Assembly: GCF_000948985.2 (NCBI RefSeq)
Contig: NZ_CP059734.1
Span: 806,001 to 870,000, forward strand
Direction: 5' to 3'
DNA: 64,000 bases
DNA from: Thalassomonas viridans
Lineage (GTDB): Bacteria > Pseudomonadota > Gammaproteobacteria > Enterobacterales > Alteromonadaceae
Positions 1 to 64,000 of this stretch are shown in pieces. The notes below the pieces were generated by a model. It saw only the letters and a list, made by a program, of their open reading frames with translations. It did not search any database and was not told where the DNA came from. Numbering within the stretch: the stretch's first letter is position 1; each line of letters starts with the position of its first letter. Made by a program: the position numbers and the translations under genes.

Positions 1-508
1 CACCTTGAACCTGGGCAAATGTTTATATGTACTCATATCAAGCAAATGCAGCAAAATAGTTGGGCAAACAACCAGATCTGTTTCAAAAGTGAATAAAGCC
101 TGTATTTGCAGGCTTGTTTTTTCACACCAGGCCAAAGAGCCGGAAATTAAGAAGAGAGCGTGGGAGCACCGGATAAACAGTAAAAAGGGCTGCTAAATTA
201 TAGCTGTTATCTTCACCGTACTGAAAAAATGCCTTCTTTATATCAGCGATACGAAAACAAAAAATGTTTGGCGGTTTCCCATTGATAGCGGTAATGGGAA
301 ATGTGATTGCATAAATTGTTAGCAGGAAATGTTTTCAGCTTATTCATTGCTGTCAGACAGACTTTATAGCAGGGATAGGGTTAGCAAAGGGGCCGTCTTA
401 TACCCATCATGAAGCGTTCTCTATATAAATATCGGAAAGTTCTTACAAAATCTTTCTGTGCTATTGAGAGACTCATTTTCTTTCACTGTTAAATATTGGA
501 AATATTTT
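1..508. other. Left edge, no gene supported
   Basis: No open frame here has a convincing ribosome binding site. A 63-codon frame at 5-196 has no recognisable protein features and is probably chance. The segment just before 509 should carry the promoter of the chaperone/effector pair, but I could not fix its -35 and -10 elements. Confidence 0.4.
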
Positions 509-916
509 ATGATACGGAACATTGAATTTGATAATTTGATGAAAGACTTATTTCACCATTTCGGTTTGTCTTACTCTCCCGGCAGTATACAGAAAGTGCA
601 ACCGGTGTCGGCGGCTGTACCCCCGTTATTTGTCGCTTTTGTGCCGCTTGATGAGCAATATGCGGCGTTTGTCGCCAATATTCCGTTTTCATTAAATGCT
701 AGTGTTCAGCCGGATTGGTTTCTTGAACGCAATAGTCTTTTAAAGCAAACGGTTGTGAATTATTGCTTGGTTAAAGGTGACAATGGGCAACCTCAGGTAA
801 TGGCTCAGTGCCGTTTTTTTTATGCAGGGCAAACGTTATCCGATGTAATTGAAGTTTATGAAGCTTTCAATCAGGAAATAGCTCTGTGTCACACTGAGTT
901 ATGTGAATTAATATAA
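509..916 (+). CDS. T3SS effector chaperone, CesT/SycE-like
   Basis: A small acidic protein of 135 residues that looks like a class I T3SS chaperone. Such chaperones are cytoplasmic dimers that bind the N-terminal region of one effector and bring it to the SctN ATPase. Seen: the size, a start of the type MIRNIEFDNLMKDLFHHFGL, alternating hydrophobic strands in the middle and a C-terminal helix rich in Glu. I chose the ATG at 509 over an upstream ATG at 458, because the longer N-terminus is aromatic and unlike chaperones; GGAA lies 8-9 bases before 509. It ends 7 bases before the large effector-like gene at 924, the usual chaperone-effector layout. The family is inferred from fold-level features rather than a sharp motif. 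Confidence 0.65.
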   Translation: MIRNIEFDNLMKDLFHHFGLSYSPGSIQKVQPVSAAVPPLFVAFVPLDEQYAAFVANIPFSLNASVQPDWFLERNSLLKQTVVNYCLVKGDNGQPQVMAQCRFFYAGQTLSDVIEVYEAFNQEIALCHTELCELI

Positions 917-923
917 GGAGTTT

Positions 924-2960
924 ATGATGGTTAACATAGAACTTCAGCCATTGAATTCTAACCTACAAGGCCCGAAAAAAACAGGGAACGTAGAGCAGGA
1001 GAGAACATTTAAGCAAGCTTTAGCAATAGTCAGTCTATATGTTGAAGCGTTTTCTTTTGATAAAAAGGTGTCGGTTGGCGAAATAATCGCGTCTTTAACT
1101 ATCGACTCTGCAGAGAGCGACTCTGAACTTGAAGAAAGTGTGAAACATTTTGCGGCCAAGATATACGCAGCGCAAAAAGTACTTGAGCAACCAGAGGGGA
1201 ATGCAGGAGTAGCAGAAAAGGTTGTACAGTTGGACAGGATGGTTCAGGCCGAGATACAAGAGTTAGAACAGAAGATAAACAACACTATTACTAAGGTTAA
1301 TAACCAGCATAAGTATGATCCTTTTTATAGTGAGCTTAATACTGAAGGTTGCTATGAGCTATTAGGTGCTGGCATTTCTGTCACAGCAACAACTGGGATT
1401 TTTAGTTCTACCGTTACTAGTCTGCAGCATAAACGCGATGGTAAAAACTCTCATGCTTTGGGGAATGCAATGGAGAGAACCATAAAAGTTGCAACGAGCA
1501 ACAGGCAAGAAAAAACCGGGATTAACGTGGCTGGAGATGAAATTAAATTTGTTCGAACGGCAGCGCTTAATGGTCAGGGAGCTCTGTTTGGTTTCTCTGT
1601 TGATAAAATGCAAGGTTTGGAACATGACTCACAGCCGACATCGGGTCATATAGACTTTCGTAATTTAGATCCTCTTAAAGAGGGTAAGATACTTGAAGAA
1701 CACAACGATGCGATTAAAGCTGCAAATTATGCTATCGGACGAAATGCCGAAGATGGAAATGAGATACGTACCTGTACGATTCCTTTGAACTCAAATGATA
1801 TGACGAAGACTGAGATGCTAACGCGTGGCTTGAAGGTTATCAAAGCAAGAAATCCTAAAGCTGCACCTATAGTAGCATTTTTTGCTGTGCTACTTTTCCC
1901 ATTTACCATAGGGCTATTGTATCTTAAGCAGCACAGGTTTGCCAAAAATTGGAACCTGGCGCATGACGGCATTAATAAGACTAAAGAGCATTTGTCTAAA
2001 AAAATTGATGCTATGGAGGCTAAAACCGCACGGATAGAGGATATGGCAGATAAGATGAAACAAGCTAAAGTCGAGGCTATGGCTGAGTTTGAAATTGAAA
2101 CTGAGAGGAGATCTGCTAGGGGAAAACTTATGGCAGAGGTCGTGAAAGTAGCTAAGTTTCGGACTATGGGTAAAACACCGAAAGAGGCTGTGAAAGAGGC
2201 TAAGTCTAGGGATAGACTTATGAAAGAGGTTAAGCTTCGGGCTATGGATATGTCTATGGATAGGACAGTGAGAGAGGCTAAGTCTAGGGCTATGGCTGAG
2301 TTTGATATTAAGGCTAAGCCCGAGGCTATCAGTGAAGCCATGGATAAGCTTAAGGCAGAGGTTAAGTGTGACGCTATAGATAAGGGAATGACTGAGGTCA
2401 TGGCTGAGGCCATGGCAGCGGCAGCAGCGGCCTCTTATGCAGAGGTGATGGCAGAGAGAATGGCAGAGTCTAAGACCAGGGGAGAGGCGCTCCTGACTAT
2501 GGTAAATAGTAGCATGAGGAATATTTATAATGGTGAAAAGCCAGGTACAGTAAAAAGAGCGCCTTCTGGCCCGGACGCTTTATTACTTCAGGTTCTGTTG
2601 ATCGAATTAACTTTAGCTGTTGGTGAGACGGTGAGTGTTGGTTGTAAAAGTAATAAAGACCGCGGAACCATGGTAGATTTTATGATCCAGGCGCAGGAAG
2701 CTAAATGGGTTAAGCAAGCCGCAGAAACCGGTCGTTCATATTCTGAAGTAAAGCAAGATCCGAACAGCTTGCTGGATCTTTATGGAAGTAAAGACGATTG
2801 TAAAATACTACAGGAGGTGGTCAGTAAATCCGAGACCAGGCTTACCGGTAAGCGCAATACCGGGCTTGACGGCAATATGTTTATATGCCGCGGCCTTGAA
2901 AAAATTCTCGGCCCTAAATATGCTCAATTTGTCGGTGATGCGCTCAAGGGGCATGCTTGA
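924..2960 (+). CDS. Candidate T3SS effector, SopB/IpgD-type CX5R phosphatase
   Basis: A 678-residue protein behind a good AAGGAG site and directly after a chaperone gene. Residues 574-580 read CKSNKDR, a CX5R phosphatase loop very close to the CKSGKDR of the SopB/IpgD/VPA0450 inositol phosphate phosphatases and to INPP4-type 4-phosphatases. The following residues are GTM, where SopB has TGM. Further on, KRNTGLDGN resembles the SopB stretch after the loop. Other features: a hydrophobic segment near residues 312-334 (AAPIVAFFAVLLFPFTIGLL), then a long Ala/Glu/Lys/Met-rich helical stretch (about 350-530) with repeated EAKSRxM units that should form coiled coil. SopB-family proteins are about 540-560 residues, so this one carries an extra helical insert. 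Predicted role: injected host phosphoinositide phosphatase. Catalytic activity is unproven. Confidence 0.7.
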   Translation: MMVNIELQPLNSNLQGPKKTGNVEQERTFKQALAIVSLYVEAFSFDKKVSVGEIIASLTIDSAESDSELEESVKHFAAKIYAAQKVLEQPEGNAGVAEKVVQLDRMVQAEIQELEQKINNTITKVNNQHKYDPFYSELNTEGCYELLGAGISVTATTGIFSSTVTSLQHKRDGKNSHALGNAMERTIKVATSNRQEKTGINVAGDEIKFVRTAALNGQGALFGFSVDKMQGLEHDSQPTSGHIDFRNLDPLKEGKILEEHNDAIKAANYAIGRNAEDGNEIRTCTIPLNSNDMTKTEMLTRGLKVIKARNPKAAPIVAFFAVLLFPFTIGLLYLKQHRFAKNWNLAHDGINKTKEHLSKKIDAMEAKTARIEDMADKMKQAKVEAMAEFEIETERRSARGKLMAEVVKVAKFRTMGKTPKEAVKEAKSRDRLMKEVKLRAMDMSMDRTVREAKSRAMAEFDIKAKPEAISEAMDKLKAEVKCDAIDKGMTEVMAEAMAAAAAASYAEVMAERMAESKTRGEALLTMVNSSMRNIYNGEKPGTVKRAPSGPDALLLQVLLIELTLAVGETVSVGCKSNKDRGTMVDFMIQAQEAKWVKQAAETGRSYSEVKQDPNSLLDLYGSKDDCKILQEVVSKSETRLTGKRNTGLDGNMFICRGLEKILGPKYAQFVGDALKGHA

Positions 2961-2989
2961 TTTTAGTTGAATCATAAGGGCTTATGTTA

Positions 2990-3020
2990 TTATCCCTGAT
3001 GGCTTGCCCCACAGGGATAA
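2990..3020. terminator. Hairpin after the effector gene
   Basis: TTATCCCTG and CAGGGATAA form 9-bp perfect arms around a 13-base loop, 30 bases after the effector stop. There is no T-run, so it may be a weak terminator or an mRNA-stabilising hairpin. The rest of 2961-3290 holds no supported gene; a 72-codon frame from 3004 has only a TTG start and no ribosome binding site. Confidence 0.4.
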
Positions 3021-3290
3021 CAGTGTTGTTGTAAACCTGGTTATCTTCATTAATTTGGCGGCAAGAATGCCTGTTGCTCATGTTGAGGTCGTAAAGAGAA
3101 TTGAAGTGATCAAAGAAGACAGGACAAACAGCCGTTATTTTGCGGCGTCTTATATTCGTTTCTTAATCAATATCAACAAACTATTTGCTCGCGCATATTC
3201 ACCAAACGAACCCGTCGGCTAATAGCAGCGGTTAATAATCAACCGCGCTGTGAATAATTTTAATAAAATACTCAATTAAAGGATTGGCGA

Positions 3291-4160
3291 ATGGCGTCAT
3301 CAGAACGAATACTCGTTGCAGGTTCGAGTGGCTATCTGGGAGCGCATATTATTAGGCGATTGCTTTCGCAGCAATCAGACTTTGTTGCGCTTGCCAGAAA
3401 TAAAACCAAGTTAGTATCACTTGGATTGCCAGACAAGCAGATAATTGAAGCACAGGTTACTGAACCAACTTCGTTGACGGGAATATGCGAGGGTATAGAT
3501 GTTGTTATTTCTTGCCTTGGCATTACCCGGCAAAGTGATGGTTTGAGTTATATGGACGTGGATTATCAGGCTAACCTTAACCTTTTGAAGGAAGCAGAGC
3601 AAAGCGGAGTGCGTAAATTTATTTATATATCGGCCTTAAATGCGCAGAAGTTTCCGGGTGTTCGTTTATTAAGCGCTAAGGAACGTTTTGTTAGGCGGCT
3701 ATTAAACTCAGGCAAACTTGCTCCCTGTGTGATCAGGCCAAATGGCTTTTTTAGTGATTTAGAAGAAATATACAAAATGGCGGAATCAGGGAGAGTGTAT
3801 TTATTCGGTCGTGGTGATATTAAAATGAACCCGATTCATGGTAGTGACTTAGCTACATTTTGTATTGAAAGCATCGGTAGTAAGGCGTCAGAGTTAGATA
3901 TTGGAGGGCCCGACATTTTATCTGGCACAGACATAGCCAAGCTTGCTTTTGAATCACAGAATAAAACTGCCAATATTATTTTCCTGCCGGACTGGATTCG
4001 ATCTGCCTGCCTGTTTATTGCCAAAAGGTTACCTGAAAAATGGGGCGGGCCGGCTGAGTTTTTTCTGACTATGATGGAGCAAGATGCTATAGCGCCAACT
4101 TGTGGTGAGCATCACTTGAAAGCGCATTTTTGTGGGCTAAGTGACGCTAATAACAATTAA
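3291..4160 (+). CDS. NAD(P)-binding SDR-family protein (NmrA/atypical SDR)
   Basis: A 289-residue protein with an N-terminal Rossmann fold: strand ILVAG then GSSGYLG at residues 11-17, the nucleotide-binding glycine motif of atypical short-chain dehydrogenases. Later come VVISCLG (strand 4), KFIYISALNA (strand 5), CVIRPNGFFSD and a substrate-side C-terminal part. The classical YxxxK catalytic pair is not obvious, which fits the atypical SDR/NmrA-like branch that binds NAD(P) as a redox enzyme or sensor. An AGGATT stretch lies about 6 bases before the ATG. It stands alone between T3SS effectors and has no evident tie to secretion. The substrate cannot be told from the sequence. Confidence 0.8.
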   Translation: MASSERILVAGSSGYLGAHIIRRLLSQQSDFVALARNKTKLVSLGLPDKQIIEAQVTEPTSLTGICEGIDVVISCLGITRQSDGLSYMDVDYQANLNLLKEAEQSGVRKFIYISALNAQKFPGVRLLSAKERFVRRLLNSGKLAPCVIRPNGFFSDLEEIYKMAESGRVYLFGRGDIKMNPIHGSDLATFCIESIGSKASELDIGGPDILSGTDIAKLAFESQNKTANIIFLPDWIRSACLFIAKRLPEKWGGPAEFFLTMMEQDAIAPTCGEHHLKAHFCGLSDANNN

Positions 4161-4849
4161 CTTGAACTTAGCGGAAAATGATGTTGGTTGAGGTGGTCAA
4201 CTAAAATGTAACTAATTGCATAAACTGTCCAATATGGTAACTGTCAACTTTATACGAATTTTTTAAACGGTCTTCGAATTCGATCATAAATGGGTTTAGG
4301 GCCGCTTTTCATTTCTTATAGACAAACTCTTGTTTATTCGAGCTTTCGCCGCTTAAAGTTTGAAACAATGAGCTTTTCGGCTTATTCCCTGATGTTTCTG
4401 CTCCTGGGTGACAACTGTCTTGAAAAACGCCGGTGTTCAGCGTAATACCAGATTACTAACTCCCAATGATTAAGGCTCTTCATTGGTCTGCTTGGGATTA
4501 GGTTTTGATTTATAACAAGGGTTTAGGGAGCTTCATTGATTAGCGATAAACAGAGAGAAAAGTATTGTTTCCAATTCTATAACGGCACATATCCGTAACC
4601 GGGTAATTAAGTATACGAAGAGTATAAACGCATGTGTGCATCAGATTTACTTATAAACCTGGGGATATAAAGAAGTGCTCAGCCGAGCAGCGGAGCACTA
4701 GACTTTATAGGAGAAGTGCGGCGGCAGTTAAATAACTGTGATTAAGTGTTTAGTGAACTACCGTAAGCTATAGAGTATAACGTATGGCTTCTGTACAGGT
4801 TTGGCTAAATAAAGCTTGTAATGTAGAAAAGTTAAGGGCAGGTGAAGAA
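4161..4849. other. Gene-free stretch with a solo IS-end-like sequence
   Basis: No supported gene. At 4189-4210 the sequence TGAGGTGGTCAACTAAAAT resembles the terminal repeats of the IS3 element at 13306-14566 and a similar stretch at 46268-46289. It is probably the footprint of a lost or decayed IS3-family copy. The remainder has stops in all frames. Confidence 0.35.
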
Positions 4850-5065
4850 ATGGCAACAACAGAAAACTGGGCTACAAAAATAAATCTAGTGCCGGGAATT
4901 AATGCAAAAGGGAAAAAACAGGGCTGGCGGATGGAAGAAAAGCTGGAGGATAATGCCTTGAACGATACTGAGGCAAGGCCCATAGGCACATCCGAGCACG
5001 ACAGAGAAGATAAATTGGCTTACCGCTACCTGGATCCTATAAAAGTAAGATACCCCGACGACTAA
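4850..5065 (+). CDS. Small hypothetical protein
   Basis: A 71-residue hydrophilic, charged protein beginning MATTENWATK. The ATG at 4850 has AGGTGAAG just upstream. An earlier in-frame ATG at 4784 would add 22 residues but has no ribosome binding site. There is no signal peptide, membrane segment or known motif; the middle is rich in Lys, Glu and Asp. It lies convergent to the SGNH hydrolase gene. It may be a real small gene or a chance frame. Confidence 0.3.
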   Translation: MATTENWATKINLVPGINAKGKKQGWRMEEKLEDNALNDTEARPIGTSEHDREDKLAYRYLDPIKVRYPDD

Positions 5066-5122
5066 AAGAATTTTTGGGGAGGCGGGACAGGCGAGGGCAT
5101 CCAGAGTTAAATATGGGGCTTA

Positions 5123-5857
5123 TTAATTGGTATCCGCTGTAGCTGTCTTGCCTGTCATATATTCCTGTATTAACCCGGCCGCTTGGCGGCCCCACCAGGC
5201 ATAGTACTTTTCTCCCGGATGAAAGCCGTCTTCGGCCATTAATTCAGACTCTATATTTTCCCTGGCCTTTAATATTAAACATCCCTTTTGCTTTCCAAGC
5301 CATTGGCAAAGTTGATTATTAAGGCGTTTGGCCCGGCCGCCTAAGTACCAGCGCAGCGGTTGTGGCAAGGCCGGTACTAGATGTACAGGCGGCAGAGAAG
5401 AAAAAATAATGCATTCTACCGCAAATTTTTTCTTTAATAGCGTAATTAATCGCCTGTGGTAATATTGGCAGCGTTTCATCGACATATTGGCGCTAACATC
5501 ATTAACTCCGAGGGAAATAACGGCAACATCAAACATTTTTTCCGGCAGCTTTTCCAATACTGAGATAATGGAATCAGTAGAGGCTCCACTCGCAGCGATT
5601 AGCTGCCAGTCGATATAAAACTCCCGGGTTAAATGCCGCAATATTTGGCCTGACAATGCCTGAGACTGGCTTGCAACCCCAACACCGGCAGCTGCCGAGT
5701 CGCCAAGAATCAATAACCTCAGTTTTTTATCTCCGCTACCGGCAACACCTGTTCTTGACCCCTTGGCTTCAGGTAGTTTCAAGGCATTTTTTCTGACCAG
5801 GTATCCCTGAGTTAAGAGTAGCGGGGCCATGACAACAGAGATAAGTTTATATGGCAT
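5123..5857 (-). CDS. SGNH/GDSL-family esterase or lipase
   Basis: A 244-residue hydrolase. Seen: block I LGDSAAAG with the nucleophile Ser54, a GAS stretch near 91-93 at the block II position, block III GVND (Asn119) and block V DGFHP with Asp210 and His213. These are the expected Ser-Asp-His triad and oxyanion residues. The N-terminus (VVMAPLLLTQGYL) is hydrophobic and could be a membrane anchor or uncleaved signal. Family members deacylate lipids, thioesters or sugar esters; the substrate cannot be told. The start is supported by AGGAG six bases before the ATG. It is transcribed away from its neighbours as a single gene. Confidence 0.85.
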   Translation of the reverse strand: MPYKLISVVMAPLLLTQGYLVRKNALKLPEAKGSRTGVAGSGDKKLRLLILGDSAAAGVGVASQSQALSGQILRHLTREFYIDWQLIAASGASTDSIISVLEKLPEKMFDVAVISLGVNDVSANMSMKRCQYYHRRLITLLKKKFAVECIIFSSLPPVHLVPALPQPLRWYLGGRAKRLNNQLCQWLGKQKGCLILKARENIESELMAEDGFHPGEKYYAWWGRQAAGLIQEYMTGKTATADTN

Positions 5858-6194
5858 AGAATACTCCTAAGTGATAACTGAGTGCGAAAGCCATACAAGG
5901 CTTAACCAGGAACCTGCAGGCTTTTACTCAACCGTTACTTTTAATTCTCAATCAACCACATACGCCCATGCTGCCGTGAGCGCAGATAAATTTATGACAA
6001 TAATGATTAACGGCAGAAAATTCATAATAATCAGTGGCACGCTAACATTGCTTGCTTTAGAAAAGTCCTGGTCCTTTCTGGATATTTGAAACTTGATGAA
6101 TGAGTTTGTTGTTTTATATATCAGGCGCAACCATAGGTAAGAAATAATATTTGTAGATGAAATAGGCTGCCTTTATATGTATAAAATTTTCACT

Positions 6195-6221
6195 CCCTCC
6201 AAAGATAAACAGGCGCTTATA
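6195..6221 (-). repeat. Dispersed CTTTGGAGGG motif, copy C
   Basis: Read on the minus strand it is GCGCCTGTTTATCTTTGGAG followed by GG, then GAGTGAAAATTTT. It matches the core of the copies at 11263 and 41119 and, more loosely, 41765. Only the core is shared here; the longer body present at 11275 and 41128 is missing or diverged. Confidence 0.5.
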
Positions 6222-6492
6222 GTTGAGCTGTTGATAAAGAGAGTTTTGCCTTTATTTTTTGATAGGGTAGTCTGTTACCATCAAATACAGGCACAGGTAT
6301 AAGGGTAGGGTTTTTAGCATCACAACAATATTTTCAGTGGAATACTTTGGCCCGGTGGTAGCTCTATAAAGAACAATGAAATGACTTTGTATGCGTACAT
6401 CAATCACCGTAAGAACTATATTGAAGACTCTATGAGGAATGCGGTGTAATTCACCGTTGTTAAATATAACGATTGAATTTTGTTTCAAATCC

Positions 6493-6524
6493 AACCATAA
6501 AACGGCTTAGGCTGTTTTATGGTT
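6493..6524. terminator. Strong hairpin
   Basis: AACCATAAAAC and GTTTTATGGTT are perfect 11-bp arms. A further GC pair follows across one mismatch, around a TTAG loop. The sequence after the right arm continues TTAATC. No gene ends immediately upstream on either strand, so it may be a terminator left from a lost gene or the terminator of the SET-domain gene transcribed from the right. Confidence 0.45.
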
Positions 6525-6793
6525 TTAATCAATATGACGGGTAAATAACTTTTTACAAGTTAGTTACAGAGGGCTTGAAAGTGTTAATAACTATTCTGAG
6601 GGCATATGTTCAATGGAAGCGAATTGTTAAAACCTTAGCTGGTCAAAAAAGCATAAAGTCCTGATAAGCTATTTGAAAGGCTGTAAGAGCTAACTGTAAA
6701 CTTAAATGGCCAAGAGTAGCTTTAATATTAATTCCTTAAGTTCAAAAAGCGCATACTTGGCCATGGCTTCGTTATTAACAGCTGTGTACCTGT

Positions 6794-7975
6794 TTAAACC
6801 GCCAATTTTGCTTGTGAGCAGGCTGTAAGGTAGTTCTGCAGCAGTTGTTTTTCGCGTTGCAATAAGCCTGTAATTATAGGTTCTGAATTACCGCTAAAAG
6901 GAGTATGCTTGTTTGCTTGATAACAGCGTAATTTATTCTTTAGCCCTGTTTCCAATAATAACAACGCTGCTGCGTCTGTGTTTGAAGGCTGTTTGCCGGA
7001 AAGGCGGGATTTAGCGAATAAGCCGGTCTTGTTCGCTGCAACTCTTAGCAGGGGCATGGCCTGCTCGATGCCTTGGGAAATGTTATGCCCCAATACCAAC
7101 TCCAGCACAGGCTGTGAGATATTCAACAACTTCATTTTTTCGGTCAAGGCCGGGCAATTGCTGTCTAATTGGATCAGTATTGTGCATTCGTCATCTTCAG
7201 TCGACTCGTGCAAGAAGCCGTAATGGGCGAAATAGCGTTGCGGGTTTTTGTTGCCGTAATTATGGGTTAGCTCTGTTCCTTCGGCGATGGGCCCCTTTGC
7301 CCACACGCTGTACCCACCCTGGTCGCTTCCCCGTTGACAATTACCATCTTTGGCGTGGTTAAGAATATCTACCAGCGGGATCATGGCTACCTGGGGATGC
7401 CCGTTCAGGTTTGCGGCAAAACAGCGGCTGTTAATGGCTGTTCTTATATTGAGGTAATCGGTTAAAGTAAATTCCTGCATCTTGCCCATAACATCGGTTA
7501 AAGATTGGTAAGATTGCTGAAGGGAGAAGCGCCGGCGATAAATTATTTCCAGTGCGGCAGAGCCTTTTAGCTGGGCTAATCTATCTTCACCGTAAAATAA
7601 CGGGTGGTCGGTAAACTTCCAGGGGATGGTATTATAATAGTCATTCCATTTAGACATAGCATGGGCCTTGTCTGCCAGCATAAACATCGCCAGATAGGCG
7701 TGTTCCGATTGATCGGCATTGGCTGCCCCCTGTATGGCTTGCCCGATGGCAGACAGCCTGGCTGTATCGGCGCCAAGTATGCAGTTAGCAGGCATGTGGA
7801 TAATAAGCTCTCCCGGTGCAAAGTCTTTTGCTGCAAAAACTCCTCTTATGCCCAGGTTATTTTGCTCAACCCTCACCTGTTCAACGTTGGCGCCATTATC
7901 GCTTGCCCACTGAAATAAGGCATCTATCTCCGGAGACGTATTATGGGGTGGTATTGTATAAAGTGAACTCATCAT
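6794..7975 (-). CDS. SET-domain protein methyltransferase, SETD3/LSMT-like
   Basis: A 393-residue protein with a eukaryote-style SET domain of the RuBisCO-LSMT/SETD3 class: GIRGVFAAKDFAPGELIIHMP at about residues 43-63 (split SET N-terminus), a helical insert, then PLVDILNHAKDG near 205-216 carrying the NH motif, and EGTELTHNYGNKNP near 235-248 with the HNYG catalytic tyrosine motif. A C-terminal helical region of about 140 residues matches the LSMT substrate-binding module in size. The enzyme should transfer methyl groups from S-adenosylmethionine to a protein lysine or histidine. It has no signal peptide. Its place among T3SS effectors makes an injected host-directed methyltransferase possible, but a chromosomal housekeeping role cannot be excluded. 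The ribosome binding site is weak (AGAG). Confidence 0.8.
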   Translation of the reverse strand: MMSSLYTIPPHNTSPEIDALFQWASDNGANVEQVRVEQNNLGIRGVFAAKDFAPGELIIHMPANCILGADTARLSAIGQAIQGAANADQSEHAYLAMFMLADKAHAMSKWNDYYNTIPWKFTDHPLFYGEDRLAQLKGSAALEIIYRRRFSLQQSYQSLTDVMGKMQEFTLTDYLNIRTAINSRCFAANLNGHPQVAMIPLVDILNHAKDGNCQRGSDQGGYSVWAKGPIAEGTELTHNYGNKNPQRYFAHYGFLHESTEDDECTILIQLDSNCPALTEKMKLLNISQPVLELVLGHNISQGIEQAMPLLRVAANKTGLFAKSRLSGKQPSNTDAAALLLLETGLKNKLRCYQANKHTPFSGNSEPIITGLLQREKQLLQNYLTACSQAKLAV

Positions 7976-8133
7976 ACTGTTTTTGCTCTGTCTATAATCG
8001 TTCTATCTTAGTCCCCGGTAATTAAAAACTGTTGGCCATAAAAATACATTTTGCTAAAAAATGTGTTCCTGCCAGCAACAAGCCCGGTGCAGGTGTTTCT
8101 TAGCATGACCTTTGTATTTTTATGGGGTTGAAC

Positions 8134-8439
8134 ATGGAGATACTTCCTGCCCAAAACGAGACCGGCCCGCAGGTTATGCTCGACCGGCAACTGAACAACC
8201 GCCAGAGCGACGAACTCAGGCAGAATATTGAACAGCTTGCCCGCCATCATAAACAAGACATAATCCTTAATTGTTCCCGGTTGCAGTCAATAAGTGCGGT
8301 TGGAATAGAGCAAATTAATGCCTTATTAAGCCGTTTTAGCCAATTACGGTTGGCTCAGGTGTCAGAGCCAGTGGCCGCCTTACTGCAATTATGTGGCCTT
8401 TTTCCCGAAAAGTTGCCAAGCGAAAAGCCTGACTTATGA
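8134..8439 (+). CDS. STAS-domain protein in the sctV operon
   Basis: A 101-residue single-domain protein of the STAS/anti-sigma-factor antagonist fold. Seen: DIILNCSRLQSISAVGIEQINALLSRF, the strand-Ser/Ala-Val-Gly-helix signature of SpoIIAA-like proteins, followed by SEPVAALLQLCGL. These proteins bind partner kinases or transporters and report by phosphorylation of a serine in the loop; here ISAVG holds that position. The ATG at 8134 follows a GGGG stretch; an ATG 12 bases earlier is less likely. Its stop overlaps the next start (ATGA), and the gene after that is sctV, so it is co-translated with the export gate. A regulatory or scaffold role at the export apparatus is an inference. Confidence 0.7.
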   Translation: MEILPAQNETGPQVMLDRQLNNRQSDELRQNIEQLARHHKQDIILNCSRLQSISAVGIEQINALLSRFSQLRLAQVSEPVAALLQLCGLFPEKLPSEKPDL

Positions 8440-8693
8440 AAAGCAAACCTATTGTTTTACATAAACTCACTGTACTTTACCAAGCCGCGGGCTTGTTTGC
8501 CGAATTATGTTATTGCCCGGCCAAGCTTGGTATTGTCAGTAGCTTTATCCAAACAGGGATGACACGTTTAATGTCTTATGCTGTGGAAAATTGCCATAAC
8601 AGTTGTCAGCTGATGACAGCAAAGGCAATACACAGCGGGGCTTTGAAATCAGTAAATCGTTATCAACAAGTCACGGAGTATCGCAGCCAATGA
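8436..8693 (+). CDS. Small protein between STAS gene and sctV
   Basis: An 85-residue protein whose start overlaps the STAS gene stop (ATGA at 8436-8439) and whose stop overlaps the sctV start (ATGA at 8690-8693). It has no signal peptide. It has five cysteines or more in its middle part (CYC, CHNSC) and a helical LYQAAGLFAELCYCPAKLGIV segment. I do not recognise the family. Tight coupling on both sides argues that it is a true gene serving the export gate or its regulator. Confidence 0.6.
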   Translation: MKSKPIVLHKLTVLYQAAGLFAELCYCPAKLGIVSSFIQTGMTRLMSYAVENCHNSCQLMTAKAIHSGALKSVNRYQQVTEYRSQ

Positions 8694-10765
8694 AGCAAAG
8701 CCCTTTATCACGTATTTTTACCTTGATAAGCCAACGTAATGACGTTCTGCTGGCGGTGTTTTTAGTTTCGGTTATCTTTATGATGATCATGCCCATGCCA
8801 ACCTGGTTGGTTGATGTGCTTATTGCCACTAATATGAGTATTGCCGTTACCTTATTGATGTTGGCCGTATATGTACAAAGCCCTTTGGAATTGTCGGTAT
8901 TTCCCGGCATCTTATTAGCCACCACCTTGTTTCGCCTGGCGCTGTCGATCACGACCACACGGTTAATTTTACTTGAAGCCGACGCCGGTAAAATTGTTGA
9001 AGCTTTTGGTAATTTTGTGGTTGGCGGTAATTTGGTGGTTGGCGCCGTTATTTTCCTTATTCTGACCATAGTGCAATTTCTGGTGATCACTAAAGGCTCT
9101 GAACGTGTGGCCGAGGTCAGTGCGCGTTTTTCACTTGACTCCATGCCGGGAAAACAAATGAGTATCGACGGTGATATGCGCGCCGGTGTGATTGACCAGC
9201 AACAGGCAACGAAATTGCGTTCGGTCGTGCAACGGGAAAGTCAGCTATACGGTTCTATGGACGGAGCGATGAAGTTTGTTAAAGGGGATGCAATTGCCGG
9301 TTTGGTGATTGTTGCGGTTAATATTCTGGGAGGCATCGCCATTGGTATGGGCCAAAAAGGTATGACCGGCAGCGAGGCCCTGCACATCTATTCTATTCTG
9401 ACCATAGGCGACGGCTTAGTCGCACAAATTCCGTCGTTATTTATTTCCATTACTGCCGGTTTTATCGTCACCCGGGTAAAACCGGAAGATAAGCTGAACT
9501 TAGGTAATGATATGGGCCGGCAATTAACCGGTCACCCCAAAGCCCTGATGATCGGCGGCAGCCTGCTGGCCGGTTTTGCCTTTATTCCGGGATTTCCGAC
9601 CCTGGCCTTTTTGGTGCTTGCCTGTATTATCGGCGGATCAGGTTTTTACCTGGCAAAGCGAAATCCTACTGACGATACCCCGGCGGGCAAAAATAGTGAA
9701 GGGGATATTATTCCCGAAATGACCACAGAAGGCGATAGCGACGATTTGCAGTCGATCACCGCTCCCTTGATTTTAGATATAGATGCCGGCTGTAAAGAGT
9801 TTTTGACGGTTGCCCGGCTGAATGAGCAACTTAAGCGGGTTCGTCATGCGCTGTACATGGATCTTGGCGTTCCCTTTCCCGGTATACACTTGCGTTATAA
9901 TGCCGGATTAAATGATCGCCAGTATCAGATCCTATTACAGGAAATCCCGGTTGCCGAAGGTATTTTACCCCTGGATCATGTCATTGTGCGCGAAGCAAGC
10001 GAAGATCTTGATATTTTAGCGGTGCCTTACGAAAGCCCTGAAAACTGCACCATACCAGGCAAGGTGATTTGGGTGGAAAACCAGTATCAGTCTCAATTGG
10101 AGCAGGCCGGAATATATGCGATGGATCCGGTCGAGACCGTATGCTTCCATCTTTCTTATGTGCTTAAACGTTACGCCGCAGACTTTATCGGTATTCAGGA
10201 AACCCGGCAGATCATTGAAAATATGGAAAAAGACTTTGCCGAGCTGGTGAAAGAAGTGCAACGTTTGTTGCCGTTGCAAAAAATTACCGACATTTTCCAG
10301 CGCCTGGTTGCCGAAGACATTTCCATCCGCAGTTTGCGCTGTATTTTTGAAGCTTTGGTTGAGTGGGCGCAAAAAGAAAAAGATACCATATTATTGACAG
10401 AATATGTGCGCGGAGCCCTGAGTCGGCAAATCAGTTACAAATACAGCAACGACACCAACATTATGTCGGCATATTTGCTGACCCAGGATCTCGAAGAAAC
10501 GGTGCGTTCAGGGATCCGTCAAACATCGGCGGGAGCCTACCTGGCGCTGGAGCCTGACGAGTCCAAGGGAATTCTTGACCAAATCCAAAAAAATGTCGGT
10601 GATATCAACAACGTACTCCATAAACCCGTGCTGGTGGTATCCCTTGATATTCGGCGCTATATCCGCAAGTTAATAGAGCGGGATTTTTATGATTTGGCGG
10701 TATTGTCTTTTCAGGAGCTGACCCAGGATATTAACGTGCAGCCACTGGCAAGAATCGGGGAATAG
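8690..10765 (+). CDS. sctV: T3SS major export gate protein SctV
   Basis: A 691-residue FHIPEP-family protein (YscV/InvA/HrcV). It is an inner-membrane nonamer that binds chaperone-substrate complexes and couples proton flow to export. Seen: an N-terminal half with about eight membrane helices (LAVFLVSVIFMMIMPMPTWLV and later ones), the conserved cytoplasmic loop MPGKQMSIDGDMRAGVID near residues 151-168, and a C-terminal cytoplasmic half with LGVPFPGIHLRY. The usual family length is about 690-700. The ATG at 8690 overlaps the upstream stop; a longer frame from 8603 adds residues not found in the family. It is unusual that sctV is split off from the other export genes and follows a STAS gene. 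Confidence 0.95.
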   Translation: MKQSPLSRIFTLISQRNDVLLAVFLVSVIFMMIMPMPTWLVDVLIATNMSIAVTLLMLAVYVQSPLELSVFPGILLATTLFRLALSITTTRLILLEADAGKIVEAFGNFVVGGNLVVGAVIFLILTIVQFLVITKGSERVAEVSARFSLDSMPGKQMSIDGDMRAGVIDQQQATKLRSVVQRESQLYGSMDGAMKFVKGDAIAGLVIVAVNILGGIAIGMGQKGMTGSEALHIYSILTIGDGLVAQIPSLFISITAGFIVTRVKPEDKLNLGNDMGRQLTGHPKALMIGGSLLAGFAFIPGFPTLAFLVLACIIGGSGFYLAKRNPTDDTPAGKNSEGDIIPEMTTEGDSDDLQSITAPLILDIDAGCKEFLTVARLNEQLKRVRHALYMDLGVPFPGIHLRYNAGLNDRQYQILLQEIPVAEGILPLDHVIVREASEDLDILAVPYESPENCTIPGKVIWVENQYQSQLEQAGIYAMDPVETVCFHLSYVLKRYAADFIGIQETRQIIENMEKDFAELVKEVQRLLPLQKITDIFQRLVAEDISIRSLRCIFEALVEWAQKEKDTILLTEYVRGALSRQISYKYSNDTNIMSAYLLTQDLEETVRSGIRQTSAGAYLALEPDESKGILDQIQKNVGDINNVLHKPVLVVSLDIRRYIRKLIERDFYDLAVLSFQELTQDINVQPLARIGE

Positions 10766-11464
10766 GCGTAACAAGCATGCCGGTTTTGCTTTCACGCTGT
10801 GGCCATAGAGTGCTGTCAGTATAGCCCGGCATTTAGTGGTAAATGCCTGCTACCCATGGGGATATGATAAAGCAGGGCTGTGACTGGCTGCACAACTTCC
10901 GGGCCGGCCACAGCCCGGTAATACTTACTGACATTTCGGTTAGTATCGTCGGGCATAACCCTATGTTCACTTTAGTCGGGCATTATTGACGGTGTGTATC
11001 CGTTAAAGCCGGGGCGCTTGAGTGAAAGTTGAACTACCCTCCGGCATTGCTTTGCGCTGATCACTGGTTTTTTCTAGCGATACGATAAAGTTGTGAAAAT
11101 GTAAGATAAAGTCAAAAACAAAAGCTGCTTATCGGATTCTTATTACTACGTATTGTAAATGGTATGGCTGCTTTTTCTGTATAGCGAGCAATATATAGAG
11201 CCTGGGTTTGGAAATCACTCTTAAATAATGATGCCGCTGCCAGGAGGGAAGATTGCCATACCATTAGGGTCTGTTTGTCTCTGGAGGAGATGAAGATTTT
11301 TGAGCGGCTTTTGCCTTTACCTGATAAGAGGTTACGTCAGAAAATAGATTTTCTAACGCCGATAGGGAAAAACAGCCAGAAAGTTCATCCGCGGTCAAAA
11401 GCAAACAGGCCCTGGCAGCAGGAAATAGTTCTGTGGCAGGTATCTTATATAATGAGGCGTGAAA
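10766..11464. other. Gene-free stretch with repeat copy A
   Basis: No supported gene. After sctV there is an 8-bp hairpin (GGGCTGTG at 10875-10882 with CACAGCCC at 10909-10916) without a T-run. From 11263 a dispersed repeat runs to about 11450. A 69-codon frame at 11275-11484 lies in this repeat and is discussed under it. Confidence 0.4.
11263..11450 (+). repeat. Dispersed intergenic repeat, copy A
   Basis: It shares a body with the minus-strand copy at 40935-41145. Common blocks, in order: ATTAGGG, TCTxTGGAGG, GAGATTTTTGAGCGG or AAGATTTTTGAGCGG, TTTTCTAACxCCGAxAGGG, AAAACAGCCA, and AAACAGGCCCT. Both copies can be read as a small peptide (IFERxL ... FLTPxG), but the conservation is equally visible at DNA level and there is little sign of codon-position bias. 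Function unknown. Confidence 0.6.
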
Positions 11465-12364
11465 ATGACCGGTTTGACGACTAAACAAATACTGAGTAGA
11501 TTCACTGAAGGCAAGCCGTTGAGCTCACAGGAAAGGAAGTTGCTCTGTGACTATATTCTTGGCGCCCGGCATTTTGCTGAGAAGAAAAGTGAACTTGAAC
11601 AAGGTATTAATCGCCAGGGCTATAGAGCCATTGACATATCAAACACAGGTCCGTTATGCGACTTGCCAGGAAATGTTTCCTACCTGCCCTATAGTGCCAC
11701 CGCCGCCGAAAGGCTGCATGCCTGTAGCGTCTTAAAGCATGGTAATACAGGTTATTGCGCCAAGGAGGCCGGCAGTTCGGTATTGTCGCATGAAAGTGCT
11801 GCCCCGGTAGAAGTGCTTATTGCCAAGTGCAGCAGCGCAATGGTAGATAATGCTGAAATGGAAGGGCCGGCAGCCATTAATAGCGCGAACCAGGTACGCG
11901 GCGCATTCATCCATGCCGGGCTGGCGTATGTTCAGCCAGACACTATGGCTATGGCTTCTAACAGTTCTAAAGTGAGTAGGGTGCTGCGGATTTCCGATGC
12001 CATTGCCATGCAATCAGCACTGAGCCTGTCGGGTTATCACCGGGCTTTGAGCCTTGAAATCCGCTCACTTAACCTCAGAGAAAAAATGAGCCAGCTTAGA
12101 AGGGCTGAGCGATACCTTATGTTGGCAACGGGGATGCCGAATGACACCGCAGGGATGTACACCATGGAAGAAAGGAAATTATTGTTTGGCGGTTATGGTG
12201 AAAAGGTTGATGCAGTAATGGCCCCCCTGCACCAGAGATGTTTCGGCGGCTATATCAGCAAGATGTCACGGACACAGCTTATTCGGCTTGCCGATGACTT
12301 ATCCAGGCAGCATGTGGGAATCGGTAGGATCAGGAAATTGCCGGCTTTGCTTGAAAGTTATTAA
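11465..12364 (+). CDS. Unknown T3SS-island protein, paralogue of the 22160 gene
   Basis: A 299-residue protein with no domain I can name. It is clearly related to the gene at 22160-23044: both begin with (I)LxRFTxGxxLxxxERxxLCxxI and share a conserved C-terminal half, SDAIAMxSALSLxxYHxALxxEI, then EKMxxLRxAExYLMLA, DxAGxYTMxERxLL and QLIxLADxxSxQHxGIG. The middle third is diverged and variable, as in secreted effectors. There is no signal peptide or membrane helix. The ATG at 11465 is preceded by GAGG at 7 bases, exactly as in its paralogue; a GTG at 11459 is the alternative. Its position between sctV and a large effector suggests a T3SS substrate or regulator; this is inference. Confidence 0.75.
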   Translation: MTGLTTKQILSRFTEGKPLSSQERKLLCDYILGARHFAEKKSELEQGINRQGYRAIDISNTGPLCDLPGNVSYLPYSATAAERLHACSVLKHGNTGYCAKEAGSSVLSHESAAPVEVLIAKCSSAMVDNAEMEGPAAINSANQVRGAFIHAGLAYVQPDTMAMASNSSKVSRVLRISDAIAMQSALSLSGYHRALSLEIRSLNLREKMSQLRRAERYLMLATGMPNDTAGMYTMEERKLLFGGYGEKVDAVMAPLHQRCFGGYISKMSRTQLIRLADDLSRQHVGIGRIRKLPALLESY

Positions 12365-12829
12365 TGAAATTAGGTGGAACTTTTTCAGCGATGAGGCTTA
12401 TGCACTTTTAAGTTATTGTTTTCTGTACTGTTAAAGGTTAATCGAAAGGCGAAGGGAAACTAGCATAGGGCTGCTGACCTTATTGAGCGCATGGAAGTAA
12501 ATAGGCCGTCGACACTATTTTACCGGCAAAATGAGCTGAAACATTAAACGAAGGGAAACAGTGCTTAGAATTTCTGTGAGCCAAAAGGTTAGAAATAACT
12601 GTTTAGGGGGATCTTGCATATTGAATTCGCCACTGGCCTTTTCTGCTTTTCCCCTGGTTATCTATACCGCTTATGGATAAATGCGTTGCTGGCAAAACCG
12701 GGAGTATATCAGAAAATAAAGGTGGAACAGCAGGGTGATAAGTTGTTTTTACACTGACAATAAGCACTTTGTTGGAAGTGTTTCTGGAATTAAAAAAAAG
12801 AAAAGTGAAGTCTAAACAAGGTTGCTGAT
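12365..12829. other. Gene-free stretch before the large effector
   Basis: No gene or clear element seen in 465 bases. It should hold the promoter of the disrupted effector gene that starts at 12830. Confidence 0.35.
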
Positions 12830-13339
12830 ATGAATGAATTATTCAATAAAAATCTTCAAAGTCCTCAAAGTCCTCAAAGTCCTCAAAGTCCTCAAAGTCC
12901 TCAAAGTCCTCAAAGTCCTCAAAGTCCTCAAAGCCAACAAACTTTTGTGGGCACTTATAAAGATGTTGACCACCAAGGCAAAAAAGACCTTTCAGAGGTT
13001 GCGTATGCTTTTCCTGCTGTACCCGAGAAAAAAAAGCCAGAAAACCTGAGCCAAAATCAGTATCTTTGGTGGACCAGAAATTCGAAGGAGCTATCTATCA
13101 AAGATCCTTTATTTGTTTCTAAGCTAAATGGTTTTCTTGATGTTCTTAACACAACAGAACAGCAAAATTTGGCTACCTATCGACTCGGTTATAACAAAAG
13201 CAAAAAATGTTTCCAGCTTTTATATCGCGGCAACCACTTAACAAATAGTGTCCGCCGACGTGTAGGCGTTATACCTCAAGTGGCGAGTAAGTTAAAGGAT
13301 GGTGCTGTAATGGTCAAGTCAAACTGGACACCTAGTTAA
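12830..13339 (+). pseudogene. 5' part of large effector gene, cut by IS3 insertion
   Basis: This fragment encodes the N-terminus of a protein whose remainder is at 14571-17643. The ATG has AAGG 8 bases upstream. It starts MNELFNKNLQ, then eight SPQ units, a soluble domain and DGAVMVKSN. The last residues come from the IS3 end, so the true gene stops at 13305. Joining 13305 to 14571 restores the frame through GCT: LKDG-AKQLVESAKN. The Ser/Pro/Gln-rich, disordered N-terminus suits a T3SS secretion signal. As it stands it could still give a 169-residue protein containing the secretion signal but no catalytic part. Confidence 0.85.
12861..12932 (+). repeat. Eight tandem 9-bp repeats (GTCCTCAAA)
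   Basis: Eight perfect copies of GTCCTCAAA encode eight Ser-Pro-Gln units just after residue 10 of the effector. The unit is a multiple of three, so copy-number change would alter linker length without breaking the frame. Perfect identity of all copies implies recent expansion. Confidence 0.95.
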
Positions 13340-14148
13340 GCTACATCGGCTAATTTTATTCGTTCGTATTCCATTGGCGAAACATAACCCAGTTTTGAAT
13401 GAGGCCGTTTGCTGTTGTAATACGCCAAATAATCTAAAATGCTGAGCTTGGCTTCTGACTTAGTTCGAAAGCTTTGATAATTTAACTGCTCATATTTTAA
13501 ACTTCTGAAAAAACGCTCTGTTGGTGCGTTGTCCCAGCAATCCCCTTTACCGCTCATGCTAGCTTGCATCCCCATCGTTCTTAGATGCTTGCGGTATTTA
13601 TCGCTAGCATATTGGCTTCCACGATCTGAGTGATGGATAAGCCCTTTACCGGGTTTTCTACGCCAATAGGCCATTTGTAAGGCTTTGACACACAGTTCAG
13701 TACGCATGTGTTCATCAATTGCCCAACCAACGATTTGGCGGTTAGAAAGATCCATTACGGCCGCCAGATACATCCAACCTTGCAGGGTCCAAACGTATGT
13801 GATGTCTGTTGTCCAAACCTGATTAGGCTGATTAACATCAAACTGCCGAGCGAGTATGTTGGGCGCTATACCATAGTTATGCTCGCTGTCAGTTGTTACC
13901 TTAAATTTTTTGGGGTAACGAGCTATCAAACCTAATCTTGCCATCATACGACGAACCTTAAATCGTCCTACTTGATGGCCAAGCTTAATTAATTCCTTCA
14001 CCATACGTCTAGAGCCGAGTGTTTGCCTGTGCTCTGTGAAAAGTTTACGGGCATCTTCATCTAAACTATTTTGCCGATTATCGGGCGCTATAGGTCTATT
14101 ACACCAATCATAAAAAGCACTGGAGCTAACTTCCATTACTCTGCACAT
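13336..14148 (-). CDS. IS3-family transposase OrfB (DDE integrase domain)
   Basis: A 270-residue integrase-fold protein. Seen: the HTH_21-like start (SSSAFYDWCNRP), then the catalytic core with WTTDITYV (first Asp), HHSDRGSQY (second Asp) and GDCWDNAPTERFFRSLKYE (Glu), ending in YNSKRPHSKLGYVSPMEYE. OrfB probably continues upstream in the -1 frame (FQFIRENKKTWPVLQ) and is made as an OrfAB fusion by a -1 frameshift near the end of orfA, as in other IS3 elements. It appears intact, so the element may still be active. Confidence 0.93.
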   Translation of the reverse strand: MCRVMEVSSSAFYDWCNRPIAPDNRQNSLDEDARKLFTEHRQTLGSRRMVKELIKLGHQVGRFKVRRMMARLGLIARYPKKFKVTTDSEHNYGIAPNILARQFDVNQPNQVWTTDITYVWTLQGWMYLAAVMDLSNRQIVGWAIDEHMRTELCVKALQMAYWRRKPGKGLIHHSDRGSQYASDKYRKHLRTMGMQASMSGKGDCWDNAPTERFFRSLKYEQLNYQSFRTKSEAKLSILDYLAYYNSKRPHSKLGYVSPMEYERIKLADVA

Positions 14149-14195
14149 TTGAAGAACTGGCCAAGTCTTCTTATTCTCACGAATAAATTGAAACC

Positions 14196-14501
14196 TTATT
14201 CGTTTTCCTTCGCAAAGAAGACTGCGGCCTTTTTTAAAATATCTCGCTCCATTTTCAATTTAGCGACTTCTTTTCGTAGCTTTTCTAATTCAGCTCGTTC
14301 AGCTAAGTTAGTGTTGGTTTGTTTACCTGAACTTGGTGAACGATAGCCTTGCTCTGTACGAACCCAGCGACCGATAGCACTAAGTGAAATTCCTAAACTA
14401 TCAGCTGCTTCTTGCTGAGTATAACCTTGCTCGGTTACCAGCTTTACAGCATCTTGCTTAAACTCTACTGAATACTTTGGACGTTTAGATTTATTACTCA
14501 T
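14196..14501 (-). CDS. IS3-family OrfA (helix-turn-helix)
   Basis: A 101-residue DNA-binding protein of the HTH_Tnp_1 type: YSVEFKQDAVKLVTEQGYTQQEAADSLGIS followed by a leucine-zipper-like stretch ERAELEKLRKEVAKLKMERDILKKAAVFFAKENE. It binds the inverted repeats and provides the N-terminus of the OrfAB transposase. Located just inside the right inverted repeat of the IS3 element. Confidence 0.93.
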   Translation of the reverse strand: MSNKSKRPKYSVEFKQDAVKLVTEQGYTQQEAADSLGISLSAIGRWVRTEQGYRSPSSGKQTNTNLAERAELEKLRKEVAKLKMERDILKKAAVFFAKENE

Positions 14502-14577
14502 ATTTACCTCTACGGGACATTATACTTTATGTCATTAGAGGTGTCCGGCTGTATTAGACCACTTCAGTGCTAAACAA

Positions 14578-17500
14578 TTGGTTGAAAGCGCTAAGAATAA
14601 TTGTACGCCGGCATGGGTCTCTATAAAGGGGCTTGGTGTTCTCACCTGGCCGGCCAGGAAACTTGTTAGTTTAGTTACAACGTTTGCTTTCACCATTCCC
14701 TGTCAATATGTGCTGTCAAAAGTTCAGGGAAAGGCTAGGAGTATAGGTTATTGCTCGCTTAAGCCAGGTTATAGCATAGGTTTGTCTAAGGTATATCAAG
14801 GCATAAAAACGGCTATTGAAGAGACGTCAGAGCCTATTGCCGCAAAGGATTTAATAAAAATAGAAGAGTTTGTTCAAAGAACACATAGCGACTACCCCCT
14901 TACCCGTGCAAAACGTTTGGTTTCTAAATTGAATACATATAAGGCATTGATATACCGTTCTTGTAAAAGTGATTATAAACAAACGAAGACAAATTTTATT
15001 GAAGGTGGCAGCATGTTAAGGCGGGGCCTTAACCCAAGCCGGAATACAGGCTTAAGGCACCATAATAAAACATATAACAAATGTATGGGGGCTATAAAGA
15101 AAATACGCGAGGCGGGCGAGGATGGTAGATTAAATACGCACTTTGACTTTTCATCGCGTCAGGCATTAGCACGCAACATCAATACTTTCAAAAAGGTGCT
15201 TACAAATCCCTCGTCAGTAAGTGACGAAAAAACAGGCACGGTTTCAAAAGGAGAGCTGCTCAATGCCATGACAACCGATTGTCGCCGGAGCTGCGAACAA
15301 TTGATGCGGGATATAACAAATGATAGCGATAGCCTGGATGAAAAAAAAGAGAAGTTAACCGGTTATGGCCAAAATTTAGCTTATTTGCGTAGAGAATTGG
15401 TTAAAAGCTACTCGCTGGCTATTGAGAATGATAAAAGCATACAGATGCATTTTAAGGAGCTTATCAGTCAAGATTTAAATGATGACGACTTTAATACCAG
15501 GATAAGGACTATAGCCGCCAATTGTGAGAACAACAAAGATATTCATACTATTCTTGCCACGTTGCGCTATGTGCAGGCAGCTGAAAAAATGGTTTGCGAT
15601 TTGTTAAAGCATGAAGTCGGCGATATGAATGACTTTTTAAATAAGCATTCTGATTTGGCTACAGGGAAAGCTGTAGGATTAGAAGAATTACAAAATGACA
15701 GCATTGCCTACTATTTGCAGCGGGCAGCAGCGAATACGGCAGATTCATCTTTATATATGACCGTTAGAACGGTTATAAATGCAACGATTCGGGAAAATAG
15801 TCATATTTATTTAAATAATGAGGCGATTTACGAGTTACTGAATATTAAATGTTATAACAAACTATTTCCACCTTTTACGAACCAGGATATTGAAGGGCTT
15901 CTTCCGCCATTAAGGCTTCCTAAGGCTGAATACCGTACACACATACAGCGTAGAGATGGACTGGATTTTACCCCCGCACAAGTTGAACGCGGTGTTCGCA
16001 TTGAGCAAAACTCAGGCGATGAAAATATGGCTTTAAGAGAGCTTTTTCCTAGCCAAGCAACAGAAGATATTGAGTACGTTGATTATTGTCTAACCGAGAG
16101 TCATCGAAATGAATACGGTGGTAGTTATACCGTATGGACTCCCATGAAAGAAAATGAAGAGAATCAACGGGTGCCTGATACTGATGAGCCTTTGGAAGTG
16201 CTTGCACAAGGCACGCGAACAAGTGATCAGGAGTTAGCTTCATACAATGCATTTGGAATGGGTAAGGTTAAAACAGCTTATTCAGAAAAAACCTTTACCG
16301 GAACGACCGGTATTGTTGCCGATATGTATTACCAACCGGGGAAGATGGCAACAAAAGAGCTTGAAGATGGCCTGATGAAGAAGATGGCTCAATGGCAGGG
16401 ACGGAAAATAAATATCAGTGGACATAGTTTGGGGGGTGGCTTTGTTGAGAAGTTCGCTGTTACTGCGGCTAAGAGAGCTGTTATAGATAGCAGTACGGAT
16501 GTGAATGAATACCAAGATACCTTCAGAAAAATGAACTTTTACGCTTTGTCTCCGGTGGGAAATGAATATAAAAATAATAAACAGTATTATCAGGCCATTA
16601 ATACTGTTTATACGCAACAATACCATAAAGAAATTGAGAAGTTGGTAAAGAAGCAAGACATAGAATCTGAACTGAGTGAAAAGTTAAAAGATCGAGACCT
16701 GGCGGATATATTAAGGACCAAATATTCCATTTATGATTTAAAGAAGTTTTATTCTGAAAAAGGCACGTTGAGAAAATATGTTGAGTCGGCAAAGAATGAG
16801 CTTGAACGCGAGTTACGCTTTAAATATAAGACTAAAAATGACAAAGAAGTAACTTTTTCTGAAAAAATTGCGTTGTACCTTGGCTCAGAAAACAGTTCGC
16901 CCATAACGAAAGATAAAATTAACAAATACATGTTAACGCTTGCGCCTTTATGGTACGAAGATATTGATGAGAAGGCGCTTGGAGCATCTTTTAAAGATAA
17001 GGTTTTAAACCGAGAAAAATTAAAAAAGATAGCTGATAAATTCTTTGATGAAGATGCAGAACTTCAAAAAATACCTCTACAGGAGGAAAATATAGAGAAA
17101 TGGGGTCGCTTGATTAACTATATTGATACTCTTGAGCAATGTGCCGATAAGGCCGCCAGTGCCTGCCCTCACCTGGAGACCTGGGCAACCGGTTTTGATC
17201 CCGTGCCGGCGTTACATTCGCATATCGGACTGCCGCACAGTCTCAGCGAGTCCCTGTTTATTGCACCGAGAATGCGATACAACATGCCCACATGGCAAAT
17301 ACAAACAACAGACCCTATGGCGGATAAACTCCCCGAGGCTGCCAGCTTAAGACCGAATCATTCCAGGGCGGGCATAACATATGCGCTGAGAAACCCCTTA
17401 GGAGCCATACGTGCCAGTTTAAAATACAGGGAAGGAAAGGTAAAAGGCAAACTGATTCGCTTTACCACTGGACCGTTATGGAAGCTTGCATCCCCCGTTA

Positions 17501-17643
17501 GACTGCTGGCAAAGCATGTAGTAAAGCTTAAAGAAGGGGCAATTCACGATACCAATCAACGTACTATAGATCTTTTAACTAATAGTGAGGTGAGTTTGGC
17601 GAAAGCTCATCATTATAGTTGCTCGGAAAGTCAGTTTCTGTAG
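14578..17643 (+). pseudogene. 3' part of large effector, lipase-like (GHSLGG)
   Basis: This fragment encodes residues of the disrupted effector after the IS3 element; the original coding sequence resumes at 14571 and the intact protein would have about 1182 residues. As it stands only a TTG at 14578 without a clear ribosome binding site could start it. The N-terminal half is helical and charged. Near the middle KINISGHSLGGGF gives the Ser nucleophile elbow of class 3 lipases/phospholipases (codon 16426-16428, residue 778 of the restored protein), preceded by GTTGIVADMYY as a possible oxyanion strand. The C-terminal 400 residues are helical. A CesT-like chaperone gene follows 52 bases later. 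Likely an injected lipid hydrolase, now inactivated. The acid and His of the triad cannot be assigned. Confidence 0.82.
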
Positions 17644-17701
17644 GGGCTTAAATCATTGAAAATCAAACAAGTGAACGACAGTAAGAAACATTGGGGTGGA
17701 T

Positions 17702-18205
17702 ATGCATACTTCTGAAGATTTTTTCAGCATGATTGACGAAATTAGTCAATATTTGAGTCTGGCTAATTGCTTTGTTGATGAAGATGGTGAGCCTCAGGTA
17801 ATGCTCGTTTTTAATGATAATAATCAGGTAGAGGTTATTTTTGATGAGGTTAGCCAACAGTACACTTTTAAAGGAGTAATTCAAATATCGGAGGAAATAA
17901 GCATGGCTGATTGGATGTTGGCTTACGTTAAAATGTTGTTATTCAATGATCTTTCTGAAGTAACTCAAGGCACTCGGGTTGGTTTGTCTGCGCCAATGGG
18001 CGACGCATTATTGATTTATCATGAACACTGCCAGTTGCTGACTATACCGCGTATGATAAGTATCGTTCAGGGGGTGGCAGAGCAAGCTAAAAAATGGGAA
18101 AACTTAATTGTAACCGGTGAGCCTATAGATGACCTTGATTTTTCGTGCTTTGAAAACAGTTTACAGCAAAATAATGATGAGTTGGATTTTGCCCTTAAGC
18201 TGTGA
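17702..18205 (+). CDS. T3SS effector chaperone, CesT/SycE-like
   Basis: A 167-residue acidic protein with the pattern of class I T3SS chaperones: an N-terminal helix (SEDFFSMIDEISQYLSL), alternating strands (EPQVMLVFNDNNQVEVIFDEVSQQYTFKGVI) and C-terminal helices. It contains GEPQVM, also seen in the chaperone at 509 (GQPQVM). The ATG at 17702 lies 5 bases after GGGG; a GTG six bases earlier is an alternative. It directly follows the large lipase-like effector and probably served it, so it may now be an orphan. Confidence 0.7.
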   Translation: MHTSEDFFSMIDEISQYLSLANCFVDEDGEPQVMLVFNDNNQVEVIFDEVSQQYTFKGVIQISEEISMADWMLAYVKMLLFNDLSEVTQGTRVGLSAPMGDALLIYHEHCQLLTIPRMISIVQGVAEQAKKWENLIVTGEPIDDLDFSCFENSLQQNNDELDFALKL

Positions 18206-18634
18206 ACATCACACAGTTACCCCATCAGCACGTTTAATATCGAATTTGATTAAATATTTGAGTTATCGAGCTAAATAAGTCACAAAGTCATATTGGCGAC
18301 GTAGTTATGATTTTACCAAATGAAAAAGGTGTTGCGATGAATCAACTTTGGAATAGAAAAATGTAATGTCTTTCTATAAAGTTTCTGTGGCTTGCGCGGC
18401 TGTTGTTGCCGGTTGTTTTTAGGCGAAATAGCTTGTTCACAATACGGATAGTGTTGATGGGAAGCTTGATGGTATAAGGAAGATTGTTTCCCTGAATATA
18501 GCAACGTTAATTATCCGGTGACAGATAAATTGCTGCGCAATAGCAACGTATCTAAAGCACAGATTTATTCGTTCAAAGTTCAGTGACTATATTTTGGTTG
18601 AGTTGCTTGATAATAATCCACAGCGAGGTAAGTG
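18206..18634. other. Gene-poor stretch with a secretory-peptide remnant
   Basis: The only coding-like feature is an ATG at 18366 reading MSFYKVSVACAAVVAGCF then stop (18420-18422). This looks like a lipoprotein signal with lipobox (VAGC) whose body has been lost to mutation. Nothing else was recognised. Confidence 0.35.
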
Positions 18635-19483
18635 ATGGCGGATACAACTTTCTCTATTCACACAATGAACATTAAAGAACTTGAACTGGCCATCGACTGG
18701 GCAAAACGGGAAGGCTGGAACCCCGGGCGCCGCGATGCCGCGCTATTTTACCAGGCTGATCCCGGCGGCTTTTTTGCCGGTAAGATTAACGGGCAAACTA
18801 TAGCTGTTGGCAGCGCAGTTGCGTACGATGAAACCTTTGCTTTTTGCGGTCTGTATATCGTAGCCCCCGAATATCGCGGCAAAGGGTATGGCCTGGCGCT
18901 AACAGAACATCGTTTAGCCTATTGTGGTGGCCGCAACGTTGGTATTGATGGAGTGCTGGAAAATGTTAACATTTATCGGCGTATCGGTTACGTACCGTAT
19001 TATGAAAACCGTCGTTATCAGTTTACAGCCGCCAAAAAAGTATTTAATGCTGCGGCAATTAAAGCTGCCAATAATGATAACTTCGCACAACTTTTGGCCT
19101 ACGACCGGCAGTGTTTTCCCGCACCTAGAAAAACCTTCCTGAAAAAATGGCTTGAACAAACCGAAGGAAGGTCTTTGGTATACAGTGTTAATGGTGTTTT
19201 ACAAGGCTATATTGTTAGGCGGCGTTGTGCTGAAGGCTACAAAATAGGCCCGCTATTTGCCGACAATGCCGAGGTGGCGCAGCAATTGTTAAATGCGGTG
19301 CAAACCGATATTGAGGGAGAAACCGTACTGCTGGATGTGCCGGAAATTAACCGGGATGCGGTGACTTTAGCGCAGCGCAGCGGCATGAAGGTTATTTTCG
19401 CTACCGCACGAATGTACCAAAAGGGGTTGCCTGATATCGCAAATGAGAAAATATTTGGCATTACTACCTTCGAATTAGGTTAG
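18635..19483 (+). CDS. GNAT-family N-acetyltransferase, two-domain
   Basis: A 282-residue acetyltransferase. Seen: an N-terminal GNAT domain with FCGLYIVAPEYRGKGYGLALTEHRL, where the R-G-K-G-Y-G motif is the acetyl-CoA pyrophosphate loop, and NVNIYRRIGYVPYYENRRY at the motif B end. A second, shorter C-terminal domain (YIVRRRCAEGYKIGPLFADN ... VLLDVPEINRDAV ... GMKVIFATARMY) matches the YitH/acetyltransf_18-type arrangement. It transfers an acetyl group to an unknown amine. The ATG at 18635 has GAGG at 7 bases; a GTG at 18632 is the alternative. Single gene between effector loci, no signal peptide. Confidence 0.85.
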   Translation: MADTTFSIHTMNIKELELAIDWAKREGWNPGRRDAALFYQADPGGFFAGKINGQTIAVGSAVAYDETFAFCGLYIVAPEYRGKGYGLALTEHRLAYCGGRNVGIDGVLENVNIYRRIGYVPYYENRRYQFTAAKKVFNAAAIKAANNDNFAQLLAYDRQCFPAPRKTFLKKWLEQTEGRSLVYSVNGVLQGYIVRRRCAEGYKIGPLFADNAEVAQQLLNAVQTDIEGETVLLDVPEINRDAVTLAQRSGMKVIFATARMYQKGLPDIANEKIFGITTFELG

Positions 19484-19881
19484 GGGTTCAATGTTTAAGT
19501 TTAAGCTGTGGCACTAAATTAAACTGCTATTTCTTTGATCTGCAGACACTGTTCTTGGCTTTTGAATTTAGCCATCGTTAAGTCACTCTAAAGTCCTTTG
19601 GTTTATCTAAGAGCTTTATTAGGTGTAGTTTGCCGGATCCCCACTTTAGGCATTCTTTGTCGCAGGTTTTCTTGTGGGTCAGGTTTAACTTAGCTTTTTG
19701 GCCTCAAGCTCACTTCCGTTACAGTAAATAATTTTGTTTTCATCAGACCACTGGTTTCGGTGAAGGAAACTGAAAGCCATTTTTAAACTTGTTTCGGTTA
19801 CACAGATGTGAGATTATGAATATGGCTTTCGGTTACTTTTTATTATTATGAATTAACGAGCCAAACTCTAAATAACTGATC
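19484..19881. other. Gene-free stretch left of the IS630 element
   Basis: No gene supported. The left end of the IS630-family element must lie near 19850-19880, but I could not fix it. A minus-strand open stretch starting near 19783 (MAFSFLHRNQW...) is only about 35 codons long. Confidence 0.35.
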
Positions 19882-20922
19882 CTAATACTGCTCCACTTTA
19901 GCACTTCCATATCCGCTCCCCGGATACGGGGAAACCTTGTCCATAAGCCCCCTTACTTTTTGCAATAACTGCTGCATATTTGAGCACCGGTGATTTCTTG
20001 TGATGGTTTCGTGCAGCGCATGCCAGAGTTTTTCGATTTTATTGATCCAAGGCGAATAAACCGGCTGGAACAGCAGCTTAAATTTTTTATTTTCAGCTAA
20101 GTAGGCTTGCACTTTTCGGCTTTTATGAATGCCATAGTTATCCAGCACCAACGTAATGGTTTTAGCCCGGCAATAATGCCGTTTAAGTTTTTCTAACATA
20201 GCGATAAAAAGTTCGCTGTCTTTACTGTTGCTGCCCACATAATAGACTTGGCCCGTTTTACTGTGCAGCGCGCCCGCCAGATAATACTTTTCGTTTTTCC
20301 CCGGTGTCGCTACGCGTTTTTGTACGCCTTTTATTGTCCAGTCTGCACCTATTTTGGGATTGAGATGAATATCCACTTCATCTTCATAAAAAACGGGATT
20401 GTCCGCATCGCATTGCGCTAAAGCTTCTTGTATTTTTTGAAGTTTTTCTTCTTTATGCGGGTCTTTGATATGCAAGGTTGGCGCAGCTCGCCACCAGACT
20501 AAACCCGCCTCAGGTAACCACCTACGTATTGTCGAGGCATGGATCTCACTGGAAAATAATCGGTTAATTTCTAACGTCAGTAACTCCGTACTCCAACGGG
20601 CACGTTGGTAGCCCAACTCCTGGGGATTCAGCTCGGCCAACATACGTAACATGGCCAGTATTTCATTTTTCGGTAATGTGGCTTTACGCCCTGGCGTTAG
20701 GCTTTTTAGTCCATCTAATCCCGCTTCCGTATACCAATTAAGCCACCGTTTTATAGATGAACGGCCAGCAGCAAGCAGGGTCGACACCGTTGTGATGTTG
20801 TAGCTTGTTGCCAACATTAATATAGCCGTTAACCGCCGTATATGGTGTTTGCATTTGGAGCTATGTATCGCTTTTTCAATACGTCGTCGCTCAGCTCTGG
20901 GAAATGGTGTTATGATAGTCAT
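19882..20922 (-). CDS. IS630-family transposase
   Basis: A 346-residue DDE transposase. Seen: an N-terminal paired helix-turn-helix region (TTVSTLLAAGRSSIKRWLNWYTEAGLDGL), then the catalytic core VFYEDEVDIHLNP (Asp), ITLVLDNYGIHKS (Asp) and SPWINKIEKLWHALHETITRNH (Glu). The length is usual for one-gene IS630 members. It appears intact. The family targets TA dinucleotides. Confidence 0.92.
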   Translation of the reverse strand: MTIITPFPRAERRRIEKAIHSSKCKHHIRRLTAILMLATSYNITTVSTLLAAGRSSIKRWLNWYTEAGLDGLKSLTPGRKATLPKNEILAMLRMLAELNPQELGYQRARWSTELLTLEINRLFSSEIHASTIRRWLPEAGLVWWRAAPTLHIKDPHKEEKLQKIQEALAQCDADNPVFYEDEVDIHLNPKIGADWTIKGVQKRVATPGKNEKYYLAGALHSKTGQVYYVGSNSKDSELFIAMLEKLKRHYCRAKTITLVLDNYGIHKSRKVQAYLAENKKFKLLFQPVYSPWINKIEKLWHALHETITRNHRCSNMQQLLQKVRGLMDKVSPYPGSGYGSAKVEQY

Positions 20923-20923
20923 G

Positions 20924-20992
20924 ACTCTGTCCTTGTGTCTGCGTCTGGGTTTAGTTTTCGCGAACGATCAGATCGCAAATTAAGGACAGAGT
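20924..20992 (-). promoter_or_regulatory. Inverted repeat masking the transposase start site
   Basis: ACTCTGTCCTT and AAGGACAGAGT are perfect 11-bp arms 47 bases apart, directly before the transposase ATG. The arm nearest the gene contains its AAGGA ribosome binding site. Transcripts entering from outside would fold and hide the site, while a transcript from an internal promoter would lack the outer arm. The outer arm is probably the right end of the IS. Confidence 0.55.
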
Positions 20993-21015
20993 TCCCTTCA
21001 TCAAGTGATCTATTA

Positions 21016-21378
21016 TTAGAAATCGTTTTTAGTCAGCCCGGAACGTGCAAGTGAGTTGAGTATAATTTGACTTTCATTTTCTTTGGTCTTTTTTTCTTCT
21101 TTTTGGGCCTTTATTTTTTCTATATCGGCCTTTATTGTTACTGTGTTGGCTTTTAACACTTCTGTGGAAACGCTGTGCGGTTCTTTTAACGGTCGTGTCG
21201 ATGAGGGTGGTTTTTCCTGCATATACTGTGCAATAGGCTTTATTGAAGCTTCTTGAAGTGAACCCGTATTTTTAGGGATTCTGGTTGGGCGAGCGTTTAC
21301 CTGTTGCATTCTCCCTTTGTCATCCTTTGAAGTTGAAACGGAGCCATGATTAACATTTAGGACGTCAAGTGGTTTCAT
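21016..21378 (-). CDS. Hypothetical, secretion-signal-like small protein
   Basis: A 120-residue hydrophilic protein with a well-placed AGAGGA 8 bases before the ATG. It is rich in Ser, Thr, Asn, Lys and Pro, with a disordered start (MKPLDVLNVNHGSVSTSKDD) and a charged coiled-coil-like segment (IEKIKAQKEEKKTKENES). No domain known. The composition fits a T3SS effector N-terminus or a small secreted substrate, and the adjoining IS630 element (about 25 bases past the stop) may have removed a longer C-terminal part. Confidence 0.5.
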   Translation of the reverse strand: MKPLDVLNVNHGSVSTSKDDKGRMQQVNARPTRIPKNTGSLQEASIKPIAQYMQEKPPSSTRPLKEPHSVSTEVLKANTVTIKADIEKIKAQKEEKKTKENESQIILNSLARSGLTKNDF

Positions 21379-22159
21379 TTGATATTCCTCTTAGTATCAA
21401 TTATAACTTTTTCTTATACTTTTTGCATATATTAAAGTCTTGTTTGGTATTAATAATATTGTTGATACGGTTATGTTACTTGAACTATTTAACTATATTC
21501 TAATACTCTTTTTAGATAAAGACTTTAGCTATGCTATGAGAAACTACTCGGAAAATTTTGTTTGAGCAGCTTTACTTGTAGAAGGCTAAAATATCTTTTA
21601 CAAGTACCGTTAATGAACTTTTTCTTCCGGATTAGTTTCCCGTCAAGTAGCGTTCCCATCATCGATAATATCCCCCTGTGTCAGGATAGTTGTCGCCTCA
21701 AATTATTTTATAAACAAACAGGGAGCGGTAAGTAATAAATAGTGCATTACCAAAGGTACCAAGCCAATTCAAAGCAGCCATATTAAATAAACTCAGTGAA
21801 AGTGATTTATCCGTCAGAAAGTTTGATAAAAGCGACATTATCCCTATTTTTATGGGCAGAGAGTTGTTAAAACCAAAGTAGGTATCATTTGGGCTGTTAA
21901 TATCTGTATTTATGTGGTTCACAATGTTATGACTATTCTGCTGTGCTCATTGAATAAATATTCAAAAAATTAAAAACAAAAAAACATAACCTGCCTCTTA
22001 TTGTCGAGTTCCTGTAAGTGAAGCTGTGGAACTGGCTCCGTTGTTCGTTAGATTGGCGCACCGGATATAACACACCTCACAACATGGATGTATAACATAG
22101 CGAATTCCATCGACAGTAAAAAAAGCTCGGGAATTGGCATTTAATAACGAGGTTTGAGT
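21379..22159. other. 781-bp AT-rich stretch without a gene
   Basis: Very AT-rich. A 74-codon minus-strand frame (21698-21922) starts with GTG, lacks a ribosome binding site and is not supported. The left part should hold the promoter for the 21378 gene and the right part that of the 22160 gene. Confidence 0.4.
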
Positions 22160-23044
22160 ATGACTAATTCGATGATCAAGCGGATCCTGAACAGGTTTAC
22201 CAGAGGAGATGCCCTGAATTTAATAGAGCGACAAATGCTTTGCGAGCACATTATAAGTCAGGAGCTCTATAAAGAAGGAGGTGGTGCCTTTGAAGCTGAT
22301 ATTAATCGACTGAATATTAAGCAGCGTGGTGAGGCTTCTTCTGCCATGTTGTCGGTAGCCGACCCGAAAACACTATCGGTAATCACAAGCACCAAAGAGC
22401 AGGGCATGGTTAGCTCTGTTTTTGCACCGGTTAAGGCGGTCGGGCGCGATTGTTCAAAAGCCTCTGAAAATTTTAGGGCCACACAAAGCATGAGCATTGT
22501 GGACGATATTATGCAGCAAGGCACATTGGCCCTTAACAGCGCGAAGCTGGTGCATAACCGGTATGAAAAGGCGGGGCTGGCATATAGATTATCGGACAAC
22601 ACAACCCTAGCCTCCGAATATAGCAATATAACCAGAACACTACAGATCTCAGATGCCATTGCTATGTATTCGGCATTAAGTTTGTGTGATTACCACCATG
22701 CCTTGACCCGTGAAATTAAAAACTTGCCCGTGCTGGAGAAAATGCGCTGCCTTCGAGATGCCGAGCAATATTTAATGCTGGCAATTTCTCTGCCTGATGA
22801 CATTGCCGGGATATACACCATGGACGAAAGGGAACTGCTGCTCAACTGCCATGGGGCACAGGTTGACGCTTTGATAGCCCAGGTGCATCAATGTCAGTTT
22901 GCCGATCATATCGGCGGAATGTCGCAAGAGCAGCTTATTCAGCTTGCCGACAGGTTTTCGCAACAACACTTGGGGATCGGCAAACTTATCAACAGTCCCC
23001 TTTGGGTTGTAAATGCGGGCAAAGATAATAAACGTTTGTGCTGA
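22160..23044 (+). CDS. Unknown T3SS-island protein, paralogue of the 11465 gene
   Basis: A 294-residue protein of the same unnamed family as 11465-12364. Shared landmarks: ILNRFTRGDALNLIERQMLCEHI at the start, RTLQISDAIAMYSALSLCDYHHALTREI, EKMRCLRDAEQYLMLAISLP, DIAGIYTMDERELLL, VDALIAQVHQCQFADHI and QEQLIQLADRFSQQHLGIGKL. The central 60-120 region differs. The ATG at 22160 has GAGG 7 bases upstream, the same layout as the paralogue; a TTG six bases earlier is less likely. Genes for effectors often duplicate like this, but a regulatory role is equally open. Confidence 0.75.
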   Translation: MTNSMIKRILNRFTRGDALNLIERQMLCEHIISQELYKEGGGAFEADINRLNIKQRGEASSAMLSVADPKTLSVITSTKEQGMVSSVFAPVKAVGRDCSKASENFRATQSMSIVDDIMQQGTLALNSAKLVHNRYEKAGLAYRLSDNTTLASEYSNITRTLQISDAIAMYSALSLCDYHHALTREIKNLPVLEKMRCLRDAEQYLMLAISLPDDIAGIYTMDERELLLNCHGAQVDALIAQVHQCQFADHIGGMSQEQLIQLADRFSQQHLGIGKLINSPLWVVNAGKDNKRLC

Positions 23045-23333
23045 GTCCGGCTCGTGGCTTTAAGTAGGGGCTGTTGCAGGGCATCCGCACTCATGAAAGC
23101 AGCGGTTTATGTTTGACTCGCGCTGGCGAGCGCGCTTAACGCGCTTCGAGTGTTGTTAATTGTTCCAACACCATGATTTTTCAGGTATATCGCGGGTTGC
23201 TTAACATCACAGGCGCAAAGCTTTTTTTTTGATTACAGGTGTGCTTTTGCTTATAGCTGTTGCCGCCAGGGGTCAGCTAAAAGCCGATACCGTTAAATAT
23301 TACTTTGGCATTGACCCAATTTAGGAGAAAAGA

Positions 23334-23693
23334 ATGAGCCGTATTACCCCTATAGTTGCCAGCCAGCTTTTACAGACTATTTTTATGGCGAAAGCCGATG
23401 ATCATAGCCGGTTTAGCCGTTATAGTATTGGCGATGAAGGCCTTGAAAATATTACAGTTTTCTATATTCGTTGGGTAACCCGCGAGAAAAACAGTGAAAT
23501 TAATGAACAAAACCGGGCCAGCTGGATGAACTTTAAAGATCTGGTGGCCACGGCTTATTCGGCGGAGGTGAGTTATGAGGTTTTTCAGCCGCTAACAGAC
23601 AGGATTGCCGCAGGCAAATGCTTATCCGGTTACGATGTCCGCCATGTGCAAAGAGGTTTGCGTTCGTTTGACCGGCGTGGTTGTGTTGGTTAG
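23334..23693 (+). CDS. Hypothetical protein
   Basis: A 119-residue protein with a strong AGGAG site six bases before ATG, so a true gene. Predicted mostly helical: MSRITPIVASQLLQTIFMAKAD, VFYIRWVTREKNSEINEQNRASWMNFKDLVATAYSAEVSYEVFQPLTDRIAAGKCLSGYDVRHVQRGL. No membrane segment or signal peptide. I do not recognise the family. It sits upstream of a methyltransferase gene with 179 bases between them. Confidence 0.6.
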   Translation: MSRITPIVASQLLQTIFMAKADDHSRFSRYSIGDEGLENITVFYIRWVTREKNSEINEQNRASWMNFKDLVATAYSAEVSYEVFQPLTDRIAAGKCLSGYDVRHVQRGLRSFDRRGCVG

Positions 23694-23872
23694 TTATTGG
23701 AAGTGTAGCGTAGCTTAGCAAAAAGCAGGAGCATTTCTAGAAGAGTTAAGAAGAGAGGTATTTAAAAATTGTTTGATTATCGAGCGCTGCACGATGAGTC
23801 CGTTTGTGCTCTAATTTTGCAAGTGCAAAAAATTTTTAAATCTAACTCATTTAAATCAAGTAATGGCCCTCT

Positions 23873-24532
23873 ATGTTCATACTAAAAATGCTCCTTCGAG
23901 AAACCAGGGAATCGGCAATTGTCATTTTCCGCTATTATCGGCAGTATAAATTCCTGTTTACCGAGTTGCTGCTCTTTTGGCTCTATCTTGTCAGAAATCC
24001 TTATCAAATATGCCGGCGTTATTTTCGAAAGCGGGGAGATAACGCTCAGGTTTACGGGGAAACCCCTATCACTACCATGGCAACACTGGTTGAGCGGCTG
24101 AATATCCAGCCGAAAAATAACGTGCTTGAGCTTGGCTGTGGCCGCGGGCGGCTTGTTTTCTGGCTTAATATCATACAAGGCTGTCGGGTAACCGGTGTCG
24201 ATTGTGTTCCGGTTTTTATCAATATTGCCAGGCGTATTTCAAAAGTTTGTCATATTTCAGGCGTTAACTGGCTTAACCAGGATTTAATGACAGTGAGCCT
24301 TAAAGGCTATGATTTTATTTTCCTGTACGGCACCACGCTTGATGACAATGCCCTTGAAGCATGGGTAAAAGCACGCATGCATGAACTGGCGCCGGGAGCT
24401 AGCATTGTCACCGTGAGCTATTCGCTTATCGAGTACGGGGCTGCCCCTTATTTAACGCTTGTCAACACTGTCGTACTTCCGTTCCCCTGGGGGGAAACAG
24501 AAGTTTATATTCACCGGCGCCTTTGCCAATAA
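23873..24532 (+). CDS. Class I SAM-dependent methyltransferase, membrane-anchored
   Basis: A 219-residue protein with a hydrophobic N-terminal segment (FLFTELLLFWLYLVRNPYQICRRYF, residues about 25-50) and a Rossmann methyltransferase core: NVLELGCGRGRLVFW (motif I, SAM binding), CRVTGVDCVPVFINIARR (motif II acidic residue), GVNWLNQDLM and DFIFLYGTTL. The substrate is unknown; the layout resembles small membrane-tethered methyltransferases acting on lipids or proteins. It is convergent with sctN and separated from it by a strong bidirectional terminator. No clear ribosome binding site is visible, and an ATG at 23888 is an alternative start. Confidence 0.8.
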   Translation: MFILKMLLRETRESAIVIFRYYRQYKFLFTELLLFWLYLVRNPYQICRRYFRKRGDNAQVYGETPITTMATLVERLNIQPKNNVLELGCGRGRLVFWLNIIQGCRVTGVDCVPVFINIARRISKVCHISGVNWLNQDLMTVSLKGYDFIFLYGTTLDDNALEAWVKARMHELAPGASIVTVSYSLIEYGAAPYLTLVNTVVLPFPWGETEVYIHRRLCQ

Positions 24533-24685
24533 AGCTAATGCCGGCTGAATTCAATAAACATCGCACAGCTACGCATTAACAGTCGGGCTAGTGGCGGCAA
24601 CAGTTTGGTGTACTCCTCCGGTTTTTTCTCCTTTATATGGCGCTACTGCCTCCGCAATTTTTTGGCTACGGATAAATGATGGGCA

Positions 24686-24721
24686 AGCTGCCCTTGATGT
24701 TTTAGTACATCAAGGGCAGCT
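24686..24721. terminator. Bidirectional rho-independent terminator
   Basis: AGCTGCCCTTGATGT and ACATCAAGGGCAGCT are perfect 15-bp arms around a TTTAGT loop, followed by ATTTTA. It lies between the convergent methyltransferase and sctN genes. Confidence 0.85.
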
Positions 24722-24753
24722 ATTTTAGGCAGGAATTTGTCTGAATAAAGGTA

Positions 24754-26079
24754 TTAAAGCGTGAGGTTGGCCAGCAGGGCCCGGGTTTCGTCAAGGTCAA
24801 TTACCTGGTCGCAGTCTTGCCGCAAAAATTCGTTGATGTCGTTCATTTTGGCTATGGCTTCGTCCGCTTCCGGATCTTCCCCCTGTTGATATTCGCCTAT
24901 TTTAACCAGGAGCTCCACTTCCTGATATTTTGCCATCAGCCGCCTGATATAACCGGCATTGTCGATATGCTCCCGGTCGGTGATATTGGTCATTACCCGG
25001 CTGATACTGGCCAAAATGTCTATTGCCGGGTAATGGTTTTCTGCCCCCAGCTTTCGGGACAATATGATATGGCCGTCAAGTATTGAACGTGTTTCATCTG
25101 CTACCGGTTCGGTCATATCATCGCCTTCAACCAAAACGGTGTACAGGGCGGTTATCGAGCCTTTGTCGTTAAGGCCGGTGCGCTCCATTAATTTGGGCAG
25201 GGTGGCAAATACCGAAGGGGGAAAACCTCTGCGTGTGGGAGGTTCGCCGGCCGCCAGTCCTATTTCCCGTTGTGCCCGGGCAAAACGTGTTACCGAGTCC
25301 ATCAGCAATAAAACGCGTTTGCCCTGATCCCTGAAATATTCGGCGATGGCCGTAGCTACGTAGGCTGCTTTTGCCCTTTCCATGGAAGGGCGGTCTGAGG
25401 TGGCAACCACAATAACCGATTTTTTTACGCCTTCAGGCCCTAAGTCATGTTCTATAAATTCCCTGACTTCCCGGCCTCGCTCCCCGATAAGGGCTATCAC
25501 AGTTACGTCTACATCGCTGCCTTTTACCAGCATAGAAAGCAAAGTGGTTTTCCCCCCGCCTGCTGCGGCAAAAACCCCCAGCCGCTGCCCCTCCCCGCAG
25601 GTTAAAAAACCGTCGATGGCTTTTACGCCAAGCATCAGCGGTTCGTTAATCAATCGCCGTGTCAGAGGATCAGGCGGCGGGGCGTAAACGGGGTATTCTT
25701 CGGTACAGGACAGCGGGCCTTTGCTCGCGCCGTCCAGCGGCTGTCCCATGCCGTCGAGTACCCGCCCCAGCAGTTCATCGCCTACCGTTATGCTATGTTG
25801 CTTACCCGTGGGAATAACTTCTGTTGCGCCTGAAATTCCCTGCATATCCCCCAACGGCGTCAGCAGTGCGTCGTGTTTGTCAAAGCCGACTACCTCCGCC
25901 AATAAGTCATTGGGCTGCCCCGGCGTTTTCAATAAACATAGCTCTCCCGTTTCAACTCCCGGGAGTTGTGCGTGCAATATTGTTCCCAATACTTTGGTTA
26001 CGCGGCCACGCACGGTAAGCAATTCTGCGGTATTAACACATTCGGCAATGTTTTTTCCAATATAGTTAAGTGCGTTCAT
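24754..26079 (-). CDS. sctN: T3SS ATPase SctN
   Basis: A 441-residue FliI/YscN-type ATPase that forms a hexamer at the cytoplasmic face, strips chaperones and unfolds substrates. Seen: an N-terminal beta-barrel (residues about 20-90), [31 protein letters not shown] with Walker A at 172-179, [13 protein letters not shown] (catalytic Glu region), Walker [27 protein letters not shown] and [14 protein letters not shown]. The usual family length is about 440. AGAGGG lies just before the ATG. It is encoded opposite to the lipoprotein-sctC unit with about 170 bases between, suggesting a shared divergent control region. Confidence 0.96.
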
Positions 26080-26250
26080 AGTGCCCTCTGGTTTGACAAC
26101 TAATGTCTTATGAAACCTTTGCCGCAGTCTTGTTTATCTATTTTTATGGCCGGCAGGTTTTCAGGGCGGGAATTTTTTGCTCTTTATCGAAAACAATATC
26201 GGCGTTTTGGCCTCTCATATGAAGTTTTTATCAATTGGTGGCTATTTGTT

Positions 26251-26838
26251 ATGAATCGAAATGTAAGTTTTCTGCCGTTTGTTTTGCTTGTTTGCATGCT
26301 TGGCGGCTGTGCTCAGTCGGTTGACCGCTTGCCTATTTTAGCAACCCTGAGCCCGGTGACTCCCAGTGCGTCAACCAGAGCTGAAATACAATTGCAAGTC
26401 AAAGACGAGCGTCAGCAGCCGGTAGTGGAAGAGTCCCCGCCGGAAAGCGACTGGCAAGCGCCTCTTATTCCCCTGACGATTAATTCGGATGAGCTGGTGG
26501 ATAGTTTGCAGCTTATGCTTGAAAACCAATTAAGCCACCGTGGCATCAGGGTCGTTGATCAACAAGAGAAACCGAGTTTAGTGGTAACGGTCGAGTCGAT
26601 AACGCACCGCAGCCAGGACGACTTATGGCTGGGAAACACCTATACCCGGGTTAATTTGTCAGCGCTTGCCACTACGCCGGAAGGTAATTATCAAAATAGC
26701 TACCAGATTGATTACAGCCAGCCCTTTCATGCAACATCTGACGACGAAGGCGTGCATTACCTTGTCAGTACCGCCATTTTTAAGGTAAGCCAGCAGGTGC
26801 TGCAAGATGCGAAACTGATTCGCTTTATAACGGAATAA
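26251..26838 (+). CDS. Lipoprotein, probable secretin pilotin (YajG-like)
   Basis: A 195-residue lipoprotein. The signal MNRNVSFLPFVLLVCMLGGC ends in the lipobox LGGC, so Cys20 should be lipidated. The mature part, with SDELVDSLQLMLENQLSHRGIRVVD and PSLVVTVESITHRSQ, resembles the YajG lipoprotein family. The frame could start at 26110, but the ATG at 26251 gives the clean signal peptide and has GGTGG upstream. It lies 46 bases before sctC in the same direction, the place where a pilotin that pilots and inserts the secretin would be expected. The pilotin role is inferred from context. Confidence 0.7.
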   Translation: MNRNVSFLPFVLLVCMLGGCAQSVDRLPILATLSPVTPSASTRAEIQLQVKDERQQPVVEESPPESDWQAPLIPLTINSDELVDSLQLMLENQLSHRGIRVVDQQEKPSLVVTVESITHRSQDDLWLGNTYTRVNLSALATTPEGNYQNSYQIDYSQPFHATSDDEGVHYLVSTAIFKVSQQVLQDAKLIRFITE

Positions 26839-26884
26839 GTTATTCCTCCCTGAAACGTACAATATAATAACAAAAGGTTAGCGT

Positions 26885-28372
26885 ATGAGAGCCATTATTC
26901 TTTTTATCAGCGTTTTATTTTCTGCCGGGCTTTATGGCAAAGCTCTGGAATGGCAGCAGCCCTATGCCGTTAACTCGAAAGGAGAAAGCATTGCTAATAT
27001 TTTGAAAAATTTTAGTGCCAATTATAACATTCAAGCGGTGATCAGCTCCCAGTTAACTACAAGGGTATTCGGGTCTTATAGCGGTAAAAACGGCCGGGAT
27101 TTCTTAGATCAGCTCGCCAGAAGGAATGCTTTTACCTGGTACAACGACAACGGGGCTATTTATTTTTATGCCACCTCAGAATACCAAAACCGAGTGTTTC
27201 ATTTGCGCTATATTACGCCTGAATATTTAGAAGACATGCTGAGAAAGGTTGGTATTTGGGATGGCCGCTTTAACTGGCAGGTTGCTGCGAATGAACAAAT
27301 TGTTTATATATCCGGTCCGCCGCGCTTTATCAATCTTATTGAGCAAACTATCTGGACTTTGGATGTTGATCATACCCAGGAAACCTATGTCCTGAAAATA
27401 TTCCCGTTAAAGTATGCCAGCGCCGTTAATACGCATAGGCTATATCGGGGAACCTCCCGGGAGGTAAAAGGGGTTGCCCATGTTTTGCGCCGTTTGGTAG
27501 GTATGACCCAAACCACGCAGGATAATAACCTGCTGCAAAATAGCCGGCAGCAAAATAGTTTAACGCCAATGGGAGAAGCCGATGTCGGCCCTGCAAATCA
27601 AAACGGCGCCCTGATGCTGGCGCCGGAAAGTGGCCCGCTGGCTTCTATTGAAGGAGATCCAAGGTTAAATGCGGTGGTTATTTATGACAAAGCCGAACGT
27701 ATGCCTATGTATCAGGAAGCGATCAAAACATTAGATGTTCGTGCAGAGCAAATTGAAATCGATGTCACCATACTTAATATCAGTACCGAAAAAGCCAAGC
27801 AGCTGGGGCTTGACTGGACAATCGGCAGCACGGGAAATAATGTTGCGGGAACGAATAACTCTATTAATGTAGATTTTGAAGCCGACATTCGCATTCTTGA
27901 AAAAAGCGGGCATGCGCAAATATCATCCCGACCGGTTGTTGTGACGGGCAACCACCAGTCGACCATATTGGATAACAGCACAACTTTTTATGTCAGGGTC
28001 GCCGGGCAGGAAGATGCCGAATTATTCCCTGTTTCTGTGGGAACAAGCATTGATTTAACTCCTCATTTGATCCTGGAAGACGGCCGCCATAAAGTCATTA
28101 TGGATATCAATATCGAAGACGGACAACGCAATGGAGATCAGGTTGACTCTATTCCTGTTGTCAGTGCTACCAGCATCAGCACTCAGGCAATGATTGACGA
28201 AGGAGGCAGCTTAGTGGTCGGCGGTTATCATTATGATGTCGAAATTCATCAGGAAAACAGAGTCCCCGGGCTGCACGCTTTGCCCTGGGTGGGAGGGCTG
28301 TTCAAGTTTCACAAGAAAAGCATCGTCAACATGGTACGTTTATTTATTATTAAACCCAGAATTATTGATTAA
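26885..28372 (+). CDS. sctC: T3SS outer-membrane secretin SctC
   Basis: A 495-residue secretin with signal peptide (RAIILFISVLFSAGLYG, cleavage near residue 20). Seen: the N0-type domain (SIANILKNFSANYNIQAVISSQLTTRV), an N1/N3 ring domain with FPLKYASA, then the secretin core with LEKSGHAQISSRPVVVTGNHQSTILDNSTTFYVRVAG and the closing VPGLHALPWVGGLFKF. It forms the outer-membrane ring of the needle complex. Shorter than YscC (about 600) but in the range of the SPI-2/Bordetella class. It is the second gene of the lipoprotein-sctC-sctD run. Confidence 0.95.
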   Translation: MRAIILFISVLFSAGLYGKALEWQQPYAVNSKGESIANILKNFSANYNIQAVISSQLTTRVFGSYSGKNGRDFLDQLARRNAFTWYNDNGAIYFYATSEYQNRVFHLRYITPEYLEDMLRKVGIWDGRFNWQVAANEQIVYISGPPRFINLIEQTIWTLDVDHTQETYVLKIFPLKYASAVNTHRLYRGTSREVKGVAHVLRRLVGMTQTTQDNNLLQNSRQQNSLTPMGEADVGPANQNGALMLAPESGPLASIEGDPRLNAVVIYDKAERMPMYQEAIKTLDVRAEQIEIDVTILNISTEKAKQLGLDWTIGSTGNNVAGTNNSINVDFEADIRILEKSGHAQISSRPVVVTGNHQSTILDNSTTFYVRVAGQEDAELFPVSVGTSIDLTPHLILEDGRHKVIMDINIEDGQRNGDQVDSIPVVSATSISTQAMIDEGGSLVVGGYHYDVEIHQENRVPGLHALPWVGGLFKFHKKSIVNMVRLFIIKPRIID

Positions 28373-28396
28373 TGGTGTTGATATGGGAGGCTTAAT

Positions 28397-29542
28397 ATGA
28401 CCACTTGGTATTTAAGGGTTTTAACCGGGCCACAAAAAAATGCGGAAATAGAGCTAGAGCCCGGCAGTCAATATCTAGGCGCCGGTAACGACTGCGATGT
28501 TATTCTGCAAAGTGATGATATTCAAGATAAGCATTTTGAATTAACCCTGGAGGAAGAGAAGCTAACGCTGACCAACCTGGTTGAGACTTGTTTTTTGCAA
28601 AATGGTACGGAAAGTCCAGACAAGTGTATTTCATTGAATCATGGGGATTACATTTGTGTTGGTGACTTGGTTTTAGGTTTTGCAAGTGCTGAATACGAAT
28701 GGCCGGAATCGGTGTTGGCGGCGGACGTGTCGGCAGAGGGCGGTAACAAAGCGGATGACGATGACTGGGGGATGTTTTCCAGTGAAGCCGATGAAAGCGA
28801 AGATGAAGACGAAATAGAAGAGCTTGTTGCGCCGCCGAAAAAAGGCTTAACCACAGCAAGGTTAGCTTTTGCCGCAAGTGTTGTGTTCTGCAGTACGGTG
28901 GCGGCGGCAGGCATTGCTATTAAGCAGGCAAATGTCAAGGCTGAGCAACTTGCTTTTTTCGATCCCGAAAGCCTGCGCAATGAACTGGCTAAACAGTTTC
29001 CCAAAGCTAGGTTGACGCTTGCCCGGGAAGACGAGCAGCATCCCTGGCAGCTCACCGGCTATTCGGCCAGCACCGCTGATTTTCGGGAGCTTTCCGCCTG
29101 GCTTGAACATACCTATCCTAAAGTTGTTAACCGGGTGATTAGTCAGGAGCTGTTGATAAGTTCAACGCAACAGGCGCTTCAGGCCCTGGGGTTTTCTGAA
29201 ATTAAGGCTATAAGTACCGACAAAGCGGGTGTACTTGCGTTAACCGGGGAAATAAAACGGCCAACAAAATGGCAAAAGGCGTTTCATACATTACAGCGTG
29301 ATATTGCCGGGGTTAGTGCCTGGCAAGATCAGACAGAAGACAAGCGCTGGCTGCCTAAGCCAGATATTCAGGTTGATAGTGTAAACATAGGCGAGTCGCC
29401 ATTTTTGCTGACCCGCAACGGTAAATCTATTTATGAAGGAGATCTTATTGATGGCTTATTTACCGTTGAAAAAGTCGCGCTTGACTACGTAATCATGAAT
29501 TTTCGTGATCAAAAAATAAAGTATATGGTGAGTGATTTATAG
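28397..29542 (+). CDS. sctD: T3SS inner-membrane ring protein SctD (FHA-type)
   Basis: A 381-residue protein. The N-terminal FHA domain (WYLRVLTGPQKNAEIELEPGSQYLGAGNDCDVILQSDDIQDKHFEL) keeps the fold. A strongly acidic linker follows (DDDDWGMFSSEADESEDEDEIEE, about residues 120-145), then one membrane helix (ARLAFAASVVFCSTVAAAGIAI, about 155-176) and periplasmic ring-building repeats. It forms the outer of the two inner-membrane rings and its FHA part holds the cytoplasmic sorting platform through SctK. The 25-base gap to sctC suggests one transcript. Confidence 0.93.
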   Translation: MTTWYLRVLTGPQKNAEIELEPGSQYLGAGNDCDVILQSDDIQDKHFELTLEEEKLTLTNLVETCFLQNGTESPDKCISLNHGDYICVGDLVLGFASAEYEWPESVLAADVSAEGGNKADDDDWGMFSSEADESEDEDEIEELVAPPKKGLTTARLAFAASVVFCSTVAAAGIAIKQANVKAEQLAFFDPESLRNELAKQFPKARLTLAREDEQHPWQLTGYSASTADFRELSAWLEHTYPKVVNRVISQELLISSTQQALQALGFSEIKAISTDKAGVLALTGEIKRPTKWQKAFHTLQRDIAGVSAWQDQTEDKRWLPKPDIQVDSVNIGESPFLLTRNGKSIYEGDLIDGLFTVEKVALDYVIMNFRDQKIKYMVSDL

Positions 29543-29604
29543 AAAGGGCGTTTGTTTAGCAAACAAGCAGTATGTATTTTATCTACAGCAATGGAAGAAA
29601 GCTT

Positions 29605-29820
29605 ATGAACAGTTTTTTTATGACGAATCTTGAAGAGGCGCTTGCCGGTGACGACCGTGATGTATTTATAAAGGATTTGCAGGCTGCTTTCGAGCAAGAA
29701 ATCAATTGCTTTAAGGCTGCACTCCGACGGCCGAGCACGATGGAAGAATTTGATCAAAACAACGCCTCGCTGGAGGTTTTTTCCAACAGTTTGTCTGTGC
29801 TTGAAGCTATCACGAAATAG
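29605..29820 (+). CDS. Small T3SS protein, YscE/SsaE-like needle co-chaperone
   Basis: A 71-residue acidic helical protein (MTNLEEALAGDDRDVFIKDLQAAFEQEINCFKAALRRPSTMEEFDQNNASLEVFSNSLSVLEAI). Size, two-helix pattern and position right after sctD and before a YscG-like gene match the YscE/PscE/SsaE co-chaperones, which with YscG keep the needle subunit from polymerising in the cytoplasm. The ATG at 29605 has GGAAG upstream; earlier in-frame starts at 29572 add an unlikely segment. The similarity is weak, so the assignment rests mostly on context. Confidence 0.6.
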   Translation: MNSFFMTNLEEALAGDDRDVFIKDLQAAFEQEINCFKAALRRPSTMEEFDQNNASLEVFSNSLSVLEAITK

Positions 29821-29869
29821 GTGATGTTTAAGGGGAGCCTGACAACATCGGGTAATGGGGGGAAATGAT

Positions 29870-30223
29870 ATGTCTGATTTATTAAAAAAAGCCGCAGAGC
29901 TGGGGCTGATTGCAGCCGGCAGAGGTTTAGATAAACAAGCTTCTGCCATTAGTCAGGGCCTTAAGGTTTTAAAGCCCGCATCAGCGGCGCCTTATATTAT
30001 GGATGCTTTATTGCTGCTGGGTAAGAAGCAATATCAGCAGGCTTTATCTGCCTTAGAAAAACCGGCATTTAACGATGAGGCGCTAGATGCCTTTAAAATA
30101 TTCATATTGGCACTGCAGGGTAAACGCCAGCAGGCATTTAGCCAGATACAAGAATCGGACAGTGTCGAATTTAAGCCTTTTTTGACAGAAATAAAAGACA
30201 GTTTATTGTCAAATACCCGGTAG
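29870..30223 (+). CDS. YscG/SsaH/EscG-like needle chaperone
   Basis: A 117-residue TPR-like helical protein. Seen: ISQGLKVLKPASAAPYIMDALLLLGKKQYQQALSALEKP and LDAFKIFILALQGKRQQAFSQIQESDSVEFKPFLTEIKDSLL, which follow the YscG/PscG pattern ending in a conserved F-x-x-x-[IM]-[KR]-[ED]-x-L. It should bind the C-terminal helix of the needle protein SctF together with the YscE-like protein encoded just upstream. No sctF gene is seen in the window. The ATG at 29870 follows a G-rich stretch. A start at 29855 is possible. Confidence 0.7.
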   Translation: MSDLLKKAAELGLIAAGRGLDKQASAISQGLKVLKPASAAPYIMDALLLLGKKQYQQALSALEKPAFNDEALDAFKIFILALQGKRQQAFSQIQESDSVEFKPFLTEIKDSLLSNTR

Positions 30224-30292
30224 GGACATCTGAGTCTGGCTTAAAACAGGCGTTTATTAATACGTATTATTGATAAGTCATCGGGAAGAGTA

Positions 30293-30970
30293 ATGCTTTC
30301 GATTATTAAATTAGAAAATGGCTCTCTGGAAAGCAAGCCTTCGGGCAATTTGCTTAAACATGAAGATTATCGTGCTTATATGGCTCACCGGGATGTAGAA
30401 GCCTACAGTAAGCAACGGGCTAAGAAGCGTTATAAGTCGGTAGACGCGCTGGTAGAGGAAGAGCGTAGCAAGGGTTATCAGGCAGGACTAAAGGCGGGAG
30501 AAAAAGAGGCCGCCAGTAAAGTATTAGCACTGAACTTAAGCGCCATTGCTTATCTAAAGGCTTTTGAACAGCAGGCCGGTGAAATTATTCAAGATGCTTT
30601 ACAACGTATTCTTGGCGAAATGGACCAGGATACGCTCATTCAATCGTTGGTAGGAACGGCAATTAAAGCTGTTGAGACGGAACAACAGATAAAAATTATT
30701 GTTTCTTATCATGATGTTAAGGCGGTAAAAGCTCGGGTGGAACATTGGCTTGAACAATATCCGAATATTGAACGCATTAATGTGATTGCCGATAACCAAA
30801 TGGCGGCCAAATCCTGCCGGCTTGAAACGCCGATAGGGGTGGTTGATGCAGGCTTGCAGACCCAACTTAAGGCTTTAAGAATGTCTATGGAGTCTGTATT
30901 TGGGGTGCCAGAGGAACCTGAAGAAAGACAAAACAGCAGTTTTACCGATATTGAAACCATAACCGATTAA
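30293..30970 (+). CDS. sctL: T3SS stator protein SctL
   Basis: A 225-residue protein of the HrpE/YscL/FliH family. It is the elongated stator linking the SctN hexamer to SctQ/SctK and dampening ATPase activity. Seen: a charged N-terminus, a coiled coil EEERSKGYQAGLKAGEKEAASK (the G-x-x-x-G-type helix of FliH), then ALQRILGEMDQDTLIQSLVGTAIKAV and a C-terminal domain with IERINVIADNQMAAKSCRLETPIGVVDAGLQTQLKAL. That last stretch is a hallmark of YscL-type proteins. GGAAGAG stands before the ATG. Confidence 0.92.
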   Translation: MLSIIKLENGSLESKPSGNLLKHEDYRAYMAHRDVEAYSKQRAKKRYKSVDALVEEERSKGYQAGLKAGEKEAASKVLALNLSAIAYLKAFEQQAGEIIQDALQRILGEMDQDTLIQSLVGTAIKAVETEQQIKIIVSYHDVKAVKARVEHWLEQYPNIERINVIADNQMAAKSCRLETPIGVVDAGLQTQLKALRMSMESVFGVPEEPEERQNSSFTDIETITD

Positions 30971-30981
30971 GGGGAAAACCG

Positions 30982-31191
30982 ATGGATAATGAAGCGGCAA
31001 ACCGGCTTGCAGATAAAATAATACGTCATAAATTGGGAAGGCTACCGGCCCCCGAGGACGAGCGCAATAACGAAGTTATTAAACACTTGGCAGCGATTGC
31101 CATGGCAGAAATTAAACGTTTGATTGCACTAAAAGAAAAAAAAGTCACAAAGCGAAGAAAAACACTAAAGGTTAAACATTATTTAAGGTGA
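30982..31191 (+). CDS. Small basic protein after sctL
   Basis: A 69-residue protein starting 11 bases after sctL with GGGGAAAA before the ATG. It is helical, acidic at first and then strongly basic at the end (KEKKVTKRRKTLKVKHYLR). I do not recognise a family. Operon placement makes a T3SS accessory role plausible. Confidence 0.55.
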   Translation: MDNEAANRLADKIIRHKLGRLPAPEDERNNEVIKHLAAIAMAEIKRLIALKEKKVTKRRKTLKVKHYLR

Positions 31192-31345
31192 GGCCCGACA
31201 GGAAACAGGATACGGTAGCTTTATAGGGAGCTATAAAGCAGCTGTCTTTTTAAACATCCGAGATAATATTGTTGATGTTTGCTTTTTGAGCAACAAAAAG
31301 CAATTTTCTGCCACTAAAGAATATATGTCAGATAAGGATAATTAT

Positions 31346-31516
31346 ATGGATAAGTTAGTTGGTTCTTTAGCGACGGCTCGTTACAAACGAAGAAAAAATT
31401 CTTACTTTGAAAAGACAGAAAAGTCGTTAACAGTTGTTGTTGGCGCAATGCTTTATGGGGCGGGATTATTTTTTTGTTACTATCAATTATTTCAGCTCGT
31501 TAAGCCTTATTTTTAA
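31346..31516 (+). CDS. Small single-pass membrane protein
   Basis: A 56-residue protein with a basic N-terminal half (SLATARYKRRKNSYFEK) and one membrane helix (LTVVVGAMLYGAGLFFCYYQLFQLV). The ATG at 31346 has AAGGA 7 bases upstream; ATGs at 31325 and a start at 31286 are alternatives. It is the last gene before a strong palindromic terminator, so it probably closes the sctC-D-L transcript. Function unknown. Confidence 0.5.
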   Translation: MDKLVGSLATARYKRRKNSYFEKTEKSLTVVVGAMLYGAGLFFCYYQLFQLVKPYF

Positions 31517-31535
31517 TTGCAGCGATACGCGCCGT

Positions 31536-31575
31536 CATTTGCCATTGTTATAACCGGTTATAACAATGGCAAATG
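31536..31575. terminator. Perfect 40-bp palindrome, terminator
   Basis: CATTTGCCATTGTTATAACC is followed at once by its exact reverse complement, giving 20-bp arms with no spacer, then GTTTTGT. It ends the sctC-D-L transcription unit. No mismatch was found. The remaining bases to 31881 hold no gene. Confidence 0.8.
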
Positions 31576-31881
31576 GTTTTGTATGCATATACTTGAATCT
31601 TATAGCCGTTAAATTTTCAATATGCTGCATGTTTTTTGGTAAAAGCTTCCCCTTTTTAACCGATAAATTCATGGGGCGCCCAGGAAGGTAATTTAAAATT
31701 TCTATCTTGGCGCCTGGTTACCTTAGTCGGGGATTAATCTCCTTTAGCGACTTTTGTATATATCAAGGTAGGGATGATTATGTGGTTGCTTGATGAAATA
31801 TTTTTCAAATAGCAATAGGTGTGAACACAATCAAAAAGTTTTTTATGGCCAAAAATAAGCTGGTCCGGTTTCAGGAAAGAT

Positions 31882-32490
31882 ATGATCGATTATATAGCGA
31901 CATTTATTTTATTTTTTGCGGTGATAGACCCGATAGGAACAATACCCGTTTTTATTGCCGTTACCCACACATTCGATAAAAAAACAAAAAGGAAAATAGC
32001 CCTGCAGGCAGCGGCCGTTTCGTCTGTTATATTGATTTTTTTTATCATTGCCGGAGAAATGATTTTAACTTCGATAAATGTTCCTCTTGCCTCTTTTCAG
32101 ATTGCCGGGGGAATTGTGTTATTCTTGTTCGCACTTACCATGATCTTCGGACAAAGCAAGCCAGAAGAAGAGTTAAACAGCATTAACAGTCATAATGAAA
32201 CTGCTATTTTCCCATTAGCTATTCCCTCGATAGCCAGCCCGGGGGCAATGTTGGCGGCTGTTTTAATGACAAAGAACAATGAACATTCCGTAATGGAACA
32301 AGTGCAAACGACAGGCATTATGATGGCGGTTATTGTTATTGTTTTCTTCTTTATGTTGGTTGCAAGTTCTATACATCGTTTTATTGGCAATTCCGGGGCA
32401 AGTATTATTAGCAGGGTAATGGGGCTGATACTAACCTCGGTTGCCGTGAATAATATTTTGCAGGGAATTAAAGTGTCGTTCTCTATTTAA
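31882..32490 (+). CDS. MarC-family integral membrane protein
   Basis: A 202-residue membrane protein with about six helices. Seen: FFAVIDPIGTIPVFIAVTHTF, the conserved start of the MarC/YchE/YhgN family, then LASFQIAGGIVLFLFALTMIFG, PLAIPSIASPGAMLAAVLM and a last helix pair IISRVMGLILTSVAVNNILQGI. The function of this family is still unknown (older links to multiple antibiotic resistance were withdrawn). Not related to the T3SS. Housekeeping-like gene on its own between two accessory blocks. Confidence 0.93.
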   Translation: MIDYIATFILFFAVIDPIGTIPVFIAVTHTFDKKTKRKIALQAAAVSSVILIFFIIAGEMILTSINVPLASFQIAGGIVLFLFALTMIFGQSKPEEELNSINSHNETAIFPLAIPSIASPGAMLAAVLMTKNNEHSVMEQVQTTGIMMAVIVIVFFFMLVASSIHRFIGNSGASIISRVMGLILTSVAVNNILQGIKVSFSI

Positions 32491-32516
32491 CCTGAACTCG
32501 GGTTAATCTAAACCAG

Positions 32517-32618
32517 CCAGCGCCGCGCTTTTAATGGTTCTCGGCGTTAAACTTGCTTCTAATAGCCCGCTATTCGTGCGCAAGTTTGCCTTGATAACCA
32601 TTAAAATCGCAGCACTGG
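32517..32618. repeat. 102-bp nested palindrome
   Basis: The outer arms are 23 bp with 20 matches and include TTTTAATGGTT with AACCATTAAAA. Inside are AAACTTGC with GCAAGTTT, and AATAGC with GCTATT around a CC centre. The transcript could fold into one long branched or rod-like hairpin. It may be a MITE or REP-like element or a structured RNA. No second copy was seen in the window. Confidence 0.7.
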
Positions 32619-33304
32619 TGCCATGATGAATAACTATTATGTATTAAATGAAGAGTATAATGGTTAAGTCATTGTTATTTAGGCATTAGCTGGCTCATCT
32701 TAACCCGATTTCAGGTTATTTAATGCAATATTCGTTATGGTAATGTCTTGTTCCCATGTTTTGATGAATCGTGCTGTTTATTCCTGCGTTTGTGCCGTTA
32801 ATAGTCTGCACGTACCCTGGCCTTAAAATCAAAGCTTTCATGTCTGTTTGCCCCATCATGTAGTCAACATGACTACTCCTGTTCGGCTATATAAAATTGA
32901 TATCAGGTGTTCTGGTATAGAGTATATGTTCTTTACCGGCAGGAGTCATTTACGCCTTAACTTTTGGGCATACAGTACTGAGTAAGTGTGTCCATTCAAA
33001 TTATTGCTGTTTAACACTTCTTCACTATACGTCCGCTTTAGTTAAAGTTTGTTTGCCGTACCTTTGGCTTCCATTTGGGGCAGCTGCTGTTTTGAGTGAT
33101 ACCTTATTGCTCTTTGTCGGAGTCTATTTTTGGTTAACCTCTTAACTTGCTAACAAATTGTTACAGTTAAGAAGTGTGAGGGCTCTGCTAGCACTAACAA
33201 GTCTTTAGGCCTTTATATTTAGGCTCTATATTGGGAGAACAGCCTAAAAAAGCTTTGGTTTTTATCTGAGAATAACAGCCGGTTTGTGACTTTCCGCTTG
33301 AGAA

Positions 33305-33401
33305 ATAAACAGTTTTATTTTCTTCGTTTCAAAATGATTGAGCATTTATTGAGTTCAATAAATGTTTTAAACCATAAATATTAATTATTAAGGGTATCAA
33401 T
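33305..33401 (+). promoter_or_regulatory. Leader shared with the 39631 gene
   Basis: ATAAACAGTTTTATTTTCTT, then CGTTTC, and later GTTTTAAACCATAA recur with few changes at 39536-39610, at the same distance from the start codon. Conservation of upstream DNA between two flanking paralogues suggests a common promoter or operator. Confidence 0.65.
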
Positions 33402-33806
33402 ATGAATACTGAGAAGCCTAAATTAAATATGACTAAGAAAAACGCTTATCTCCTAAGTTCTGTGTTAGGTGTAATGACCTTACTAGCATCGGGTTCGTCT
33501 TTGGCTGCTTCTGCTATGGATGAACGGTTAGGAGGTCAAGTAAACCCATTTTTACATATTAGCGGAGGGGCGTTTCCACTAAAAGAAGTGGGTATTTCAC
33601 CAATAATGGCAGAGTCAACTCGTTTTAAAATAAATGATGCTGCGAAGACCTCACCATTGATGGTCGAACCAAAGCCGGCATTTGCAGCCTACTCTATGCC
33701 AGCATTTGCAGCCTATTCAGATCAAATAGATCGGAATCAAAGTGTAACGAAAAAGAAGAAAAAGAAGAAAAAGAATAAAAGAAGAAATAGAAGAAATAGA
33801 GGATAA
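33402..33806 (+). CDS. Small secreted basic protein, putative export substrate
   Basis: A 134-residue precursor. Seen: an N-terminal signal KKNAYLLSSVLGVMTLLASGSSLAAS (cleavage probably after SLAA), a central tandem repeat PAFAAYSMPAFAAYSDQ, and a C-terminal tail of almost pure Lys/Arg/Asn (KKKKKKKKNKRRNRRNRG). AAGGGTATC lies before the ATG. Its signal region and leader DNA match the gene at 39631. It is the first gene of the ABC exporter cluster, and the strongly cationic tail is like antimicrobial or nucleic-acid/lipid-binding peptides. No modifying enzyme is encoded nearby. I know of no family for it. Confidence 0.7.
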   Translation: MNTEKPKLNMTKKNAYLLSSVLGVMTLLASGSSLAASAMDERLGGQVNPFLHISGGAFPLKEVGISPIMAESTRFKINDAAKTSPLMVEPKPAFAAYSMPAFAAYSDQIDRNQSVTKKKKKKKKNKRRNRRNRG

Positions 33807-33987
33807 AACGATTAAAACAGCAGGAACGTAACTTCTACAATACTATCGTTCGTGCAAGTTAAATTGTTTTTATATGTTATGTGTTGATTTTATTTGGTGC
33901 ATAACTTGTCGTAAGTATAGTGGTTACAGGGTTTAGTTACCCCTTAATCTCTCATGTAACTTCTTTACTTACGGCTGCTATTTCACC

Positions 33988-34734
33988 ATGGCTGCTTTTG
34001 ATAAAAACAATATGTCTGGACGTGAACGCATAAGGACGTACAGTAAAGTGATTCAAATAAAGAAATTAAATCGGGTATATGGTCACGGTGAATCCAGGAT
34101 ACATGCGCTTGCCAATGTTTCACTGGTCATTGAAAAAAATGAATTTATTGCCATCATGGGCGCTTCTGGTTCAGGAAAATCTACCTTGATGAACATCTTA
34201 GGTTGTTTGGATACTCCTAGTTCCGGTGAATATTTATTGTCAAATAAATCGGTTATAAATATTGACGATTATCAATTATCAAAAATACGCCATGAAAAAA
34301 TTGGTTTTATCTTTCAAACCTTCCATCTGTTATTACGCCTGACAGCCCTAGACAATGTGCTCCTGCCCCTGCGCTACAGTGGGCTTAGTGTTGAGCAGGC
34401 AAGACAAAGAGGGTTGGAAATGCTGAATAAGGTAGGGTTATCTGCTAGGGTCCATCATAAACCTTATGAAATGTCCGGTGGGCAGAGACAAAGGGTCGCT
34501 ATTGCCCGGGCTCTTGTGAATCGTCCCCAAGTTATCTTTGCTGATGAACCTACTGGTAACCTGGATAGTAAAACATCGCAGGAAATCATGCAGTTGTTGT
34601 TGGAGTTGCATCGTGGGGGGCAAACCATAGTGATGGTCACCCATGAAGAAGCTATTGCTGCTTATGCTCAGCGGATAATTAAAATGAAAGACGGCCTGAT
34701 TATTGAGGATAAGCCATGCATCGATTTCTGTTAG
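33988..34734 (+). CDS. ABC transporter ATP-binding protein, MacB/LolD-type
   Basis: A 248-residue ATPase. Seen: Walker A GASGSGKST (58-66), Q-loop FIFQTFHLL, signature MSGGQRQR (162-169), Walker B VIFADEPTG (182-190) and the H-loop VTHEEAIAAY. The L-L-P-L-R-Y segment after the Q-loop is typical of the MacB/LolD/FtsE group, which pairs with FtsX-like permeases. It pairs with the permease at 38112. Its end overlaps the first adaptor gene. The start is uncertain: the ATG at 33988 lacks a ribosome binding site and the ATG at 34012 is possible. Confidence 0.92.
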   Translation: MAAFDKNNMSGRERIRTYSKVIQIKKLNRVYGHGESRIHALANVSLVIEKNEFIAIMGASGSGKSTLMNILGCLDTPSSGEYLLSNKSVINIDDYQLSKIRHEKIGFIFQTFHLLLRLTALDNVLLPLRYSGLSVEQARQRGLEMLNKVGLSARVHHKPYEMSGGQRQRVAIARALVNRPQVIFADEPTGNLDSKTSQEIMQLLLELHRGGQTIVMVTHEEAIAAYAQRIIKMKDGLIIEDKPCIDFC

Positions 34735-35681
34735 TTATGTATTTGCTGATTTTTATTTTGTTTATTGTGCCTGTAAAAGCCTGGGGAATTCTACTTACCG
34801 GTCAGTTACAAGCCAATGACAGCCAAACTTTTTACTCTCCAAAAACAGATAGTTGGCAGGTACAGGTACAGTGGATTTTTCCTGAAGGAAAAGTTGCTCA
34901 AAAAGGAGATTTAGTGGTTGTTTTTGATAGCGGCGATATCCAAACAAGGCTCGATCAGGAAAAAGTTAATTTGATTGATGCCGAGGAGGAACTAAGTCGC
35001 ATAATGAATATTGGTGAGCATGAGATACTCACGGCCAGTTATGGAGTCAAGAAAGAACAACTAAGGTTAGAAAAAGCCCGTCTCTATGCCGATATTCCCC
35101 AGAAACATCTTAGTAATTATGATTATGAAAAGAATCAGCTAATCGAAAATGAGCAGCGGGTAGCCTATGTTCAGGCACAAGATTTGTTAAAGCAGGCAGA
35201 AGTTGCTCATGCAGCAGCTATCGCTAAACAGAAGTTAATAATAGCCCGGCATCAAGACATTCTGGTTTATTGGCAAAGGAAGTTGGATAAAATGAGTCTT
35301 TATGCCAAACGCTCTGGTCCGGTACTTTATGCTTATCACCCTTGGAACGGTGAAAAGGTTTTTGTCGGTATGATTGCGCAGTCGGCCTGGGCTATTGCTG
35401 AAATCCCTTCACTGAATGAGCTTTATATAGAAGCCTGGGTTCATGAAATTGATTATAACCAGCTGAAAATAGGGCAAACACTACAGTTAACTTTTGATGC
35501 TTTTCCCGAAATAAAACTGGAGGCCACAACCAGTGAATTGTCAACTCAGCCTCAGGAACGTAAAGAGTGGGGCAGCGATGCTTATTTTCGAGCGGCATTT
35601 ACTTTTTCTGATAATGAACAATTACCTCTGCTGCCAGGAATGAGTGCCCAGCTGGAATTAGCACCAAATGCAATACAATAA
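34716..35681 (+). CDS. Periplasmic adaptor 1, HlyD/MacA-like
   Basis: A 321-residue adaptor with an N-terminal hydrophobic signal or anchor (FLLVMYLLIFILFIVPVKAWG). Seen: a lipoyl-like half (EGKVAQKGDLVVVFDSGDIQTRL), a long alpha-hairpin (about 85-190), the second lipoyl half (MSLYAKRSGPVLYAYHPWNGEKVFVG) and a beta-barrel (LYIEAWVHEIDYNQLKIGQTLQLTFDAFP). No lipobox. It overlaps the ATPase gene by 19 bases. It is the first of three adaptors in a row. Confidence 0.85.
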   Translation: MHRFLLVMYLLIFILFIVPVKAWGILLTGQLQANDSQTFYSPKTDSWQVQVQWIFPEGKVAQKGDLVVVFDSGDIQTRLDQEKVNLIDAEEELSRIMNIGEHEILTASYGVKKEQLRLEKARLYADIPQKHLSNYDYEKNQLIENEQRVAYVQAQDLLKQAEVAHAAAIAKQKLIIARHQDILVYWQRKLDKMSLYAKRSGPVLYAYHPWNGEKVFVGMIAQSAWAIAEIPSLNELYIEAWVHEIDYNQLKIGQTLQLTFDAFPEIKLEATTSELSTQPQERKEWGSDAYFRAAFTFSDNEQLPLLPGMSAQLELAPNAIQ

Positions 35682-35694
35682 GAGGAGAAAGGCT

Positions 35695-36858
35695 GTGGAT
35701 AAGGTACTTTTCGTCATTTTCTCCTGTAGTTTGCTGGCAGCTTGTATTAATGAGTCTACGATTGAGCGGGTTAAACGAGAAAACCTGGAAATCTTGGTAA
35801 ATGCCAACGGAGAGTTGGAGTCTGCTTTAGTAAGCCTGATCACCCCTCCTTCTGTCAGCAATATGTGGCAATACAAAATCAAACACCTAGTCGAAGAGAA
35901 TACTCAGGTAAGCCAGGGACAGATAGTGGTATCTTTTGATGATCAAGAGCTTAGCGAGCATTTGATAGAGAAGGAGGCTGATCTTGAGCGGGCTAAAAAG
36001 GTACTAAAGAACCAAAAGCTCAGGGAAGCTGAGGTTGAAGAGGAGTTGACGCTGCAGGTAGCTCAAATGCAAATGGAGTACGATAAAGCCAGGCGTAGAG
36101 CTGAGATCATAGATCACTCCCTATCTGAACTCGACAGAAAAGAAGCACAAATTGAGCTCGCCATAGCGGAAAATGAACTAGCTCTGACTAAAGAGCAATG
36201 GCTTTATCAGCAGAAGAGTAAAGCACTCAACATTAAACAGGCACAGGATAAGGTAAGCCGGCTAATGTCTGAGGTGGAAGAGCTCTTCAATGACATTGAA
36301 AAGCTCAAAGTGAAAGCTCCCCGTGATGGCATGGTGGTATATAAAACTAACTGGAAAGGGGAAAAGCCTGCGGTAGGTGAAACAATGCAATTTGGCCAGC
36401 GAGTAATGGAGATTGCTGATTTAGCACAAATGCAACTCATTGCACAGATAAATGAATTTGATAGTGGCAGGGTTGCCGTGGGCCAAGTGGTAAAGGTTTA
36501 TTTAGGTAGCACGCAGGAGTTGATAATTTACGGCCGGGTACAAAGTTTAGGAAAGGTTTTTCGTGATCGGTCTTATCAGGACAAACGGCGCGTTTTTGAT
36601 GTGGTTGTTGATTTTGACCAAACGGACGACGGGATAATGCGCCCGGGTATGACGGCACGGGTGGAGGTCGTTACTGAAACCCTGGACAATGTCTTAACCA
36701 TGCCCCGGCAGGCTGTGAAAAACGTAGGTGGCGAGAATATAGCCATAAAAAGCACTTCAATGGCAAATACAGACGAAGTGATCTCTGTTAGCCATGTGCT
36801 GGATACTAAAGTGGTGATTGCTAAAGGGTTGGCGGCAGGAGATGAAGTAATGTTATGA
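35695..36858 (+). CDS. Periplasmic adaptor 2, lipoprotein, HlyD/MacA-like
   Basis: A 387-residue adaptor. The GTG at 35695 follows AGGAG at 7 bases and gives a lipoprotein signal VDKVLFVIFSCSLLAAC with lipobox LLAAC; an ATG at 35668 lies inside the previous gene. Seen: lipoyl half (ENTQVSQGQIVVSFDDQELSEHL), a long coiled-coil hairpin (about 85-200), KVKAPRDGMVVYKTNWKGEKPAVGE and a beta-barrel (LIAQINEFDSGRVAVGQVVKVYLG), then MRPGMTARVEVV. The layout is that of RND/MacA adaptor proteins. Confidence 0.88.
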   Translation: MDKVLFVIFSCSLLAACINESTIERVKRENLEILVNANGELESALVSLITPPSVSNMWQYKIKHLVEENTQVSQGQIVVSFDDQELSEHLIEKEADLERAKKVLKNQKLREAEVEEELTLQVAQMQMEYDKARRRAEIIDHSLSELDRKEAQIELAIAENELALTKEQWLYQQKSKALNIKQAQDKVSRLMSEVEELFNDIEKLKVKAPRDGMVVYKTNWKGEKPAVGETMQFGQRVMEIADLAQMQLIAQINEFDSGRVAVGQVVKVYLGSTQELIIYGRVQSLGKVFRDRSYQDKRRVFDVVVDFDQTDDGIMRPGMTARVEVVTETLDNVLTMPRQAVKNVGGENIAIKSTSMANTDEVISVSHVLDTKVVIAKGLAAGDEVML

Positions 36859-38111
36859 ACATACTTTTATTGACAGGAAAACACAATGGCTTGGCGAAGG
36901 TACTCATACAGGTAAAGGGGACTGTCTTTATATCGCTTTTAACTGCTTTACTACTATTCACACTAATGGGGTGCGGTCAAAGCCAGAAGGCACCCAATCT
37001 GTACCAGGTAAAAAAACAACGATTTGAGATAAAAATCCCAGCTTTTGGGGAGTTGTTTGCAGCTAAAGCTACCGTGATCAGTGCGCCGGCCAGTGGTCAT
37101 GGTTCCCAAAACCTTGCCTGGCTTGCCCCTGAATACGCCAGAGTAAAAAAGGGAGATATTATTGCCCGTTTTGACGGAGAAGTGATGGACGTACAGCGTT
37201 CATTAGAGCAGATTGAAATATCTCTTACCGAACAGGACCTCGAAGAAAATTATTTCTCGTTGGCTTTGGAATTAAATGCCATTAACCAAGAGATAAATAT
37301 GATACATAGAGAAGCTAACTTTGCGAAGCGATTTTCTATCGACGATGTGCGTATTCGCTCCAGGCTGGAGATCCTGGACGCATCTGAAAATAGTGACTTC
37401 CTTGAGGCTAAGCTGCATTACCTGAAATGGAAAAAAGCGAGCTTTGAGCAAACTTCCCTGGGCGATATTGACTTATTGAAAATGAAGCATATCCAGAGCA
37501 CTCGCAAGATTGCTCAGCTGAAAAAGGATTTGTCTATGCTGGAAATAAAAGCTCCCCATGAAGGACTGCTGATATACAGTGCCGACTGGCGAGGCGAAAA
37601 ACCTAAGGAGGGTAAATTATTATGGCCAGGGCAAAAGATGGCTGAATTGCCGGATGTCAGTAAAATGAAAGCTAAGCTTTTTGTTTTTGAACATGAAGCC
37701 TCAGGTTTAGCGCCCGGCCAGAAGGTGGAACTGAATTTATATGCTTTTAGTAAACTACCTTTTAGCGGTGTCGTTGAAACTGTAGCGTCGTTCCCTGCTT
37801 CTATTAAGCGTGCGGATCCACAAAAGTATTTTGAGGTTGTTGTTACTTTGGACAAGCAGCAAACCGAGCTGTTTGTACCCGGACGAAAACTTACCGCAAG
37901 TATAAGTGTAACTGAGCCTGTAGAAAAAATTGTTGTGCCCCGGCAAAGTCTTTTTAGTGAGGATAATAAACCTTATGTCTATCTGTTTAACAATGGCGAA
38001 TATTACCGTCAGTATGTAACCCTGGGACAGTCAAGCTTAAGTCATGTTGAAGTTATGTCGGGTCTGGCTGAAAACCAGCAAATAGCGCTGATAAAGGTAG
38101 AGGGGAGCTAA
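36855..38111 (+). CDS. Periplasmic adaptor 3, lipoprotein, HlyD/MacA-like
   Basis: A 418-residue adaptor whose ATG overlaps the stop of adaptor 2 (ATGA). A hydrophobic signal (FISLLTALLLFTLMGC) ends in the lipobox LMGC. Seen: lipoyl half (EYARVKKGDIIARFDGEVMDVQRSL), coiled-coil hairpin, EIKAPHEGLLIYSADWRGEKPKEGK, barrel domain and membrane-proximal domain (VPRQSLFSEDNKPYVYLFNNGEYYRQYVTLG). The RGEKPKEG / KGEKPAVG / NGEKVFVG stretch at the second lipoyl half is shared by all three adaptors, so they arose by duplication. Confidence 0.88.
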   Translation: MNILLLTGKHNGLAKVLIQVKGTVFISLLTALLLFTLMGCGQSQKAPNLYQVKKQRFEIKIPAFGELFAAKATVISAPASGHGSQNLAWLAPEYARVKKGDIIARFDGEVMDVQRSLEQIEISLTEQDLEENYFSLALELNAINQEINMIHREANFAKRFSIDDVRIRSRLEILDASENSDFLEAKLHYLKWKKASFEQTSLGDIDLLKMKHIQSTRKIAQLKKDLSMLEIKAPHEGLLIYSADWRGEKPKEGKLLWPGQKMAELPDVSKMKAKLFVFEHEASGLAPGQKVELNLYAFSKLPFSGVVETVASFPASIKRADPQKYFEVVVTLDKQQTELFVPGRKLTASISVTEPVEKIVVPRQSLFSEDNKPYVYLFNNGEYYRQYVTLGQSSLSHVEVMSGLAENQQIALIKVEGS

Positions 38112-39347
38112 ATGAAGTACATGGCCATTTGGCTCGATACACTGACCGAACTTTCTCAGCATAAACTCAGAACACTTCTGACCTTGTTGGGCATGATTTT
38201 CGGTGTAGGTGCGGTGGTTGCCATGCTTAACATTGGAGAAGGGGCTGAACGTGAAGCGCTAAGTATGATAGACAGTATGGGGTTGCGCAATTTAATAGTG
38301 AGTAGCAAGCCTTTTAATACAAATCAATTGACCGAGCAACGCAAACATTCAAGGGGGCTGACTTTACGTGACGGTAAAGTCGGGCTTGACGCTTTACCAT
38401 TTGTTGATGCCTTCAGTGCTCAGAAAACTATAACCACTTACAGTATTTTCAGCGCTAAGGGAAAAAGTGACGGTGATGCCTTGGGGGTCACGGCAAGTTT
38501 TTTCGAACTCTCTAAGTTTTCTTTGTATCAGGGGCGTTATTTGAATACAGATGATGAACAGAGGTTTGCTCAGGTAGTCGTACTGGGGTCATCAAGTGCT
38601 AAACAGTTATTTCCTCTGGGTAATGCTTTGGGTCAGAATGTTAAAATCAATCACCTATGGTTTAAAGTCGTGGGGGTGTTGGAAGCACCATTTCTTAAAA
38701 AAGAAGAGTTTCAAGGCATTAAACTTGGTAGTGAACAAAATCAGGTATTTATTCCATTAAGTACCGCCATCCACAAGTTTCCTTCAACATTCCTGGCCAG
38801 CGAAGTCAATAGCCTGAAATTTGAGGTAGATGAAAGTATTGATCCAATAGAAGCTGCTAAGGCGGTAAACCATTTGCTTAGTCGCCGTCACAATAACGTG
38901 GACGATTTTAATATTATTATACCTGCCGCCTTATTGGCGCAACAAAAACAAACTCAGCAGATTTTCAATATTGTAATGTCTTGCGTTGCCGGTATTTCTT
39001 TACTGGTAGGCGGAATAGGCATTATGAATATTATGTTGGCAACGGTACTGGAGCGTACCAGGGAAATAGGCCTGCTTAGAGCTGTAGGAGCGACACAAAA
39101 GGACATTCTACTGCAATTTGTCGCTGAGAGTTTTACTATCTCTATTTTAGGTGGCCTGCTTGGTGTACTGTTTGGTATTTTATTGTCTGAGCTTATAGCA
39201 CTTTACGCTCAGTGGGCCGTTTATTGGTCTTTAAATGCCATTGTTTTATCTTTTAGTATTTGCGCTATGACAGGCATAATATTTGGTGTATACCCGGCGA
39301 TAAAAGCATCAAAGTTAGATCCTATGGATGCCTTGCAAAGCGATTAG
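38112..39347 (+). CDS. ABC transporter permease, MacB/FtsX-like
   Basis: A 411-residue permease. Seen: an N-terminal helix (KLRTLLTLLGMIFGVGAVVAMLNIGEGAE), a large periplasmic domain of about 230 residues, and three C-terminal helices (IVMSCVAGISLLVGGIGIMNIMLATVLERTREIGLLRAVGATQ, then FTISILGGLLGVLFGILLSELIAL and IVLSFSICAMTGIIFGVYPAIKASKLDPMDALQ). This is the four-helix MacB topology without a fused ATPase. It starts directly after adaptor 3 with GGGAG before the ATG. With the ATPase and adaptors it should form a trans-periplasmic mechanotransmission exporter. Confidence 0.93.
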   Translation: MKYMAIWLDTLTELSQHKLRTLLTLLGMIFGVGAVVAMLNIGEGAEREALSMIDSMGLRNLIVSSKPFNTNQLTEQRKHSRGLTLRDGKVGLDALPFVDAFSAQKTITTYSIFSAKGKSDGDALGVTASFFELSKFSLYQGRYLNTDDEQRFAQVVVLGSSSAKQLFPLGNALGQNVKINHLWFKVVGVLEAPFLKKEEFQGIKLGSEQNQVFIPLSTAIHKFPSTFLASEVNSLKFEVDESIDPIEAAKAVNHLLSRRHNNVDDFNIIIPAALLAQQKQTQQIFNIVMSCVAGISLLVGGIGIMNIMLATVLERTREIGLLRAVGATQKDILLQFVAESFTISILGGLLGVLFGILLSELIALYAQWAVYWSLNAIVLSFSICAMTGIIFGVYPAIKASKLDPMDALQSD

Positions 39348-39535
39348 TAACCAAGAGGTTATTGCCGGCTTGTTTGAATGAGGTAAAATGCTCAGGGTCA
39401 CTCACCTATTTTTAGACATTGGTTAGTCTATATTGTTTGCCAGTATTTGCGTTAAAGAATGCGCTATATTCATTCTCTTCGTTTAAATTTTATTATCTCC
39501 TTTTGTGGCCGTAGCTCGTTTAAATTGTACAACAG

Positions 39536-39630
39536 ATAAACAGTTTTATTTTCTTGGTTTCCAAAGAGATAAGCGTATATTTTATCTTAAATATTGTTTT
39601 AAACCATAATAAATGGCTAAGGGGACTCAC
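39536..39630 (+). promoter_or_regulatory. Leader shared with the 33402 gene
   Basis: ATAAACAGTTTTATTTTCTT then GGTTTCCAAA, and GTTTTAAACCATAA at the far end, match 33305-33390. The middle is diverged, so the two ends are likely the functional parts. It precedes the second paralogous small secreted protein. Confidence 0.65.
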
Positions 39631-39954
39631 ATGAATATTAATAAATATAAATTAAATACAGTTAAGAATAACTCATTGGTTCTAAGTACTATGTTAGGAG
39701 CAATGACGGTACTGGCTTCGGGATCGGCCTTTGCAGACAAATTAAAGGAGCCTTCTTTGTCCTTGTTGAAAGCTAGGGAGGTGAACCGGATAAAGCAAGG
39801 AAGTCTAGCTGTTTCACAAGATATGCTTATAAGAGGGAAGCAATTTTTGGTTGTTCAGCCTTTAGGAGGGGAGCCTCAAAAGGCTATAAGGTTCATATCG
39901 CCGGTTGAGTCCCCTAACAGAAACCGAATTATGAAAAAATTGAAGCAGATGTAG
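39631..39954 (+). CDS. Second small secreted basic protein
   Basis: A 107-residue precursor whose signal KNNSLVLSTMLGAMTVLASGSAFADK is a clear paralogue of that at 33402 (LSSVLGVMTLLASGSSLAA). The mature part is different in sequence but also basic (LKAREVNRIKQG, ESPNRNRIMKKLKQM). The ATG at 39631 has AAGGGG upstream; an ATG at 39613 is less likely. It closes the exporter cluster. A plausible export substrate; no known family. Confidence 0.7.
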   Translation: MNINKYKLNTVKNNSLVLSTMLGAMTVLASGSAFADKLKEPSLSLLKAREVNRIKQGSLAVSQDMLIRGKQFLVVQPLGGEPQKAIRFISPVESPNRNRIMKKLKQM

Positions 39955-40213
39955 TATATAAGGTTGCTTGCAAAAGGCTGCTTGGTAGAAGTTTTGTATA
40001 TGGCAATGCTCGCCAATATTATGAGCCCCGTGGTAATTTCAGCTTTTCTTACTGTAGACTATTCACCCGCGTAATGATGGTTTAGCAGTCATGAAAAGTT
40101 AGGCTACAGGGGCTAAAAACTTATGGTCTGTGATTTAGGGGGCAGTTTTTAGTGGAGTCGCTATATTACGAAAGTAGTATTCAGCGAAAAATTTTGCTGG
40201 ATATTAGTGTTTG

Positions 40214-40426
40214 TCAAATCTTGAAGTGAACGAGTGTTTTAATTTCTTTATCCCGGCGCAGCAGACCGTTTTTTATAGCAAAATCTTTTAAGCATGCAGC
40301 TGTACTGAAGTCCAGCTTTAATTCACGTTGTATTTCTACAATATCGAATCGGTTGTAAAAATCCGGATGACTTTTCAATGCCTTTAATGCTTCAAGATCT
40401 TTTTGTTCAAATAGTTTTATTGACAT
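40214..40426 (-). CDS. Small hypothetical protein
   Basis: A 70-residue charged, helical protein (MSIKLFEQKDLEALKALKSH ... RFDIVEIQRELKLDFSTAACLKDFAIKNGLLRRD). The middle could form a winged helix-turn-helix (IVEIQRELKLDFSTAACLKDFAIKNGLL). AGAG precedes the ATG at 40426. If real it could be a small DNA-binding regulator between the exporter and curli clusters. Low certainty. Confidence 0.4.
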   Translation of the reverse strand: MSIKLFEQKDLEALKALKSHPDFYNRFDIVEIQRELKLDFSTAACLKDFAIKNGLLRRDKEIKTLVHFKI

Positions 40427-41140
40427 AATCACACTCTTTTAATAACGGAGTTTCGAATTTTTATTACCTGAATAGCCACTAAAGCATGTGAAACTGAATG
40501 GGGTATTTTGTTTATTTACACCGTGACTTTGTTGATTTTCGTGAATTCAGTAACGGCCTGGCGGTGACTGTCGGGTTGTAGATACAATCATCGCGGTTTA
40601 GCTGCATCATTTTTATATTGTTGGAAAATAAAGAAGAACCAGGTGATTTAAGCGGATGCGCTATATTGCAGGTTGTAATTTGGATATCGATAGTAACTGC
40701 ACCGGTGAGCAGTGAAACCGTTTGTTTATAGACTGCTGCTGGTTATTTCCAAACATCGGCAATGGTGCTAAGACCGGTGCTACTCGGTATAGCACCGTAG
40801 AAACAGTTAAAGCGAACGGGGAGCGCTTTTCAATTATCTTGTGTATTTGCATTGCCTGAAGTCATCGGTTTGTAAGGAAGTAGACATTGATGCGCTGCTG
40901 TTATGGCATAGAAGATTAGCTCGGCATTATTTGGGGTTATAAATAGAGATAGTATCCTGTATTTGCTTCGGGCAGACTAGAGGGCCTGTTTCTCTTTGGC
41001 CGTGAATGATCTTTTTGGCTGTTTTTACCCCTGTCGGTGTTAGAAAAATGTCATGTAGAACAACAACACATCCATTTTTCTGCCTTGATAGGGATAAAAA
41101 CCGCTCAAAAATCTCCATCCCCTCCAAAGATAAAAAAGCC
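40427..41140. other. Gene-free stretch with repeat copy B
   Basis: Frames here lack ribosome binding sites and domains. The right part is occupied by the minus-strand dispersed repeat (about 40935-41145). Confidence 0.4.
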
Positions 41141-41145
41141 CTAAT
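40935..41145 (-). repeat. Dispersed intergenic repeat, copy B
   Basis: Minus-strand copy of the repeat at 11263-11450. Shared blocks in the same order: ATTAGGG, TATCTTTGGAGGGGATGGAG, ATTTTTGAGCGGTTTTTA, TTTTCTAACACCGACAGGGG, AAAAACAGCCAAAAAG and AAACAGGCCCT. It carries an insertion of about 20 bases relative to copy A. It ends within a few bases of the minor curlin stop codon. Confidence 0.65.
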
Positions 41146-41599
41146 GTTGACTTATTTTGACAGTCATTTCGTCACCCCATTGGGTAAGTCTTAGGCTTTC
41201 ATTGCCATACTGACGGATTATGGCGTTATTGGCATCACCAAATTGATGGATGTCAGCGAAATTACCGTTATTTTCCTGAAAAATATCTGCCTGGTTTTCT
41301 GTCCCCTCTTGTTGTAAGTTAATATGGTTATTATCACCATGCTGATGAATGATGATGTTGTTATTTTTATTTTCGATTTGATTGATTGCTACTTTGTTGA
41401 AATTGCCCTTTTGCTTGAGTTCAAGCGATTGTTTTGCCATGGCTATGGCTGATGAGGTAGATAAACTGCGGGATAATGGCGATTCCTGTAAGTCTGGTGA
41501 AGCACTTTTCACCGGGCAGCTGAATAAAGTTGCCCACATAAAAATTTCTATCATCACAGTATCAACTCGTCTCTTTTGCTGTTGTCTTTGTAATTTCAT
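41141..41599 (-). CDS. csgB: Curlin-repeat minor subunit, CsgB-like
   Basis: A 152-residue protein with an N-terminal hydrophobic signal region (DTVMIEIFMWATLFSCPVKSAS) followed by curlin-type repeats of about 22 residues with the N-x-Q/N-x-[IV]-x-Q-x-G-x-x-N pattern: NKVAINQIENKNNNIIIHQHGDNNHINLQQEGTENQADIFQENNGNFADIHQFGDANNAIIRQYG and a last ESLRLTQWGD. Such repeats form the amyloid core. It is divergent from the main curli genes and shorter than the 42400 gene, as expected for the nucleator CsgB, but the A/B assignment is uncertain. AGAGG stands before the ATG. Confidence 0.8.
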   Translation of the reverse strand: MKLQRQQQKRRVDTVMIEIFMWATLFSCPVKSASPDLQESPLSRSLSTSSAIAMAKQSLELKQKGNFNKVAINQIENKNNNIIIHQHGDNNHINLQQEGTENQADIFQENNGNFADIHQFGDANNAIIRQYGNESLRLTQWGDEMTVKISQH

Positions 41600-41979
41600 T
41601 TTAGTACCTCTGGTAAATGCCTATGTCTGCAGCCGCTTGATCATCTCAAGCATTATTTGGGGGAGGTTTCATCAATTTTTTTTCAGCGAAACGAGCGGCC
41701 GATAGCAAACGGGTTAACTGCTTACCCATAACCGGTTATCGCGGGGATCGTAAAACGTGCCCCTCACCCCCTCCAAAGACCGGCAGTCCCTGACAAACCA
41801 GTGAAGTTATCCATATTTAAACCCGAAGAATATTTCTTAGTGGCGGAAGATTACTTTTTGTTGCTTGAAGGCAATACATTGGCGGCATTTTCCCGCCGAT
41901 TTATTTATCTTGGGTCAATAAAACAGAGTGCTTTGGTTGGGTTTACCTTAACTAAGACTGGATATTTTTATTAGGTGGC
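41600..41979. promoter_or_regulatory. Divergent curli control region
   Basis: 380 bases between the divergent minor curlin and the small secreted protein gene. It holds a fourth copy of the CTTTGGAGGG motif (41765-41793, minus orientation: GGGACTGCCGGTCTTTGGAG then GGGG). Curli genes are usually controlled from such a divergent region by CsgD-like regulators; no csgD is seen in the window. Confidence 0.45.
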
Positions 41980-42246
41980 TTGCCAGACTCACTAATAGCA
42001 ATAATCTTGTATGCATCATTGCTTTTAAGCTTCCTGTTTGGTTTGCACAAAACCGTAAGTTGCAACATAACCGGTTTTATTCATCACTCTGGCATTGGTT
42101 TTATTGCCGGCAATGCCATTGATTTGGAGGTTAGTCTGGGTCTACGGGCAAATGAGTCTAATCATTTGGCGTTGTTACTTAAAAGCCATCAGGGTTTGAA
42201 GCGATATTATCAACAGAGTAGTAAAAATAGTTTTAAAAACATTTGA
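41980..42246 (+). CDS. Small secreted protein in curli locus
   Basis: An 88-residue protein from a TTG start (AGGTGG immediately upstream). Seen: an N-terminal hydrophobic segment (SLIAIILYASLLLSFLFGLH), then SCNITGFIHHSGIGFIAGNAIDLEVSLGLRANESNHLALLLKSHQGLKRYYQQ. No internal Met. The place in a curli locus would suit a periplasmic curli-inhibiting protein such as CsgC or CsgH, but I see no shared motif beyond size and export, and the start is weak. Confidence 0.4.
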   Translation: MPDSLIAIILYASLLLSFLFGLHKTVSCNITGFIHHSGIGFIAGNAIDLEVSLGLRANESNHLALLLKSHQGLKRYYQQSSKNSFKNI

Positions 42247-42334
42247 TCCTCAACAGGTTCTTAATTGATGGAAAAATACTGTAAGTCTTTACTGAATAGT
42301 GGAGGTTTACAGTGCAAAGGAATGAAAATAAAAC

Positions 42335-42361
42335 CAGCCAGTATAGGGTAAGTACTGGCTG
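42335..42361 (+). promoter_or_regulatory. Hairpin in the curlin leader
   Basis: CAGCCAGTA and TACTGGCTG are perfect 9-bp arms around TAGGGTAAG, 39 bases before the curlin ATG. It could end the upstream transcript or shape the curlin mRNA leader. Confidence 0.5.
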
Positions 42362-42399
42362 ACTATTAATAAACATAAATCGAAAAATTGGAGAAATAC

Positions 42400-43320
42400 A
42401 TGAAACTCAATAAAACATTATCGGCCGGTACCGTGATGATGGCGCTGGGGGTGACTCAAGCAGCCTTTGCTAATGAAAATGTTATTTTGGCTCAAATTGG
42501 ACCTACTAATTTTGCGACCATACATCAGTCAGAAGAGTCTGCTGTGAATGGCGCGACAACTATTGAAGTGGCGCAGCTATCGTACGGAGAAGGTAACTTA
42601 ACAGATATTAGGCTAGATAAAAGTAACCAAGCCGCGATTGTTGTTGAACAGAAAGGTGATGGGAATATAGCATTGCTTCAAGTTGGCTTGGTGGAACAAA
42701 GTGATAGCAACAATATTATAGTAGGACAAGAGGGGGATCAAAATAAATTGGAGGGGATGTTTGAAGGTGGAGGTAATACATTATCACTTTATCAGCTTGA
42801 TGGCTCTCAGGATAACACGTTAATTCTTGTTGGTATCGGCCAAGGCAATACGATAAACCTTTCTCAGCTTGAAGGCTCTCAAGTTAACATGCTGACGCTG
42901 ATGGGATTTGGTTCTGACAATCAGGTAGATATTCTTCAAGGGGAAAATGAAAACAATGTGGAAGTTAGTTTATTTGGAGACTCAAATAATATTGCCATTT
43001 CTCAGGACGGAGAACAGGGTAACAACTTGGTGAATATTACTATTGTGGGACATGACCATAATATAGATATTTCTCAGGACGGAAGTGGAAATCAGATCAG
43101 GGGGATGGAAGAGGGAGCTACTTTGCTTGTTGAGGCCGACAGCTTAGTCTTGGACATCTTACAATCGGGCAATGACAATATTTTTGAGGGTGAAAACTTT
43201 AACTCAAGCAATGTCATTGATGTTACTCAGGACGGTATAAATAATTATGCTGCAGTTACGCAGGGATTTACAGGGACAATTGGAGGGGTGGAGGTGATTG
43301 AACCTGCCATCCCTCAGTAG
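42400..43320 (+). CDS. csgA: Major curlin, CsgA-like amyloid subunit
   Basis: A 306-residue secreted protein, twice the length of E. coli CsgA (about 150). The signal is KLNKTLSAGTVMMALGVTQAAFA. The mature part is built of irregular 20-25-residue repeats with strand-turn-strand pattern and Gln/Asn ladder, for example DGNIALLQVG, NTLSLYQLDGSQDNTLILVG, GNTINLSQLEGSQVNMLTLMG, NNIAISQDGEQGNNLVNITIVGHDHNIDISQDGSGN and NVIDVTQDGINNYAAVTQG. Overall it is very acidic. The ATG at 42400 is chosen because the signal peptide starts there; an ATG at 42388 adds four residues. It is followed by csgE, F and G. Confidence 0.85.
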   Translation: MKLNKTLSAGTVMMALGVTQAAFANENVILAQIGPTNFATIHQSEESAVNGATTIEVAQLSYGEGNLTDIRLDKSNQAAIVVEQKGDGNIALLQVGLVEQSDSNNIIVGQEGDQNKLEGMFEGGGNTLSLYQLDGSQDNTLILVGIGQGNTINLSQLEGSQVNMLTLMGFGSDNQVDILQGENENNVEVSLFGDSNNIAISQDGEQGNNLVNITIVGHDHNIDISQDGSGNQIRGMEEGATLLVEADSLVLDILQSGNDNIFEGENFNSSNVIDVTQDGINNYAAVTQGFTGTIGGVEVIEPAIPQ

Positions 43321-43397
43321 TCGTCCTGATATAAGAATTGCGACGAGTCCATGTGAGCAACGGGATGCTATATCCCGTTGATGTTGTAGAAGTTTTC

Positions 43398-43808
43398 ATG
43401 ATGATGCAATGCTTTATGCTATATACCAGATTAATTTCTCTGTTATTACTGCTGCTGATCGTTTTTCCGGTGGCAGTATTTGCCCGAGACGTGGAAATAG
43501 ACGGGTTATATCTTAATAACAGCAAAACCCGGCAAGGCCATGAGTTTGCTTATCAATTTGGCTTGTTATGGCAGGAAATGCCTAACACTCAAGGCATCAA
43601 TGTACAAATAACCGAGCAAATTGTACCGCATGCCGGCACTAAGCTGACCTTGCTGATGAACCATAAGCTTGTTTATGTTACTTATCTTGGCCGTCGGCGT
43701 TCACCCATGAAAAATAAAGTGGAGCAGGCGATTTTTGCTTTGATTGATGCTATGGCACAGGCGAAACTAAACCGGAGAACTCCGGATATGGCAGAGAATG
43801 GCTGGTAA
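43398..43808 (+). CDS. csgE: Curli assembly protein CsgE
   Basis: A 136-residue periplasmic protein, the specificity factor that caps the CsgG pore. Signal: LYTRLISLLLLLLIVFPVAVFA. Mature: RDVEIDGLYLNNSKTRQGHEFAYQFGLLWQEM, IQITEQ-type IVPHAGTKLTLLMNHKLVYVTYLGRRRSPMKNKVEQA. These match the CsgE hallmarks (E-I-x-G-L, D/KTRxGxxFY and the W... segment). The ATG at 43398 opens a run of three Met; longer frames upstream are unlikely. Confidence 0.9.
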   Translation: MMMQCFMLYTRLISLLLLLLIVFPVAVFARDVEIDGLYLNNSKTRQGHEFAYQFGLLWQEMPNTQGINVQITEQIVPHAGTKLTLLMNHKLVYVTYLGRRRSPMKNKVEQAIFALIDAMAQAKLNRRTPDMAENGW

Positions 43809-43853
43809 TTAGCTAAAAATGGCAAACCAATGATAAAGAATAAGGTCACTATA

Positions 43854-44330
43854 ATGCGTGTTGAGAAAGTTATGTTAATAAAAATAATAAAAGTTCCGTT
43901 TTTTATACTAGCGACTCAGCTTTTGCTGGCGTTGCCTGCATTCGCGAGTGAACTGGTTTATCAGCCAATTAATCCCAGTTTTGGCGGTAATCCGATAAAC
44001 GGCAGTTATTTGCTGAATAAAGCGCAGGCGCAAAATAAACATAAAGCACCGGCAAGGGCCAGAAGATCTTATACCGAGAGATTCCAGGAATCTCTGGAGC
44101 GCTCCTACATCAATAAAATGGTCAGATTACTCACAGATCAAGCCTTTGGTACCGGAGATATTGCCTTGGCTGAAGATGCTCTTTTTGTTAGTGGTGATTA
44201 TGAAGTGCTGGTGACCGGCAGCAACTCCGATAGTATCAGCGTACAAATTTCCAATACCGAGACCGGTGAAGTTACCCTGATTGAAGTACCGCGTTATGAT
44301 CTGGGAGCTGGTGAGGTATCACTGCCATGA
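43854..44330 (+). CDS. csgF: Curli assembly protein CsgF
   Basis: A 158-residue protein with signal (VPFFILATQLLLALPAFAS) and the mature N-terminus ELVYQPINPSFGGNPINGSYLLNKAQAQN, an almost textbook CsgF start that docks in the CsgG channel. The rest (SYTERFQESLERSYINKMVRLL, then YEVLVTGSNSDSISVQISNTETGEVTLIEVPRY) is typical too. CsgF holds CsgB at the outer face. AAGG precedes the ATG at 43854; 43830 and 43872 are alternative starts. Its stop overlaps the csgG start. Confidence 0.93.
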   Translation: MRVEKVMLIKIIKVPFFILATQLLLALPAFASELVYQPINPSFGGNPINGSYLLNKAQAQNKHKAPARARRSYTERFQESLERSYINKMVRLLTDQAFGTGDIALAEDALFVSGDYEVLVTGSNSDSISVQISNTETGEVTLIEVPRYDLGAGEVSLP

Positions 44331-45124
44331 ATAAATATTTACAAGTTCTATTTGCGTTAAGTGTTATGGTACTAGTGCCCTCGTGTGGCAGTGTGGGGAA
44401 ATTTGTAATACCGGCACAAACTCAGGCGGTAAAGATATTGCCGACTCAAACTTTTAAAGAGCTTAAGGCCCTGCCTCGGCCTAAGGGACCTATTCCTGTG
44501 TCTGTTTATGCCTTTAGAGATCAAACAGGACAGTACAAACAACAGGCTAATGTCAGCTCTTTTTCTACTGCCGTTACCCAGGGAAGCACTTCAATTTTAA
44601 TGCAGGCACTCAGCGACTCCCAGTGGTTTTTACCGGTAGAGCGGGAAGGTTTGCAGAATATTCTTACCGAGCGGAAAATCACCCGGGCAGGAAACCAAGG
44701 CGATAACAGCGTTGGCACTGGCGACACCTTACCGCCGCTGACTACCGGGAAAATATTACTGGAAGGAGGAATTATCAGTTATGACAGCAATATTCGCACC
44801 GGTGGCTTTGGCGCCGAATATTTTGGTATCAGTGCCTCTGATCTGTACAGAGAAGATCAGATCTCGGTGACTATGCGCGCCGTGGACGTGCGCACCGGCC
44901 AGGTGCTGGTGTCGGTATCCACCACGAAGAATGTATTAAGTAAAGAAGTACGTGCCGGCTTTTTCCGTTATATCAGTTTTAAGCGCTTGGCGGAAGCTGA
45001 AGCGGGTTATACCAGTAATGAACCTATGTTTATTTGCGTGAAACAAACTATTGAAAAGGCCATTACCGAATTAGTGCTTAAAGGCATAGAAAAGGGGGTT
45101 TGGCAAGCACAGGAGAGTGTTTAA
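44327..45124 (+). CDS. csgG: Curli secretion channel CsgG
   Basis: A 265-residue outer-membrane lipoprotein that forms the nonameric curli pore. Signal with lipobox VLVPSC. Seen: PRPKGPIPVSVYAFRDQTGQYKQQANVSSFSTAVTQGSTSILMQAL, WFLPVEREGLQNILTERKI and GGIISYDSNIRTGGFGAEYFGISASDLYREDQISVTMRAVDVRTGQVLVSV, all strongly conserved in CsgG. The length is as in E. coli (277). It is the last gene of the curli operon; its start overlaps csgF (ATGA). It meets a minus-strand gene 26 bases later. Confidence 0.96.
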   Translation: MNKYLQVLFALSVMVLVPSCGSVGKFVIPAQTQAVKILPTQTFKELKALPRPKGPIPVSVYAFRDQTGQYKQQANVSSFSTAVTQGSTSILMQALSDSQWFLPVEREGLQNILTERKITRAGNQGDNSVGTGDTLPPLTTGKILLEGGIISYDSNIRTGGFGAEYFGISASDLYREDQISVTMRAVDVRTGQVLVSVSTTKNVLSKEVRAGFFRYISFKRLAEAEAGYTSNEPMFICVKQTIEKAITELVLKGIEKGVWQAQESV

Positions 45125-45150
45125 TTCTCTTGTATTTGTACTTGTACAGG

Positions 45151-45936
45151 TTATAGCGGGAATAAAGTACGGATAAATAGTTTTAGTTTACCCGTACGGC
45201 TTAAAACCAATATCACTAATTGCGCATCTGTATTTTCTAATTGGCGGAAATGTTCATTAATGCGTTTGCCCTGCGCCTGGTTCTCGGGCGCCCACTTTCT
45301 GACACATGAGTCACCCAGAGCTTTACTGAAAGAATTCTTAATAATGAAGTCGTTGGTTAAATTGCTACCGGTTTTCAACATTTTGGTCAATGTTTGGCTG
45401 GCATAATGGCGTATTTCTTCGGGGATCGGAGATGTTAGATCAGGATAAAAACGGCCTAGCTTTCGTCCGCCATTGGTAGACAGGTAAAACATTAACGGAT
45501 TAGGGGTTTTACCCATTGCGATATCAGGTCGTGAAAACTTTAATGCCTGTATTTGAAGTTTTTTTGCTATTCCCAAGTTTTGAAAGTCTTTAATAACAGA
45601 GCAATAACTGATGAAAGTAATCTTTTTGTTTTTGACATTAATTTTGTTGAAAATGAGCAAACCGGCTAAAGCGTCATTGATCTCAGCCAGAATAATGTGA
45701 GCGCCACAAGAAGATAGCATTTGTAAAAAATATTCAGGAATGTCGGGCAAGTCTTGAAACCCGCTTTTTGAGCGCAGCTTTTGGCATATACGGGTTAATT
45801 CAAAAAGAGCATGTTGGTTTTGTTGCAAGTCATAAATGTAATATTTAGCCCGATTACTTTCCTTGATTACCTTAGTTGTTTTTAAGGGGCCGTCAATATT
45901 AATATGACGCAGTGATTTGAGCATGTGTTGTTCCAC
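45151..45936 (-). CDS. GNAT-like acyltransferase, predicted
   Basis: A 261-residue protein. A central HIILAEINDALAGLLIFNKI ... ISYCSVIKDFQNLGIAKKLQIQALKF follows the GNAT pattern (strand, then F-x-N-L-G-I-A-x-x-L at the acetyl-CoA loop), suggesting an N-acetyl- or acyltransferase. I chose GTG at 45936, which has a perfect GGAGG at 6 bases; ATGs at 45963 and 45987 give longer N-termini without a ribosome binding site. Transcribed toward the curli operon. Function unknown. Confidence 0.55.
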   Translation of the reverse strand: MEQHMLKSLRHINIDGPLKTTKVIKESNRAKYYIYDLQQNQHALFELTRICQKLRSKSGFQDLPDIPEYFLQMLSSCGAHIILAEINDALAGLLIFNKINVKNKKITFISYCSVIKDFQNLGIAKKLQIQALKFSRPDIAMGKTPNPLMFYLSTNGGRKLGRFYPDLTSPIPEEIRHYASQTLTKMLKTGSNLTNDFIIKNSFSKALGDSCVRKWAPENQAQGKRINEHFRQLENTDAQLVILVLSRTGKLKLFIRTLFPL

Positions 45937-46346
45937 ATTTGCCTCCGGAGTATTCGTTTGCATTAACTTTAAGACACACAAGTCCATAAGGTGTTGCCAA
46001 AGGGGAGAATAACGTAGGCACCTGTCCCTGCTGATATGTGATTGTTATCGTACTGTTGAAATAATTTTCAACAAGAGGCAATACGTATCGTGAATTCAAA
46101 CAAATTTTATCTCTGGGTTTCTTAGGGTAATGCTTCCTTTATCTTTAGAGAGAAAATATGTCATCATCAAAAATACAATCCACAACCACGGCGAATATTT
46201 CCGCTAATAAAAACTTAGATAAAAGTGAATGCCTTAATGGCCTGAGTAATAATAAGGATTTGGTAAGTGTAGTGGCCAACTAAAATTGGTTAGGTAGTGT
46301 TTAGAAATCTTTGTCATTTCAGTAAAATATAAAAAAGGAATGACAC
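45937..46346. other. Control region and disrupted gene start
   Basis: Contains the upstream region of the 45936 gene, the short 5' gene fragment at 46158-46283 and a solo IS3-type terminus (TGTAGTGGCCAACTAAAATT) at 46268-46289. Confidence 0.45.
46158..46283 (+). pseudogene. 5' fragment of an effector-like gene
   Basis: The ATG at 46158 has AGAGAG six bases upstream and opens MSSSKIQSTTTANISANKNL and then DKSECLNGLSNNKDLV, 36 residues of Ser/Thr/Asn-rich, hydrophilic sequence like a T3SS secretion signal. The frame then enters an IS3-type terminus and stops. The body of the gene has been lost or displaced by the IS256 remnant. A chaperone gene lies on the far side of that remnant at 47591 and may once have served it. 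Confidence 0.5.
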
Positions 46347-47456
46347 ATGACTTCAACTTCAACAAAGCTTTAGAGTAACTTAAATCCGGTAAAGGGCTTA
46401 CCGGTAAAGACGGTGTTCTAACGCCTCTCATCAAACAACTCACTGAAGCAGCGCTCAAAGCAGAATTAGAAGAGCACCTGGATTCAGATCTTAAGCCTAA
46501 TCGTAAAAACGGCAGCAGCAAGAAAACGGTTAAATCGCCAACAGGCCAGTTTGAATTATAAACGCTAAGAGACAGTGTAGATTCTTTTGAGCCACAACTG
46601 ATTAAGAAAAACCAAACTAAGCTCACCAATGAGATTGACCGCAAAATCCTGTCGATGTTTGCCCTTGGGATGAGCTATCGCGACATTCGTGGTCACGTTG
46701 AAGATTTGTATGGCATAGAAGTCTCAGAAGCAACAATCACTGCCGTTACCGATCAACTTATCCCTGAACTCAAAGCATGGCAATCTCGCAGCTTAGATGG
46801 CGTTTATCCGTTCATCTGGCTTGACGCTATTCATTACAAAATTAAAGAATCAGGGCGCTACGTGAGCAAAGCCATTTACACCGTGCTGGGTGTCAATATC
46901 GAAGGCAAGAAGGAATTGCTGGGGCTTTATCTTTCTGAAAGCGAAGGTGCCAATTATTGACTGTCTGTTCTGACAGACCTACATAATCGTGGCATGACCG
47001 ATATCTTGATCGCTTGCGTTGACGGCCTCAAAGGATTTCCCGAGGCAATTGCCTCGATTTATTCACAAACTGAAGTTCAGCAATGCGTGATCCTCCAAAT
47101 CCGCAGCCGAAGAAGCGCTTGAACAGCTGAGTGTAAAATGGGGAAGTCAATACCCAATCGTTATCGACTCCTGGCGCAGAAAGTGGGAGAACCTGTCGGT
47201 TTATTTCAAATACCCAGATTATGCCCGCAAGGTCATTTACACGACAAATGCTATCGAGGCCGTGCATCGCCAGTTCAGAAAGCTGACCAAAACAAAAGGA
47301 GCATTCCCCAATGAAAATAGCTTGCTTAAGCTGTTGCACGCAGGCATATTGAATGCCTCATCGAGGTGGACAATGCCAATTCAAAGCAGGAACCTGACAT
47401 TGTCGCAACTTGTCATTCACTTCGAAGGCCAACTGGATGGCGTACTAGATATTTAG
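46347..47456 (+). pseudogene. Decayed IS256-family (mutator) transposase
   Basis: Recognisable pieces in shifting frames: GKGLTGKDGVLTPLIKQLTEAALKAELEEHL, KKNQTKLTNEIDRKILSMFALGMSYRDIRGHVEDLYGIEVSEATITAVTDQL, VYPFIWLDAIHYKIKESGRYVSKAIYTVLGVNIEGKKELLGLYLSESEGANY and ALRKVIYTTNAIEAVHRQFRKLTK-like sequence. There is a TAG soon after the ATG, a TAA near 46561, a TGA in place of Trp at 46958-46960 and a frameshift near 47090-47110. The element is dead. Near its edges CTTTGTCA and CTTTGTGTCA may be decayed terminal repeats. Confidence 0.85.
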
Positions 47457-47590
47457 CAACTTAAGCTGACACAAAGTCTGAACGCCCTCGCCGCTACAGC
47501 TACAGGTAGTAATGAAAGTTATCATCGGCAACAGTGAATTGAAGCAATAGTTTTTTTGAGAAGGCTGAGACATGGATGGTCCAGAACTTT

Positions 47591-47986
47591 TTAATTGAGT
47601 AATTGGTTGTTGATCCATTCGACCGCATCAACAAAAGCAGTTAGCGATGCTTCAAAGTGTGCAACATCAAGTGCTTCACTTGGCACTACGTTAAAGATGC
47701 GCAGCTGATCTTTTTGTTTGTTGCAATAACTGCTGAACCGGGCAATGTCCGGATTGATCAACATCAATTGCAGCGCTTTATTTAATTGCTGCCATCGTTG
47801 TTCCAGATCTGTGTCCAGAGTGAGTATCGGACTGTCCATGAGTAGTAAATTTCCCTGCGTGAATAACTCAACCGTGATGCCATCTAAGGTGAGTTTAAAG
47901 CACCCATTGTTATCACTATTTATTGTTTGCCATTCGTGACGTTTGCAGACCGTCTCAAGCAGATTATTTAGTGTACCTGTTAACAT
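47591..47986 (-). CDS. T3SS effector chaperone, CesT-like
   Basis: A 131-residue protein with the class I chaperone pattern: LNNLLETVCKRHEWQTI (first helix), CFKLTLDGITVELFTQGNLLLMDSPIL (strands) and LEQRWQQLNKALQLMLINPDI (long helix), then acidic C-terminal helices. It is transcribed away from the ECF sigma gene. No effector is adjacent on the same strand, so it may be an orphan left by the loss of the 46158 gene. The ATG at 47986 has no strong ribosome binding site. Confidence 0.7.
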   Translation of the reverse strand: MLTGTLNNLLETVCKRHEWQTINSDNNGCFKLTLDGITVELFTQGNLLLMDSPILTLDTDLEQRWQQLNKALQLMLINPDIARFSSYCNKQKDQLRIFNVVPSEALDVAHFEASLTAFVDAVEWINNQLLN

Positions 47987-48501
47987 TATTAACCTTCATA
48001 TTGTCAGCCGTAACAAACCCGAGCAGGTTATCGTTGTCGGCCATTCTTGTGAAAATTTGTTAGACAGCCTCTTTAGAGGTTGTAGCTAATAAGAGACAGG
48101 TGGGCCCAAATTGTTTTTCAGTTTTTTATTACTTTTTTTGGCTTGTTTTTGTTGTGTGTTTTTTGTCCGCTCATTTTTTGTGTTTTGCTTGTTTTTTTTG
48201 TTGTATTAACAAAATAATTTCAAGTCGAATTTTTTTGTTAAAGTTCCTTTTTATAACTTGATGATTTTTAAGGGGTTATGTGTTGTCTTGCTCCTGGTTG
48301 TTAATTGCTCAATTTGGTGGGTATTACATGAGGTTTTGTAAAAAAACGTAAAAAAAATGTGGCCCAAATAAAATTTCACTCGTTGTTAATTATGAAAATG
48401 GCGAAAAATTAACGCTGTCGTTAAAGCTGAAGTTAATGCTTTTTTTGTACAAATGAGTCGCTGTTTAACCGCGAATATAATAATTAGTAAGGTGGCCAGT
48501 T
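47987..48501. promoter_or_regulatory. AT-rich control region before the sigma factor
   Basis: 515 bases, extremely rich in T and A runs, between a divergent chaperone gene and the sigma factor. The block GGCCCAAAT occurs twice (near 48103 and 48361), spaced about 258 bases. It has the composition of xenogeneic-silencer (H-NS-type) targets. No gene seen. Confidence 0.5.
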
Positions 48502-49107
48502 ATGCTAAAAAATGTTGTAAATCAGAATTCAGAAATGACCAATAAAATGCCAGCCAAGGATGAAGTTCTGGATAAGCAACTCTTTGAAGCAGCCATTGAT
48601 GGGTGCGAGAAATCACGTAATCATTTATTTTTACGCCATTATTTGCCTGTGCATTTGTACATTAAAAAAGCGCTGGTCAGTGATGCCGATGCTGATGACG
48701 TTACTCAAGAAACCTTTTTGCTGGCGCACAGGTTTTTAGCCAGCTTTCAAGGAAACTCCAAGTTTTCTTCCTGGATTATCGGTATTGCTGTAAATGCTGT
48801 CAGAAACCACTTTAATCGCAATTATAAGTTTAAAAATGTTCACGTGAATGATGATTATCTACTGGATTCTATTTGCGTTCACGTGAACCCTGAGCGGTTG
48901 TTATCAGCGAAGCAAGCTTTGAAAAAAGTGTCAGCCGCCGTTAACTCGTTAGACGATATCCACCGTGAAGCGTTTCATCTGGGGATTGTTAAAGGGCTTC
49001 CAAAGAAAGAGGCCTATAAATTGACCGATACCACTTACCAGGCATTTCGAAATCGTTTACATAAAGTTCGCAAGTTTATTAGGGAGTCGGTGCCTGAAGT
49101 AGCTTAA
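48502..49107 (+). CDS. ECF-type RNA polymerase sigma factor
   Basis: A 201-residue sigma-70-family factor. Seen: region 2 HLFLRHYLPVHLYIKKALVSDADADDVTQETFLLAHRFLASFQGNSKFSSWIIGIAVNAVRNHFNR (with the D-A-D-D-V-T-Q-E-T-F core motif) and region 4 VNSLDDIHREAFHLGIVKGLPKKEAYKLTDTTYQAFRNRLHKVRKFIRESV as a helix-turn-helix. AAGGTGG precedes the ATG. It is the first gene before sctP-Q-R-S-T-U with a 90-base gap, so it likely controls T3SS genes. No cognate anti-sigma gene is adjacent, which is unusual; the STAS protein at 8134 might belong to such a switch. Confidence 0.9.
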   Translation: MLKNVVNQNSEMTNKMPAKDEVLDKQLFEAAIDGCEKSRNHLFLRHYLPVHLYIKKALVSDADADDVTQETFLLAHRFLASFQGNSKFSSWIIGIAVNAVRNHFNRNYKFKNVHVNDDYLLDSICVHVNPERLLSAKQALKKVSAAVNSLDDIHREAFHLGIVKGLPKKEAYKLTDTTYQAFRNRLHKVRKFIRESVPEVA

Positions 49108-49197
49108 GACTTTCAATTTTTTGAGCATGCTTTCATGCTCCATCAAATAAAGTTTGACTTTATCTTTTTGATAATTGGTGTGATTTCAGGTAATGCG

Positions 49198-51357
49198 ATG
49201 AAACCTATAACAGTAGCACAACAAAATGTAAAAAACAGTTCAACTTTAGCTCACGATATGCCAAGCCCCGTACGGGAAGAACAGCAGCTGTTTGAGGGGT
49301 TATTGGCAAATAATAGGGGGGCGGCAAAAAAAATGCCTGAAGAGAGAGAGGTGACAGATGAGCGGCGCTCGGCTACATCGTTTTTCTCTCCTTTAGAGCA
49401 GGGACTCTTGTTGAAAACACAAAAAAGTGGTGAGCACTTTTTTGCGGACAAACTTTATTCTCCCGATAGCGATAAGGTTACGCTACCACCGGACATGGAG
49501 CGCTTCGACACAGGCGTCAGCTCTCCGGTATCGGCCGAAATTAAGGTGCCTGCGGGGAAAGAATTTGTACCTGAGCCGAAAAGTGCGCAGAAAGAAGAAA
49601 GCTCAGTCCTGAGGAAAGATATACAGGGAACGTTACCGCTAAATGCCGATCATAATGCAAGTCGGGACAAGCCGTTTACGGCTTCCTTGTTTGTCAATCG
49701 TGCACATAATATTGCCGGTGATGTTCAATCTTTTCGGGGAGTTTCGAATGCGCAAGAGCAATTAGACAAACATCTTCCCGCCAGCAGCATAAGTTCGTCT
49801 GGGTTATCAGGTATTGCAAGGCCTGAAGACAAAAAGGTTATAGCCAGAGAGCCTCTTATACCTGAAGTAAAAGCAGTGTTTGAAGAGAACAAACTTGCCC
49901 GGGACATTCAGGGCCGGCAGGAAGGAGAACAATCAGCTAATAGCCTTTTGGCTAGGGGCATAAGCCCGTTTGCGCTATCTGATATTGCACAATCTGTGGA
50001 TAGAAAGGTCATTGCCGATCAGCATCATGTGCCTGAGCAAAAAGCTGAACTTGAAGAGAAGAAACCAGTACCAGGGGAGGATATTCTGGCAGTACCGACA
50101 GCGGGTATTCCGGTTAATGAAAAGATAAACGAGTCGTCGGCCGTTTCCGGATCTGTTGCCGGTGTGGAATATAGAAATATTAATAACACTTATTCCTCCC
50201 GCAGACCCCTGGCCGAACAATTTATTATCTCGTCCGGTAAGCGCTACGCTGACAATGGCTTGCCCGTGGCAGCAAACATAGCAGGACTCTCGTTGGAAAA
50301 AGCAATGCCCGGCGAGGCATTGTTGTTCGAACAGAAAGTAACGCGCCAGGAAGAACTGCTTTTCTCCGGGGGAAGTGCTCAGGTCGCTTCGTTGGCGACA
50401 ACTTCGATAAATCAGACCGGAAGCAGTGACGTTTTGGCTGTCATTAAACCCCAAAATATAGCCTTTGATGAGGTGCATAGTTTTGAGGATGTCCTGACAG
50501 GGCAAGTGATGGCGCCAATGAAAAAGGCTATCGTCAGCATAAGCCCAAGCCCGGTTAATATGTCGGTTAAAGCACAGCTTTTGCCGGAAGATAGCGAAAG
50601 CGCATTATCAATATTATCTTTGAATTCATCTGTGGCACCTGACATTCAATATATAAGCGAGTTACGCGCAGATAAAAATATGCGTCCTGCTTTTGACGGA
50701 ACAATGGCCAATCCACCGACTCCGCTGAAAGACACTGATTTTCCTGCTTCCGTCATTCAAAAGCATGCGTTTGCAGAGGAAGCCAAATCAGCGTTTGGTT
50801 CTTTTGATTTGCTTAAAGCTTCTATGCCGGATGAAGGTGTTCCCATACCTGGCAGAGAGGTTGAAAAAGTAATCGCTGATAAACTGTGGCAGAGAGAAGA
50901 GCCACTAAGATCAACAGACGATTTAGCACCTGGTTTCCCGGTGATGTCCAGCAAAAGCCATCTTCTGGGGGACTCTATTTTGCAAAGTATTAACAGCCAG
51001 GGCAATGATACCCGCCATCTTCAGGAAGTTTTATTGCGGACCGTCGAAACTGCGCTTACGACATTGTCATCAGGTGAGAAGAGTATTCATCTGCAATTAA
51101 AAGAGCAACTTTTACCCGGAACATCGATCACAGTCGAGCGTTCCAACGGTATTTTGTCAATTGTCATCAGAACAAACCAGGAGCAGAGTTTTGCTTTGTT
51201 AGAGGCTCATAAGGAACAGTTGATGAAACAACTGGAACAGCGTTATGACCATGAAACTGTTCAGCTGGAATTTTTCAACGACAGCGAGTCGGAGGACGAA
51301 CGTTCAAGACAGCAACGTGACCTTTATGAGGAATGGCTTGAGGAGCTTTCACGATGA
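49198..51357 (+). CDS. sctP: T3SS needle-length regulator SctP, very long
   Basis: A 719-residue protein. The C-terminal 130 residues (VLLRTVETALTTLSSGEKSIHLQLKEQLLPGTSITVERSNGILSIVIRTNQEQSFALLEAHKEQLMKQLEQR) form the T3S4/SctP-type switch domain that changes substrate specificity. The remainder is low-complexity, Pro/Ser/Glu/Lys-rich and probably extended, the molecular ruler. It has internal repeats, such as LSGIARPEDKKVIAREPLIPEVKAVFEENK and LSDIAQSVDRKVIADQHHVPEQKAELEEKK. The ATG at 49198 has AGGTAA upstream; 49135 would add a hydrophobic N-terminus not expected. YscP is about 515 residues, so this is unusually long. Confidence 0.82.
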   Translation: MKPITVAQQNVKNSSTLAHDMPSPVREEQQLFEGLLANNRGAAKKMPEEREVTDERRSATSFFSPLEQGLLLKTQKSGEHFFADKLYSPDSDKVTLPPDMERFDTGVSSPVSAEIKVPAGKEFVPEPKSAQKEESSVLRKDIQGTLPLNADHNASRDKPFTASLFVNRAHNIAGDVQSFRGVSNAQEQLDKHLPASSISSSGLSGIARPEDKKVIAREPLIPEVKAVFEENKLARDIQGRQEGEQSANSLLARGISPFALSDIAQSVDRKVIADQHHVPEQKAELEEKKPVPGEDILAVPTAGIPVNEKINESSAVSGSVAGVEYRNINNTYSSRRPLAEQFIISSGKRYADNGLPVAANIAGLSLEKAMPGEALLFEQKVTRQEELLFSGGSAQVASLATTSINQTGSSDVLAVIKPQNIAFDEVHSFEDVLTGQVMAPMKKAIVSISPSPVNMSVKAQLLPEDSESALSILSLNSSVAPDIQYISELRADKNMRPAFDGTMANPPTPLKDTDFPASVIQKHAFAEEAKSAFGSFDLLKASMPDEGVPIPGREVEKVIADKLWQREEPLRSTDDLAPGFPVMSSKSHLLGDSILQSINSQGNDTRHLQEVLLRTVETALTTLSSGEKSIHLQLKEQLLPGTSITVERSNGILSIVIRTNQEQSFALLEAHKEQLMKQLEQRYDHETVQLEFFNDSESEDERSRQQRDLYEEWLEELSR

Positions 51358-52505
51358 ACAGAAGCTACCCGAATTTAAGCCGCGAGCAGCTACATCATGT
51401 CAACTCTCTGCTTGGGGTTGATTATCGCTGGCAACAAAAAACGCCGGATGGACTGCTGTGGCAGATGCAGTTAAGCAATAGCTTACCTGAGTGCCAGGCT
51501 GTTCGTTATCTGGCGTTACGTGTTGACGGCCATGAAATATGGTTTGGTTTTGACGAACACCTACTTTCGTTATGCTGTAACGGCTTACCTCAGGCGGGCA
51601 GGCTGCCAACGGAGTTTCAGTTGGGTTTTTTAAGCACTGTGCTTGAGCCTGTCCTGTCCCGGCTTTTTTCCCCTGCATCCGTGAGCATAGACAAACAAGC
51701 ATATGCCGATATTAAACCTGTCGAAGAAGCCGGGGTTGAGCTTTCCTTATTGCTCGGATGTGAGACAGGGCATGGACTTGGCCTGATAAAGTTGCCGCAG
51801 GCACAATCGCAACCCTGGTTGGATGCCTGGCAGAGACAAGGAAACGATGCCGATTTTGACAGTTTACCTTTTTTATTAAGGGTTTTCTGCGCGCAAACTC
51901 AGCTGTCTGTCAGCGAGTTAGCCCGGGTTGAAGTCGATGATATTCTTTTTTTAGATCAAAACCATAGCCAATCAGCGGAGTTTAAAGTCGTCATCGAAGG
52001 CGTGGGCAGTACTTTTGCCGGCTACGATAAAAAACAATTAACCTTTTCACAAGCATTGGAGTACAACATGCCGAATGAGCCGCAATTTAGCGATAAGATT
52101 TTTACAGAAGCTGACAGTTATAGCGATCACGGTGTGTCGCTGGGCCAGGAAGAAAGAGAAGCAGAAAACCTTGCCGACGACGATAACCTCGCCCAGGAAA
52201 ATCAGGATGTTCCTGTCTCTGAGCAGAGTGACCAGGTGCAAGCCGAACAATCTGCGGCGGTGGGCGGTAATGCTTTGGATCATTTGACCGTTACACTTAA
52301 TTTTGAATTGGCAAATGCTGCCATCACCCTGGCGCAATTAAAACGTTTGGGACCAGGCTACAGTTTTGATCTGGGTTTAGACTTTAAGGCTCCCATAGCT
52401 ATTATGGTGCAGGGCAAGTGCCTGGGCCGCTGTGAAATTATTGAAGTCGATCAGCGCCTCGGAGCCCGGGTTGTCGAATGGCATGAAGGCGGAGAAAAAA
52501 AATGA
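51354..52505 (+). CDS. sctQ: T3SS cytoplasmic ring (sorting platform) protein SctQ
   Basis: A 383-residue YscQ/FliN-like protein. The last 80 residues (LDHLTVTLNFELANAAITLAQLKRLGPGYSFDLGLDFKAPIAIMVQGKCLGRCEIIEVDQRLGARV) are the SPOA2 domain; a first SPOA-like domain lies at about 175-240. It forms pods of the sorting platform with SctK and SctL. Its start overlaps the sctP stop (ATGA) and its stop overlaps sctR. A separate internal start producing the SctQ C-terminal fragment is possible, as in YscQ, but not evident. Confidence 0.92.
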   Translation: MNRSYPNLSREQLHHVNSLLGVDYRWQQKTPDGLLWQMQLSNSLPECQAVRYLALRVDGHEIWFGFDEHLLSLCCNGLPQAGRLPTEFQLGFLSTVLEPVLSRLFSPASVSIDKQAYADIKPVEEAGVELSLLLGCETGHGLGLIKLPQAQSQPWLDAWQRQGNDADFDSLPFLLRVFCAQTQLSVSELARVEVDDILFLDQNHSQSAEFKVVIEGVGSTFAGYDKKQLTFSQALEYNMPNEPQFSDKIFTEADSYSDHGVSLGQEEREAENLADDDNLAQENQDVPVSEQSDQVQAEQSAAVGGNALDHLTVTLNFELANAAITLAQLKRLGPGYSFDLGLDFKAPIAIMVQGKCLGRCEIIEVDQRLGARVVEWHEGGEKK

Positions 52506-53152
52506 ACGCCAGTATTGATCCCATACTGCTGATTATCGGCCTGTCGATAATGGCGCTGGTGCCTTTTCTTGCCGTGATGACAACCTCATTTGTTAAGCTT
52601 GCGGTAGTGTTTGGTTTATTGCGCAATGCACTAGGGGTACAGCAAATACCGCCGAATATGGCGCTGCACGGCCTTGCCATCATATTAACCTTTTATATTA
52701 TGGCGCCGATGGCGTTCGAAATCAGCGATGTTATCGAGCAGGAGCAAATTGAATTAAATAATTTGTCCAGTTTGGCCCCGGTCATTGATAAAAGTACCGT
52801 GCCCTTTAAGAACTTTTTAAAAAAGCATTCTAATGATCGCGAACGAAAGTTTTTTTTAACCAGTGCTGAGAAACTATGGCCAAAAGAGTATGTGCAACGA
52901 GTTAATGAAGACAGTTTGTTGATTCTGGTGCCCGCTTTTACCGTCAGTGAACTGACCTCGGCTTTTGAGATCGGCTTTTTGCTTTATTTGCCCTTCTTAG
53001 CCATTGACTTAATTATCTCTAATATTCTGCTGGCCATGGGGATGATGATGGTATCGCCGATGACAATTTCATTGCCCTTCAAGCTCCTGTTGTTCGTTTT
53101 GTTGGATGGCTGGGGAAGACTGATCCATAACCTGGTTTTAACTTATCAATAA
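52502..53152 (+). CDS. sctR: T3SS export apparatus protein SctR
   Basis: A 216-residue FliP/YscR-type protein. Seen: LIIGLSIMALVPFLAVMTTSFVKLAVVFGLLRNALGVQQIPPNMALHGLAIILTFYIMAP and VPAFTVSELTSAFEIGFLLYLPFLAIDLIISNILLAMGMMMVSPMTISLPFKLLLFVLLDGWGRL, both strongly conserved. Five SctR, one SctT and four SctS build the helical gate in the basal body. ATGA overlap with sctQ. Confidence 0.97.
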   Translation: MNASIDPILLIIGLSIMALVPFLAVMTTSFVKLAVVFGLLRNALGVQQIPPNMALHGLAIILTFYIMAPMAFEISDVIEQEQIELNNLSSLAPVIDKSTVPFKNFLKKHSNDRERKFFLTSAEKLWPKEYVQRVNEDSLLILVPAFTVSELTSAFEIGFLLYLPFLAIDLIISNILLAMGMMMVSPMTISLPFKLLLFVLLDGWGRLIHNLVLTYQ

Positions 53153-53182
53153 GCAGTTAAAAAGGGACGTACCAATGAGTAT

Positions 53183-53452
53183 ATGCCAATGAACAATGCA
53201 GATATTATTCACCATACGATGCAGGTATTAGGCTTAGTGTTATTGCTGTCGCTGCCGCCAATATTAATGGCCGCGGGCGTAGGCATCCTGATCAGCTTGT
53301 TTCAGGCGCTGACCCAAATTCAAGAGCAGACATTGTCGTTTTGTTTCAAGTTAATTGCTGTTTCTTTTACCTTGGTGGTAACCGCCCGCTGGATGGGAAT
53401 AGAGCTGTATAACTACACCTTGATGATGATGCAAAGTATAGGGAGCCTATAA
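53183..53452 (+). CDS. sctS: T3SS export apparatus protein SctS
   Basis: An 89-residue FliQ/YscS protein with two membrane helices: VLGLVLLLSLPPILMAAGVGILISLFQALTQIQEQTLSFCFKLIAVSFTLVV and the polar FQALTQIQEQTL loop typical of the family. The start is either 53183 or the ATG at 53189 (MNNADIIHH); neither has a strong ribosome binding site. It follows sctR by 30 bases and precedes sctT by 3. Confidence 0.95.
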   Translation: MPMNNADIIHHTMQVLGLVLLLSLPPILMAAGVGILISLFQALTQIQEQTLSFCFKLIAVSFTLVVTARWMGIELYNYTLMMMQSIGSL

Positions 53453-53455
53453 CCT

Positions 53456-54250
53456 GTGCCGGATATTGAAACCTTGCAAACGGCCTTTATCCATTGGGTA
53501 TTGGCAACCGCCCGGATATTGGCTGCCTTTGTGATGCTGCCGGTACTGAGCACCCAGGTTATGGGAGGAAATATGCTGAAAAACGGCGTAGCCCTGAGCC
53601 TGTCGCTTTTTATATATCCGGTTGTTGCGGTCACTATGCCCGACTCCCTGAGTATCATGGTGGTTGGCTCGTTATTAATTAAAGAAGGCTTTTTAGGGAT
53701 TATTATCGGTTTTTCCGTGGCCATTTTATTTTGGGCGGTAGAGTCGGTCGGTTTTTTTATCGATAACCAACGGGGAGCGACAATGGCAAGTTCGCTTAAT
53801 CCGTTATCGGGCTCTCAAACTTCTCCGTTAGGTATTTTGTTGGCTCAGGGATTAAATACGCTATTTTTTTCCGGTGGCGGTATTTTGCTCTTTTTGGGGG
53901 CGCTTTACCAAAGTTACCTGATGTGGCCTATTGGCGAGTTTACGCCAAACTTCTCTCCTGCCTATGTCAGTTATTTTTTACATTTGCTGGACTTGCTGAT
54001 GAATTTAATGATGTTGGTGGCGGCGCCTATTGTTATTGCCATGTTTTTCAGTGAATTCGGCCTGGCAATGGTGGGCCGTTTTGCGCCCCAGCTGGATGTT
54101 TTCTTTCTGGCGATGCCGGTAAAAAGTGCCGTAGCCTTTGCTTTTCTTACTGTATATGTTGGTATTTTGCTGACCTATTTTAATAAAGAAATTCACTCGC
54201 TTGAAACATCGTTCTCCTTACTTTTTAATAGTGTGTTCAGTAAATTATGA
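53456..54250 (+). CDS. sctT: T3SS export apparatus protein SctT
   Basis: A 264-residue FliR/YscT membrane protein, from a GTG start with GGGAG upstream. Seen: FIHWVLATARILAAFVMLPVLSTQVMG, IIIGFSVAILFWAVESVGFFIDNQRGATMASSLNPLSGSQTSPLG, LLLFLGALYQSYLMWPIG and MFFSEFGLAMVGRFAPQLDVFFLAMPVKSAVAF, all conserved. It overlaps the sctU start (ATGA). Confidence 0.95.
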   Translation: MPDIETLQTAFIHWVLATARILAAFVMLPVLSTQVMGGNMLKNGVALSLSLFIYPVVAVTMPDSLSIMVVGSLLIKEGFLGIIIGFSVAILFWAVESVGFFIDNQRGATMASSLNPLSGSQTSPLGILLAQGLNTLFFSGGGILLFLGALYQSYLMWPIGEFTPNFSPAYVSYFLHLLDLLMNLMMLVAAPIVIAMFFSEFGLAMVGRFAPQLDVFFLAMPVKSAVAFAFLTVYVGILLTYFNKEIHSLETSFSLLFNSVFSKL

Positions 54251-55299
54251 GCGAAAAAACCGAAAAGCCTACCCCTAAGAAGATACGAGACGCCCGAAAA
54301 AAGGGGCAGGTGGCCCAGTCTAAAGAGGTGGTTTCGGCGCTGCTGATGTGCGGTGTGTTTATCTTGCTTATCGTGATGAGTGATTATTATCTCGAACACT
54401 TTATCGCCATGTTCGACGCGGTAAGTAATATTTATGATTTGCCGTTTCGGGCAGCCCTTAAAGTGCTGATGACTGATATGTTCGAACATTTTGTTGCCTT
54501 GCTGGCACCTCTGGTGCTGTTAGTTGTTGTTGTTGCCATTGCCGCCAGTGTCGGACAGTTTGGCTTTTTGATCTCCTTTGAGTCTATTAAACCGGAATTT
54601 AAAAAAATAAATCCCGTTGAGGGGGTCAAAAAAATTGTCTCTAAGAAAAGCCTGGTAGAAGTGCTTAAGTCTATTGTTAAAATTGCTTTTTTGGGGTTTC
54701 TGATCTACCACCTGCTTACGGAAAGCATGGATGACTTTGTTAAACTTCCCCATTGCGGCGTAGGTTGTCTTTTGCCTACTGTTGGTTCGGTTTTTATCCA
54801 GTTGTTTATCTACAGTGCAATAGCTTTTATCGTTATTGCGGTAGCCGACTTTTATTTTCAAAAGTCGCAACATACCAAGCAGCTGATGATGAGCATGGAC
54901 GAAATTAAACGGGAATATAAAGAGTCGGAAGGCGATCCGGAAATTAAAGGAAAGCGAAAGGAATTGCATAAAGAAATGCTGGAAGAGGAAATAAAGCCTC
55001 GGGTGAAAAATTCAACTGCAGTGATCACCAACCCCACACATGTTGCCGTGGGCATATATTATGAAAAAGGGGTAACCCCTTTACCTCTGGTTACGGTAAT
55101 GGGGACTGACGAACGAGCGCAACGGATAAAGAAACTGGCGCACCTTGCCGATGTTCCCATGATGGAAAATGTGCCTTTGGCCAGGGGGCTATTGGCACAG
55201 GCAGAGGTCGACAACTATATTCCGTCGGAATACATAGAACCTATTGTTGAAGTGCTTAAATGGGTTGAACAGCTCAAACAAGAAGAAGCGGCAAATTAA
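54247..55299 (+). CDS. sctU: T3SS export switch protein SctU
   Basis: A 350-residue FlhB/YscU protein: four membrane helices, SEKTEKPTPKKIRDARKKGQVAQSKE at the N-terminus, and a cytoplasmic domain with the NPTH autocleavage site at residues 262-265 (AVITNPTHVAVGIYYEKG). Cleavage between Asn and Pro sets the switch to late substrates, acting with SctP. The end ALLAQAEVDNYIPSEYIEPIVEVLKWVEQL is typical. It closes the sctP-U block; a 257-base gap before the translocator genes holds no gene. Confidence 0.97.
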   Translation: MSEKTEKPTPKKIRDARKKGQVAQSKEVVSALLMCGVFILLIVMSDYYLEHFIAMFDAVSNIYDLPFRAALKVLMTDMFEHFVALLAPLVLLVVVVAIAASVGQFGFLISFESIKPEFKKINPVEGVKKIVSKKSLVEVLKSIVKIAFLGFLIYHLLTESMDDFVKLPHCGVGCLLPTVGSVFIQLFIYSAIAFIVIAVADFYFQKSQHTKQLMMSMDEIKREYKESEGDPEIKGKRKELHKEMLEEEIKPRVKNSTAVITNPTHVAVGIYYEKGVTPLPLVTVMGTDERAQRIKKLAHLADVPMMENVPLARGLLAQAEVDNYIPSEYIEPIVEVLKWVEQLKQEEAAN

Positions 55300-55556
55300 T
55301 GCCTGTACAAGTTTACTCATCCTGCGACTTTCTTTCTTAAACAATACTCAATATCTCACTATACCAAGTCTACGCGATGCCGTGTTTTAAAGAAAACAAG
55401 CGGCAGCCGCTGTTTGCTAACGGAAAAATAGTTTTAGCGTAAACATAAATTCTTACTGTGTTTCCTAAGTAAAACAGCGGACGAATATACCGGATCTATT
55501 TCGGCCATATATGTTATTCGTTCTTTATTTATACACATTTTAAATTAAGGCTTGCT

Positions 55557-55994
55557 ATGACTGATGTTAACGAAAACCTTGCTGAAAACAGCATTGAAGA
55601 TGTTCCTGAGATCGGCTTAAGTCAGGAAAATATGGATGTTTTATACAATTATGGCATGCAGCTATTTTCAGCAGGCAGCTATGAAAAGGCAGAAGAGCTT
55701 TTTTCAGGGTTATGCCTGTTTAATGTAGCTGAGAGTAAATATTGGCACGCTAAGGGAGAATGCCGCGCTAAGCGGGGAGAACATCACGGCGCTTATCGCT
55801 GTTTCTCCGCTGCCAGCATAATTTCTCCCCGGGAGCCGCAACACTTGCTTTCGGCAGCTTTGTGTCAAATGAAGTTATCTAAGCCGGAAGTCGCCCAAGT
55901 CTGTTTACAGCAAGTGCTGGAAATGAAACCGGAAGACGAAGCGATAATTAAAAAGGCTGAGCTTTTGTTGCAGAAGTGTCTGCAAACAGCCTGA
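55557..55994 (+). CDS. Translocator chaperone, SycD/LcrH-type TPR
   Basis: A 145-residue class II chaperone with three TPR motifs: LYNYGMQLFSAGSYEKAEELFSGLCLFNVAESKYWHAKGECRAKRGEHHGAYRCFSAASIISPREPQHLLSAALCQMKLSKPEVAQVCLQQVLEM. Such chaperones bind the hydrophobic translocators SctE and SctB until export and may co-activate regulators. It is the first gene of the translocator operon, 36 bases before sctE. The start gives MTDVNENLAENS. Confidence 0.93.
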   Translation: MTDVNENLAENSIEDVPEIGLSQENMDVLYNYGMQLFSAGSYEKAEELFSGLCLFNVAESKYWHAKGECRAKRGEHHGAYRCFSAASIISPREPQHLLSAALCQMKLSKPEVAQVCLQQVLEMKPEDEAIIKKAELLLQKCLQTA

Positions 55995-56029
55995 AAGTAG
56001 GTTTACCTTAGGGGAAGGAGGGTATTGAG

Positions 56030-57229
56030 ATGGCCGGAACAAATTCGGTGTCAGGCGTAAAGGCCTCTTCTATCAAAAGCTTTGCTGAATTGAGTAGCGG
56101 GGATTATACCACGGAACGTGAGGTAGTGGATGGCCAAACGGTTATTACCAAACGCTACAGCAATAATAGCGCCTGGGTAGTGACCTTTGATGACAACGGC
56201 GATTTTGTGTCGATGACATACACGGACAGTAGCGGAAACAGCTATGACGGCGCCGATTATATCGGCGGTGGTATTAATATGTCGCAAAGCAGTATGGCTT
56301 TGAAGGTATTCCAGGCAGCGAATGAGGGAAAAACTGAATTTGAGCGCAAGTTTTTTCAAAGCACCATAGTTGACTCGGTAGCTGCGCTGAATGAGGGAGA
56401 ATTTAATCTAGAGGCGGAAGATTTGTTTGCGGCTTCCCTGTTGCTGACCTTTTTAACCAGTTCCGTACGGGAGCTTATGGCTGCGACCCAGCGCGATCAA
56501 ATTGAAAAAATAGAAGAGGCCCGAAAGCTGAAAGCTGAACAGGTAATGCAGGACATTAAAGACTACTATAAAAAGCTCAGAAAGCAAAAAAAAGCTGCCT
56601 TTTGGGTTAAGGTTGTTTCCTGGGTGGCGGCAGCAACGGCCTTTATTGCCGGCGCTGCATTAATGGCTACGGGAGTTGGTGCTATTACCGGAGGCATTTT
56701 GATGGCTATGGCCGTTGATACTATGGTAAGCCTGGGCACTGGTGATAAAAGTGGGATGGCACAACTGACCGGGGTTATCGCCGGTTTATTTCGAGATGCC
56801 GGTATGTCAAAAGAAGCTGCCAATATTACCGCTGGTGTGGTTGTTGCTTTGGCTGTGATGCTGCTGACGTTAGGTGCTGGTTCTATGGCGGCAGGTTCGG
56901 CGGCTTCAAGCACTAACGCATCTTTACTTTTTGCTGCCACTAAAGTGGCTTCTCTTACCAGCATACTTAGTACTTTTACCCAAATTGCCCAAACTGGTGT
57001 TTCAATGAACCTCTCTTTTGCAACATATGCTACAGGCGAAGCCGAATTAGATAAAGAAAAGAATCAGTTAGATATCATTTTGATACAAGATTTACTTGAT
57101 CAAGCTATGGAGTTAGTCAAAACATATCTAGAATCTCGGCGGAATATTTTGACAGAGCAAGCCAAACAGTTAGCTGATAAATCTAAGGTTGACTCAGCTA
57201 TTACCCAAAGAATTTTAAGAGCGGTATAG
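56030..57229 (+). CDS. sctE: Major translocator SctE (YopB/SipB-like)
   Basis: A 399-residue pore-forming translocator. Seen: a coiled coil (QRDQIEKIEEARKLKAEQVMQDIKDYYKKLRKQKKA), a first hydrophobic hairpin (AFWVKVVSWVAAATAFIAGAALMATGVGAITGGILMAMAVDTMVSLG, about 190-235) and a second (NITAGVVVALAVMLLTLGAGSMAAG, about 265-290), and a C-terminal helical part. This two-hairpin layout is that of YopB/PopB/SipB. It inserts into the host membrane with SctB. The order chaperone-SctE-SctB is standard. Confidence 0.9.
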   Translation: MAGTNSVSGVKASSIKSFAELSSGDYTTEREVVDGQTVITKRYSNNSAWVVTFDDNGDFVSMTYTDSSGNSYDGADYIGGGINMSQSSMALKVFQAANEGKTEFERKFFQSTIVDSVAALNEGEFNLEAEDLFAASLLLTFLTSSVRELMAATQRDQIEKIEEARKLKAEQVMQDIKDYYKKLRKQKKAAFWVKVVSWVAAATAFIAGAALMATGVGAITGGILMAMAVDTMVSLGTGDKSGMAQLTGVIAGLFRDAGMSKEAANITAGVVVALAVMLLTLGAGSMAAGSAASSTNASLLFAATKVASLTSILSTFTQIAQTGVSMNLSFATYATGEAELDKEKNQLDIILIQDLLDQAMELVKTYLESRRNILTEQAKQLADKSKVDSAITQRILRAV

Positions 57230-57258
57230 TCGTTACTGAAAGAACCTAGGAGAAACTT

Positions 57259-58089
57259 ATGATTGATACAACAGTACCCTTACAGGGGTATAGTAAGATT
57301 TTGAAATCTGACAACCTTCAGCATGACACTGGGCATACCTCTAGTGTTAATCCATCTTCTGCGGCGCCTATTTTGGCAGTTGAAGAAGTCCCGCCACCGC
57401 CACCGGGCACCGGGGTTTCTATGAAGATTATTTCAGAGCAAGTATCAAGCATGCAGGATACGCGAGCTACGGCTACTGACTTAATGAAGATTATGTTTCA
57501 GATTAATGAACAAATACGGCAGTATGCGCAAGAGGAAAGGCTATTTAACACTTTATCTTCGATAAATAAGCAACAAGCCGCGATCAAAGAAAAGATGGCA
57601 GCATTAACTGAACAACTCGCTTTCGATGTGGTAACTGGTATTGTGCAGATTGGCACCAGTGTTGCCTTTTTGACGATGTCGGCGCGTGACACAATAAAGG
57701 CGACAAATGATAAAAATGTACTGCGCGATAGGCCCACTGTTAAGAATCAGGGAGAATCGGATGCTGATTTTCTTCGACGTCAGCAGAATTGGGACACCCG
57801 CATGAATACTATTTCCACTGATTTGAAGACTAAAATGGATGTCAGAACACAACTTGGCGCACTTAAGGACGCCGTAATAAAAATGGCAAAAGATATTGGA
57901 ACTTATTCAGTGGAAATGAAGAAGTTAGGCGCTGAGCTAGAGCAAGTAGAGGCACAAAAAATTAAGCATCTGGCAGAAGAGCTGCAGGATTTAATGAATG
58001 AAGCGCAGCGGCTTTTACAACGTCTGTATGACAGGTTTATGGGAGATATTCAGATTGAGCATAACACTCGAAGCAAGGTGATGGTTTAG
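57259..58089 (+). CDS. sctB: Minor translocator SctB (YopD/EspB-like)
   Basis: A 276-residue protein with a Pro-rich N-terminus (EEVPPPPPGTG), one hydrophobic segment (FDVVTGIVQIGTSVAFLTMSARDTIKA, about 115-140) and C-terminal coiled coil (ALKDAVIKMAKDIGTYSVEMKKLGAELEQVEAQKIKHLAEELQDLMNEAQRLLQRL). One membrane segment plus amphipathic C-terminal helix matches YopD/PopD-type translocators. It follows sctE by 29 bases and should form the host pore with it. AGGAG precedes the ATG. Confidence 0.85.
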   Translation: MIDTTVPLQGYSKILKSDNLQHDTGHTSSVNPSSAAPILAVEEVPPPPPGTGVSMKIISEQVSSMQDTRATATDLMKIMFQINEQIRQYAQEERLFNTLSSINKQQAAIKEKMAALTEQLAFDVVTGIVQIGTSVAFLTMSARDTIKATNDKNVLRDRPTVKNQGESDADFLRRQQNWDTRMNTISTDLKTKMDVRTQLGALKDAVIKMAKDIGTYSVEMKKLGAELEQVEAQKIKHLAEELQDLMNEAQRLLQRLYDRFMGDIQIEHNTRSKVMV

Positions 58090-58223
58090 GCAAATGGATA
58101 GGGAATACTTAACCCGGCGATTGACATACTGCTGGGGGGAATTGGACGCAATTATTATGCTACACGGCAGAATATTTTTATACCCACAATGATAAATACC
58201 AAAGAAAATAAGGGGATTTTTTT

Positions 58224-58703
58224 ATGACAGAGCATACTACACATTTACAAGCCTGGCTTAATGAAATGGGCAGGCAGCAGGGAACAAACTTTACCCTGGA
58301 TGAACAGGGGCGGTGTTTTATTAAGGCGAACGACGAAACGAGCCTGTGCCTGTTTGGCATTGCCGGCAGCGATCATTTTTATATTAACGTTGAACTTATT
58401 GAAGTGCCGGTAACGGCAGCAGAAAACTTGTTTAAATGCGCATTAAGCTTAAATTTATTCCAGCAGGAAACCCGGGGGGCAACTATCGCTTTTGACGATC
58501 AGGCCAATATGCTTATGCTCTGTTATAGCGGCAGTTATGAGAGCAATTCTTTTCAGGACTTCTCGAATGTGCTTAATAATATGATTGATTTAACCGCCAG
58601 TCTTAAGCCTCAATTGCAGGAATCCTTGTCTGATCATGCGCAAGGCTCTGCTCCTTTGCAGGAAACTGCTCCTTTTATGCACGAAGGCGGTCTCCGGTTA
58701 TAA
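58224..58703 (+). CDS. T3SS chaperone, CesT/Tir-chaperone-like
   Basis: A 159-residue protein with the class I chaperone arrangement: LQAWLNEMGRQQGTNFTLDEQGRCFIKANDETSLCLFGIAGSDHFYINVELIEVPVTAAENLFKCALSLNLFQQETRGATIAFDDQANMLMLCYSG, which is close to the CesT consensus (first helix, F-x-L-D-x-x-G, strands, N-L-F). AAGGGG stands before the ATG. The last 40 residues are Gln/Ser-rich and disordered. It may serve an effector outside the window; the neighbours encode translocators. Confidence 0.8.
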   Translation: MTEHTTHLQAWLNEMGRQQGTNFTLDEQGRCFIKANDETSLCLFGIAGSDHFYINVELIEVPVTAAENLFKCALSLNLFQQETRGATIAFDDQANMLMLCYSGSYESNSFQDFSNVLNNMIDLTASLKPQLQESLSDHAQGSAPLQETAPFMHEGGLRL

Positions 58704-58759
58704 AAGTGCTTGGCTGATTTTTGTGAACAAAAGCGTGATAAAAATCAGCATAGGGCAAT

Positions 58760-58790
58760 AGTGCCGGTCAGTTAAACACTGACCGGCACT
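58760..58790. terminator. Bidirectional terminator after the translocator operon
   Basis: AGTGCCGGTCAG and CTGACCGGCACT form perfect 12-bp arms around TTAAACA, followed by AAATACTT. It lies between convergent genes ending at 58703 and 58814. Confidence 0.85.
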
Positions 58791-58813
58791 AAATACTTCT
58801 CCGCACTAAAATA

Positions 58814-59128
58814 CTAGTGCTGTTCATCCTCCTTACTTTCCTTTATTTCGGCTTGCTTGTTGTGGCTGTAGGCTTCCTTGTAGAGCTGGTCGATTCGCTG
58901 GTAATACTCCTTCGCCTGGCACTTAAGCCAATAGCTCAGGTGGCGTATGCCTTCGCTGGTTTCCTCGCTGATGCACTCCGGCTCCTGGGCGACGGCGGCA
59001 AAAGCGTCGCAGAGAAAGGCGCATTCCTGATGAAATTGAGAAAAGTCGTCGGTCAAATCGACCAGCGCCGACAGCTGGGCTTTCCTTCTGGCGGCTTCAT
59101 TTTGCGCGGCTGGAGCTGATTCAGACAT
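58814..59128 (-). CDS. Hypothetical, acidic helical protein
   Basis: A 104-residue protein with AGGAGG 8 bases before the ATG at 59128. Predicted all-helical, acidic, with four cysteines (ECAFLCDAFAAVAQEPECISEE, YWLKCQAKEYY). No family recognised. Its start overlaps the stop of the gene encoded just upstream (59121-59330), so the two form a translationally linked pair downstream of a hairpin-bearing leader. Confidence 0.6.
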   Translation of the reverse strand: MSESAPAAQNEAARRKAQLSALVDLTDDFSQFHQECAFLCDAFAAVAQEPECISEETSEGIRHLSYWLKCQAKEYYQRIDQLYKEAYSHNKQAEIKESKEDEQH

Positions 59129-59330
59129 GAGCTTGTCCTCCTGCAAAGGTTAACGGCAGGTAGCCACGGGTAAAACCGCCGGCACGAATAGTGCCGGTAA
59201 AGCCGTGGAGGGAATGTATACCGGAATTACTGGTATTAACAAAACCGTGCCGGCGGCGGGGAGGTGTGTTCTTTGTTACAAAAACTTTAACCGAGTGCAA
59301 CTCTGGCATATCATTAGCAATAGCCATCAT
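59121..59330 (-). CDS. Small Gly/His/Arg-rich hypothetical protein
   Basis: A 69-residue protein with AGGAG 5 bases before the ATG. Composition is unusual: KNTPPRRRHGFVNTSNSGIHSLHGFTGTIRAGGFTRGYLPLTFAGGQ, rich in Gly, Arg, His, Thr and Ser with spaced GF/GFT units (HGF, HGFTG, GGFTRG). No signal peptide. Its stop lies inside the start of the next gene. Function unknown; repeated GFT-type units recall structural or phase-separating peptides, but that is only an impression. Confidence 0.55.
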   Translation of the reverse strand: MMAIANDMPELHSVKVFVTKNTPPRRRHGFVNTSNSGIHSLHGFTGTIRAGGFTRGYLPLTFAGGQAHV

Positions 59331-59803
59331 AGATACTCCTAACTAATATATCTGTGTTGGTTAGCTATCTTCGGGTGTTCCTAGCACCTGAGGATAGCGC
59401 CTTGTTTACTTGCTTGTTTGCCAACTTGTTTATCAAGTTAGCGGCCGGTAAGTGGCCGGTGAATCATCTGTGCGTGAGGAACCTCCTTAGATGAGGTGGG
59501 GATTATTTATATATAGTATAAGGGGCTGAATATATCAACAGCCAGAAGGGGGGATTTTTAACAAGATCTTTTTGCTTTTAACTTGTTGATAAGTATGGTT
59601 TTTTGTGTCTTTGAGCGAAAGGGGAGAGTGATGGTTTAAGCTTGCTCTCTGTCAGAGAAAGCCGCCGGGCGATTTAATCTATCTTATGGTTTAGAGATAT
59701 CATTGACATCCTCCCCGCCCTGAAGGACGAGGATTCCAGGTCGCTCACGCGACTTTAGGTTCCTGTTTCATTGAGCCCGCTAATGCCGGTTCTCCACAGG
59801 CTA
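59331..59803. other. Gene-free stretch and right end of tnpB element
   Basis: Includes the hairpin at 59365-59397, a T/G-rich stretch and, from about 59700, the palindromic end region of the IS200/IS605-type element (CCTCCCCGCCCTGAAGGACG and GGATTCC), where the RNA guide of a TnpB would be encoded. Confidence 0.5.
59365..59397 (-). promoter_or_regulatory. Hairpin in the leader of the 59330 gene
   Basis: CTATCTTCGGGTG and CACCTGAGGATAG pair over 13 bases with two G-U pairs around TTCCTAG, about 35 bases upstream of the ATG. In the transcript it stands before AGGAG. Could be a terminator-like or regulatory leader. Confidence 0.4.
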
Positions 59804-60665
59804 CTACGCGGTGTCCCGCGCTAAAACATTCATCGCCCCAACCACATCGACATTTTCGGTAAAGCCGCACTCAACACAGGTAAAATTTGCTTGTGTCTTT
59901 CGGTTATCTCGATGTCGATGGTCACAGTGAGGGCATTGCTGGCTGGTATATTTGGGGTCAACCAGTACCAGCTCCCCATCTTGGCAGGCCTGTTTGTAGG
60001 CCAGCTGTTGCCTGAACTCAAACCAGCCCTGGCCCAGGATGGTGGGGTTTAGACCTGCCTTGATCCTGACGTTTCTCCCCGGTATTTCTTGACTTCCTTT
60101 TGCTGAGACTGACATGTTCCTGACTTTCAAATCTTCCGGCACTATCATCGCGTGGTTTTTGCTGAGCATCGTGGAAGCTTTATGCTGCAAGTCTTTCCTG
60201 GCATCGGCTATTTTGTGGTGTAACCGGGAAATGAGTTGTTTCTGTGTTTTCCAATTCTGTGAGCCCTTTTTCTTTTTAGCCAGTTTACGTTGTGCCCTGG
60301 CCAGCTTGGTTTGGTGATGTTTAAAAGCGTTCAGTGGTGCTAAAGTACTACCATCAGGCATAGTGGCAAAGCGCGTTATCCCCATATCGATACCGATGGC
60401 TGTGGTTGACGGGGGAGTGATTTGTTCGATCTCTTGTTCAACCTGGACCGAGATGTACCAGCCATCGGGTGGCGGGAAACGGTGAGGTTCTTCGCTTTGC
60501 CTGTGATTTCCCGGCTTTTAAAAAAGCTCACCCGGCCGACTTTAGGTAAATAGACTCGGTTATTGTCGAACTTGACATCATCAAACAATACGTACAACAG
60601 CAAAAAACACCACATTAATCGCCTGCGGCGGACGATTATATCCCCGCCCTAGAAGCGACGGGGTT
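59700..60665 (-). mobile_element. IS200/IS605-type element with tnpB only
   Basis: A tnpB-only (IS1341-like) element: no tnpA is present. The ends are marked by CCCCGCCCTGAAGGACG near 59708 and by CCCCGCCCTAGAAGCGACGG near 60643, typical subterminal palindromes. tnpB inside is frameshifted, so the element is probably not mobile unless helped in trans. Exact ends were not fixed. Confidence 0.75.
59804..60615 (-). pseudogene. tnpB: Frameshifted tnpB, RNA-guided nuclease remnant
   Basis: The C-terminal part (60385 to 59804) is open and carries the RuvC residues: GIDMGITRFA (Asp), VPEDLKVRNM (Glu) and VDVVGAMNVLARD (Asp), with a zinc ribbon CPHC...CVEC. The N-terminal part continues in another frame to 60615 (VKFDNNRVYLPKVGRVSFFKSREITGKAKNLTVSRHP), and the frames join near 60460-60480 at PPDGWYISVQVEQE. 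The usual first 100 or more residues are missing. So both truncated and frameshifted, and likely inactive although the catalytic triad remains. Confidence 0.8.
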
Positions 60666-61437
60666 TTACGCTCTTGTTGATAAACCCTAAATCTCATTAA
60701 AGCTTCCGGGGGTATACATTCAGAAGAGCACTCTGGCGCTTAAATTTATGTTTAACTGAGCGATATCAGTATATAGGAGGGTTATTTGAGTATACGAATA
60801 TTATGCTATTTTTATCTGCTTTTTACCTGGAAATTGAGAGTTTCAGCTAGCCCGCACTGTTTTGGAGTTGGCATGTAGGCAAACAGATGCCTGCGCTTTA
60901 CGGACGAACACCCGGGACACTTGTATCAATATATCCATGGTTTAATCGCAGCAGTGTTTTCTACAACAAGGCATTTAATACACAGGAGCCGAAGCATAGC
61001 CAGAGATAGCTGCACACAACAGTATGGCCGGTTGATGCCTTTGAAACTGCCAGTATCGACTTTGCCCTGCATGGGCTTAGGCAAGTAAGCACCTGAATTT
61101 AAGTTTGTCCTGGGTTTGAAGGCTGTAGTTAATTCTGCGTTAGCCGTTGATATTGTTTTTTGCCATTACCTGGTTTTTTGGACATGGTAATGTGGCTGTG
61201 TTTACAATGTAAAGCAGGGGAAGGCCCAGAAAAGTAGCAGACACTTTAATATGGCAAAGTAGGGCATGGCATACTTTGCCATATTAAGTGGATAAGCGAT
61301 AATGACAGGGGCATTTCCTGCTGGCGCTGTTAAGATAGTACGGCTGTAAACATTTTAGCTGTAATTGAACAAATCTGAATATGCAACAGATTTTCTGTGG
61401 TTTTTGGTTGAGCTGAACGATATAAGGGGACGAAAAG
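60616..61437. other. 822-bp gene-free stretch
   Basis: No supported gene. It contains the left end of the tnpB element and a strong hairpin at 61242-61290. The rest shows nothing I can identify. Confidence 0.4.
61242..61290. terminator. Long hairpin
   Basis: CACTTTAATATGGCAAAGTA pairs with TACTTTGCCATATTAAGTG over 19 bases with one bulge; the loop is GGGCATGGCA. No T-run follows. It lies 150 bases before the next gene and may be a protein-binding palindrome rather than a terminator. Confidence 0.5.
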
Positions 61438-61962
61438 GTGTTAATTGGAAACAGCAGTGGAGTTCAACAACCCGGCCTTAAAGTTGTTAATGCCTTAGAG
61501 TTAAAAGAAGCACTGGCAACCCCTTGGCTGTTAAAAGAAAGCGATAGGGGGGCTAGTGTGAAAATTATTCGCAATAGCAGGTATTACCTGCATGGGGTTA
61601 TCCGTTTCCTTGATAACCATGCGGCACGATCTGATAAGGCCGTACCTGTATCCCTGGCGTTTAAACTTGTGGCCGCGCGACGGTACGGCAAAGGTGACTG
61701 GATTATTACGCATTTTGTTATTAACATTGCCCCCAAGAACATGAGAAAAAACTATGCCTTACCTTTTTTAATTGCGACGCTGCGCTGGCTTAGCGCCCGT
61801 GGTTATGCTGCGGTGCGCTTTCCGGTATTCTCCCGCAGGCGTTGTCAAAACTTTACCGAAATGTTGTTGCATACCGGTTTTCAATTTAAGGTGTTGAACC
61901 GTTATTTATTTCAAACCATTAAAGTTGAGCTTCAGCCGTTAAATTCTATTCATGATACCTAA
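61438..61962 (+). CDS. Predicted GNAT-like protein
   Basis: A 174-residue protein from a GTG start with AGGGGA 8 bases upstream. The middle, WIITHFVINIAPKNMRKNYALPFLIATLRWLSARGYAAVRFPVFSRRRCQNFTEMLLHTGFQFK, has the strand-helix-strand and closing xxGF pattern of GNAT acetyltransferases, though the glycine loop is degraded (PKNMRKNYA). Function unknown. Located between the tnpB element and the sctO-X-Y group, convergent with the small membrane protein gene, which overlaps its end. Confidence 0.5.
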   Translation: MLIGNSSGVQQPGLKVVNALELKEALATPWLLKESDRGASVKIIRNSRYYLHGVIRFLDNHAARSDKAVPVSLAFKLVAARRYGKGDWIITHFVINIAPKNMRKNYALPFLIATLRWLSARGYAAVRFPVFSRRRCQNFTEMLLHTGFQFKVLNRYLFQTIKVELQPLNSIHDT

Positions 61963-62196
61963 GCTGTTAATCATGAGAAAAAGCAGGTTCATGGTGATCA
62001 GAGAGCCTTTTTTGTATCGTATGCCGACAATAGTCCAAATTAATGAGCCGATGAAAGAGATGCTATATATGTAAATCTGCTTGTGTGTGTGGATATGGCC
62101 GAAGTGAGACATAGTAAGGGCCGCACTAATGCTGCATAACGTGCCGAGCCATTCAAAAATTGTCCATAATTTATTTTTATCGATTGCTGCTGTCAT
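61939..62196 (-). CDS. Small membrane protein
   Basis: An 85-residue protein with three likely membrane helices: LWTIFEWLGTLCSISAALTMSHFG, YIYSISFIGSLIWTIVGIRY and LITMNLLFLMINSLGIM. It resembles small integral membrane proteins of the PnuC-like/SWEET-half size class but no motif fixes a family. AGGT lies before the ATG. It overlaps the convergent 61438 gene by 24 bases at the 3' end. Confidence 0.55.
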   Translation of the reverse strand: MTAAIDKNKLWTIFEWLGTLCSISAALTMSHFGHIHTHKQIYIYSISFIGSLIWTIVGIRYKKGSLITMNLLFLMINSLGIMNRI

Positions 62197-62717
62197 TTAA
62201 TAGTACCTGAATTGCGCGCGACCAAGGTGTAGCACGGGTTATTGTTAACTCGACTAAAGCCATAAACGGGTTTAAAAAATACATCATGGATTATCAGCTT
62301 GTGGTTATGCATTCGGGATATTACCTGTATTGCTTTTCAGACATAAACGGTGGCGTTATGGAGTTGTCTGCCGTATTTGTTCACCGGCGTATTGCTTAAT
62401 CCTGTAATGCTTTTGCATATCAAAGTTGTTCCAAAATTAAAATTTGTTGTTTGTGCCCCTCCTTGTGCCAGTCAATGAACAGCTTGCCGTTAAATAAACT
62501 GATAACGTTTAACTGATGAAAATGTAGGTAGCAGGATGCCCGTTATGCTTTGCTCATGTTAAGACACCAATGCTGACATTGTGTTGCTAAAACCGGGGCA
62601 AAAACATCCTGAAGGTTGCGGTGTCTTATCTTTATTCCTCAATAAGTATCAGCAGGCTATTTGCACGTAATCTTCGGTAAGCGAACAAGACGGCAAATAC
62701 AAAAATTTAGTGTGTTT
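62197..62717. other. 521-bp gene-free stretch before sctO
   Basis: No gene supported. It should contain the promoters of the divergent small membrane protein and of the sctO-X-Y unit. I see no clear operator. Confidence 0.35.
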
Positions 62718-63185
62718 ATGTTAGACAGGTTATTTGTAATTAAAGAACTGCGTGAACGTAGAGCCGCAGCTAAGGTAACGGAATGCAGGCGTACACTTGC
62801 ACAATGTGAGCAGGCATTGCAGGACGCTAAGCAACAGCTGGCAGATTATGTGCAATGGCGAAGCGAAGAAGAAGTTAGATTATTTCAATTGCTTATGGGC
62901 AAGGTGTCAGCGTATCGCAAGTTGGAAGATATCAACCAGGATGTTAGCGAATTGCGCCGAAAAGATGCTGACTTTCAGCAGAAAATTATTGAAGCGGAAG
63001 AAGAGCTGCAACAGGCTAAACAGGCGTTGCAGCAGGCTTTGCAGGCTCATGTTTTAGCGCAGCGGGCTGTGGAAAAGTTTAATGAGCTGTGTGCTAAAGA
63101 TCGGGAAGCGGCAGAAAAGGAACAACAAAGAAAAGAAGAGCTGGAATTAGAAGAATTCACCAAGCCTTTGCATAGCCTTGGTTAA
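62718..63185 (+). CDS. sctO: T3SS stalk protein SctO
   Basis: A 155-residue, almost wholly coiled-coil protein (LDRLFVIKELRERRAAAKVTECRRTLAQCEQALQDAKQQLADYVQWRSEEEVRLFQLLMGKVSAYRKLEDI ...), the YscO/FliJ pattern of two long antiparallel helices with a short linker. SctO is the central stalk in the SctN hexamer and binds SctV. The ATG at 62718 fits YscO starts; the ribosome binding site is weak. It is separated from sctN by more than 36 kb, which is unusual. Confidence 0.85.
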   Translation: MLDRLFVIKELRERRAAAKVTECRRTLAQCEQALQDAKQQLADYVQWRSEEEVRLFQLLMGKVSAYRKLEDINQDVSELRRKDADFQQKIIEAEEELQQAKQALQQALQAHVLAQRAVEKFNELCAKDREAAEKEQQRKEELELEEFTKPLHSLG

Positions 63186-63359
63186 CTACCGGTTGCAAAT
63201 GAACGAAAAGCAAAAACAAAAAATACTAAGCCGTGTCTTATAGCTAAGCAGTTATAGCCCCATATGTGGCAGGTATGTATATGAAGTGGTTTAGTACAGC
63301 CGGACAGTGCCGTCACAAAGGTTATGAGTATATGTTTTAGTTATACAGGAGTGCCAGTA

Positions 63360-63722
63360 ATGACAGTTGCCGCTATTCGGCGCGGTATTGACCGCATCAG
63401 CCATCAGACAAACACTATGCCGATTGAGTTTGTCGATAAAGAGCAATGGCACTCGCCCGTTGGCAGCCCTACCGTGCATTTAACCCAGGTTTTTAAAGGC
63501 AACTGCTTAAAACAGGAACTGCATAACTTTATTCGTCCCCAAGTTAGTGCCTGGTCATTGTTATTACCGACATGTTTTAAACTGGTACGCGGGCAAATAT
63601 TAACCGAGCTTAAAAAACACCGAGAGCGGCCGGAATTTGCCAGAGCATTGTCGATTGTTCAAAAACAAGATGTGATGGAACATCAGCTGCGTACGTATAT
63701 TTTTGCCTTATTGCAGGCTTGA
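63360..63722 (+). CDS. sctX: T3SS protein SctX (YscX-like)
   Basis: A 120-residue protein with AGGAG 8 bases before the ATG. The C-terminal half (LPTCFKLVRGQILTELKKHRERPEFARALSIVQKQDVMEHQLRTYIFALLQ) follows YscX (G-Y-x-F-x-x-x-R-A-Q-x-x-x-x-E-L ... L-x-x-x-L-x-x-Q-x-x-x-x-x-x-L-x-x-I-L-x-L-L). YscX is an early export substrate needed in Ysc-type systems that works with YscY. The next gene is sctY, the usual pair. The similarity is moderate but context is strong. Confidence 0.75.
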   Translation: MTVAAIRRGIDRISHQTNTMPIEFVDKEQWHSPVGSPTVHLTQVFKGNCLKQELHNFIRPQVSAWSLLLPTCFKLVRGQILTELKKHRERPEFARALSIVQKQDVMEHQLRTYIFALLQA

Positions 63723-63785
63723 CGGCCGGTTTGTTAATAGGTGCTGACTGAGCCGTAATGAATTCATGGGAACAGGGGCGTAAGT

Positions 63786-64000
63786 ATGTTTAAAAAAATG
63801 CAGACAGACTGGATGCTGTTGATGGCCAACCTGTATATTCAACAGGATAAATTTTCCAGGGCGTTGTGCCTGCTAGAGGCCGCTGAACTTAAGGCGCCCG
63901 AACGTGCAGATATTAAAAAAGCTTTAGCTTTGACTTTGCTGGAATTGGGAGAGGCCCGGCGCTGTTTGGCGGTTTTGAAAAGTTTAAGCGGCCAGGTGTT
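63786..64000 (+). CDS. sctY: T3SS chaperone SctY (YscY-like), truncated by window end
   Basis: The reading frame begins at ATG 63786 with AGGGG upstream and runs open to the end of the window. Seen: WMLLMANLYIQQDKFSRALCLLEAAELKAPERADIKKALALTLLELGEARRCLAVLKSL, TPR-type helices much like YscY (a partner of SctX and of SctV). Only 71 residues are visible; the full protein is expected to be about 115. It shows that the T3SS cluster continues to the right. Confidence 0.8.
   Translation, partial: MFKKMQTDWMLLMANLYIQQDKFSRALCLLEAAELKAPERADIKKALALTLLELGEARRCLAVLKSLSGQV

Follow-up and report, generated by a model that had tools for sequence, protein, structure and literature searches.

A conserved three-adaptor MacB-type ABC exporter in Thalassomonas viridans and its hypothesized link to two flanking small basic proteins

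An ABC exporter with three adaptors was found in Thalassomonas viridans, and its gene set across genomes identifies it as a lineage-specific variant of the MacB-type (Type VII) class. Its presence is confirmed and many related bacteria carry it; its link to SP1 and SP2, the small basic proteins encoded on either side of it, is put forward as a hypothesis. The DNA examined was a 64,000-nt stretch (GCF_000948985.2, contig NZ_CP059734.1, 806,001 to 870,000, forward strand), referred to here as the window. Its open reading frames gave the order SP1, ATPase, three HlyD/MacA-type adaptors, MacB-type permease and SP2, all on the + strand, as the initial annotation had claimed for 33402..39954. The features are as follows.

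33305..33401, + strand: SP1 leader, with the box ATAAACAGTTTTATTTTCTTCGTTTC and a 5' region in common with SP2
33402..33806, + strand: SP1, a 134-aa orphan with a predicted Sec signal peptide and a basic mature part
33988..34734, + strand: ABC ATPase (MacB/LolD-like), with a profile match and catalytic motifs
34716..35681, + strand: adaptor 1 (HlyD/MacA-like), with a signal peptide and no lipobox seen
35668..36858, + strand: adaptor 2 (HlyD/MacA-like), a predicted lipoprotein (LAAC)
36855..38111, + strand: adaptor 3, the most MacA-like of the three, with a lipobox-like LMGC
38112..39347, + strand: MacB-type permease, with four hydrophobic segments and a periplasmic core domain
39536..39630, + strand: SP2 leader, with the 5' region and the box, which occurs elsewhere in the genome only before SP1
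39631..39954, + strand: SP2, a 107-aa orphan with a signal peptide homologous to that of SP1 and a basic mature part

Pfam and NCBIfam matches agreed with the earlier assignment of a MacB-like ATPase, three HlyD-type adaptors and a MacB permease. The ATPase matched ABC_tran, with MacB/LolD-like proteins as the best models, and contained the Walker A, Q-loop, signature, Walker B and H-loop motifs; its chromosomal homologue begins near residue 20 of the window ORF. The adaptors matched HlyD_3/HlyD_D23, and the profile match stopped at MacA residue 300 for adaptor 1 and 309 for adaptor 2 and extended to residue 362 for adaptor 3. An AlphaFold2 model of adaptor 1 (pLDDT 92.4) placed helices at 73-125 and 134-192. 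The lipobox-like sites of adaptors 2 and 3 agree with the proposal that two of the three are lipoproteins, and the four hydrophobic regions counted in the permease fit its description as a four-helix protein. The permease, encoded separately from the ATPase, carried MacB_PCD and FtsX domains, and its profile matched MacB structures over positions 3-410 of 411. By these profile and motif features, ATPase, permease and adaptors all place the exporter in the MacB-type (Type VII) ABC class. The motif W-x-G-E-K was dropped as common to the adaptors, being present in only part of the sequences (35/81, 27/81 and 51/82 for adaptors 1, 2 and 3). The channel-docking motif of adaptors, RLS, was uninformative (16/81, 15/81 and 1/82, respectively). 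TolC/OEP-family ORFs numbered 12 in the genome and zero in the exporter operon. Scans for RNA and regulatory features gave no Rfam match at gathering scores in 32500-42400, no tRNA in the 64-kb window, and no excess of promoters (9 against a shuffle mean of 14.7) or terminators (8 against 6.8) in 33000-40300.

Among the best 80 of 191 relatives, 79 carried the ATPase, adaptors 1, 2 and 3 and the permease in the same order, and the locus of the 80th was interrupted by a contig end. This result bears out the claim of an ABC exporter with three adaptors and rules out that the exporter is unique to the T. viridans genome. The three-adaptor lineage comprises Thalassomonas, Colwellia, Pseudoalteromonas, Glaciecola and their relatives, and four more distant readable relatives had one adaptor only. 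In four of the best 80 loci (L060, L065, L066 and L068), adaptors 1 and 2 were fused into one open frame, as expected if both partner in one complex; these fusions are suggestive of all three adaptors being required and acting within one complex. Models of MacB-type pumps combine one permease dimer with a channel and a ring made of six copies of a single adaptor. A mixed six-part ring built from the three adaptors, as the earlier reader proposed, is plausible. Searches of an open-access library returned no description of a three-adaptor exporter, in agreement with its designation as a candidate undescribed system, although one of these searches was swamped by words beginning 'maca' and counts only weakly. 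A widespread relative with three distinct adaptors raises the question of the role of each ring position and offers an ABC system in which mixed adaptor rings can be put to the test.

Known systems share some of these features. As in MacAB-TolC, the permease matches MacB structures along its full length and the adaptors match MacA, whereas canonical MacAB has a single adaptor and an ATPase fused to the permease. A small Sec-delivered protein, the enterotoxin STII, is among the substrates that MacAB-TolC exports from the periplasm (PMC5985334). For S. oneidensis, the available passages of a Shewanella siderophore review give only a fused 656-aa MacB (PMC8891985). LitOPAI of Legionella pneumophila, a split Type VII system, has a separate MacB-type ATPase and permease and a MacA-like adaptor, but its cluster includes a gene for an outer-membrane channel and a single adaptor (PMC11559062). 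The Aat system likewise combines a split MacB/Lol-type ATPase and permease with an adaptor and exports small Sec-delivered substrates, Aap (dispersin) and CexE, whose gene may adjoin the Aat operon (PMC7943197). Aat has one adaptor, however, and the exporter operon here is without an AatA-like gene. The mature N termini predicted by the A-X-A rule are Ala (SP1) and Asp (SP2), in contrast to the N-terminal Gly of Aat substrates, and membership in the Aat family was rejected. Among the 40 window ORFs scanned, no Pfam match to an AatD-like N-acyltransferase occurred. TriABC-OpmH offers a precedent for more than one paralogous adaptor per operon and for a mixed ring, although it is an RND pump with two different required adaptors (PMC8277102, PMC4338810). 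Similarity to the darobactin exporter was moderate for the DarD profile (232.6 of 375 bits) and weak for DarC (23.7 of 450); both scores lie below the curated equivalog cut-offs, and membership was rejected.

The exporter is present in two copies in T. viridans, a chromosomal (core) copy and the window copy on a 1.22-Mb second replicon. Of the 147 family genomes sampled, 46 had the permease, and T. viridans alone had it twice. The window exporter is thus a diverged duplicate that no other searched genome contains. The window copy is intact but is evolving 2 to 8 times faster, depending on the gene: the window/core branch ratio was 2.2 for the permease, 2.9-3.1 for the adaptors and 7.9 for the ATPase. 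Of the sites invariant in 14 outgroup loci, 6-12 per gene were changed in the window copy and 0-2 in the core copy. Differences in the permease fell at codon positions 1, 2 and 3 in the proportion 67/25/230, and the exporter reading frames and ATPase motifs of the window copy are intact. The surrounding region looks accessory; the two flanking genes that were tested were absent from the three other genus members, and two transposase/integrase-type ORFs lie within the window.

SP1 and SP2 are predicted to be basic precursors of the Sec type that contain neither cysteine nor a lipobox. The mature part of SP1 has 99 aa, a pI of 10.6 and 21 K/R against 8 D/E, and that of SP2 has 72 aa, a pI of 10.8 and 15 K/R against 6 D/E. 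SP1 also contains the PAFAAYS tandem and Lys/Arg-rich C terminus noted earlier, together with a purine-rich repeat tract. A start of SP2 at 39613 was replaced by 39631, which matches the SP1 start and follows AAGGGG; the database gene model is also 107 aa. The leader and signal-peptide DNA of the two genes aligned over ~200 bp with a local score of 124, against a maximum of 33 among 200 shuffled pairs, while the mature parts are unrelated. The claim of shared signal peptides and leader DNA thus stands, and this common 5' DNA identifies SP1 and SP2 as true paralogs. The 24-nt leader box had exactly two sites in the 7.95-Mb genome at up to 3 mismatches (reversed-pattern control, zero), and the only two leader/signal-peptide cassettes of the genome stand directly before and after the window exporter in the same orientation. 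The mature parts have moved apart while the leader and signal peptide have stayed alike; across the 35 aligned signal codons, differences are weighted towards the third position (9/6/15). Neither protein belonged to a Pfam or NCBIfam family or had a match besides the two themselves in 5.8 billion proteins. The one non-self SP1 match among the 147 family genomes (G064, E 9e-4) was spurious and falls in the reading frame of an ORF for an ABC ATPase. The protein collection includes both as gene calls, but their status as real proteins is not secure, since the codon scores of the mature parts (-0.034 and 0.026) fell short of both the 5th percentile for real-gene windows (0.043) and the 95th percentile for intergenic windows (0.045).

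The neighbourhoods of the other exporters were compared, with 79 loci entering the clustering of neighbour genes. No convincing small basic secreted protein was encoded within 1.5 kb of the exporter at any of the 80 other loci. A rule for SP-like neighbours flagged 4 of 81 loci including the window; by eye, the other three were a short membrane protein (L016), an apparent out-of-frame ORF (L061) and a multi-helix membrane protein (L078). A looser scan returned larger or non-basic secreted-looking neighbours that differed per locus (e.g., L048, L058, L063, L072 and L084). The initial annotation had made its proposal depend on the small proteins being conserved with the exporter. For the exporter family they are not, given these loci and the orphan status of both SPs, and they were rejected as its defining mark; for the window copy this is not decisive, because that copy is a diverged duplicate. 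The conserved three-adaptor exporter of the initial interpretation is retained, and the small proteins as its general companions are not. The ancestral substrate is therefore something else.

The likeliest reading, held tentatively, is that the window exporter moves Sec-delivered SP1 and SP2 out of the periplasm. It is favoured by the bracketing cassettes, by the conserved adaptor set and its fusions, by the duplication seen only here, by the Sec-type, cysteine-free character of the SPs, by the intact frames and motifs of a faster-evolving copy, by the precedents of STII and Aap/CexE, and by the TolC-family ORFs elsewhere in the genome. It is weakened by the 80 other loci without a convincing small basic secreted neighbour, by the lack of an SP homologue through which co-inheritance could appear, by the lack of a channel gene in the operon, by the low codon scores of the mature SP parts, and by the faster evolution, which fits relaxed constraint too. 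SP2 also has its own leader and may stand outside the operon.

The main rival, itself a serious possibility that falls short of probable, is a coincidental neighbourhood in which the exporter keeps its ancestral substrate (a small molecule, a lipid or an incoming antimicrobial peptide) and the SPs are independent secreted or periplasmic orphans sharing a promoter cassette. The exporters elsewhere without such neighbours and the separate leaders agree with this, and the accessory-looking region makes chance juxtaposition plausible; the sole two cassette copies in 7.95 Mb, however, bracket exactly the window exporter. It is unlikely that the SPs are young, poorly expressed or decaying ORFs of little function beside an exporter copy drifting towards loss. 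Their orphan status, the repeat tract in SP1, the intergenic-like codon scores and the changes at outgroup-invariant sites point that way, but the exporter remains intact, the leader and signal peptide are preserved with signal-codon differences weighted towards the third position, and both SPs are called as genes. Still less probable is a role of the SPs as periplasmic partners, docking on the adaptors or tethering the exporter to peptidoglycan or lipopolysaccharide. Signal peptides and flanking positions on the same strand suit such a role, and the title of one reference names YknWXYZ as a four-component MacB-type system. Nevertheless, no equivalent stands at the other exporter copies, so the role would be specific to the window copy, and a single docking part would not be expected to come as a pair of paralogs whose mature parts are unrelated.

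Under the export reading, SP1 and SP2 would cross the inner membrane via Sec, shed their signal peptides and enter the permease-adaptor assembly from the periplasm. When the separate ATPase binds ATP, the helices of the permease would relay this to the permease's periplasmic domain and drive the protein through a ring of mixed adaptors, plausibly a hexamer with two of each adaptor, and on into a TolC-type channel whose gene lies elsewhere. Once exported, the basic mature proteins would work on the cell surface or beyond it, where the roles of toxin, matrix or signalling protein named in the initial annotation are candidates. If the window copy does export them, it would represent a further secretion route, one with a convenient reporter, and an example of exporter duplication accompanied by new secreted proteins. 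A more specific version, which we consider doubtful, is that the duplicated exporter is now a dedicated two-step secretion system, with an asymmetric three-adaptor ring, for a fast-evolving cationic pair in an accessory type III secretion/curli region. The window copy does lie amid genes for type III secretion and for curli, a setting that suggests surface or host contact.

The genes between 33402 and 39954 lie on the + strand throughout: SP1 comes first, followed by an ABC ATPase, the three adaptors and the permease, with SP2 last. This order, which the initial annotation had claimed, was confirmed, and each exporter part was supported by profile searches. The window is carried on C2 (1,218,661 bases), one of the 2 contigs of the 7.95-Mb genome. 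The ATPase contained every catalytic motif sought in a sequence motif check. The permease has four hydrophobic segments, and its profile aligned with MacB structures from position 3 to 410 of 411, in agreement with the four-helix MacB permease proposed earlier. Separate ATPase and permease genes, as in the window exporter, are by themselves already known from LitOPAI (excerpts of PMC11559062). We found no description of a three-adaptor exporter in the literature, searched mostly outside subscription journals, and the five-gene exporter is a variant, apparently new, of the known MacB-type exporter.

All three adaptors matched MacA or EmrA structures in profile comparison, and they matched each other with profile-profile E-values of 9e-44 (1 versus 2), 6e-55 (2 versus 3) and 3e-29 (1 versus 3), thereby indicating an origin by duplication. 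The AlphaFold2 model, made for adaptor 1 only (pLDDT 92.4), showed a long helical hairpin at residues 73-192. The profile matches ended at different MacA residues (300, 309 and 362 for adaptors 1, 2 and 3), by which the three adaptors do not look equivalent. With start codons picked by rule, a lipobox was found in adaptor 1 at 6 of 80 loci, in adaptor 2 at 63 and in adaptor 3 at 73. In four Glaciecola MAG loci, adaptors 1 and 2 formed a single open frame of 633-650 aa, an apparent natural fusion by which the three adaptors would be two proteins there.

Adaptor 1-2 open frames
L060:5817-7769
L065:5829-7745
L066:5838-7739
L068:5835-7748

Scanning species-representative genomes yielded 191 confirmed permease relatives, and the best 80 of these were looked at for clusters of ATPase, three adaptors and permease, the search that the initial annotation had suggested. 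The five genes occurred in that order in 79 of the 80; the sole exception, L027, has a sequence that starts within adaptor 3. The chromosomal core copy of the own genome (C1:1937359-1942619, equal to L121:9360-14620) was the eightieth complete set. Median intergenic gaps along the exporter were -7, -8, -4 and -1 bases. The closest named relative among the best 80 of 191 was Thalassomonas sp. RHCl1 (L005), which coincided in the tree with L124, from one of the three same-genus genomes; this places the host in Thalassomonas. In an even family sample including the own genome, the permease search alone (E<=1e-110) counted 46 of 147 genomes and 23 of 52 genera, with one copy in each genome and two in the own genome. 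Among 274 genomes sampled across the class, six others had a match to the adaptor 1 profile at E<=1e-12. Four of these loci (L139, L140, L142 and L144) had a single adaptor beside a single permease, L141 was a 3.2-kb contig, and L143 had no permease match at the locus. Thus, the three-adaptor arrangement looks specific to a lineage that includes one Shewanella (L084).

Three other genomes of the genus each carried a single exporter copy, as judged by adaptor 3. In a tree of adaptors 2 and 3 and the permease, the window copy formed a long branch sister to all Thalassomonas core copies, which indicates that it arose by duplication, or by gain from a near relative, before the sampled members split. 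The ratio of window to core branch length was 2.2 for the permease, 2.9 to 3.1 for the adaptors and 7.9 for the ATPase, the core branch being very short for the last. Where a column was invariant across 14 outgroup loci, changes seen only in the window copy numbered 6 to 12 per gene and those only in the core copy 0 to 2. The reading frames of the window copy are intact, and the permease differences fell at codon positions 1/2/3 as 67/25/230. Together, these data fit a copy that still works, with its constraint changed or relaxed.

SP1 and SP2 gave no family in the profile search, and among approximately 5.8 billion proteins the window's own genes were the sole matches. Nothing convincing was found for SP2 among 58 other genomes (weak matches at E<=1 in 20 of 58, best E 0.004). 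For SP1, one match at E<=0.01 among 146 other family genomes was rejected as spurious. The DNA of the two genes aligned from a common box approximately 95 bases ahead of the start as far as the end of the signal peptide, where the likeness ends; the box occurs twice in the own genome with up to three mismatches allowed. The mature parts, predicted by the A-X-A cleavage rule alone, showed no likeness to each other (147 of 1000 shuffles reached at least that score), lack cysteine and are basic (pI 10.6 for SP1 and 10.8 for SP2). These results bear out the claimed paralogy, with a common leader and signal peptide and different basic mature parts. The claimed Lys/Arg run of SP1 is also present, encoded by a purine-rich tract at 33742-33802 with approximately 9-base periodicity, which might vary in length by slippage. 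Across 35 aligned signal-peptide codons, differences at positions 1/2/3 were 9/6/15, and this third-position excess leans towards coding. Codon scores of the mature parts were -0.034 (SP1) and 0.026 (SP2), against a 5th percentile of 0.043 for 55 real-gene windows from training genes, a 95th percentile of -0.045 for 275 out-of-frame windows, and a median of -0.105 and 95th percentile of 0.045 for 132 intergenic windows; the scores thus exceed those of most noncoding sequence, yet lie within its range.

Excerpts of PMC5985334 describe mechanotransmission by MacB on periplasmic substrates and the export of enterotoxin STII by MacAB-TolC after its delivery by Sec; the Aat system takes the same two-step route for Aap and CexE (excerpts of PMC7943197). 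Likewise, SP1 and SP2 have Sec signals and basic mature parts and flank a MacB-type exporter, and they would fit as its Sec-delivered substrates. In this mechanism, the window exporter would export both proteins after Sec delivery, its ring would be mixed from different adaptors, and a TolC-type partner would complete it. The mixed adaptor ring of TriABC offers a precedent (excerpts of PMC8277102 and PMC4338810), and the natural adaptor 1-2 fusions lend some support. Against the export reading, the exporter occurs elsewhere without such neighbor genes, so that SP1 and SP2 could be substrates of the window copy only. Conservation of the small proteins with the exporter was not borne out. Genes next to the exporter in general lack conservation across the lineage, the commonest neighbor cluster being found in 16 of 79 loci. 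The link of the small proteins to the exporter is a reasonable guess from one genome and is directly testable.

The nearest outer-membrane channel gene found is a TolC-family ORF (488 aa, G000:C2:804566-805795), just outside the window start. The exporter unit lies within a type III secretion gene region (8603-58703) of the second replicon.

Genes around the exporter (Sct names assigned here by reading Pfam families)
8603-10765, SctV-like, left of exporter
24754-26079, minus, SctN-like, left of exporter
26885-28372, secretin (SctC-like), left of exporter
28397-29542, SctD-like, left of exporter
30293-30970, SctL-like, left of exporter
31882-32490, MarC-type gene, left of exporter
41141-45124, curli genes (two curlin-repeat genes, CsgE, CsgF, CsgG), right of exporter
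41141-41599, minus, curlin-repeat gene, right of exporter
42388-43320, curlin-repeat gene (310-aa product), right of exporter
Right, beyond the curli genes: SctP-, SctQ-, SctR-, SctT- and SctU-like genes, SseC-type protein, CesT-type chaperone

In three other genus members, the curlin-repeat gene at 42388 had no match at E<=1e-10 and the MarC-type gene none at E<=1e-30. Because neither neighbor tested was matched in these three genomes, the type III secretion and curli region looks accessory. No paper on type III secretion in Thalassomonas was found, as judged by titles. Large ORFs without a Pfam family lie at 924-2957 (678 aa) and 14578-17640 (1021 aa). A SET-domain protein gene (393 aa, 6794-7975, minus) adjoins the type III genes, and two transposase/integrase-type ORFs (rve and DDE_3; 13336-14148 and 19882-20922, minus) lie inside the region.
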